Made by a program: the position numbers and the translations under genes. The notes beneath the pieces were generated by a model. The model saw nothing but the letters and a program-made list of their open reading frames with translations. It had not been told where the DNA came from and made no database searches. DNA of 33,783 nt, from contig CACYWH010000018.1 of the NCBI GenBank assembly GCA_902778125.1, positions 1-33,783 on the forward strand, written 5' to 3'. Below are positions 1 to 33,783 of the stretch, one piece after another; position 1 is the stretch's first letter, and each line of letters starts with the position of its first letter. Source of the DNA: an uncultured Erysipelotrichaceae bacterium (lineage in GTDB: Bacteria > Bacillota_I > Bacilli_A > RF39 > UBA660).

Positions 1-722
1 CCTGGATCCTCTGGCTGTGGAGTACTATCATTCCTTTTCCAATGACCATATAATGTTATATCTTTTGTAACAGTATATGTAGTATTTGTTATTTTCATAC
101 TTTTATCATAATATTGTTTTCCACCATCTTTTGTAGTATACCATCCTTGAAATGTACGATTAGTGCATTTAGGCTTTTCATTTGATTTTAATGTTGGTAA
201 TTTACTTCCCTCTTCTACCTCTTTTACTCCAGGCCCACCACTACCTCCAGCACTTGAAGTACAATTATTATTAAATGTTATTTTATATTTTTGTGATTCA
301 GCACTTGTATTTCCTGCTCCATATAGTGTTTCTAAGATTCCAGTTAATACTGTATCTAAATTTATATCAAATACTTCATTACCTACCTCTGTTGCTCCAT
401 TTGTTGTTCTTATTCTCACGGTAGCCTTAGGTGGTTCTTCATATATGTCATAGAAACTTAATTTATATGTTTTACTATTTACTACTGATTGTGAAAATCT
501 TCTTATAAACACTTCTACAAATTTTTCTTTTGACATTACTATTCTTCCAGTTGTTCTATATGTTCCATAATCAATCGCATCTAGCATTGATGATTCTAGT
601 ACTTCTCTTCCCAAATAAAAGTCTTCTTCTGTTGTTGTTGACATCCTTTGTACCATCATCATTATTATTATTATAGTTACCCCTAGTGCTAAAAGGAAGT
701 AAGCCCAATATGATTCCTTCAT
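1..722 (-). CDS. Partial short membrane-anchored protein with InlB-type repeat (cassette A, gene 3; 3' end off the window)
   Basis: The open frame starts with ATG at 722-720 and reaches the left edge with no stop, giving about 240 residues. Residues 7-25 form one hydrophobic helix just after MKES, so the protein is probably held in the membrane with most of it outside. Residues 1-138 are about 80% identical by eye to the product of 5169-5585. Unlike that copy, this one continues into a Gly/Ser-rich linker and a repeat (about residues 146-228) with the pattern FQGWYTTKDGG then TVTKDITLYGHW. That is the Listeria-Bacteroides/InlB B-repeat fold, common in surface proteins. A Pro-rich tail begins at the edge, so a sorting signal or more repeats could follow. 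The start lies 3 bases after the stop of the 1223-aa gene, and its ribosome site (AAGGCAGG) is inside that gene's last codons. The N-terminal helix could also be pseudopilin-like (TadE type), but I see no prepilin-peptidase site. Function unknown. Confidence 0.85.
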   Translation of the reverse strand, partial: MKESYWAYFLLALGVTIIIIMMMVQRMSTTTEEDFYLGREVLESSMLDAIDYGTYRTTGRIVMSKEKFVEVFIRRFSQSVVNSKTYKLSFYDIYEEPPKATVRIRTTNGATEVGNEVFDINLDTVLTGILETLYGAGNTSAESQKYKITFNNNCTSSAGGSGGPGVKEVEEGSKLPTLKSNEKPKCTNRTFQGWYTTKDGGKQYYDKSMKITNTTYTVTKDITLYGHWKRNDSTPQPEDP

Positions 723-725
723 TTG

Positions 726-3700
726 TTATGCACCTGCCTTATTTTCACTAAATTTAATACCTGTTCTAGTATATTTTGAAGTATTTAACTCTTTTAAGAA
801 TTTACTCTTACAGTTTTTAAACATTGGTAATTGATTAGTACCTTCTGTTACTTGTTCACAACTATATAAAGTCGCATCTTGATAGTCATAATTTGCATCT
901 GCATTATGCTTTCTTATTAATTCAGCACCAGAACTTGTAATTGTCACTTCAAATTCTAAATGTTTAGCTTCATTTGTAAATAATTCATCAGATGTTTTTT
1001 CTATTTCTTTAATAATTATACTAGCATTAGCAGTTGTCCAGTTTGTTCCAGTAGGACGTTCAGATGGGAATAAATCTCCTGGATCTACATTTCTGAATAT
1101 AGCTCCACTTTCTTCATTTGACTTACTAGTCCAACTTACATTACTTACATCAGGTATACCATTTTTAACTGGATTACTACTGTTATTCATACATTTGCTC
1201 AAATCAATTGAACCATCTTTAGCACGATAATCACAGTCGTATTTAACTGTAGTATTATAAACTTTATATGTACAAGAATAATTATATTTACTTCCGCTTG
1301 AAGATTTTATTCCATTAAAACTATATGAAATTTTTTTATCACCAGTAGATGTATCTAAACTAACTGGGTATGAATTGCTTGGAAGATCAATATAAGATGA
1401 GTCAGTCGCTGCACCAGAACTTACATTACCAGTAGATGCTTGAGTTTTAAATGCTTTCTTTTGATAATAATCACTTTCAGATACAACTATAAATGTTGCA
1501 TAATCATTAGTTGGAACTTTAGCACTCTTTCCATTTCTAGTTACTGTTGTAGTCTGACTTGTATTATATTTACCAGCATTTATCTCTACTGCCTCATTTT
1601 TCTTATATTCATAACATGCACCATGTACACCATTTTTACAATAATATGTTTTATTTTCATCAGTATTTTTCAATGATGTTGTTTTTCCAATTGATATATC
1701 ATCATTATATTCATCACTATATTTTATACTTGTTAATGTTGGACAATCGTTGCTGTTTTGACATAAAGCTAAACTCAATGCATAATCTTTAGACGCACCT
1801 TTTCCAGAAACTGCTTGTTTAATTCTATATTCACTTGGAATATCATTTTGATTATACATATTACAATTATATAATTCATATACCCAATTTTTCAATTCAG
1901 CTTCAGATGCACCTTTATCTACTTTTTGATTATAAATAGTTAACCAATTACTATATTTAATCTCTGAAGTACACTGACGCTTATTAAGTACTATAGCTGT
2001 TAATTTTGTATTATCATCTGTTAAAGTTTCTTTTATTATACCCTTATCTTTTAACGTTTGACCTAAATCATATCTAAATTGCATTCCAGCATATGTACCT
2101 GTTTTTCCAGGTAAATATATTTCAAGATCATCTTTACAATATATTTCACATACGTTAGCATTAGCAGAATATTTAGTTGTATATTTATATTCATTTTTCT
2201 TATATTCGTAACATGCATTCAATATACAGTTCATATTAGGACCTGATATTGAAGACTTAGTATACTCTGAACTATTACATGATGATTTTAAATCTTCTTT
2301 ATTAGATAAGTTAGTACATTTAACATTGTCATCACAAGGACATTGAATAGTTGTATATTGTTCTGTTGTTTCATCAACAGGTACTGTTTCTTTCTTTGTT
2401 TCTTCACATTTTTCTAAATTAAATGCAAACGTTGCCATAGTTTGATAATTATTTGGATTACTTTTCGCTCTATAGAATCGTACATACCCATTATTTCTTT
2501 GCCATTTTGCAATATAAACATCTATTCTCATTCCAAATGTACGCTGTGCGTTTGAAGCATATTCAACACAAGTTTTTTGTTGTATTTTGACTTGAACTTC
2601 ACATTTCATTTTACATCTATGTTTAGAACAAAAATCTCTGTCATGTGTAGTTTCATTTCCATTGGAAGCTTTAGTGTAATAATAACACTTTCCTTTTTCT
2701 AAAACATCCTTTGTAATTTCATCGCCTTTTCCAGTATCGTAATACTTAACTACTACATCGCATTTTCCATTCTTGTAATCGTCTTCAGTACAATCAACAA
2801 GAACTTGAGTAATACTCTCTGGTATATCTACAACTGTAATACCACTAGTATCAGAATATTGATAGAAATATGTGACGGGAACCTCTTTATCAAAAGATAC
2901 CCCATTTAGGAATTTACTAGGATCTTTAGATGCCTCATATGCATGTCTATATAATTCAACAGCCTGCTCAATTTTACAAGTATCACTAGCAGATGTACCA
3001 CATCCAATTACACTATTAGCATTATTACTATTAAGTCTCTTAGTCCATGTTCCCTTTTCTATAGCAGCTGCAGTTTTTTGATAATAATTTTCTTTAGCAA
3101 CCCATTCTACAGTATCAAACTCAGCACCAAAATTTTCTGCACTTCCAACTGCATATGCATCGAAGTTAGTATGATTAGATACCCACATTCTAAGTGCATA
3201 TGTTATAGAACCATAAGAATATTTTTTATTAGGTTCATATTTTTGAGTGGTACTATTGAATGTTACTGTTTGGAATAATATATCAGCAAGTCCACATCTC
3301 ATATCGTATCCACCATTTTTTCCATCTTTTCTATGTAATGAATCACTACAGTTAGATACATCAAATGTTGAATCTAATTTATATTCTGTACCTGTTCCTG
3401 GACTTTTGTTACCAGGTTGTAAACAATATGCAATATCTCCTGTTGAATCAGAAACTCCAGTGTCTATTTGATATTCAGCTGCTTGTACAGATTTTCTTCC
3501 AGATTCTTCTTTAGCATTAGCTTTTGCTTTCCAGCTTATTCTTTTATAACTCCATTTATAAAAAGTACACGTTTCATCAGGAGTATCATCTGGAAACCAG
3601 CATCCATTAGATAATTGCGTACAGATATTAACGCCCTCAAGGCTTTGTTCACATTTACCTTTATTTGAATACTGAATTTTACACATAGGTTTAGAATAGC

Positions 3701-4397
3701 AATTACTATTATTCGATTGCGTAGTACAATATTGAGTATTTGTGTCATCTGCATCACACTTTGAATTAGGGTGGCTTTTATCACAAGCAGGTGATGTATC
3801 ATCTGGAACATAGCATCCAGTTTTCTCATTCTTAGTGCACTTCTTTCCTGATGAAATTAAGCAACTACTCCTGCCAGAATACTTGCATTTCGGAGTAGTT
3901 GGTGTTGGATCATATGGAAGTGGAAACCTTGCTACTTTTAGTTTAGGATTAACAACAATATAAGGGGCAAGACTAACTTTATTAATCCAAGCTGATCCAC
4001 TTTCTGAAACTATTATAACAGCGCCCGCTTTACAAGACATCTTCTTCTCCTCAACAGTGCAAAGAGTACATGCGCTACTTCCTGAGCATTTATCTCTAGA
4101 TTGCCCAGCACAAGGATCTGTGCATGCTGGATCACTCTTTCGTTTTTCTTCACACAACTGTTTGGCGTCATCTAAACTTTTTAATGAATGACCATTAACT
4201 TCAGTTTCAGTTTTTTCACTGGGTATATATTTTGTTACCAACTCTCCAACGTCTTGTTTTTCACCTGTCCACTTTATGGTTACAATACCGTTACTATCAG
4301 ATGTACACGACGTTGTTGTCTTCGAATCTGCCGCATTTATATTTGAAATATTAATTATAAATAATAATCCAAATAATATAATTAATTTCTTTCTCAT
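726..4397 (-). CDS. Large secreted cysteine-rich surface protein, 1223 aa (cassette A, gene 2)
   Basis: I do not recognise the family. A signal peptide is clear (MRKK, hydrophobic core to about residue 20, likely cleavage after NINA). No C-terminal membrane segment or LPXTG-like signal is present; the protein ends NKAGA. It has many Cys residues, several in CxxC or C-x4-C spacing, which suggests extracellular disulfides. Residues about 170-280 form a Cys-dense segment with two related units (GCYVPDDT near 195, GCWFPDDT near 265). Residues 324-329 read YCLQPG, followed by CGLADILFQ (368-376) and SITYALRMW (397-405). This order resembles a thioester domain, but the expected Gln before the ALxxW part is Thr. 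It is a clear paralog of the 1180-aa protein at 5589-9131; shared blocks include ISGPNMNCILNAC, TYAGMQFRYDL and LPSNSYPVS. Its start overlaps the upstream gene's stop by 4 bases (ATGA). It is probably a secreted structural or adhesive subunit. Confidence 0.9.
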   Translation of the reverse strand: MRKKLIILFGLLFIINISNINAADSKTTTSCTSDSNGIVTIKWTGEKQDVGELVTKYIPSEKTETEVNGHSLKSLDDAKQLCEEKRKSDPACTDPCAGQSRDKCSGSSACTLCTVEEKKMSCKAGAVIIVSESGSAWINKVSLAPYIVVNPKLKVARFPLPYDPTPTTPKCKYSGRSSCLISSGKKCTKNEKTGCYVPDDTSPACDKSHPNSKCDADDTNTQYCTTQSNNSNCYSKPMCKIQYSNKGKCEQSLEGVNICTQLSNGCWFPDDTPDETCTFYKWSYKRISWKAKANAKEESGRKSVQAAEYQIDTGVSDSTGDIAYCLQPGNKSPGTGTEYKLDSTFDVSNCSDSLHRKDGKNGGYDMRCGLADILFQTVTFNSTTQKYEPNKKYSYGSITYALRMWVSNHTNFDAYAVGSAENFGAEFDTVEWVAKENYYQKTAAAIEKGTWTKRLNSNNANSVIGCGTSASDTCKIEQAVELYRHAYEASKDPSKFLNGVSFDKEVPVTYFYQYSDTSGITVVDIPESITQVLVDCTEDDYKNGKCDVVVKYYDTGKGDEITKDVLEKGKCYYYTKASNGNETTHDRDFCSKHRCKMKCEVQVKIQQKTCVEYASNAQRTFGMRIDVYIAKWQRNNGYVRFYRAKSNPNNYQTMATFAFNLEKCEETKKETVPVDETTEQYTTIQCPCDDNVKCTNLSNKEDLKSSCNSSEYTKSSISGPNMNCILNACYEYKKNEYKYTTKYSANANVCEIYCKDDLEIYLPGKTGTYAGMQFRYDLGQTLKDKGIIKETLTDDNTKLTAIVLNKRQCTSEIKYSNWLTIYNQKVDKGASEAELKNWVYELYNCNMYNQNDIPSEYRIKQAVSGKGASKDYALSLALCQNSNDCPTLTSIKYSDEYNDDISIGKTTSLKNTDENKTYYCKNGVHGACYEYKKNEAVEINAGKYNTSQTTTVTRNGKSAKVPTNDYATFIVVSESDYYQKKAFKTQASTGNVSSGAATDSSYIDLPSNSYPVSLDTSTGDKKISYSFNGIKSSSGSKYNYSCTYKVYNTTVKYDCDYRAKDGSIDLSKCMNNSSNPVKNGIPDVSNVSWTSKSNEESGAIFRNVDPGDLFPSERPTGTNWTTANASIIIKEIEKTSDELFTNEAKHLEFEVTITSSGAELIRKHNADANYDYQDATLYSCEQVTEGTNQLPMFKNCKSKFLKELNTSKYTRTGIKFSENKAGA

Positions 4398-5080
4398 TTC
4401 TCCTCTACTCCCCTTTTGTAACTTGATATTTTAATTCTATAATATATAGCAATAATCGCAAAAGGAATTATTACAAAATACCAATAAGATTTAATATATA
4501 GTAGGATTTTTTCAGAAATACTCATTTCTTCTTGAATAACTTTATTTTGCGCTTCTTCTAATTCTTCTTCACTCATGTTAGATATATCTGCATCAATTGC
4601 ACATATATCAGCATCTTTATGATTTTGACAAAATTCTGATGATGAATAGTTATTAAATCCATTTACTGTATGTCTAATTATTCTTAAAACATCATTTTTA
4701 CAAGTATCCTCCAAATTACTATATATAGCTATAGCATAATTTCTTGGCTCAAAATGAATATCTGATCCTACAACAACTGTTTCATATTTTTTACTATATT
4801 CTACTGGGTATTCCTCATCAGTATCAATATCATGAACCTCTAATTGAATACGATCATCGTAGGGTGTGAACGCTAATACATAAGTATATTCTTTTTCCCA
4901 CACTGAATCATATGTCTTGCCATCTGCGGTAGTCATTTTTATAGGTACATCACGATCTTCAATCATATGAACCTGAACTTCATTTGCCAAGTTAATTAAT
5001 TCTTGATTAGTACATACTGCTAAAGGATTAGTTATGAAAGCAAACATTAAAAAAAGTATAAAAAGTATTTTCTTATTCAT
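4394..5080 (-). CDS. Signal-peptide/TM partner protein, 228 aa (cassette A, gene 1)
   Basis: The family is not recognised. The protein starts with a signal peptide (MNKK, core to about residue 18). An extracellular domain of roughly 170 residues follows, then one C-terminal TM (about 198-215, SYWYFVIIPFAIIAIYY) and a short basic tail, giving a type I topology. The domain is predicted beta-rich and carries a paired Cys motif before the stalk (FC-x8-IC), then an acidic stretch (NMSEEELEEAQ). It is homologous to the 229-aa protein at 9128-9817 and more distantly to the 211-aa protein at 9907-10542. It is the first gene of cassette A, with its own promoter, and overlaps the large-protein gene by ATGA, so the two are probably made in a fixed ratio. 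Since the large partner has no anchor, this protein may hold or assemble it at the membrane. That role is inferred from context only. Confidence 0.88.
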   Translation of the reverse strand: MNKKILFILFLMFAFITNPLAVCTNQELINLANEVQVHMIEDRDVPIKMTTADGKTYDSVWEKEYTYVLAFTPYDDRIQLEVHDIDTDEEYPVEYSKKYETVVVGSDIHFEPRNYAIAIYSNLEDTCKNDVLRIIRHTVNGFNNYSSSEFCQNHKDADICAIDADISNMSEEELEEAQNKVIQEEMSISEKILLYIKSYWYFVIIPFAIIAIYYRIKISSYKRGVEEK

Positions 5081-5107
5081 ATAAGTTACACCTACTCTCT
5101 ATAATCA

Positions 5108-5116
5108 ATTATAACA
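5108..5116 (-). promoter_or_regulatory. Promoter (extended -10) of cassette A
   Basis: The minus strand reads TGTTATAAT, an extended -10 hexamer, with a poor -35. The predicted start of transcription is near 5101 and the first ATG is at 5080. The -10 is the left half of a palindrome, TATAATTGATTATA. The stretch from the -10 through the ribosome site (GAGAGTAGGTG) is nearly identical to that of cassette B at 9842-9850. Confidence 0.65.
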
Positions 5117-5141
5117 TATAATTTATTTTTGTACATAGAAA

Positions 5142-5170
5142 AAAGGTTTGAAAATAAATTTCAAACCTTT
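5142..5170 (-). terminator. Rho-independent terminator of cassette B
   Basis: A perfect 12-bp stem (AAAGGTTTGAAA at 5142-5153 with its complement at 5159-5170) has a 5-base loop and is followed on the minus strand by a T run. It overlaps the stop of the 138-aa gene and separates the two cassettes. Confidence 0.8.
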
Positions 5171-5585
5171 ATTTACTAACACCATATATCGTCTCTAAGA
5201 TTCCACTAGCAGTTGTGTCTAAGTTAACATCAAATGATTCGCTTCCTATTTCAGTAGTGCCGTTTGATGTTCTTATTCTTACTGTAGCTTTGGGTGGTTC
5301 TTCATATATGTCATAGAAACTTAATTCATATGTTTTATTATTAGTTACTGACTCTGCAAATCTTCTAATGAAAACTTCTACAAATTTTTGCTCAGACATC
5401 ACTATTTTTCCTGTTGTTCTATAAGTACCATAATCTACTGCATCAATCATAGATGCCTCTAGCACTTCCCTTCCTATATAGAAATCTTCCTCTGTAGTTG
5501 TTGTCATTCTTTGCACCATTAGCATTACTATTATTATAGTTACACCTAATGCCAATATGAAATATGCCCAATATGATTCTTTCAT
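5169..5585 (-). CDS. Short N-terminally membrane-anchored protein, 138 aa (cassette B, gene 3)
   Basis: The protein has one N-terminal hydrophobic helix (residues 7-25) after MKES, then a soluble extracellular part with a helical segment (REVLEASMIDAVDYG) and a beta-rich end (KATVRIRTSNG). It is about 80% identical by eye to the first 138 residues of the protein at 1-722, but it stops where that one goes on into an InlB-type repeat. The family is not recognised; TadE-like pseudopilins have a similar size and layout, but this is only an alternative. The ATG lies 3 bases after the stop of the 1180-aa gene, with its Shine-Dalgarno inside that gene's last codons, so translation is coupled. A strong terminator covers its stop codon. 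Confidence 0.85.
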   Translation of the reverse strand: MKESYWAYFILALGVTIIIVMLMVQRMTTTTEEDFYIGREVLEASMIDAVDYGTYRTTGKIVMSEQKFVEVFIRRFAESVTNNKTYELSFYDIYEEPPKATVRIRTSNGTTEIGSESFDVNLDTTASGILETIYGVSK

Positions 5586-5588
5586 TTG

Positions 5589-8500
5589 TTATGCACCTGC
5601 CTTATTTCCACTTACTTCTACACCAGCTCTATTGTAATCGCCTCTCTTTAATTCACTTAAGAATACGCTCTTACAATTTCTAAACTCAAACAATCCAGTT
5701 TCTTCATTTTTAATAATTTCACATTTTTCTAATGTTTGATTTAAATATCCGCCATTAGATGCTTCTTTATCGTTATATTCTTTTATTAGCTTGATTGCTG
5801 ATGGAGTTAATACATATCTATAATCTAGATATTTATCATTAGTAAATATATCTTTAGCACTACTTTCAATAGAATCTATAACACTCTTTCTACCTACCCA
5901 GTTTGTACCTGAATCTCTAGTAGATATATCATTATGAGTAACATCTGAATCAGGGAACAGATTATCAAGTTCTACATTTCTAAATACAAATCCATAACTC
6001 TTACTAGTACTTGTCTTCCAAGCAGAACATGATTCTTTTAATACAGGTATTCCATCATTCATTTCGAAACATGAATTCTTACAATTTGTTAAATCTATTG
6101 TTCCATTACTTGAATCATAATCACAATCATATAATACTGTTGTGTTATAAACATCATATACACAAGAATAATCATACTTAGTACTTCTCATACTTGGAAC
6201 TTTCTTAAATGTATAATTAATATTATAAGTTCCTGTAGGTGTATTAGTGCTTACTGGATATGAATTACTTGGTAGTTCTGCACTTCCGCGATCTTCAGTG
6301 CTACTCTCTTTAACTTTTCCAGTATAAACATCTGTCCTATATTTAGCATCTTGATAAAAATCACTTTCAGATAATATTTTAAATGTTGCATAATCATTTT
6401 GTGGTATTTGCATTGTTTTCGTACTACATGAACCATTAGTAGAACAATCTAGGTATTGAATAGTTTTTCTATTATTGCTTCCACTAATTTCAACTGCTTC
6501 ACCCTTTTTATATTCATAACACTTGTTACCAGCAGTATTCTTACAATAATATGTTCTATTTAAATTTGAATTAGCAACTAAACTAGAATTACTAGATATT
6601 TTAGCTGTTCCATATTCTGAATCATCATACTTAATTGATAATGTTGGACATTCATCATTATTTCCACACAATGCATTTCTAAGTGCATAGTCTTTAGATG
6701 TTCCTTGTCTAGGTACAACATTTGAATTATATGGATCAACTATTTCACTTGCTGTATATAAATTACAGTTTTGTAATTCATATAACCATTGTGATATTTC
6801 TTTTTTAGCAGCATTAATAGTGTTTTCATTTCCACTCTTAGCAGCTAATTCCAACATATCCTTCATTTTATTGTATTCTTCTTCCCAATAATCATATTTG
6901 ATTTCAGAAGAGCATTGACGTGTTACTTTAACTAAACTTGTTAATTTCTGACTATCTCCAACTAAAGTATTAGATAAAATTCCATGAGAATTTAACACAG
7001 ATGCTAAATCATATCTGAACTGCATTCCAGCATATGTACTAGTCTTGCCAGACATGTATAATTCAACATCATCTTTACAGAATAAATTACATACTTTATC
7101 ATTAACATTATATTTCCTATTATATTTGTATTGTTCTTGTTGAAGAGGTTGGCAAGCATTAAGAATACAGTTCATATTAGGTCCACTTATAGTTGATTTT
7201 GTATAATCTGAAGATGTATTACATGACTTCTGTAAATTTTCTTTTGTACTTAAATCATTACATCTAACTGTATCATTACAAGGACATACTATTTCAGTAG
7301 TATATTCAATTTCACCAGGAGTTGTAGTACTATTTTCAGTTTCACATTTTTCTAAATTATAAGCAAATGATATCATTTTTTGATATTTACTTGGCTGAGT
7401 AGCATGAGTGTAAAATCTTACCCATCCATTATTTCTTTGCCATTTTTTAATATTTACTTTAATTATAAATTCTTGCTTATTTCCAGGTATTTTCCATTCT
7501 TCACATAATTTTTGAGTAGTAGTTACAATTTTACAATTACGTTTATCACAATAACTGCCTCTACCACCACCAGGTAATATAACTTTATCAGTTACATCAA
7601 CTAATTTACCTGTATTAGGATCTCTTACATAATATTTAACTTCAACATCACATGTACCATTTATTATATCTTCCTCAGTACATTCTTGTATAACATCGCC
7701 TATTTTTTCAGGAAGTTGAACATCAGTTTCTCCCATATAAGTACTTGTTTGTGTATATTTAACAACAGGTACTTCTTTTTCGAATGTTGCACCACCCAAG
7801 AATGTATCTTTAGTAGCACTTTCTGTGTGATGGAAAAGTTCAATTGCTTGATCTATTACACAATTACCATGAGTTTCATCTTTTCCGCAATATAATAAGT
7901 TTCTGTTATTAGTCATATTTGCTTTATAACTAGTATCATATGTTTTTCCATTTGCTATAGCTTTAGCTGTATATTCATAGAAGTTTTCTTTAGGAATCCA
8001 GTCAAGAATAGATTCAGAACTAGATCCATCCATCTTTAAACTATATTGATTTTTACCATATTGTGCCATCCATAATCTAAGAGCAAGAGTAATTGCTTCA
8101 TTGCTATATTTGCCATTTGATTTATACCAATTGGCTGTAGCAGTTATTTCTTCTCCATCAACTGTAATAGTATAAGGTGCTGAATCTTCAGAAGGCTCAA
8201 CTGTTTGGAATAATATATCAGCAAGTCCACATTGTACTAAATTTTCACCTTTATTATTTTTAAATTGGTTAGCACATACAGATACATCAAAATTAGTATC
8301 TAATACATAATCAAGTCCACTAGCTCCAGGTCCACTAGCTCCGGGTTGTAAACAATATACTGGATCATGTGAATATTCATCTGCAGTTACTTCAACTTCA
8401 TAACTATATGCATACACCTCTTGAGGTGTTAATACACAGTCTTCAGATGCTCTAGTTGCTTTAGTTTTAGGCATAATTGCCTCATATGTACAATCTTCTT

Positions 8501-9131
8501 CAGCAGCACTTCCGCCACCACCGCCTATACTAGAGCCATCAATATCTATTGCTTGTAAAAGTTTATTTTTAACTTCAAAACTATTAATTTCTGACAATAA
8601 ATTTATCATTGCCGTCATTGGAAATTCTACAATTCCAGGTCTAGTAATACTTGGAGTACCTGGCTTATCTGGCTTACCTGGTTTAACAATTGGAGGTAAA
8701 TTAGGTTTGGTAGTACTTTCAGCTGGCTTACAATTCTTCTTAACTATACATTGAGGTTTCGTACAGTGAGAACCACTACACTTGAATTTAGGGTCATCAG
8801 AATTACAACATGAAGGTGCATGCCAAGCATCTATCTCAGGTTGATTTTTACATAACTCTTCGGCTTCTTCTTGGGTATTTGCTGTGCCTAAAGAAATATT
8901 TTCAGTTTCATAATTATATTTATAAACACAAGTATAAACTACACCAGCTTGTTTTCTTTCTTCATTCCACTTTACTTTAATAGTACCATTTTTATCATTT
9001 ACACATTTAATATCTGTCTTACCATCAACAGTAGTTGTAGTTGTTGTAGATGTGTCAGCTGCTTTTATAGATAAAGGCATAAGCAAGCATAAGAATAATG
9101 CTACTAATATTTTACTATGTTTGTTTCTCAT
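5589..9131 (-). CDS. Large secreted cysteine-rich surface protein, 1180 aa (cassette B, gene 2)
   Basis: This is a paralog of the 1223-aa protein of cassette A with the same plan. A signal peptide (core to about residue 22, likely cleavage after IKA) leads to a Cys-rich N-terminal part. The YCLQPG motif is at 259-264, then CGLADILFQ (301-309) and ITLALRLW (347-354), followed by about 800 residues of conserved Cys-rich sequence ending NKAGA. There is no C-terminal anchor. Where cassette A has a Cys-dense segment, this copy has a Pro/Lys-rich linker (KPGKPDKPGTP near 150) and a Gly run (about 203-207), so that region looks exchangeable. The YCLQPG and ALxLW order recalls thioester adhesin domains, with Thr where Gln is expected. 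The gene overlaps the upstream 229-aa gene by ATGA. It probably forms a secreted structure or adhesin with its two cassette partners; function unproven. Confidence 0.9.
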   Translation of the reverse strand: MRNKHSKILVALFLCLLMPLSIKAADTSTTTTTTVDGKTDIKCVNDKNGTIKVKWNEERKQAGVVYTCVYKYNYETENISLGTANTQEEAEELCKNQPEIDAWHAPSCCNSDDPKFKCSGSHCTKPQCIVKKNCKPAESTTKPNLPPIVKPGKPDKPGTPSITRPGIVEFPMTAMINLLSEINSFEVKNKLLQAIDIDGSSIGGGGGSAAEEDCTYEAIMPKTKATRASEDCVLTPQEVYAYSYEVEVTADEYSHDPVYCLQPGASGPGASGLDYVLDTNFDVSVCANQFKNNKGENLVQCGLADILFQTVEPSEDSAPYTITVDGEEITATANWYKSNGKYSNEAITLALRLWMAQYGKNQYSLKMDGSSSESILDWIPKENFYEYTAKAIANGKTYDTSYKANMTNNRNLLYCGKDETHGNCVIDQAIELFHHTESATKDTFLGGATFEKEVPVVKYTQTSTYMGETDVQLPEKIGDVIQECTEEDIINGTCDVEVKYYVRDPNTGKLVDVTDKVILPGGGRGSYCDKRNCKIVTTTQKLCEEWKIPGNKQEFIIKVNIKKWQRNNGWVRFYTHATQPSKYQKMISFAYNLEKCETENSTTTPGEIEYTTEIVCPCNDTVRCNDLSTKENLQKSCNTSSDYTKSTISGPNMNCILNACQPLQQEQYKYNRKYNVNDKVCNLFCKDDVELYMSGKTSTYAGMQFRYDLASVLNSHGILSNTLVGDSQKLTSLVKVTRQCSSEIKYDYWEEEYNKMKDMLELAAKSGNENTINAAKKEISQWLYELQNCNLYTASEIVDPYNSNVVPRQGTSKDYALRNALCGNNDECPTLSIKYDDSEYGTAKISSNSSLVANSNLNRTYYCKNTAGNKCYEYKKGEAVEISGSNNRKTIQYLDCSTNGSCSTKTMQIPQNDYATFKILSESDFYQDAKYRTDVYTGKVKESSTEDRGSAELPSNSYPVSTNTPTGTYNINYTFKKVPSMRSTKYDYSCVYDVYNTTVLYDCDYDSSNGTIDLTNCKNSCFEMNDGIPVLKESCSAWKTSTSKSYGFVFRNVELDNLFPDSDVTHNDISTRDSGTNWVGRKSVIDSIESSAKDIFTNDKYLDYRYVLTPSAIKLIKEYNDKEASNGGYLNQTLEKCEIIKNEETGLFEFRNCKSVFLSELKRGDYNRAGVEVSGNKAGA

Positions 9132-9817
9132 TGCTTTCTCACCTTCTCTTTATATTTAAATATCTTTAATCCATATATAGCAGATACAACTAATATTGGA
9201 ATTATTACAAAATACCAATACTTTCCAATATAATAGAATATTTTTTGGAAAGTACTCATATTTTCAATCTTTTTTCTTTCTTCTGTTTCTTCTACTACTT
9301 TTTGGAAATCTTTTTGAGTCATTTTAGAAGTATCATATGCTATTGAACATATATCTTCATCAGGATTCTCATCACAATAAGAATACATACTATATTCATT
9401 AAATGCAGGAACAGTATATTTTAAACTACTAATCAACTCATTAGGACATGCTGAGCTCTCAGAACCATAAACACTTATAGTATATGTTTTTGGTTGATAA
9501 TGAATAATTGATCCATATTCAAATGCATCATAATATTCACTTTTTTCAGCATAATTGGTTGTATTAGAAATTGAATCCTTAACAGTTATTCTTAATTTTT
9601 CTGAATAAGGATACGTATAAATTAAATATGCATATCTTTGCTCCCTTACATATTTTGTACCATCAGTACTTGTCATTTCATGATCACTATCTGGAGCATA
9701 ACCAACTCTAAGTTGACTTACAAGATCTTTTATTTCTTGATCAGTACATGCCGCATTAACATTCATTGAAAAAACAAATACTAATAATACAATTAATAAT
9801 ATTTTTATTTTTTTCAC
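9128..9817 (-). CDS. Signal-peptide/TM partner protein, 229 aa (cassette B, gene 1)
   Basis: This homolog of the 228-aa protein of cassette A has a signal peptide ending near VNA (residues 1-22), an extracellular domain with the paired Cys motif YC-x8-IC, an acidic/charged stalk, one C-terminal TM (about 199-216, KYWYFVIIPILVVSAIYG) and a basic tail. The start is GTG at 9817, chosen because AGGTGG lies at a good distance upstream and the signal peptide begins there (MKKIKILL). It is the first gene of cassette B, behind its own promoter, and overlaps the large-protein gene by 4 bases. The family is not recognised. A membrane anchor or assembly role for the 1180-aa partner is inferred from the fixed gene order in both cassettes. 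Confidence 0.87.
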   Translation of the reverse strand: MKKIKILLIVLLVFVFSMNVNAACTDQEIKDLVSQLRVGYAPDSDHEMTSTDGTKYVREQRYAYLIYTYPYSEKLRITVKDSISNTTNYAEKSEYYDAFEYGSIIHYQPKTYTISVYGSESSACPNELISSLKYTVPAFNEYSMYSYCDENPDEDICSIAYDTSKMTQKDFQKVVEETEERKKIENMSTFQKIFYYIGKYWYFVIIPILVVSAIYGLKIFKYKEKVRKQ

Positions 9818-9841
9818 TTTTCCACCTACTCTCTATAATTG

Positions 9842-9850
9842 ATTATAGCA
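9842..9850 (-). promoter_or_regulatory. Promoter (extended -10) of cassette B
   Basis: The minus strand reads TGCTATAAT. The following sequence forms the palindrome TATAATCAATTATA and continues into the same GAGAGTAGGTG leader as cassette A. The predicted transcription start is near 9835, 17 bases before the GTG start. Confidence 0.65.
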
Positions 9851-9873
9851 CATCTATTTTTATTTGCATAGAA

Positions 9874-9906
9874 AAAGATTTGAAAAAAATTTTTTTTCAA
9901 ACCTTT
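9874..9906 (-). terminator. Terminator of the sortase operon
   Basis: A 13-bp A/T-rich stem (9874-9886 with 9894-9906, one G-U pair) is followed by a T run on the minus strand. It sits directly after the 211-aa gene and before the cassette B promoter. Confidence 0.75.
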
Positions 9907-10542
9907 TTAAATACCATGTTGTATTTTACTAAATTTTGATCTAAATATTGCTGCTGTTATAAGTGAAACAACTAACACCAATATTATTGGAATTCCCCAA
10001 GTATCAGTAAATGATTTTAAGCTATCTAATATTGTTTCTTCTTCGCCTTCAGGCTTTTTCTCTTCAGATGAAGATAATGTTTTATTATAATTATCTATCA
10101 TAGACTTACGTAATCCAACAGTTGGTTCATATGATAAGTATGTATCTGTACAAATACTCAATTTGTTTACGTAACTAGCACATTCTGCTGAATCACGTAA
10201 TGTATTATAATATCCAAGCGTAATATTAATAGTTCTAAGTAAAGGAGTGCAATTATCTAATGCAGAATTAACAAGTATAACTGCATACTCTCCTTGTTTA
10301 ATTCCACTTATTGTAACTTCGTTTTGACTGTTTGGACTATAGATATCATTATTGTAAGTTAAATACATTCCATTATATACGTTATAAAAAACTATGGTAT
10401 ATGTCATTGTATCTTTATAAAAAGCTCCATCATAAGTTATGTTACTTGCAAGTTTATTTTGATCATTCCATTTACTAATATCACAATCAGCATAAATAGC
10501 AAAAGGTATCATTAATAATAAAATAAATAATATTTTTTTCAT
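9907..10542 (-). CDS. Signal-peptide/TM protein coupled to sortase, 211 aa
   Basis: A signal peptide (MKKILFILLLMIPFAIYA) is followed by a mostly beta-rich extracellular domain, a charged stalk (SSSEEKKPEGEEE near 157-169) and one C-terminal TM (about 181-200, WGIPIILVLVVSLITAAIF) with a short basic tail. The layout and the two spaced Cys near the stalk make it a distant relative of the 228- and 229-aa cassette proteins. It has no Cys-rich partner of its own; it is coupled instead to the sortase gene by a 4-base ATGA overlap with a strong ribosome site (AAAGGAGG). It may be a sortase partner or a generic form of the cassette anchor. The family is not recognised. Confidence 0.85.
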   Translation of the reverse strand: MKKILFILLLMIPFAIYADCDISKWNDQNKLASNITYDGAFYKDTMTYTIVFYNVYNGMYLTYNNDIYSPNSQNEVTISGIKQGEYAVILVNSALDNCTPLLRTINITLGYYNTLRDSAECASYVNKLSICTDTYLSYEPTVGLRKSMIDNYNKTLSSSEEKKPEGEEETILDSLKSFTDTWGIPIILVLVVSLITAAIFRSKFSKIQHGI

Positions 10543-12164
10543 TCTTCCTCCTTTAACATAACTGCATGAATAACTAACCTTCTATTTCCACTACCAGCAC
10601 AAGTAGATAAAGTTAATATTTTATCACCATAAGTAATTTTATCATCAGTATCAAAATTACTTCTATCTCTTATTAACTTAATAAAATCATTAAATTCTTT
10701 TTCATCATCAAAATTAGTTATTAAATAATCTGTTGTATAGTCTACTTTATATCCAGCAAATATTTTAAATTTATATGATTCTTTTTCAGTATCATAACTA
10801 AATATCATATTCTCACTATTTTTTCTCCACTTAGAATTTAATATATTTTTAAGAGAACCAAACATAATTCCGTTTCCACTTGAATAATGTCCATATATTA
10901 TTGTATTATCATCCCATGACTTTGAATTATTTCTATAATCCATAAATATCCATCCAACACTCTTACTCTTTTTAAAGTAATCATGTTTTAAATAATATAC
11001 ATTATCGTCATGTTGAACAACTGGATACTTTACTTCAGTATTATTTATAGTTAAATATCCAACAGTTTCATTATTTATTTTCTTTAAATTAGAAAATGCT
11101 TTTTCAAATGTATATTTTTGAATCATTTGTTCACGTTCAGAAAGAGTAATTTCTTCTTCCTCATCTTCTTCATCAGGATTTTGATTAACTTCAACTGGTT
11201 CATTATTTATATTATTTGCAATTGAACTACTAATTATATCAGTATTTAATTTATCAACACTAAGTTTATCAATATAATCATATGATTTGATTATTATTAG
11301 TGAAACAAAACTAACATATATGCATAATGAAGCAATCAATTTTAAATTATTAAATGTTAATTGTTTAAATAAATTATTACTTAAGAATGAATTTGAATAT
11401 ACAATTCTAAATTCACACATATATTCTTTTTTACATTTTTTATTTAATTCTTTTAACCATGAAAAATTACTTGTTATAAAGTTTCCTTTATCGTAACCTT
11501 GGTGTAAAAAAACTATAATATTTCTTGATTCATCATCTTTTACAAGATCAATAACATTTTCAATTATTTCTTTTGAAAAAACATAAATATTTATTGTTTT
11601 TAAATTATAATTTATTCTTAAAAATTCTTTTATATCATCTATGATTCCAGGATAAACTTCTTTTATATCCAATGCTTTTCTATAATATAAAGTTTCATAA
11701 TCAAATGAATCTTGTTGAAGCATAAATCTATCTGAAACTTTATTTTCATTTTTCATATTTATATGAACACCATTATCTTCAAACTTACTCAACATAAATT
11801 TAGGCATATAATAACAATCTATTAGTTTTAAAGATTTTACATTTAAGAACATTTCATAATCTTCAAGTGCTAATGTAGATGGCATATCTAATTTTAAATA
11901 ACTAATTTCAAAAAAATCCATTAATAAAATTACATATTTAAATGTTACTAATTTCTTAATACATAAACTTTCTATACTAAGTGATTGATTTTTTATTAAA
12001 TAGCATATTTTATCAATATGTTTTTTAAAGTATTCTAATGTATAAAAAAGAGAATTGTTATTAGCAATATTTTTATTTACATATTTTTTTTCATCATTAT
12101 TTATCTCTCTAAAATCATAAATAATAGATGAATCAACAATAGTTATTACAATATGTTTTTTCAT
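10539..12164 (-). CDS. srtB: Class B sortase with ~270-aa cytoplasmic N-terminal domain
   Basis: Sortases are membrane transpeptidases that cut a sorting signal and attach the protein to the cell wall or to a pilin. The sortase domain occupies about residues 345-541. His426 is in NTIIYGHYSSGNG, Cys522 in TLSTCAGSG and the catalytic Arg529 in RRLVIHA; the TLSTC spacing and the region before His fit class B. A single TM (273-293) and an acidic linker (about 330-340) precede it. Residues 1-270 are an unrecognised, predicted cytoplasmic alpha/beta domain. Class B sortases usually have about 220-260 residues, so this extension roughly doubles the protein. The gene heads an operon with the 211-aa protein and lies next to the two surface cassettes, which makes their products its probable substrates or partners. 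No clear sorting motif is visible in the complete cassette proteins; one could lie beyond the left edge. Confidence 0.93.
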   Translation of the reverse strand: MKKHIVITIVDSSIIYDFREINNDEKKYVNKNIANNNSLFYTLEYFKKHIDKICYLIKNQSLSIESLCIKKLVTFKYVILLMDFFEISYLKLDMPSTLALEDYEMFLNVKSLKLIDCYYMPKFMLSKFEDNGVHINMKNENKVSDRFMLQQDSFDYETLYYRKALDIKEVYPGIIDDIKEFLRINYNLKTINIYVFSKEIIENVIDLVKDDESRNIIVFLHQGYDKGNFITSNFSWLKELNKKCKKEYMCEFRIVYSNSFLSNNLFKQLTFNNLKLIASLCIYVSFVSLIIIKSYDYIDKLSVDKLNTDIISSSIANNINNEPVEVNQNPDEEDEEEEITLSEREQMIQKYTFEKAFSNLKKINNETVGYLTINNTEVKYPVVQHDDNVYYLKHDYFKKSKSVGWIFMDYRNNSKSWDDNTIIYGHYSSGNGIMFGSLKNILNSKWRKNSENMIFSYDTEKESYKFKIFAGYKVDYTTDYLITNFDDEKEFNDFIKLIRDRSNFDTDDKITYGDKILTLSTCAGSGNRRLVIHAVMLKEEE

Positions 12165-12193
12165 AACCTATTCTCCTATAATACTATTTATAT

Positions 12194-12221
12194 ATTATCA
12201 CAAATCAAAATAAAAACTCAA
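12194..12221 (-). promoter_or_regulatory. Promoter of the sortase operon
   Basis: The minus strand shows a -35 TTGAGT (12221-12216), a 16-base spacer and a -10 GATAAT (12199-12194) preceded by TGT. The predicted transcription start is near 12187. A ribosome site (AGGAG) precedes the ATG at 12164. Confidence 0.55.
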
Positions 12222-12250
12222 TATTAATAATAAATTAACTGTAAAATAAA

Positions 12251-12274
12251 AAATGAAATTATTCTATTTCATTT
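12251..12274 (-). terminator. Terminator after the 173-aa membrane protein gene
   Basis: A 9-bp stem (AAATGAAAT at 12251-12259 with 12266-12274) has a 6-base loop and is followed by a T-rich run on the minus strand. It overlaps the stop codon of the gene. Confidence 0.7.
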
Positions 12275-12780
12275 TTTCTAATAACTTTTCTAAGTTCCTT
12301 ATAATCTATTTTTTCAAGTTCACTATTAATCACTTCAATTGCTTTTCCATCTTTAATGATAATTATTAATGGTGGATTAGTTATATCTTTTGATATTTCA
12401 GGAAATCTTTTATTTAATATTTTTAGATATTCATTATTTTCCATTAAATCAGTTACATTAAAATAAACTACTATATCTAATAAATTGTTTTTTTCCAATT
12501 CTTTATAGATTTTTTTATCAGTATCATATACAGGCTTTGAACCGGTATAACTTACATATAATACTGCATCCCTATATTCGGATAAACTAAATTCTATATC
12601 ATCTTTTTTAATTTCACTTATTTTTTTACTAGAAAAGTAACTAACATCAAGCTTAGTTGCCTGATAACTTAAATAAAATGATCTTAAATATAATGTTAAT
12701 ATTATTACTAATATAGACGCCACTAAAACTATTATATAGTTTTTAGTAGGTATTTGTTTTTCTTCAATCTTCTTAGTCAT
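12259..12780 (-). CDS. Membrane-anchored thioredoxin-like protein without CxxC, 173 aa
   Basis: The start at 12780 is chosen over an in-frame ATG at 12813, because GGAGG lies 6 bases upstream of 12780 and the protein then begins MTKKIEEKQ. One TM near the N-terminus (about 16-35) is followed by an extracytoplasmic domain. Its alpha/beta pattern is compatible with a thioredoxin fold: AVLYVSYTGSKPVYD where the redox motif would be, a long helix, DIVVYFNVTD, then NPPLIIIIKDGKAIEV. The CxxC is absent, so a redox role is unlikely. It follows queG by 41 bases and probably shares its transcript, ending at the terminator at 12251-12274. The thioredoxin-like assignment rests on pattern only. Confidence 0.75.
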   Translation of the reverse strand: MTKKIEEKQIPTKNYIIVLVASILVIILTLYLRSFYLSYQATKLDVSYFSSKKISEIKKDDIEFSLSEYRDAVLYVSYTGSKPVYDTDKKIYKELEKNNLLDIVVYFNVTDLMENNEYLKILNKRFPEISKDITNPPLIIIIKDGKAIEVINSELEKIDYKELRKVIRKNEIE

Positions 12781-12821
12781 AAGACCTCCATATTTACAAA
12801 TATATTTTAACATATAAATAT

Positions 12822-13694
12822 TTATTTATCTATATTTTTTAAATATATGCTAATATTTCTATCTAATGTTTCCTTACCTCTCCATGCAACTGCGGTATCT
12901 TTATATTTTTCATTAAATTCTTCTTCATTCATGTTTAAAAAGTCATCAGGATTAATTCCATTTTCATTAACATATTCTACTTTTTTATTATATGGGCATA
13001 CACTCATACATATATCGCATCCATATATACAATTATTAAAATTAGAGGTATCAATATTATCTAAATTCTTTTTTTGAGTAAGATAACTTAGGCACTTATT
13101 AGCATTTAATATTTCATTTTCATTAATTGCTTTAGATGGACAAGAGTTAACACACAAGTTGCATCCACCGCAACTACGTTTAACAATCCTATCACTTTCT
13201 ATTATTGCATCAGTAAGTATAATTCCTATATTAAAATATGAACCCAACTCACTATTTATTAACAAATTATTTTTTCCAAAGAATCCAAGTCCACAATTAT
13301 ATGCTAGATTTTTTTCATCAAGAGGATTATTATCAACAAATATTTTATATATATAATTATTCTTTTTTAAATAGTCCCCTACTTTTTGTAATTTCTTAGT
13401 TAAAGTTTTATGATAATCTTCTCCACTTGCGACTGCACTAAAATATACTTTATCTTTATCTTCGAAATTAACTTTTTTATACGGCAACAACACAGCTATA
13501 ACAGTGTTATATATGCTATATTTCTCACTAGACAAATCTTTATCTTCTATTTTTCCAACTTGAAAAGAACATCTATATCCAAGTTTATCTTGTAACTCAT
13601 ATCTAGAATAATCTACTAGAATATTTTTAGTATTACAAAAACCCACTTTAATTAAATCATTTTCATTACATATTTTTATAATTTCTTCTTTCAT
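12822..13694 (-). CDS. queG: Epoxyqueuosine reductase QueG
   Basis: QueG reduces epoxyqueuosine to queuosine in tRNA, the last step of the pathway, using cobalamin and two [4Fe-4S] clusters in the cytoplasm. The protein has 290 residues. The family core AYNCGLGFFGKNNLLIN lies at 131-147, with the likely catalytic Asp121 in IFVDNNP. The first cluster motif is C175GGC178NLC181VNSC185P. The second uses Cys226, 229 and 233 (GCDICMSVCPYN), probably with Cys201. A conserved end (VAWRGKETLDRN) follows. It lacks the C-terminal HEAT-like extension of longer homologs. No Shine-Dalgarno is visible before the ATG, and the gene follows the 53-aa gene by 26 bases, so it may be read through from upstream or have its own promoter. 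Confidence 0.93.
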   Translation of the reverse strand: MKEEIIKICNENDLIKVGFCNTKNILVDYSRYELQDKLGYRCSFQVGKIEDKDLSSEKYSIYNTVIAVLLPYKKVNFEDKDKVYFSAVASGEDYHKTLTKKLQKVGDYLKKNNYIYKIFVDNNPLDEKNLAYNCGLGFFGKNNLLINSELGSYFNIGIILTDAIIESDRIVKRSCGGCNLCVNSCPSKAINENEILNANKCLSYLTQKKNLDNIDTSNFNNCIYGCDICMSVCPYNKKVEYVNENGINPDDFLNMNEEEFNEKYKDTAVAWRGKETLDRNISIYLKNIDK

Positions 13695-13720
13695 ATTGCT
13701 TATACTATCACTTTTTATAA

Positions 13721-13882
13721 CTATTCATCAATATTCTTTTTATCATCTTTTAACTTCTCAAAATCTGGATTATTTTGAAAAAGTTCATACGTCTTTGGTA
13801 TTTGTTTAAATGAATTAATATATTCAATAATAGTTTTATTATCTTTTTTTAAAGTAGATATCATATCTAATATTTTTTTCAT
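13721..13882 (-). CDS. Small charged protein, 53 aa
   Basis: A short open frame begins with ATG at 13882-13880, overlapping the TGA of the 854-aa gene by 4 bases (ATGA), and ends with TAG at 13721. GGAGGG lies 7 bases upstream, a strong ribosome site. The protein begins MKKILDMISTLKKDN and ends in a Lys/Asp-rich tail; it has no TM or signal peptide and looks helical. Coupling to the upstream gene suggests the two proteins act together. The family is not recognised. Confidence 0.75.
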   Translation of the reverse strand: MKKILDMISTLKKDNKTIIEYINSFKQIPKTYELFQNNPDFEKLKDDKKNIDE

Positions 13883-16443
13883 ATTATTCCCTCCACAATA
13901 TCAATAACTGATAAGTTATTATTTTTACATAGTGTAATAATATCTGGAGTAATTTTTTTTGTTATTATAAAATCTGGTTTCATTTTATTATTAGTTTTCC
14001 TATCTTTATTAAATTTAATAATAGTATCATTTTCAAATGAAGATAATCTTACTGATCCAGTTTTTACTAATTTATTATATCCATAACAATTTTTAGTTAT
14101 TTCAGAAATATATTTAAAATCATAATGAACACCATCATTACTAAATGATGATAACACTTTAAAATCTTGATTGTTGAATTTATATATAGTAACACCTTCC
14201 ATATCTTCTTTAGTGACTGCATCAGTACTACTTTCATATAGATTTTCTATGTCATCTAATGAAACTATTTGATTATTAATTATATCTATTTTATATTTTT
14301 TAAGTTTATTAAATAAATTCATCACAGATACAATATTTATTTCTATTTTAGAATTAACTATACTATCTAAAAAGGCAATTAATAACTCAGAATCATTAAC
14401 ACTAAACAATAATTTAATTACATTCAATAATTTTAATTCAGCATCTGTTAATATATTTAAATCATTTATAACATCTATATCACATATATCGCAATAATTT
14501 TTTACCGTGGATAATTCAAGCCACAATGTATCACCTTTCTCATTATAAGGTTTATTAAATAAGTAATTGCAAATTAGATTTTTCCTAATTACTTCGTCAT
14601 TATTATTTGTCCAATCACTAAGTAATCTCTTTAATAAATTAATATCATATGCTGATAATTCATCTTTTGTTTTAACATTTAAATAATTACCACTTGATAC
14701 TAATAATCTGATTAAATTATTGCATTCATCATTTGACAATTCTTTATCCTTAATGTCCTTCAAAATATCTTTATAATATGTAAAGTTTTCTATTGCAGTT
14801 AATAATGTTTCTTTATTCTCACCGCCTATTTTGCTTAGAATGCTATAGTAATCAACAAATAAACTTCTGTATTCCTCATTCTTTACAATATACAGTAAAG
14901 TTGACATGTTAATATAATTATATTTAGAAATATCAGTAAGTAAATCTTGATTTATAAATGATAATCTATTATCAAATATTTCAAGTGACATTATATCGTA
15001 CATTTCATTTTCTAAAGATATCTTCTTATTGTAAGCATTAGATAATAATTCATTTAATAATTTTATAGAAGCACTTTGAGTATTATTATTCTCCTTTCCT
15101 TTATAGAATAGTGATATTCCAACAAACACACTTAATTTTTCTGGACTATTTTTAAGTACAATATTTTTATTAAAAATCACTTTAAATAAATCCATAATTG
15201 AATCATAATCTTTTGCCCAATCATATTTTTCAATATTTGAAATATACTCATTATATATTTTATTAATTATTTTATAGTATTTAGCATATATTTGTTCTCC
15301 ATAATATGCTTTAAATAAATTTAAACACCTAGAATTTGCTTCAAGTGCTATACTTTCTTTTCCACTTCTATCGATATTTTCATTATATAAAGGAACTACA
15401 TAAGTAACTGCATAATTAACATCTATATTTATTAATGAAATAATATTATCAATAGATAAGTTCTGAATTATTCTAACCAAACGTTTAGTTGTTTGATAAC
15501 TAATATTGTTACTATTCTTATCATATCTAAATAATTTACCTTTAGCATTTAATAAACATTTATCAACAAAAACATTAATAATTTCATTTATATCATTATT
15601 AACAACATTTTCTAAAACATTATATATTACCTCAGTATTTTTAAAAGATGATATGTTTACATATTTTAATAATTCTATATCATATTTTAATAGTTCTGTT
15701 AATAAATCTTCATCAATATAATTAATCATATATGGACTTGAAATTATAAATTCTTTTTGTATATCTATAGGCATATCTTTCATTAAAGAAATATCACTAG
15801 ATACTTTTTCAAGTTGATTTTTTATATATTTCTCTCTAGCTTCTCCACTTATATATTTACTATATTCTTCTGAATCTGAATATTTATTTTGAATATCTTG
15901 ATTTGCATATTTAATAAATATAGGATTAACTTTTAATATAAAATCCCATTGTCTTTCAGTTAATTCATCTTTAATGCTATTTATTATGTCCTCTGTTCTC
16001 TTCATATCATGTGAAGACAATATTTCGATAACCTTATATAAATCATCCATAAACAATTTAGCAACATCATTTGGCTGATTAAAATACATACAAATATATG
16101 ATTCATATTCTTCAGTATCCAAATTTAAATTTTTACTATTCATAAAAAATTTATTATCTTTAAGCCAATCACTAACAAGTGATTTCTTTGCTTCAGGAGA
16201 ACCATAATTAAACATAGATAAATTACTATTAATCATAGTTTTTTGAAATTCTAGAGGTAACATACAAATTAAAAATGTATAGTTAAAAAATAAATGACTT
16301 AAAACTATTTCATTTGATTGCATATCTTTATTATCTAAATACATTTGTTTAACTTCAGTTTCATTTTTACCAGTTAAACTATTAATAAATGCTTTTCCTT
16401 TTTTTTGATATGATCTATTTTTTAAATCATCTAATAGTGACAT
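13879..16443 (-). CDS. Unrecognised large helical cytoplasmic protein, 854 aa
   Basis: I do not recognise this protein. It has no signal peptide and no convincing TM; a moderately hydrophobic stretch near residues 53-64 (TFLICMLPLEFQ) looks like a buried helix. The bulk (about 1-740) is rich in Leu, Ile, Asn, Asp and Lys with helix-turn-helix spacing, compatible with an alpha-solenoid or scaffold. The last ~110 residues look like a separate alpha/beta domain, with strands such as GVTIYKFN and VHYDFKYIS and an end KPDFIITKKITPDIITL that reads like a nucleotide- or ligand-binding fold. The start at 16443 has AGAGGTG upstream and an extended -10 promoter. The stop overlaps the 53-aa gene. Function unknown. 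Confidence 0.85.
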   Translation of the reverse strand: MSLLDDLKNRSYQKKGKAFINSLTGKNETEVKQMYLDNKDMQSNEIVLSHLFFNYTFLICMLPLEFQKTMINSNLSMFNYGSPEAKKSLVSDWLKDNKFFMNSKNLNLDTEEYESYICMYFNQPNDVAKLFMDDLYKVIEILSSHDMKRTEDIINSIKDELTERQWDFILKVNPIFIKYANQDIQNKYSDSEEYSKYISGEAREKYIKNQLEKVSSDISLMKDMPIDIQKEFIISSPYMINYIDEDLLTELLKYDIELLKYVNISSFKNTEVIYNVLENVVNNDINEIINVFVDKCLLNAKGKLFRYDKNSNNISYQTTKRLVRIIQNLSIDNIISLINIDVNYAVTYVVPLYNENIDRSGKESIALEANSRCLNLFKAYYGEQIYAKYYKIINKIYNEYISNIEKYDWAKDYDSIMDLFKVIFNKNIVLKNSPEKLSVFVGISLFYKGKENNNTQSASIKLLNELLSNAYNKKISLENEMYDIMSLEIFDNRLSFINQDLLTDISKYNYINMSTLLYIVKNEEYRSLFVDYYSILSKIGGENKETLLTAIENFTYYKDILKDIKDKELSNDECNNLIRLLVSSGNYLNVKTKDELSAYDINLLKRLLSDWTNNNDEVIRKNLICNYLFNKPYNEKGDTLWLELSTVKNYCDICDIDVINDLNILTDAELKLLNVIKLLFSVNDSELLIAFLDSIVNSKIEINIVSVMNLFNKLKKYKIDIINNQIVSLDDIENLYESSTDAVTKEDMEGVTIYKFNNQDFKVLSSFSNDGVHYDFKYISEITKNCYGYNKLVKTGSVRLSSFENDTIIKFNKDRKTNNKMKPDFIITKKITPDIITLCKNNNLSVIDIVEGII

Positions 16444-16467
16444 ATAAACACACCTCTACTATAAAAA

Positions 16468-16476
16468 ATTATAACA
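16468..16476 (-). promoter_or_regulatory. Promoter of the 854-aa gene (extended -10)
   Basis: The minus strand reads TGTTATAAT with no good -35. The predicted transcription start is near 16461, with AGAGGTG as ribosome site before the ATG at 16443. Confidence 0.6.
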
Positions 16477-16502
16477 TATTTAATTTATTTTTAATACAAA
16501 AA

Positions 16503-16524
16503 AGAATACTTTAAAAAGTATTCT
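16503..16524 (-). terminator. Terminator of pcrA
   Basis: A 9-bp stem (AGAATACTT with its complement) has a 4-base loop and is followed by a T run on the minus strand. It overlaps the pcrA stop codon. Confidence 0.75.
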
Positions 16525-18610
16525 AATTAATTTTTGATAAATATTTATGATTTATGGCAATTGTCTTAATGCCAATACCATATTTAAAAGCTATAGTCGC
16601 TAGACCTCCGCTAACTTTAGTAACTACTCCTTCTCCAAAAATTGTGTGTTTTACTGTATCACCTTGTTTGATTTCTACTGAATCACTTGTATTATACATT
16701 TCATTTAAATTAACTTTTCTTTCAACCTTTCTAACACTTGTTTGATTAGTAGTATTTAATACATTTGAATCAATTTCTTTAATAAATCTACTTTCTATAC
16801 ATGAATTTGTAGTTCCATACAATGTTCTTCTTAGTGCACCAAGTAAATATAATTTTATTTTTGCTCTAGTTATACCAACATAACAAAGTCTTCTTTCTTC
16901 TTCAAGTTCACTCAAACTTTCAAAACTTCTAGTATGTGGAAAAATACCTTCTTCCATACCAACTATAAATACAACTTTGAATTCTAACCCTTTAGCAGAA
17001 TGTAGAGTCATTAAACTAACACTATTCTTATCATCTTTATATTGTCCTGCATCACTTACAAGTAATATATTTTCTAAAAATGTTTCTAAATCATATATTC
17101 CATTTTCTTCAAAATTTAAAGCAACACTCTTAAATTCATTTAAACTTTCTATTCTCGCTTCACTTTCTAAAGAATTATCAAGTTCATATTCGCTTCTTAA
17201 TCCAGTTTTAACAAGTACATCTTCTATAAGTTCACTTAAACTCATATTTTTAACGTCTTCTCTAAGTTCTAAGATTAAGTTTTTAAATACTAATTCTTTT
17301 CCACTGTCAATAGCATCAAACATACTAATATTTTCTTCTTGTGCTTTTTTTCTAATATTTTCTATAGTCTTAGTACCAATTCCTCTTTTAGGTGTATTTA
17401 TCACTCTTTCTAAACTAACTGAATCATTAATATTATATATAAGATTTAAATATGCAATTAAATCTTTAACCTCTTTTCTAGAATAGAAATAATAACTTCC
17501 TATAATATTATATGGAATATTAGATCTTACAAACGCTTCTTCTAAAGTTCTACTTTGAGCATTTGTTCTATAAAGTACTGCAAAATCACTATAATTATAT
17601 CCTAATTCAACCAAATCTTTAATTTTATTAATTACAAATTCGGTTTCTTTTATTTCATCATCAACTCGTATATAATCAACTTTTTCACCATCTCCAGCAT
17701 CAGTCCATAAATTTAATGCTTTTCCTTCAGTATTATTTTTAATTACTGAATTTGCAGCTTTTAAAATATTGTTAGTACTTCTATAATTTTCTTCAAGTAA
17801 AACTACTTTTGCATTTTTATAATCCCTTTCAAAATTTAAAATATTTCTATAATCTGCATTTCTCCAAGAATATATAGATTGTGAAGCATCCCCCACTACA
17901 AAAATATTATTATACTTTGATGATAGTAATTTACATAACTCATATTGAATACTATTAGTATCTTGATATTCATCAACTAAAATGTATTTAAATCTATCTT
18001 GATATTTTTCAAGTACTTCTTTATTCTTTTTAAATAATTCAACAGGTTTTAATAACAAATCATCAAAATCAACAGAATTATTTTCACGAAGAAGATTTAT
18101 GTATTTTTCATATACAAAAGATATAACTCTATCTTCTTCATTTAAAAACAATTTAGAAAATTCACTAGGACTTATTCCATCATTTTTAGCAGAACTAATT
18201 CTAGACATAATGTGTTTAATATCATAATTTTGAATTTCATAGCCATTATCTTTTAGAATTCTTTTTATTAAGGCTTTAACATCATCAGTATCTAAGATTG
18301 TTATATTAGATGTATATCCTATATCTTTATAATTTTCTCTTAATATCCTAAGGCCAAATGAATGAAAAGTTCCAATAAAAATAGAATCAGCAGTAGTACC
18401 AAGTTCATTTTCTATTCTACTTCTCATTTCATTTGCGGCTTTATTTGTAAATGTAATTGCCAATATATTATATGGACTTATTCCATCATCAATTAATTTA
18501 ATTATTCTTTGTGTTAATACACGTGTCTTACCAGAACCTGCTCCTGCTAAAACAAGACATGGTCCTTCACCATGATTAACGGCTTCCATTTGTTTATCAT
18601 TTAATGTCAT
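16523..18610 (-). CDS. pcrA: ATP-dependent DNA helicase PcrA/UvrD
   Basis: PcrA is a 3'-5' SF1A helicase of repair and plasmid/phage replication. The 695 residues match the family length. All motifs are visible in order: LAGAGSGKT (Walker A, near residue 21), LAITFTNKAA (Ia), ILVDEYQDTNS (II), VVGDASQSIYSWRNAD (III), LEENYRST (IV), MTLHSAKGLEF (V) and EERRLCYVGITRAK (VI). The C-terminus has the basic Tudor-like segment of PcrA (HTIFGEGVVTKVSGG) that contacts RNA polymerase in Gram-positives. Motif III has SWRNAD where most homologs have RGAD. The gene is transcribed alone, from an extended -10 promoter to a terminator at its stop. Confidence 0.97.
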   Translation of the reverse strand: MTLNDKQMEAVNHGEGPCLVLAGAGSGKTRVLTQRIIKLIDDGISPYNILAITFTNKAANEMRSRIENELGTTADSIFIGTFHSFGLRILRENYKDIGYTSNITILDTDDVKALIKRILKDNGYEIQNYDIKHIMSRISSAKNDGISPSEFSKLFLNEEDRVISFVYEKYINLLRENNSVDFDDLLLKPVELFKKNKEVLEKYQDRFKYILVDEYQDTNSIQYELCKLLSSKYNNIFVVGDASQSIYSWRNADYRNILNFERDYKNAKVVLLEENYRSTNNILKAANSVIKNNTEGKALNLWTDAGDGEKVDYIRVDDEIKETEFVINKIKDLVELGYNYSDFAVLYRTNAQSRTLEEAFVRSNIPYNIIGSYYFYSRKEVKDLIAYLNLIYNINDSVSLERVINTPKRGIGTKTIENIRKKAQEENISMFDAIDSGKELVFKNLILELREDVKNMSLSELIEDVLVKTGLRSEYELDNSLESEARIESLNEFKSVALNFEENGIYDLETFLENILLVSDAGQYKDDKNSVSLMTLHSAKGLEFKVVFIVGMEEGIFPHTRSFESLSELEEERRLCYVGITRAKIKLYLLGALRRTLYGTTNSCIESRFIKEIDSNVLNTTNQTSVRKVERKVNLNEMYNTSDSVEIKQGDTVKHTIFGEGVVTKVSGGLATIAFKYGIGIKTIAINHKYLSKIN

Positions 18611-18628
18611 AAAAACTACCTCTTAATC

Positions 18629-18637
18629 ATTATAACA
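18629..18637 (-). promoter_or_regulatory. Promoter of pcrA (extended -10)
   Basis: The minus strand reads TGTTATAAT, followed by a ribosome site AAGAGGTAG before the ATG at 18610. The leader is predicted to be short (about 12 bases). No good -35 is present. Confidence 0.6.
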
Positions 18638-18673
18638 TTCTTATTTTTTTAATAAAAGCAAACAAAATAAAAA

Positions 18674-18695
18674 AACAATGAAATTTTTCATTGTT
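18674..18695 (-). terminator. Terminator of the BspA-like gene
   Basis: A 9-bp stem (AACAATGAA with its complement) and a 4-base loop are followed by TTTTTTT on the minus strand. It overlaps the end of the BspA-like gene. Confidence 0.75.
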
Positions 18696-20152
18696 TAATT
18701 AGTTTTTCTAGTTAAATAGCCAGGTGCACTACTTGTATCAATACGAGCATACTCTACATTTGTTTTACTACTGTTATATGTAGTACCATTACCACCAACT
18801 ATACTTACTGTAGATGCAAACATATCGGTACTATTAGTAATGCCATCCATTTTCCATAAATCAGAAACATATATTGTTTTAAGTCTATGATTATTGCTAA
18901 ACATAAATGCAGTATTTGTAGCATTAGCAGTATTGAATTTACTTAAATCCAAATCTTTTAATTCATAGCAATTATAAAACATTATTGATAAATCAGATGC
19001 ATTTTTAAATGTTGCATTACCAAAATTAATATGTTCAACGGCATTGCAATTTTTAAACATACCAGCGGCAGTAGTAACTTTATCAGTATTAAAATTACTT
19101 ATATCTATTTCTGGCAATTTACGGCATTCATCAAAAACACCTATCATATTAGTTACATTACTAGTATCTAACATACTAACATCTAAATTTTCCAAACTAC
19201 TACAATTGTAAAACATTCCTTGCATAGTAATTGCTTTAGATGTATCTAGTGTACTTAAATTTAACGTTTTCAATGATGAGCATCCAGAAAACATATCATA
19301 GAATACTGTAACATGACTAGAATCTATCCATCTAGTATTTAAACTTTCTATTGAAGATAAATTATAGAACATTCTAAACATATTTCTTGTATTAGAAGTG
19401 TCTAATCCAGACATATCTAACTCCTTCAAATTTGTATAATTTGCAAAAATATAACTACAATCTTCTGGAGCTATTACTCTTCCAGTTGATGCGATAGAAA
19501 GTTCATATAAATTATTATTATTTATATCTGTTATCCATGCCATTACTCCTTCATTATGTTCCTTTGAAGCATCCCAAACTGCTATAGCATTTTCTGGTAT
19601 GTCTATTCTATTTAAAACTTTAATACTTTCTACTTTAGATTTTTCTAAGGTATATCCAAATATATTATTAGTATTCCATGTTGATTCTACAAGTGTAGAT
19701 GACATTTCATAAAATTCCCAAGGATTTGAATAAGATCCATCTCCTCTAACTCCAGTATTTCGTTTTACAAATTCAGTTATTCTAGAACCATAACTATCTG
19801 TTTTGGGTTTTAATTCACCATTAAAAGAAGTTATAGCATTAACATTATTACCCTCTTCAGTCATTGTCCAATACTTTAAACCGTTAAATAAATATGTAGT
19901 TCCATTTATTTTTGAAATATTATATTCATCTAAATTAATATATCCACCTTTTGAAAAATCTTCATTAACACTTAAAATACCATTCTCATAACTATATTTA
20001 GCATCATCAAACAAAAGATAAGTTGTGTATTTATCAAATCTCTCTATATAATTTTCAATTCCATATTTAGATGTTTCATAATCATTTAACATTGCTGCTT
20101 TAACATTTATGAATATCATTGATGTAATTAATATAATAATAATTTTTTTCAT
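18695..20152 (-). CDS. Secreted BspA-like protein with DUF285 repeats, 485 aa
   Basis: A signal peptide (MKKIIIILITSMIFINVKA) leads to an unassigned N-terminal region of about 210 residues, containing GVRGDGSYSNPWEF, a pattern seen in Firmicute surface proteins. From about 230 to 450 are tandem units of roughly 23-25 residues with the signature LDxSxLDTSNxTNMxxMFxxCSSL. This is the DUF285/BspA-like leucine-rich repeat found in adhesins and secreted proteins of gut bacteria. The protein ends APGYLTRKTN with no sorting motif or TM, so how it stays on the surface, if it does, is unclear. It follows the YgjV-type gene by 7 bases in one operon, with AAAGTAGG as a weak ribosome site. Confidence 0.9.
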   Translation of the reverse strand: MKKIIIILITSMIFINVKAAMLNDYETSKYGIENYIERFDKYTTYLLFDDAKYSYENGILSVNEDFSKGGYINLDEYNISKINGTTYLFNGLKYWTMTEEGNNVNAITSFNGELKPKTDSYGSRITEFVKRNTGVRGDGSYSNPWEFYEMSSTLVESTWNTNNIFGYTLEKSKVESIKVLNRIDIPENAIAVWDASKEHNEGVMAWITDINNNNLYELSIASTGRVIAPEDCSYIFANYTNLKELDMSGLDTSNTRNMFRMFYNLSSIESLNTRWIDSSHVTVFYDMFSGCSSLKTLNLSTLDTSKAITMQGMFYNCSSLENLDVSMLDTSNVTNMIGVFDECRKLPEIDISNFNTDKVTTAAGMFKNCNAVEHINFGNATFKNASDLSIMFYNCYELKDLDLSKFNTANATNTAFMFSNNHRLKTIYVSDLWKMDGITNSTDMFASTVSIVGGNGTTYNSSKTNVEYARIDTSSAPGYLTRKTN

Positions 20153-20159
20153 ATAAAAC

Positions 20160-20648
20160 CTACTTTCTTGTTATTACATCTTTAAACAATCCTTTGTTGA
20201 AAAATAATATTGATATATTTGATAAACATACTATACCATCTGTTAAAGCACCTGAATATGATTGAACAGCTAAATCATATATAACCCAAAGAGTATAAGA
20301 AATAACTGCGCCAAGTACTACTATTTTCTTTTTCTTCGTTAATGTAAAGCCATCTATTACACTAGAAAATAATGGCAATAATTCTGTAATTCCAGAGTAT
20401 GTCACTATTCCATAAATCGTGTATACTGGAATAGACCCTAAGAAAATATAATTATCAATATCTGTTTTATAGTACAATGTATCTCTAAGTATTTCGAATA
20501 AACATATAAGTAAACCACTATATGCTCCTAAAAAGAAATAATGTGCACACCATAATACATTTGATATTATTTGAAAAATAATTATTTTATTAGTATCTTT
20601 TCTATAATAACTTAATAATATTAATAGCCATGCTATTATTCCAATCAA
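20160..20648 (-). CDS. YgjV-family inner membrane protein, 162 aa or slightly longer
   Basis: The protein has about six TM helices with the YgjV pattern: an N-terminal LLILLSYYRKDTNKIIIFQ, then LWCAHYFFLGAYSGLLICLFEILRD, and a last pair ending in a short basic tail. YgjV proteins are uncharacterised membrane proteins. The start is uncertain. The TTG at 20648 is the nearest usable codon, but the frame stays open upstream as TKDIWFWIIQ, which would complete the first TM. No ATG exists there, so ATT (20681) or ACG (20678) are the alternatives. A strong -10 (TGCTATAAT) lies so close that the transcript may be nearly leaderless. The BspA-like gene follows by 7 bases. Confidence 0.8.
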   Translation of the reverse strand: MIGIIAWLLILLSYYRKDTNKIIIFQIISNVLWCAHYFFLGAYSGLLICLFEILRDTLYYKTDIDNYIFLGSIPVYTIYGIVTYSGITELLPLFSSVIDGFTLTKKKKIVVLGAVISYTLWVIYDLAVQSYSGALTDGIVCLSNISILFFNKGLFKDVITRK

Positions 20649-20684
20649 TTGAATTATCCAAAACCATATATCTTTCGTAATAAA

Positions 20685-20693
20685 ATTATAGCA
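20685..20693 (-). promoter_or_regulatory. Promoter of the ygjV-bspA operon (extended -10)
   Basis: The minus strand reads TGCTATAAT directly after the T run of the upstream terminator. The expected transcription start is 20677-20679, inside the extended open frame of the YgjV-type gene. Confidence 0.55.
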
Positions 20694-20694
20694 T

Positions 20695-20720
20695 AAAAAA
20701 AGAATAAATAATATTATTCT
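20695..20720 (-). terminator. Terminator after the aguA remnant
   Basis: A weak all-A/T stem except one G-C pair (AGAATAA at 20720-20714 with TTATTCT at 20707-20701, minus strand) is followed by six Ts. It is probably the original terminator of the agmatine deiminase gene. Confidence 0.5.
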
Positions 20721-20735
20721 TCTTTTGTTTACATT

Positions 20736-21149
20736 TTATTTTCTAGCAGGAACTTGTTGTGTAATACAGTGAATATTTCCACCACCTAGTAATATTTCAC
20801 GAGCATAAATTGCTTCAATTTTTCTATCTGGATATAATTCTTGCAATGTATCTATTGCTTTTTGATCCATAGGATCATTAAATACAGGTAATGCAATAAA
20901 TCCATTTCCAGTCAAATAGTTTACATAAGAAGCAGCCATTCTATCCCCCTCATTACGAGGAAGTGTTCCTTCTACATAATCAATTCCACCACTTTCTTCT
21001 TTAGTGATGTATTGTGGAGAAGGACAATATAGTTTATGTATTTCAAGTTTACGTCCTCTAGCGTCTTTTACACTGCTAAGATATGCATAATCTTCTCTAC
21101 TAATTGCATATTGTGGATCTTTTTCATTTGTAATCCAAAACTTATATTT
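20736..21149 (-). pseudogene. aguA: Agmatine deiminase (aguA) 3' remnant, fused to potA'
   Basis: Agmatine deiminase makes N-carbamoylputrescine from agmatine. The open frame from 21149 to the TAA at 20736 encodes 137 residues matching only the C-terminal third of the family: [43 protein letters not shown], then the catalytic-Cys segment [14 protein letters not shown]. The intact enzyme has about 365 residues; the first ~230, including the other catalytic residues, are missing. Just upstream, the other frame is the 5' part of a PotA-type ATPase. The match to AguA starts near ITNEKDPQY (about 21137), exactly where the potA match ends, so a deletion joined the two genes. An internal ATG at 20939 could start a 67-aa peptide, but an active enzyme is impossible. 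An assembly error is the main alternative. Confidence 0.85.
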
Positions 21150-21439
21150 TCATAAACTGTCATTTTTGAAAAAAGAGCAAAATTTTGAAAAACGGTGTTT
21201 ACTTCCCTTTTAGTTGCATCCAAATATGTAACATCCTTATTATCAATAAATACTTTTCCACTTGTAACTTCTTCAAGTCCAGAAATAATTCTTAAAACTG
21301 TAGTTTTTCCACATCCAGATGATCCAAGTAAAGTTATAAATTCCCCTTCATATATATCTAAAGAAAAGTCTTTAATAACACTTACATCATCAAATTTTTT
21401 ATTAACATCTAATAGTTTTACAATAACATTTTTTTCCAT
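21068..21439 (-). pseudogene. potA: Truncated spermidine/putrescine importer ATPase (potA')
   Basis: PotA drives polyamine uptake with PotBCD. The 123-aa frame contains the PotA N-terminus: Walker A GSSGCGKTT near residue 36 and the Q-loop region [30 protein letters not shown], the PotA-type form. After about residue 105 (near 21125) the match ends, and the last ~18 residues are read from aguA sequence in a different frame until a TAA at 21068. The signature, Walker B and H-loop, about 240 residues in all, are gone, so the product cannot hydrolyse ATP. The promoter and ribosome site (AGAGGT) are still intact. The original order was probably potA, more pot genes, then aguA, an operon for polyamine/agmatine use. 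Confidence 0.87.
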
Positions 21440-21459
21440 ATTACCTCTATTCTAAATTA

Positions 21460-21468
21460 ATTATAACA
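21460..21468 (-). promoter_or_regulatory. Promoter of potA' (extended -10)
   Basis: The minus strand reads TGTTATAAT, about 20 bases before the ATG at 21439, with AGAGGT as ribosome site. It looks intact although the gene behind it is broken. Confidence 0.55.
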
Positions 21469-21552
21469 CCACATAATTATTTATTACAATAAAATTATAT
21501 TTCCAAATCACAACCTATAAATATAAAGAATATAATAATATGAAGGTGATTT

Positions 21553-22524
21553 ATGAAAAGAATAATTATAACTATAGTTAGTTTATTAATAATAACTATG
21601 GGAATCTTGTTATTTAAAAATGATAAAAAAGAAGAAAAAATAGTAGTTTCTGAGGTAACACATTCAGTATTTTATACTCCATGGTATGTTGCATTAGAAA
21701 ATGGATATTTTAAAGATGAAGGATTAGATATTGAAGTGATTTTAACACCGGGTGCTGATAAAGTTGCGGCATCTGTATTATCAAAAGATGCTAATATTGG
21801 TTTTTCAGGTCCCGAAGCAACAGTTTATGTATTTAATAACTCAAATGAAAGATTAATATCATTTGCATCATTAACAAAAAGAGATGGGCAATTCATTGTA
21901 GGTCCATGTGAACTAAAAGATAAGTTTAAAATGGAAAACATAAAAAATAAAACTGTTTTAGCCGGTAGAAGTGGTGGAATGCCATTACTAATGTTTAAAT
22001 ATGCACTAAAAAATTCAGATATAAATGAGAAAGATGTTAATATTGATACTTCAGTTGAATTTGCATCACTTAGTGGAGCATTTATTGCTAAACAAGGTGA
22101 ATTTGTCAATTTATTTGAACCCACTGCATTAAAAATAGAAAAAGAAAATTATGGATGTGTTTTAACATCACTAGGTAATATTTCTGGAAAAGTCCCATAC
22201 ACTACCTTCTATGCAAAAAAAGAATATATTGAAAATAATAAAGATAAAATTAAGAAATTCAATAAAGCCTTAAATAGAGGAATAAAATTTGTAAAAATTA
22301 ATGATAGTGAAACTATAGCAAATGCTATTAAAAATCAATTTAGTGATTTAAGTATAGAAGACTTAACTAGTGTTATTGAAAGATACAAAAATGCAGATTC
22401 TTGGTACGATAATACATATATTGAAGTAAAGGATTATGATAGATTATTAGACATAATGTTATATGGAAAAACAATAGATAAGAAAGTTGATATTAATTTA
22501 TTAATTACTAATGAATTTAACTAA
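21553..22524 (+). CDS. ABC transporter substrate-binding protein, NMT1/SsuA type
   Basis: The 323-aa protein has the NMT1/SsuA/ThiY hallmark FYTPWYVALENGYFKDEGLDIEV near residues 39-61, then VILTPGADKVAASVLSKDANIGFSGPEATVYVFN. This family binds thiamine precursors, sulfonates, taurine or similar small ligands; the substrate here cannot be told. The N-terminus (MKRIIITIVSLLIITMGILLF) is one hydrophobic helix without a lipobox Cys, so it would be membrane-tethered rather than a lipoprotein. A good ribosome site (GAAGGTGAT) precedes the ATG, with a possible -10 TATAAT at 21530-21535. The ATPase gene overlaps its end by 14 bases and the permease follows, a complete three-gene importer operon transcribed away from potA'. 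Confidence 0.9.
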   Translation: MKRIIITIVSLLIITMGILLFKNDKKEEKIVVSEVTHSVFYTPWYVALENGYFKDEGLDIEVILTPGADKVAASVLSKDANIGFSGPEATVYVFNNSNERLISFASLTKRDGQFIVGPCELKDKFKMENIKNKTVLAGRSGGMPLLMFKYALKNSDINEKDVNIDTSVEFASLSGAFIAKQGEFVNLFEPTALKIEKENYGCVLTSLGNISGKVPYTTFYAKKEYIENNKDKIKKFNKALNRGIKFVKINDSETIANAIKNQFSDLSIEDLTSVIERYKNADSWYDNTYIEVKDYDRLLDIMLYGKTIDKKVDINLLITNEFN

Positions 22525-23203
22525 TATTTTAAATGTTAATAACTTGTCAAAAACTTATCATTCCAAAAATGGAGAAATAATTGCTGTCAATAACGTTAGT
22601 TTTAATGTTAATAAAGAGGAATTTGTAGGTATAATTGGTCCATCTGGATGTGGAAAAAGTTCTATTCTAAACATTATAAGTAATCTAGATACTAAATATA
22701 AAGGTAGAATAAATGTTAATAAAAATATTAAAATTGCATACATGCTACAAGAAGATGCTTTGTTTCCATGGTTAACAATCTTAGAAAATGTTTTGTTAGG
22801 ATTAAAAATCAAAAAGCAATTAACTAAAGAAAATAAAGATTATACAATCATGTTATTAAAAAAATATGGTTTATATGAATTTAGAAAAATTAGAACCCTT
22901 GCAGTTAAACCAGATATATTATTACTTGATGAACCATTTTCAGCATTGGATTATCAAACGAGGTTAAAAGTATCTGATGATGTTTATAAGATAATAAAAG
23001 AAGAACATAAAACAGCTTTAATGGTGACACATGATATTTCTGAAGCCATTTCTATGTGTGATAGAATTGTAGTACTCTCTAAAAGGCCATCAATTATTAA
23101 AAAAATATATGATATTAATTTAGAAAATAAATCTACTCCAATTTTAAATAGAGAATCACCAAATTTTACATACTACACTATAAAACTCTATGGAAGGAGA
23201 TAG
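22511..23203 (+). CDS. ABC transporter ATPase (SsuB/TauB type) lacking the signature motif
   Basis: The 230-aa protein has Walker A GPSGCGKSS (near residue 43), a Q-loop at YMLQEDALFPW, Walker B ILLLDEP, D-loop SALD and the H-loop VTHDISEA. The ABC signature (LSGGQ/LSGGM) is missing: KKYGLYEFRK is followed at once by IRTLAVKPDILLLDEP, where homologs have roughly YPxxLSGGMRQRVAL between them. About 15-16 codons are absent with the frame kept (near 22888-22892). Other SsuB-type ATPases have about 245-260 residues, which fits the loss. Without the signature the dimer cannot form a normal ATP site, so the importer is probably dead. The start (ATG 22511) lacks a Shine-Dalgarno and overlaps the previous gene, so translation probably depends on coupling. 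Confidence 0.9.
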   Translation: MNLTNILNVNNLSKTYHSKNGEIIAVNNVSFNVNKEEFVGIIGPSGCGKSSILNIISNLDTKYKGRINVNKNIKIAYMLQEDALFPWLTILENVLLGLKIKKQLTKENKDYTIMLLKKYGLYEFRKIRTLAVKPDILLLDEPFSALDYQTRLKVSDDVYKIIKEEHKTALMVTHDISEAISMCDRIVVLSKRPSIIKKIYDINLENKSTPILNRESPNFTYYTIKLYGRR

Positions 23204-23986
23204 ATGATAATGTCTAATGAACAAAAAAAGTATATATTTAATATTAAACTAAAAAAGCTGTTAGTATTATTTACACAAATATTTATCTTAATATTAATAC
23301 TATTCTTATGGCAATATTTATCAGATAAAAAAATAATAAACTCATTTATAACTAGTAGCCCATTAAAAATAATTAAAACAATTAATAATCTTTATATGCA
23401 AAATAATTTATTTAATCATATTTTTATTACGTTAAAAGAATGCATTATTTCTTTTATATTAACTACTATCATATCATTTATAATTGCAGTAATAATGTTA
23501 TATAATAATTTTATTGCTAAAGTAATTGAACCATACCTAATAGTACTAAACTCTCTTCCAAAAGTTGCACTAGGTCCAATAATTATTATATGGATTGGTG
23601 CCAATCAAAAAGCAATAATAGTAATGGCTCTATTAATATCATTAATTGTAAGTATACAAAATTTATATAATGGATTTATATCAACAGATAAATTAAAAAT
23701 AAAACTTTTAAAGACCTTTAATGCATCCTCATTTGATATATTAATTAATGTAATAATTCCATCCAATAAAGAAAATATTTATAGTACACTTAAGATTAAT
23801 TTATCAATGTGTTTAATAGGTATTATAATGGGAGAATTTTTAACTTCAAAAGCAGGTATAGGTCATCTAATATTGTATGGTTCACAAGTATTTAACTTAG
23901 ATTTAGTTATGAGTGGGATATTTATATTAACTATTATTTCAATACTATTATATTTAATTATAAATACAATTAAAAAAGCTCTTTAA
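23204..23986 (+). CDS. ABC transporter permease, SsuC/ThiX type
   Basis: The 260-aa permease of the importer has about six TM helices. The EAA-type coupling loop is recognisable around residues 165-185 (LLKTFNASSFDILINVIIPSN), followed by a late GEFLTSKAGIGHLI, typical of the BPD_transp_1 family of nitrate/sulfonate/taurine importers. Upstream LNSLPKVALGPIIIIWIG is also a family signature. The ATG at 23204 follows the ATPase stop directly, with AAGGAG 4 bases before it; the ATG at 23210 is an alternative start. The gene looks intact although its ATPase partner lacks the signature motif. The operon ends at the hairpin at 23973-23995. Confidence 0.92.
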   Translation: MIMSNEQKKYIFNIKLKKLLVLFTQIFILILILFLWQYLSDKKIINSFITSSPLKIIKTINNLYMQNNLFNHIFITLKECIISFILTTIISFIIAVIMLYNNFIAKVIEPYLIVLNSLPKVALGPIIIIWIGANQKAIIVMALLISLIVSIQNLYNGFISTDKLKIKLLKTFNASSFDILINVIIPSNKENIYSTLKINLSMCLIGIIMGEFLTSKAGIGHLILYGSQVFNLDLVMSGIFILTIISILLYLIINTIKKAL

Positions 23987-23995
23987 GAGCTTTTT
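23973..23995. terminator. Bidirectional terminator between convergent genes
   Basis: The sequence AAAAAGCTC, loop TTTAA, GAGCTTTTT forms a stem with a T run on the plus strand and a T run from the matching A run on the minus strand. Both flanking stop codons lie in or next to it, so it can serve the permease (+) and the signal-peptidase-like gene (-). Confidence 0.8.
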
Positions 23996-24593
23996 ATATA
24001 TTCCCATGTTCATTTTTGATTTCAGATAATCTTTTTCTCATTGATAATACTTTACCAAATTTATATATATCATATATTATTACAAATACTATTGGAATAA
24101 TTAATACAAGTAACCAACCTGTACTTGATGATAAAATTGATTGAATATTACCTATTTTAGGAAATACAAATATAACTTTACCAATAAAATTAGGTTGAAC
24201 TATAGTTTCTTCTACATCATTTTCTAAGTTTCCACTTACTGTAATAGTATTATCACTATTTACTTTTACTACTTTGTTTGTAAGAATAGTAAGACCATCA
24301 AATATATTTAATGAATAATATGTTACAGCATCATTTACTTTTAAATCTTTAATACTTTGTCTATATGTTAACACCACATCATATGCATTTATTTCAGGTG
24401 ACATTGTTTCATTAGTTACAGTATATAATCCCATAGTTGGTATTTGATTGTTTTTATCAGCTATTTTAGCATTAATAAATAAAAAGGAAATACCTGAGAT
24501 TATAAGCAAAAGAAATATAATACAAGTCCATAAAACTATATTATATATTTTTTTAACAGTCTTTTTTTTCTTTATTGTTTTATCCTCTTCCAT
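23994..24593 (-). CDS. Signal peptidase I-fold protein lacking catalytic residues, 199 aa
   Basis: The layout is that of SipW/archaeal-type (S26B) signal peptidases: cytoplasmic basic start, TM at about 17-41, an extracytoplasmic domain and a second TM at about 158-176. The conserved framework is visible: VTNETMSPEINAYDVVL (normally SGSMxPxI), LTILTNKVVKV (normally ITHRVV) and VSGNLEN (normally TKGDAN), then IGKVIFVFPKIG. The nucleophile Ser is Thr63, the base His is Asn106, and the Asp is replaced near 122. No catalytic residue of the family remains, so it is probably a pseudoenzyme, perhaps binding preproteins or acting as a scaffold. The start at 24593 has AAGGTG at good spacing. It follows metG and its terminator, with a weak own promoter (TATGAT). 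Confidence 0.85.
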   Translation of the reverse strand: MEEDKTIKKKKTVKKIYNIVLWTCIIFLLLIISGISFLFINAKIADKNNQIPTMGLYTVTNETMSPEINAYDVVLTYRQSIKDLKVNDAVTYYSLNIFDGLTILTNKVVKVNSDNTITVSGNLENDVEETIVQPNFIGKVIFVFPKIGNIQSILSSSTGWLLVLIIPIVFVIIYDIYKFGKVLSMRKRLSEIKNEHGNI

Positions 24594-24625
24594 AACAACA
24601 CCTTATCATATTTTTATCATATCAA

Positions 24626-24658
24626 AAAAGTAAGATATTATACAATAATCTTACTTTT
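24626..24658 (-). terminator. Terminator of metG
   Basis: An 11-bp stem (AAAAGTAAGAT with its complement) has an 11-base loop and is followed by a T run on the minus strand, just after the metG stop. Confidence 0.75.
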
Positions 24659-24675
24659 AATTAACACTTTTTTTA

Positions 24676-26208
24676 CTATTTATTGTCAATTCTATTAAAT
24701 AATATTTCTGCTTCATTAAGTGTAATATTAGTTTCTAAATTACCAAACTCTAATGTGTCAAATGATGTATTTTTAGTATTTAGCATTTTAAATATTTTTT
24801 CAGATGTTTCATTCATAAACGGTTGTAATAATACAGCACTTATTCTAATACTTTCAAGTAAGTTATATAATACTGTTTTTAGCCTATCAGCTTTAGTTTC
24901 ATCTTTCGCTAAAACCCATGGACATGTTTCATCAATATATTTATTGCTTCTTCTTAAAAGTTCAAATATATCATCAAGTGCTTCACTTATCTTATATTCA
25001 TTCATCTTATTATCAACTATTTTTAATAATGAGTTTGCATAAACTATTAAATTATCATCAACACTTTCATGAACTTTTGGATTAGATACTTCACTATTAA
25101 AATATTTTTTACTCATTGCTAAAGTTCTATTTACTAAATTTCCTAAAATATTAGCAAGATCAGAATTATATCTTTCTTCTAATAACTCATATGTAATATT
25201 TCCATCATTAGCATATGGAATTTCATGTAATACATAATATCTAACAGCATCTACTCCATATTTTTCAACTAAATCAGATGCATAAATTGCATTTCCTTTA
25301 CTCTTACCTATTTTATCGTTATTAGATAGTAACCAGGGATGTCCAAAAATTTGATGAGGAAGTTCTAAATCTAAACTCCATAAAAATGCAGGCCAATATA
25401 TACTATGAAATCTAACAATATCTTTACCAATTAAATGTAAATCAGCTGGCCAATATTTTTTAAATTCATCACTTACATTATCAACACTATACCCTAAATT
25501 AGTTATATAATTTGTAAGAGCATCTAACCATACATAAATAACATGTTTATCATTAAATGGAACTTTTATACCCCATGTAAATGATGTTCTTGACACACAT
25601 AAATCTTGAAGACCAGGCTTAATAAAATTATTTAGCATTTCATTTCTACGGGATTCTGGTTTTAAGAATGTAGTATTATTTTCAAATAATTCTTCCAATC
25701 TTTTTTGATATTTAGATAATTTAAAGAAATACGCTTCTTCTTTTTTTAAAGTTACTTCTCTACCACAATCAGGGCATTTACCATCTACTAGTTGTGATTC
25801 AGTCCAAAATGATTCACAAGGTGTACAATATAATCCACTATATTCACCTAAATAAATATCACCTTTATCATACATCTTTTGAAATATTTTTTGTACTGCT
25901 TGCTCATGAATAGGATCTGTTGTTCTAACAAATTTATCATAACTTACATGCATTAAATCCCATATGTTTTTAATTTCATTTGCAATTTCGTCAACAAATT
26001 CTTTAGGTGACTTTGATGCATCTTTAGCTTTTAATTCAATTTTCTCACCATGTTCATCAGTTCCAGTTTGAAAATACACATCATAGCCTTTTAATCTTTT
26101 ATATCTTGCTATAGAATCTGCTAAAATTGCTTCATATGTATTACCAATATGAGGAATTCCTGATGTATATGCAATTGCTGTACTTATATAGTATTTTTCT
26201 TTTTCCAT
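24676..26208 (-). CDS. metG: Methionyl-tRNA synthetase MetG (short form)
   Basis: MetG charges tRNA-Met in the cytoplasm. The 510 residues contain the class I HIGH motif as HIGN (20-23, in GIPHIGNTYEA), a zinc knuckle with two CxxC pairs (CTPC and CPDC, about 127-147), and the KMSKS loop as KIGKS near residue 300. The anticodon-binding helical domain follows, with the conserved PWVLAK segment. The C-terminal tRNA-binding extension of longer forms is absent, which is normal for many Bacilli relatives. The start at 26208 has AGGAGG upstream. Expression is controlled by the methionine T-box just upstream, and a terminator follows the stop. Confidence 0.97.
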   Translation of the reverse strand: MEKEKYYISTAIAYTSGIPHIGNTYEAILADSIARYKRLKGYDVYFQTGTDEHGEKIELKAKDASKSPKEFVDEIANEIKNIWDLMHVSYDKFVRTTDPIHEQAVQKIFQKMYDKGDIYLGEYSGLYCTPCESFWTESQLVDGKCPDCGREVTLKKEEAYFFKLSKYQKRLEELFENNTTFLKPESRRNEMLNNFIKPGLQDLCVSRTSFTWGIKVPFNDKHVIYVWLDALTNYITNLGYSVDNVSDEFKKYWPADLHLIGKDIVRFHSIYWPAFLWSLDLELPHQIFGHPWLLSNNDKIGKSKGNAIYASDLVEKYGVDAVRYYVLHEIPYANDGNITYELLEERYNSDLANILGNLVNRTLAMSKKYFNSEVSNPKVHESVDDNLIVYANSLLKIVDNKMNEYKISEALDDIFELLRRSNKYIDETCPWVLAKDETKADRLKTVLYNLLESIRISAVLLQPFMNETSEKIFKMLNTKNTSFDTLEFGNLETNITLNEAEILFNRIDNK

Positions 26209-26220
26209 ATTTTGCCTCCT

Positions 26221-26278
26221 AAAAATAAAAAGCCATAAATTAAGGACGAAACATTCCGCGGTACCACCTTAATTCATG
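26221..26278 (-). terminator. T-box-controlled terminator in the metG leader
   Basis: On the minus strand CATGAATTAAGG (26278-26267) pairs with CCTTAATTTATG (26245-26234), one G-U pair, and is followed by GGCTTTTTATTTTT. The upstream arm and the T-box sequence overlap, so the antiterminator and terminator are mutually exclusive. Confidence 0.85.
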
Positions 26279-26415
26279 ACTAATCATGCACTTATTATCT
26301 TAACGCGATAAACGTTTTAACTCCAGAACCATTTTCAAGATTTATCTTGTTGGTTTCCACCAAACACCAACTCTCTATTAAGATAAGATTCCATCTCTTT
26401 CCTTCTTCGTTAATT
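26221..26415 (-). ncRNA. T-box riboswitch, methionine-specific, upstream of metG
   Basis: The leader holds the T-box core AAGGTGGTACCGCGGAA (minus strand, 26270-26254). Stem I is closed by TTATCTTAA (about 26387-26379) with TTAAGATAA (26303-26295), and holds the typical AGAGAGTTGGTG and GGTGGAAACC loop elements. The specifier position reads ATG (26332-26330) in GAAAATGGTTCTGGAG, matching methionine. Uncharged tRNA-Met pairs with the specifier and the T-box bulge, stabilises the antiterminator and allows metG transcription. The stretch 26416-26457 upstream holds possible -10 boxes (TAAAAT and TATAAT) but no clear -35. Confidence 0.95.
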
Positions 26416-26457
26416 ACTTATTGATTTTAACACAATTATATGTAAAAATCTAGTATT

Positions 26458-28893
26458 TTATATATCTGTCCTGCTTAATATTTGAGCAGGTCTTTTTTTC
26501 ATTGCCTTCCATACCGGAAGTAAACCTACAAATAGATTAAAAGTATATATAAATATTATTGTTATTATAATTGTATTTATATTAACCATAAATTTATCAC
26601 TAATAGATTCAATAAATGAAAGTTCATATAAAATATATGACATTAGAGTAATTCCAAGTACTGAAGCAATAGATGTAATAGCTATTATTTCACCACTAAA
26701 CATCTTATAAATATCTCTTCGTTTCATACCAATTGCCCTATATATACCAACTTCTCTAATTCGTGATAAAAATGAAGACCTTACCATTAAATATATTTCT
26801 ATTAAAGATACAATAAGTACTACAATTCCAAATATTAAGCTACTTTTAAAGCTATCTTTTCTTTCTTTTATATATTTATTTTTACTAAACTCATATGAAT
26901 CTCTAATATTTAAACCACTAGTTTTATATTTCTCTAATGAAGTGTTTTTATCCTTAGGATAAAATATAAGATTTGAGCTTTCGGTTATTAGTTTATATTT
27001 AACTGTATTTAAATTAGTTAAATATAAATCTATATTTTTATCAGATGTATAATATCCAACTACTTTTAATTTTTTACCATTTACTTTATACTCTATATTC
27101 TTATTTAATTTATATTCATCTTTATAATTATAATTTATTATTACTTCATAATCTTTATTTGGCCAATTGCCTTTCTTTAAAGATATGCTATTTTTATATA
27201 AATTATAATCATATATTTTATCCTTATCATCATGTGAAACATAGTCATAGATATATTGATCTGCATCTATATCATTATTAACTAGTAAATTTATAAATTC
27301 ACTTTCATTAACATATATACTTGGGCTAACCTTATCAACTACACCAACTATTCTATAACCATTTAATGAACCAATATATAAATTTCTGTTAAATAAATCT
27401 TCTGCATTTTTAATTCCAATATATTTACCTATAGATTCCTTATAATAATTATCAAATACTTTTTTATCAATAACTATTTCTTTGCTATTTTGAGGCATTT
27501 TACCTAATATAATATCATTTTCACTTAGCATACTTATACTTGATAAAGAACCATTTATTGATTCAATTACATTAGAAACTTGATAATAATCATCATATTT
27601 AAATGAAAACTTAATATTAGAATCTCCAACTAAAACATAATTTAAATCACTATCTTTTTCGTATTTTAGATAATCATCAACTTTAATTCTTTTGGAATCA
27701 ACTACTAAATAGTTTTGGTTAATATTAACAAACTTATTATCATCAATATTATATATTCCAAAAAAAGATGATACAGAATATGTAATAAACATAGCGGATG
27801 CGAAAAAACCGAGTAACAGTATTTTTTTAATAAATGAATAGTCCCTAACTTTTTTAAATCCATTAATTATTAATGATACAGGATTTAATACTGAGGAATA
27901 TCTTTTTTTATAATTTTTATTTATTATTTTATCAAAATCAAAATTATATTCTTCATATATAGATTTTGATATTTTTTGGTAATGACCATCTACTAATTCT
28001 ATACTAGATGTTGAATCGACTATATCAATTTTTTGATTATCCAAACTTTCTATATATATATTTCCATTTTGAACAACTATATTAATATTTGTCTTTTTAT
28101 CACTATCAGAATAGTAATTTATATGAACTCCTTCATTACCATATTTTTCTTGATTTTTAAAATCCTTTAAGTATATTTTATTATCCATATGGTAATCTAG
28201 TTCATTAGTATGTTCATTCTTTTCATCGCTTATTATTTTTCCATCTTCAATTCTAAGTATTCTAGATGCATAAAACTCAGCAAGTTCTGTTTCATGGGTT
28301 ACTAAAATAACAAGCCTATCTTTAGAAATAGCTTTAATAATATTCATGACCTCAATAGTATTTTTACTATCTAAGTTACCAGTTGGTTCATCTGCAATAA
28401 TAATACTAGGATCTTTTACGATAGCACGCGCTATACCTACTCTTTGTCTTTCTCCTCCAGATAACATACTAGCGAATCTGTTTCTATATCTATACATTCC
28501 AACTTTTTCAAGCACATAATCTACTCTTTTTTTAATTTCCTTTTTATTTTTAATACCACATATTTTTAGTACAAGAGCGACATTATCAAAAACACTCATA
28601 TTATCTATTAAAAGATAATCTTGAAAAATATATCCTATCTCTAGATTTCTAATTTTATCAACTACTGTCATTCTTTTTTTAGCAATTTTTTTACCATTAA
28701 TAAATATTTTTCCTTTATTTATTTTATCTAAACCGCCTATTGCATTTAATAGTGTAGTTTTTCCACATCCAGAAGGCCCTAAAAGTGCAACCAAACCATC
28801 ATTTTCTAGTTCTATAGATGTATCATTTATAACATGAATTTGATTTCTTCTATGTCTATTGAAATATTTGTTAACATGTTCTAACTTAATCAT
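26458..28893 (-). CDS. ABC transporter ATPase-FtsX permease fusion, 811 aa
   Basis: The N-terminal ~230 residues are a MacB/LolD-type ATPase: GPSGCGKTT (Walker A), the Q-loop at IFQDYLL, signature LSGGERQRVGIARA, Walker B IIIADEPTGNLD and H-loop VTHE. A linker and a first TM (about 355-375) follow, then a large extracytoplasmic domain, and three TM helices in the C-terminal FtsX domain (IREVGIYRAIGMKRRDIYKMF, ending RPAQILSRTDI). Such fused transporters usually act in mechanotransmission, antimicrobial peptide resistance or lipid/peptide export rather than classic import; the substrate is unknown. The gene starts 2 bases after the stop of a second fusion of the same design, so the two probably form a heterodimer. 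Confidence 0.92.
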   Translation of the reverse strand: MIKLEHVNKYFNRHRRNQIHVINDTSIELENDGLVALLGPSGCGKTTLLNAIGGLDKINKGKIFINGKKIAKKRMTVVDKIRNLEIGYIFQDYLLIDNMSVFDNVALVLKICGIKNKKEIKKRVDYVLEKVGMYRYRNRFASMLSGGERQRVGIARAIVKDPSIIIADEPTGNLDSKNTIEVMNIIKAISKDRLVILVTHETELAEFYASRILRIEDGKIISDEKNEHTNELDYHMDNKIYLKDFKNQEKYGNEGVHINYYSDSDKKTNINIVVQNGNIYIESLDNQKIDIVDSTSSIELVDGHYQKISKSIYEEYNFDFDKIINKNYKKRYSSVLNPVSLIINGFKKVRDYSFIKKILLLGFFASAMFITYSVSSFFGIYNIDDNKFVNINQNYLVVDSKRIKVDDYLKYEKDSDLNYVLVGDSNIKFSFKYDDYYQVSNVIESINGSLSSISMLSENDIILGKMPQNSKEIVIDKKVFDNYYKESIGKYIGIKNAEDLFNRNLYIGSLNGYRIVGVVDKVSPSIYVNESEFINLLVNNDIDADQYIYDYVSHDDKDKIYDYNLYKNSISLKKGNWPNKDYEVIINYNYKDEYKLNKNIEYKVNGKKLKVVGYYTSDKNIDLYLTNLNTVKYKLITESSNLIFYPKDKNTSLEKYKTSGLNIRDSYEFSKNKYIKERKDSFKSSLIFGIVVLIVSLIEIYLMVRSSFLSRIREVGIYRAIGMKRRDIYKMFSGEIIAITSIASVLGITLMSYILYELSFIESISDKFMVNINTIIITIIFIYTFNLFVGLLPVWKAMKKRPAQILSRTDI

Positions 28894-28895
28894 AT

Positions 28896-31094
28896 TTACA
28901 CCTCTTCCCTATATGAATTCATTGCACTATCTTTAAATATTTTTCTAGCATATCTATATGCTATTAAAAATGTCATTACTAGTAAGATAATATACATAAG
29001 CAAGTAAGTTGAATAATTAACGTATGAAGATAAATCATATATTATTTCATTTTTAATATATTTAAATTTTACAAGAAGAATAAATGCTATGAATATTAAA
29101 TATGAAATATGAGACACAACTAATAGTTCAATATTTAATAAATCTTTAGTTGTTTTTGAAGATGCACCTAATATTCTTATTGTTGAATAGTAAATATTTC
29201 TAGATTTAAGTATTAGTCTAATAATAAAGTAAGAAATAAAGAATAGTACTATAATTAATATAGAAATAACAATTACTCTAATAATATTTATTACTCTAGT
29301 AAAAGTTTCACTAAAAGGAAAAGAAACATCAGGAATATATAAAACTTTAAGATTCAATTTTTCTAAACTACTAATAGTATCCCTAACATTTTTTTCATTC
29401 TTTATAATAACACTACTTTGATAGTAACCTTTATTAAATAAGTTATTATAATCTTTATCATTTATAAATATTGCACCATTATAATTATCAAAGTTATAAC
29501 CAGTTAATGAAGAAAAGTTTTTCTTAGTATACGTATTAGACACTTCAAAACTCTTGCTTTCATTAAAGAATATATTTTTTGTGTTTACTTTAAAAGCTTT
29601 GCCTTTGCATTTAGATTTAGGACATACGTAAGACCAGTCATCTGGAATAATAACTTTACCTGATGAAACTCTTGAACTACCAATTATTTCACCAGTAACA
29701 TTGTATAGATTTGATGTTCCTTCAATATCATAAAACTTATACTTTAAAGATGTATTTATTTTATTTATATTATTTCCAATATCTTCTTGAACTTTATCAG
29801 AAACATATATATTATATGCCCAACCATCAGTTATTATAATACCAGTTATTAAAAGTTCATATTTTTTATTAGTCGTATAATTGAAAAGATCATCTAAACT
29901 TACTTTTTTGCCTATTATATCTTTTTGATAATCCACCTCATTTTCATTCATAGTTACTACTATTTCATTATTTTGAGTGGGAAGAGACCCCAAATCCACT
30001 TTTGTAACCTCATCAACATTGCGGACATTTCCATATAAATAATAATTATCATTATTTAAACTTATAAATTCATCAAGTAGTAAATCATTTTTTACTATTG
30101 AATCAATATTATCGATTTTTAATATGTTTTCATAATCTTCTTTTGAAAATGCGGACCTATCATTCTTTTTAATTATTATTCTTTTATTGTCTAAGCTTGA
30201 AAAATAGTTATTTAAGTTACTATCACTACTGTCATCACTTCCTTCAGCAAATGCAGCATATGCAAAAAACAATGCGAATACTATAAACAAATAAACAAAA
30301 GAAATAAGAAAAAATTTAACAGGAATATTAAATGCATTTCTAAAGCCCAGTAACATTTTACTTAAAGGTCTTATATTTGCATAATTTCTTTCTTTTATTT
30401 CTATATTATCATCGTAATCTTTAATTTTTTTATCTTCAAGTACTCTACCATCATGCATTGTTATTTTTCTAGTAACATATTCCTCTACTTGATCATAATT
30501 ATGGGTTACAATTATAACTAACTTATCATGTGATATTTCATGTAATAATCGAAGCACGCTTTCAGATGATTTTTTATCTAAATTACCTGTTGGTTCATCT
30601 GCAAGTATAATTGGAGTATCACTTGCTAAAGCACGCGCTATTGCAACTCTTTGTTTTTGGCCACCAGATAGTCTAGATACTTTTTTGTTTTTATACTTAT
30701 ATAAATCTACTTTTTTAAGAATTTCTAGTGTTTTAGCTTTGGCATCTTTCTTTTTTGTCCCATTTAAAAGCAATATCAATTCTACATTTTGATATACAGT
30801 ATAACTGTTTATTAAATTAAAATTTTGAAATATGTTACCAATATATTTTTTACGATATATTTCATAATCTTTCTCAGTGTAATGACTTGTCTCACTACCA
30901 AAAATATACATTTCCCCTTCTTCATAAGAATCAAGTCCGGAAATAACATTCAACAACGTAGATTTTCCACTACCACTTTCACCTGTAATAGCAACAAATT
31001 CGCCAATATTAAACTTTAAAGATACTTTTGTAAAACCAGAAGATACCATTCCTTTATTATAGTAGTACTTAGATACATTTTTAAGTTCTAACAT
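28896..31094 (-). CDS. ABC transporter ATPase-FtsX permease fusion, 732 aa
   Basis: The first ~220 residues are the ATPase: GESGSGKSTLLN (Walker A), IFQNFNLI (Q-loop), LSGGQKQRVAIARA (signature), IILADEPTGNLD (Walker B) and VTHN (H-loop). The first TM lies near 257-282 (FFLISFVYLFIVFALFFAYA), then a large extracytoplasmic domain, and three TM helices near the C-terminus with the FtsX-type segment (YYSTIRILGASSKTTKDLLNIEL). It is the first gene of a two-gene operon with the 811-aa fusion, sharing its plan but not closely similar outside the ATPase. The start has AGGAGGGG upstream. The pair is probably one heterodimeric transporter of the MacB/BceAB-like superfamily; substrate not predictable. 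Confidence 0.92.
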   Translation of the reverse strand: MLELKNVSKYYYNKGMVSSGFTKVSLKFNIGEFVAITGESGSGKSTLLNVISGLDSYEEGEMYIFGSETSHYTEKDYEIYRKKYIGNIFQNFNLINSYTVYQNVELILLLNGTKKKDAKAKTLEILKKVDLYKYKNKKVSRLSGGQKQRVAIARALASDTPIILADEPTGNLDKKSSESVLRLLHEISHDKLVIIVTHNYDQVEEYVTRKITMHDGRVLEDKKIKDYDDNIEIKERNYANIRPLSKMLLGFRNAFNIPVKFFLISFVYLFIVFALFFAYAAFAEGSDDSSDSNLNNYFSSLDNKRIIIKKNDRSAFSKEDYENILKIDNIDSIVKNDLLLDEFISLNNDNYYLYGNVRNVDEVTKVDLGSLPTQNNEIVVTMNENEVDYQKDIIGKKVSLDDLFNYTTNKKYELLITGIIITDGWAYNIYVSDKVQEDIGNNINKINTSLKYKFYDIEGTSNLYNVTGEIIGSSRVSSGKVIIPDDWSYVCPKSKCKGKAFKVNTKNIFFNESKSFEVSNTYTKKNFSSLTGYNFDNYNGAIFINDKDYNNLFNKGYYQSSVIIKNEKNVRDTISSLEKLNLKVLYIPDVSFPFSETFTRVINIIRVIVISILIIVLFFISYFIIRLILKSRNIYYSTIRILGASSKTTKDLLNIELLVVSHISYLIFIAFILLVKFKYIKNEIIYDLSSYVNYSTYLLMYIILLVMTFLIAYRYARKIFKDSAMNSYREEV

Positions 31095-31127
31095 ATTTTC
31101 CCCTCCTATTTATTATGAATAAGTATA

Positions 31128-31814
31128 TCATACTTTTAATGATTTTAAATATTCTTTTCTAATGTTATCAATTCTATAACTTTCAATGGATTTTTGTATT
31201 GATTTATTATGAATCCATTTATTTTTTATTTTCTTATTTTCAAATATTTTAATTGTTTCATCATATTGCTTAACGAGCGCAAAACTATAATACCATGCTA
31301 TTGCCATATTAACATAGTAACTATCATATTTTATTTTACTGATAAATTTATTATTCTTTTTAATATATTTGGGATCATTTAAATAATATTGTAATAGTGT
31401 AACTACACCAAATCTGATATTATATTCTAATGAACTTTCTAAATATTTTTGAACATATGGATATACATAATCTAAATTCTTTTTAAATATTTTAGGGCTT
31501 ATTGTATCAGATACTGCCCAATTATTAACATATGGCAAGAACATTTCTAATTCGTTCATTGTATTATCTATGTTATTATTTAATGATATTAAATATCCAT
31601 GTATTAAATTTTCTTCATGATATTTATGTGGTAAATTATTTATAAATCTATTTCTAAGATTAATATCTTTATTTATTTCTTTAGCATATTTTTTTAATGT
31701 TGGGACTCTTACTCCAATAATACTATTTGTATCAATATTAGGAATTAATTTAATAGAAAAATCCCTATATTTTAAATCTTGATTTTTAAATAAAAATTTA
31801 ATTATTTCTTCCAT
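31128..31814 (-). CDS. DNA alkylation repair protein, AlkD-like
   Basis: The 228 residues form a HEAT-like helical protein of the AlkD (DNA_alkylation) family, glycosylases that remove N3- and N7-alkylated purines without base flipping. Residues known as important in AlkD are present at matching spacing: Trp99 and Asp103 in NNWAVSD, Arg134 in YNIRFGVVTLL and Trp174 in MAIAWYYSFA. It is therefore likely active. The ATG at 31814 has no Shine-Dalgarno, and a -10 (TATAAT) ends 7 bases before it, so the mRNA is probably leaderless. The gene is independent: a terminator lies upstream and the ABC operon starts 33 bases downstream with its own ribosome site. Confidence 0.9.
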   Translation of the reverse strand: MEEIIKFLFKNQDLKYRDFSIKLIPNIDTNSIIGVRVPTLKKYAKEINKDINLRNRFINNLPHKYHEENLIHGYLISLNNNIDNTMNELEMFLPYVNNWAVSDTISPKIFKKNLDYVYPYVQKYLESSLEYNIRFGVVTLLQYYLNDPKYIKKNNKFISKIKYDSYYVNMAIAWYYSFALVKQYDETIKIFENKKIKNKWIHNKSIQKSIESYRIDNIRKEYLKSLKV

Positions 31815-31820
31815 AAGTTT

Positions 31821-31829
31821 ATTATATCA
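31821..31829 (-). promoter_or_regulatory. Promoter of the AlkD-like gene, predicted leaderless
   Basis: The minus strand reads TGATATAAT (extended -10), directly after the T run of the htrA terminator. Six bases separate the -10 from the ATG (31814), which places the transcription start at or next to the A of ATG. Confidence 0.6.
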
Positions 31830-31831
31830 AA

Positions 31832-31862
31832 AAAAGCATTTAAGTCTACCTTAAATGCTTTT
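31832..31862 (-). terminator. Terminator of htrA
   Basis: A 13-bp stem (AAAAGCATTTAAG with its complement) has a 5-base loop and is followed by seven Ts on the minus strand. It overlaps the htrA stop codon. Confidence 0.85.
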
Positions 31863-32979
31863 ATTTCAAAGTTAATGAAATATCTACTTGCTTATTATTT
31901 CTTTCTACTACTAAACTTATTTTATCTCCAGATTTATATTTATATAAGTTATATCTAAATAATGCAGCACTTGTTACTTCAGTATCACCTATTTTAATAA
32001 TTTTATCTCCCTCTTTAATTCCAGCATTTTCTGCTAAGGAATTTTTTTCAACAGAGTTTACATATAATCCGGTTTCCCTACTCCATCTGTTTGTTGATTC
32101 ATATATACTTATTCCTAAATATGGTCTATTTAAAGATTCACCAGTAATTAATGAATTTGCAATATCTAAAGCAGTTTCAATTGGAATAGCAAAACCAATA
32201 CCTTCTACTACAGAACTTGCTATTTTCATATTAGTTATTCCAATTACATCACCATTTGCATTACATAATGGACCTCCACTATTACCTGAATTAATAGCAG
32301 CATCTGTTTGTAATACTTCCATAACACTATCTTCTGTTTCAATTTTTCTATTTTTACCACTAAGTATTCCTCTTGTAACTGTCCAAGAATATATAGTTGA
32401 ATCTAATGGTGCTCCTACTGTGAATGTTGTATCTCCTACTCTCATATCTTCACTACTACCAGTAGTTGCTACTAAAATTACAGAAGATTTAGGTATACTT
32501 AATACTGCTATATCTGTATATTCATCACTTCCAATAACTTTAGCATTTACTGTATTTTCATTTGATAAAGTTACCTTAATATCAGTTGATTCACTAATAA
32601 CATGATTATTTGTAATTATATATCCATATTCATCATCTGTTTTAAATACAAAACCACTTCCACTAGAATATAATTTATTGTTTTTATAATTTTCTATTAT
32701 TACAACTGAATCATATATTTTTTCAACTGAATCAGCAAGTCCAACTTCATTTAATTTTATATTTGAAACCATTCTATTATCATTAGTTGATTCTGTTTTA
32801 ATATTTAACTTACTAAATAAATTATCTTTTAAATAAAATTCATATGCACACATAATTGCTAAAGCAATTGATAGAACTGTAACTAATATATATAATACAG
32901 ATTCCTTATTAACACTTACTACTTCTTTCTTATTATCTTTTTCTTCATAAACAACATCTTTTATTTTTTTGTTTGTCAT
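31861..32979 (-). CDS. htrA: HtrA/DegP-like serine protease with PDZ domain
   Basis: This is a membrane-tethered quality-control protease of 372 aa. The start at 32979 (ATG) is chosen over the in-frame GTG at 32988, because AGAGGTG lies 7 bases before the ATG and overlaps the GTG. A cytoplasmic charged segment and one TM (about 27-45) precede the trypsin-like domain. The catalytic triad is His126 (ITNNHVI), Asp156 (YTDIAVL) and Ser234 (NSGNSGGPL). A single PDZ domain follows (about 290-370, with NRPYLGISIYE and GIKEGDKIIKIGD). This matches the Firmicute HtrA layout. It can act on misfolded surface proteins, which may include the Cys-rich cassette products in this genome (inference). A terminator covers its stop; the DUF308 gene is divergent. 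Confidence 0.95.
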   Translation of the reverse strand: MTNKKIKDVVYEEKDNKKEVVSVNKESVLYILVTVLSIALAIMCAYEFYLKDNLFSKLNIKTESTNDNRMVSNIKLNEVGLADSVEKIYDSVVIIENYKNNKLYSSGSGFVFKTDDEYGYIITNNHVISESTDIKVTLSNENTVNAKVIGSDEYTDIAVLSIPKSSVILVATTGSSEDMRVGDTTFTVGAPLDSTIYSWTVTRGILSGKNRKIETEDSVMEVLQTDAAINSGNSGGPLCNANGDVIGITNMKIASSVVEGIGFAIPIETALDIANSLITGESLNRPYLGISIYESTNRWSRETGLYVNSVEKNSLAENAGIKEGDKIIKIGDTEVTSAALFRYNLYKYKSGDKISLVVERNNKQVDISLTLK

Positions 32980-33065
32980 TTTGTTCACCTCTTACAATAT
33001 AATTTTATTTTTGCATTGTTAAATAATTGTGAAAATAAAATAACAAATTTGTAAAAAATATTTTA

Positions 33066-33094
33066 TTGTAACCTAACTATTTTATTGATATAAT
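33066..33094 (+). promoter_or_regulatory. Promoter of the DUF308 gene
   Basis: The plus strand shows a -35 TTGTAA (33066-33071), a 17-base spacer and an extended -10 TGATATAAT ending at 33094. The transcription start is expected near 33101. This is the best-formed promoter in the window. Confidence 0.7.
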
Positions 33095-33118
33095 TTATAC
33101 GTAAGGAAGTTGATAATT

Positions 33119-33682
33119 ATGAGTTTTAAAATGATTAAATGGGATAGTAATATAAATAATATAGTTTTTTTATTACTAGGAATATTGTTGTTATTCTTCC
33201 CAGATTTATCTATGAGAACAGCAAGTTATTTAATTGCTAGTGTATTACTTATATCAGGTGTTAACTATTTAATTAAGTTATATAAAAATAAAGATTCAAT
33301 CACTAATGGTGATATATTATATTTAATAATAAGTATTGCTGCGATAGTAATAAGTATATCAATATTTATAAGTCCACTTTGGATAATAAATTTAATTAAT
33401 ATATTACTTGGTATTATATTAGTAATAAATGCATTACTTAATCTTAAGAATTTGCTTTCATTTAGAAAAAATAGAACTAGATCTTGGTGGTTTTATTTAA
33501 TAATAATTTGTTTGATATTAGTATCGGGTGTAATAATAATTGTTAAACCAAATTTGCTTGCTGAATTTATTGTTCAAATAGCAGGTGCCACATTAATTAT
33601 AAATACAATATCAACATTCTTCTTATCAAGAAAAATTAATAAATATTTAATGATAGAAGAAAAAACAAGTGATAATAATTAA
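33119..33682 (+). CDS. DUF308/HdeD-family membrane protein, 187 aa
   Basis: Six hydrophobic helices in three similar pairs, each with a Gly near the middle (LLGILLLFFPD, ISPLWIINLINILLG, IIIVKPNLLAEFIVQIAGA), fit the DUF308/HdeD family of small membrane proteins, linked in E. coli to acid stress but not understood in Firmicutes. The start is placed at ATG 33119, because AAGGAAG lies 9 bases upstream; the TTG at 33110 would overlap the ribosome site. It is divergent from htrA, with its own promoter and a strong terminator after its stop. Confidence 0.87.
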   Translation: MSFKMIKWDSNINNIVFLLLGILLLFFPDLSMRTASYLIASVLLISGVNYLIKLYKNKDSITNGDILYLIISIAAIVISISIFISPLWIINLINILLGIILVINALLNLKNLLSFRKNRTRSWWFYLIIICLILVSGVIIIVKPNLLAEFIVQIAGATLIINTISTFFLSRKINKYLMIEEKTSDNN

Positions 33683-33698
33683 TCTGAAGTTGTAAGAT

Positions 33699-33732
33699 AA
33701 ATGTAGACACATAAAAACGGTCTACATTTTTT
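33699..33732 (+). terminator. Terminator of the DUF308 gene
   Basis: A 10-bp stem (AAATGTAGAC at 33699-33708 with 33720-33729) has an 11-base loop and is followed by a T run. Confidence 0.85.
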
Positions 33733-33740
33733 GTTATAAT
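33732..33740 (+). promoter_or_regulatory. Promoter of the right-edge gene (extended -10)
   Basis: The sequence TGTTATAAT lies at 33732-33740, and the expected transcription start is near 33747. It follows the terminator T run directly. Confidence 0.6.
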
Positions 33741-33757
33741 AAAATTGGAGGGATAAT

Positions 33758-33783
33758 ATGACAAGAATTAGAAAAGAACCAAA
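33758..33783 (+). CDS. Start of an unidentified gene, cut by the right edge
   Basis: An ATG at 33758 with a strong ribosome site (GGAGGG, 6 bases upstream) and an extended -10 promoter begins a frame reading MTRIRKEP before the window ends. Only eight complete codons are visible, too few to identify the product. Confidence 0.7.

What the first reader, a model, noticed from the sequence alone, without database searches (positions are those of the whole stretch)
1..12164. Tandem duplicated three-gene surface cassette with its own sortase
The sequence shows two copies of the same gene order: signal-peptide/TM protein (228/229 aa), secreted Cys-rich protein (1223/1180 aa) and short N-anchored protein. 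Each copy has a promoter, with a terminator between them, directly downstream of a class B sortase operon. The two gene junctions are the same in each copy (a 4-base ATGA overlap, then a TAACAAATG spacing). I know no described pilus or adhesin system of this make-up. I infer a secreted multi-subunit surface structure in which the TM proteins anchor or assemble the large subunit.
Basis: partly seen in the sequence, partly recalled or inferred. Interest (0 to 1): 0.82.

Follow-up and report, generated by a model that had tools for sequence, protein, structure and literature searches.

The report
Adhesin cassettes of a pilus-secretion machine
The duplicated three-gene cassette is the outer, adhesin-carrying end of a chromosomal pilus- or secretion-type machine that one family of small-genome bacteria (probably uncultured gut Bacilli) carries almost without exception; in most of their genera it is joined to a DNA/protein-injection (type IV secretion) apparatus that the window's genus seems to have lost.

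Summary
Two divergent tandem copies of A (4-Cys ectodomain plus C-terminal TM), B (1180/1223-aa Cys-rich secreted protein) and C (Pfam DUF5411) lie downstream of a class B sortase gene and a third A-family gene. The interpretation stops too early. Contig C37 of the same genome overlaps the window's left edge by exactly 99 bases and continues the locus: CpaB-like x2, CpaF/VirB11 ATPase, two GspF-like membrane proteins, two small pilin-like proteins, TadZ-like and VirB2-like proteins. The same order recurs in nearly every genome checked of the window's family. In 13 of 15 other-genus loci followed further it runs on into TrbL/VirB6 and VirB4, mostly with VirD4: a Tad/T4SS hybrid at a conserved chromosomal site. 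The four same-genus loci followed lack that half. DUF5411 proteins of relatives end in exchangeable modules (dockerin, VanY-type M15 peptidase, C39 peptidase, repeats), which fits a displayed pilin-like subunit. The sortase is at the locus throughout the genus but absent from it in most other genera, and no sorting signal was found. A DUF5411-CpaF-GspF operon was predicted computationally in 2022 (PMC9523054); the adhesin partners, T4SS continuation, modules and sortase variants appear undescribed.

The parts
10539..12164 (-). SrtB: class B sortase (541 aa) with ~270-aa cytoplasmic N-terminal region, one TM (~274) and extracellular sortase domain; His (GHY, 425-427), Cys (TLSTC, 518-522) and Arg (RRLV, 528-531) motifs present
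   Evidence: TIGR03064 1.2e-46, above cutoff; PF04203 1e-13; catalytic motifs
9907..10542 (-). A3: third A-family protein (211 aa), signal peptide, 4 Cys, C-terminal TM; overlaps SrtB by 4 bases
   Evidence: same cluster as A1/A2 through relatives; alignment A5 with 4 invariant Cys; direct BLAST to A1/A2 is weak
9128..9817 (-). A2: signal peptide, 4-Cys ectodomain, C-terminal TM (229 aa)
   Evidence: no Pfam family
5589..9131 (-). B2: large secreted Cys-rich protein (1180 aa, 46 Cys), no C-terminal TM; degenerate thioester-domain-like motif VYCLQPG
   Evidence: no Pfam/PDB match
5169..5585 (-). C2: DUF5411, leaderless N-terminal TM protein (138 aa), pilin-like by architecture
   Evidence: PF17424 4.5e-48; N-terminus MKESYWAY shared in style with the two pilin-like families
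5142..5170 (-). hairpin + T-run between copies (terminator-like)
   Evidence: a related hairpin precedes A2
5092..5103 (-). shared 5' element TATAGAGAGTAG upstream of A1
9826..9837 (-). shared 5' element TATAGAGAGTAG upstream of A2 (also, in a near-identical form, before CpaB, L079:302-315)
4394..5080 (-). A1 (228 aa), second copy of A
   Evidence: 35% to A2
726..4397 (-). B1 (1223 aa, 53 Cys), second copy of B
   Evidence: 41% to B2 over 1006 aa
3..722 (-). C1: DUF5411 plus C-terminal Listeria-Bacteroides repeat; 270 aa when completed from C37
   Evidence: PF17424 2.5e-47, PF09479 5.5e-9; completion
1..99 (-). 99-base exact overlap with the start of contig C37 (L079), which continues the locus: CpaB-like L079:316-1164 and 1164-1934, CpaF 1974-3128, GspF-like 3145-4044 and 4044-4841, pilin-like 4931-5194 and 5270-5737, TadZ-like 5744-6751, VirB2-like 6795-7178

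Best explanation
The cassette is the extracellular end of an envelope-spanning type IV filament / type IV secretion-type machine fixed in the chromosome of the window's bacterial family. SHOWN: gene content and order, family-wide conservation, linkage to a CpaF/VirB11 ATPase, CpaB-like and pilin-like proteins, continuation into a T4SS (VirB6, VirB4, hydrolase, VirD4) in most other genera, and absence of that half at the locus in the four other species of the window's genus that were followed. INFERRED: CpaF with the two GspF-like proteins works leaderless pilin-like subunits (DUF5411 and the two small proteins) into a short or long filament guided by CpaB; DUF5411 is the displayed subunit near the tip, carrying exchangeable C-terminal modules and, non-covalently or by disulfide exchange, the large Cys-rich protein B, which acts as adhesin; A, made by coupled translation just before B, holds B at the membrane until handover; the second cassette supplies an alternative adhesin/pilin pair; SrtB-A3 fixes some component to the wall in this genus.
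For: C37 joins the window by a 99-base exact overlap and carries CpaB-like (TIGR03177 5e-8), CpaF (PF00437 6.6e-29; TadA model 9e-30; hhalign to TadA 99.7%) and VirB2-like genes. DUF5411 occurs in 36 of 37 searched genomes of the family and a divergent T2SSE ATPase is near it in most. A-LARGE-DUF5411-CpaB-CpaF-GspF-GspF-pilins-TadZ-VirB2-like order in the locus table; CpaF followed by both GspF-like genes in 38 of 39, CpaB within 3 genes of DUF5411 in 37 of 40. The second GspF-like family reaches a protein (1.5e-12) whose plasmid homologs are annotated T2SSF beside CpaF/VirB11, VirD4 and VirB4. VirB4 in 13 of 15 followed loci of other genera, 12 of them also with VirD4; VirB4 matches a solved VirB4 at 9e-54, VirD4 matches TrwB at 2e-5; TrbL_4 best 3.3e-10, T4SS_pilin in 11 of 19. 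DUF5411 C-terminal modules: dockerin, M15, SH3, C39. A DUF5411 homolog in another family also precedes CpaB-CpaF-GspF-GspF. Shared 5' element before both cassettes and CpaB.
Against: No filament, interaction or secretion has been observed. The pilin-like proteins lack a class III signal peptide and the locus has no prepilin peptidase. Pfam does not recognise either GspF-like protein directly. AlphaFold models were poor (B2 pLDDT 61.6, C2 50.9) with no significant fold match, so adhesin and pilin folds are untested. B's role as adhesin rests on size, secretion, Cys content and a degenerate thioester-domain-like motif (hhalign 55% over 20 columns). The join to C37 is by assembly overlap plus synteny, not by a long read.
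Confidence: 0.66

Rival explanations
1. Conjugation-derived mating machine: the locus is a T4SS with a mating-pair adhesin (B), as in pLS20-type plasmids, and in the window's genus it is a decaying remnant.
For: VirB4, VirD4, TrbL, VirB2-like and hydrolase-like genes adjoin in most other genera; a conjugative-looking locus of another family has a large protein with thioester-domain likeness directly before pilins-CpaF-GspF-TrbL-PrgI-VirB4; Bacillus plasmids share CpaF-GspF-VirD4-VirB4; a TED adhesin is required for efficient pLS20 conjugation (PMC8092201).
Against: Near-universal, single chromosomal site with housekeeping-like neighbours (rhodanese-, RmuC- and RNase R-like genes, my reading) rather than patchy mobile distribution; no relaxase recognised nearby by eye (not searched); genes on C37 are intact and highly conserved (first GspF-like family 73% mean column identity), unlike a remnant.
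Confidence: 0.17
2. Type II-like secretion: the pilin-like proteins form a short pseudopilus that extrudes B (and other Sec-exported proteins) through the thick wall; A is its chaperone.
For: B has a Sec signal peptide and no wall anchor; CpaF/GspF/pseudopilin set; the published prediction labels the DUF5411 operon 'secretion-related' (PMC9523054).
Against: DUF5411 modules such as dockerin and wall-active peptidases on the subunit itself suggest display rather than a piston; one B per DUF5411 gene suggests stoichiometric partnership.
Confidence: 0.12
3. One reading: a sortase-assembled or sortase-anchored multi-subunit structure in which the TM proteins are the anchors.
For: Catalytically complete SrtB at the locus in the genus, embedded in two arrangements; a second sortase family sits immediately before B, in place of A, in five loci.
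Against: No LPxTG/NPxTN-type sorting signal in A, B or C; the same machine lacks a locus sortase in most other genera; C37 shows an ATP-driven pilus motor.
Confidence: 0.05

Closest known systems
DUF5411-CpaF-PilC/GspF 'secretion-related' operon predicted by gene-embedding NLP (PMC9523054)
   Same: CpaF ATPase, GspF-type membrane protein, DUF5411 protein, and a protein with a domain remotely like internalin B, in one 8-9 gene operon
   Different: Reported for Roseburia, Ruminococcus and Eubacterium records; the main text does not mention the A-LARGE partners, tandem cassettes, sortase, TrbL/VirB4/VirD4 continuation, or exchangeable DUF5411 modules. I could not test its taxonomy.
Tad / Flp (type IVc) pilus
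   Same: CpaB-like, CpaF, two GspF-like proteins, small TM pilin-like proteins, weak TadZ likeness
   Different: No Flp class III signal peptide, no TadV in the locus, GspF-like proteins too divergent for Pfam, extra A-LARGE-DUF5411 front end and VirB2-like protein; a canonical Tad locus exists separately in some genera of the family
pLS20-type conjugation system of Bacillus plasmids
   Same: CpaF/VirB11 next to GspF-like proteins, TrbL-like protein (c14 profile hits a pLS20_p028-family protein at 1.1e-7), VirB4, VirD4; TED adhesin used in mating (PMC8092201)
   Different: Chromosomal and family-wide here; no relaxase identified; T4SS half missing at the locus in the window's genus; no DUF5411 or A match found in the plasmid stretches read (DUF5411 only 0.0099)
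Sortase-dependent (class C) pili
   Same: a sortase beside large surface proteins
   Different: class B sortase, no sorting signals, ATPase-driven motor genes instead

Membership tests
Tad (type IVc) pilus | TadA/CpaF ATPase | tested here: met
   PF00437 6.6e-29; TIGR03819 9.4e-30 below curated cutoff; hhalign TadA 99.7%
Tad (type IVc) pilus | TadB and TadC (GspF-family) platform proteins | tested here: inconclusive
   No direct Pfam match; profile of the second reaches L145 and L198 proteins (1.5e-12, 1.1e-7), the latter annotated T2SSF; of the first 6e-6 and 2e-4
Tad (type IVc) pilus | CpaB/RcpC SAF-domain protein | tested here: inconclusive
   TIGR03177 5e-8 but under its curated cutoff; PF08666 SAF 8.8e-4, just under cutoff; position and architecture agree
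Tad (type IVc) pilus | Flp pilin with class III signal peptide (G|xxxxEY) | tested here: not met
   pilin-like families start M[KR]E[AS].G with no such site; canonical loci of relatives do have KGQALVEY
Tad (type IVc) pilus | dedicated prepilin peptidase TadV in the locus | tested here: not met
   one A24 peptidase per family genome searched, at the separate type IVa pilus locus
Tad (type IVc) pilus | TadZ/CpaE | tested here: inconclusive
   hhalign 71% over 80 columns; no PDB match
Type IV secretion system | VirB4 and VirD4 ATPases at the locus | tested here: inconclusive
   VirB4 in 13 and both in 12 of 15 followed loci of other genera; absent from the locus in the four same-genus species followed; for the window's own genome the contig ends before this point and the rest was not searched
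Type IV secretion system | VirB2-like pilin and VirB6/TrbL | tested here: inconclusive
   the window's genome has a VirB2-like gene (T4SS_pilin 6.9e-5, sub-cutoff; 11 of 19 relatives match); TrbL seen only in other genera
Conjugative element | relaxase / oriT | not tested
   no family search left; none recognised by eye in the genes listed
Sortase-dependent pilus | LPxTG-type sorting signals on subunits | tested here: not met
   motif and C-terminal TM scan
Sortase-dependent pilus | pilin-type class C sortase | tested here: not met
   class B model TIGR03064 1.2e-46
Thioester-domain adhesin (TED) | Cys-Gln thioester motifs and TED profile match | tested here: not met
   B1/B2 have no Pfam TED match; Cys motif present, thioester Gln position replaced; hhalign 55% over 20 columns only; the positional analogue in L145 gives TED_2 9.5e-4, under cutoff

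The most novel reading that the evidence does not exclude
A family-wide hybrid of Tad motor and T4SS channel, chromosomally fixed in small-genome, probably gut bacteria, whose leaderless pilin-like subunit DUF5411 is a plug-in display unit (dockerin, wall peptidases, repeats) paired with a fast-evolving giant adhesin. It serves cell-to-cell or host contact and delivery rather than DNA transfer, and the window's genus has reduced it to an adhesive filament with duplicated tips and a sortase.
Probability: 0.33. Interest if true: 0.8.

Novelty: new variant of a known kind. Interest (0 to 1): 0.66.

Why it matters
The bacteria involved, probably the uncultured order RF39, have genomes of about 0.8-1.7 Mb, and I found almost nothing in the held papers on their surface biology. 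A locus kept in nearly every species must matter to how they live. The find links an orphan Pfam family (DUF5411) to a defined machine, gives an intermediate between Tad pili and Gram-positive conjugation systems, and shows what looks like loss of the secretion half within one genus. The questions of how contact machines lose injection function, and whether leaderless pilins assemble, become testable by comparing sister genera.

Tried and rejected
Structure prediction of B2 and DUF5411: low confidence, Foldseek vs PDB found nothing significant. PDB sequence searches with the B, GspF-like, TadZ-like and TrbL-like alignments: nothing meaningful. B as true thioester-domain adhesin: not supported. 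Sorting signals: none; pilin-like family 2 has an I-P-I-[ST]-G stretch near its C-terminus in the genus, but with no hydrophobic tail; the matching stretch in another genus's copies (VPVYTRT, QVAGQTK) looks like an ordinary strand, so rejected. GspF-like families vs canonical TadB/TadC by hhalign: no match. Cohesin partners for the dockerin modules: mostly weak cohesin hits, in genomes with and without dockerin on DUF5411, so no pairing claimed. Recent duplication: rejected, since B1 and B2 each group with a different copy in a sister species (quick tree). The tree of A was not finished. Second GspF-like protein against plasmids directly: no match.
Full report
WHAT WAS CHECKED. The window is the whole of contig C18 (33,783 bases) of a 1.27 Mb, 50-contig genome. 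The two cassettes are real: A2-B2-C2 and A1-B1-C1, all on the minus strand, with identities of 35% (A), 41% (B) and 80% (C) between copies. Both A/B joins are ATGA overlaps, and both B/C joins read GGCAGGTGCATAACAAATG. The spacers before A1 and A2 are alignable, with a hairpin and a TATAAT...TATAGAGAGTAG element. This 12-mer occurs only at those two places in the window (0.02 expected) and in a near-identical form before the next operon on C37. General promoter and terminator scans were not above chance. The pattern was picked after inspection, so its statistic is descriptive.

WHAT THE GENES ARE. C is Pfam DUF5411. B and A match no family. A has four invariant cysteines, a signal peptide and a C-terminal TM. 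B is secreted, with 46-53 cysteines and no C-terminal anchor. The gene after the sortase is a third A-family member. SrtB is class B (TIGR03064 1.2e-46), with catalytic His, Cys and Arg motifs and a long cytoplasmic N-terminal part.

PAST THE LEFT EDGE. Contig C37 (locus L079) begins with the last 99 bases of the reverse-complemented window, a typical assembly overlap, and synteny in the relatives agrees with the join. C1 ends after 30 more residues (270 aa), followed by a T-rich hairpin. Then come two CpaB-like genes, a CpaF ATPase, two multi-TM proteins, two small single-TM proteins, a TadZ-like protein and a two-TM protein. The ATPase is T2SSE at 6.6e-29, VirB11 model 1.3e-33 and TadA model 9.4e-30, and hhalign to TadA of relatives gives 99.7%. 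The CpaB likeness is 5e-8. The two multi-TM proteins have no direct Pfam match. Their profiles reach homologs in other families (6.5e-19 and 3.8e-36 in L144; 6e-6 and 1.5e-12 in L145), and relatives of L145's second one on Bacillus plasmids are annotated 'type II secretion system F family' in one record and lie beside CpaF/VirB11. I therefore call them GspF-like. The two-TM protein is VirB2-like: T4SS_pilin in 11 of 19 members, best 4.8e-7.

DISTRIBUTION. DUF5411 was found in 36 of 37 genomes of the window's family, and outside the family only faintly in two samples of relatives and phylum. The first GspF-like family was found in 18 of 19 sampled family genomes plus one outlier. The order A-LARGE-DUF5411-CpaB-CpaF-GspF-GspF-pilins-TadZ-VirB2-like recurs throughout. 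In an outlier of another family, a DUF5411 homolog (1e-13) again precedes CpaB-CpaF-GspF-GspF-pilin. The organism names of hits (uncultured Bacilli, Tenericutes or Clostridia MAGs) suggest order RF39; that is my inference. RF39 is predicted to keep peptidoglycan and sortases (PMC10868615).

THE T4SS HALF. I followed the locus further in 15 genomes of other genera. Thirteen continue with TrbL/VirB6, usually a PrgI-like two-TM protein, a ~185-aa protein and VirB4 (591-596 aa). Twelve of these then show a 600-1150-aa single-TM protein and VirD4; in the thirteenth (G391) the stretch ended after the single-TM protein and one more gene. G032 shows VirD4 but no VirB4 in the stretch, and G398 shows neither. 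In the two loci read in full, the long single-TM protein ends in what looks like a wall-hydrolase domain (by eye). VirB4 matches the solved VirB4 4ag5 at 9e-54, VirD4 matches TrwB at 2e-5, and TrbL_4 is matched up to 3.3e-10. Beyond VirD4 the same rhodanese-like and RmuC-like genes recur (read from sequence), which argues for a fixed chromosomal site. In the four species of the window's genus that were followed, the VirB2-like gene is followed by a 615-687-aa membrane protein (Sulfatase/LtaS-like in L072) and no T4SS genes. Because C37 ends just after the VirB2-like gene, this is inferred, not seen, for the window's own genome, which may encode VirB4 elsewhere.

SORTASE. In the window's genus SrtB-A3 lies at the locus in every locus that extends far enough, either before the cassettes or between A-LARGE and DUF5411. 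A different sortase, with the T[CL]xTC-type motif, sits immediately before the large protein, in place of A, in five loci (L074, L085, L086, L087, L157). Most other genera have neither at the locus. No subunit has a recognisable sorting signal. The sortase is best read as an accessory that some lineages use for anchoring.

DISPLAY MODULES. DUF5411 proteins vary at the C-terminus: dockerin repeats (up to 8.5e-24), M15 D-Ala-D-Ala peptidase (4.8e-11) with SH3, a C39-like peptidase (3.4e-5) and Listeria-Bacteroides repeats. The N-terminal ~133 residues stay constant. The three pilin-like families mostly share the start M[KR]E[AS], but no classical cleavage site, and the only prepilin peptidase of each family genome lies at a separate type IVa pilus locus. 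A leaderless pilin-like display subunit is the economical reading, but the model of DUF5411 is too poor to test the fold.

DUPLICATION. In a quick tree, B1 groups with the first and B2 with the second large protein of a sister species, so the two cassettes predate the split of these species and are maintained as distinct variants. Several congeners also have two large proteins. One (G002) has two DUF5411 genes with the same frameshift near an A-run.

MECHANISM AND RIVALS. See Best explanation. The locus identity is strong (I would put ~0.9 on 'part of a CpaF/GspF pilus-secretion locus'). The roles of A, B and SrtB, and whether the product is a filament, are inferences. The main rival is a conjugation system or its descendant; a TED adhesin is needed for efficient pLS20 mating and is not coupled to the wall by a sortase (PMC8092201), which is a striking parallel to B.

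NOVELTY. The CpaF-GspF-DUF5411 association was predicted in PMC9523054. No other held paper names DUF5411. New here, as far as the held literature shows: the A-LARGE partners, the T4SS continuation and its absence in one genus, the module swaps, the sortase variants and the tandem cassettes.

Noticed in passing
L145 (G041:C17:1-16000): Conjugative-looking locus in another family: 1224-aa protein with ChW and sub-cutoff TED_2/TED matches, two pilin-like proteins (one DUF4320-like), CpaF, two GspF-like, TrbL, PrgI-like, VirB4; a possible mobile cousin of the window's machine.
   Followed up: partly
L090 (G002) 7425-7853 and 12076-12504: Both tandem DUF5411 genes carry the same frameshift near an A-run; could be phase variation, gene conversion of a defect, or an assembly effect.
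   Followed up: partly
L078:1274-2365 (G014): A classical N-methylation-motif pilin with DUF6273 inserted in the locus between the DUF6568 gene and SrtB.
   Followed up: partly
L085, L087, L157 (c27 genes): ~600-aa single-TM proteins with a pilin-like N-terminal helix preceding the alternative sortase and the large protein; relatives also lie next to VirD4 in some genera.
   Followed up: no
G005:C3:90889, G008:C4:9980, G014:C19:94642 and others: A ~500-aa protein with a weak cohesin match lies several kb beyond the locus in many congeners, on the opposite strand, with or without dockerin on DUF5411.
   Followed up: partly
window 12259-12813: DUF6568 protein beside SrtB; in about half of the congeners it moves with SrtB-A3 into the middle of the locus.
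   Followed up: partly
window 21068-21439: 123-aa N-terminal fragment of an ABC ATPase (4.9e-21) beside an NMT1-type ABC transporter operon; looks truncated.
   Followed up: no
window 18695-20152: DUF285 (Mycoplasma-type surface repeat) protein, 485 aa, 5.4e-38.
   Followed up: no
L099-L103, L111, L112: Some genera of the family also carry a separate canonical Tad locus with ordinary Flp-type pilins.
   Followed up: partly
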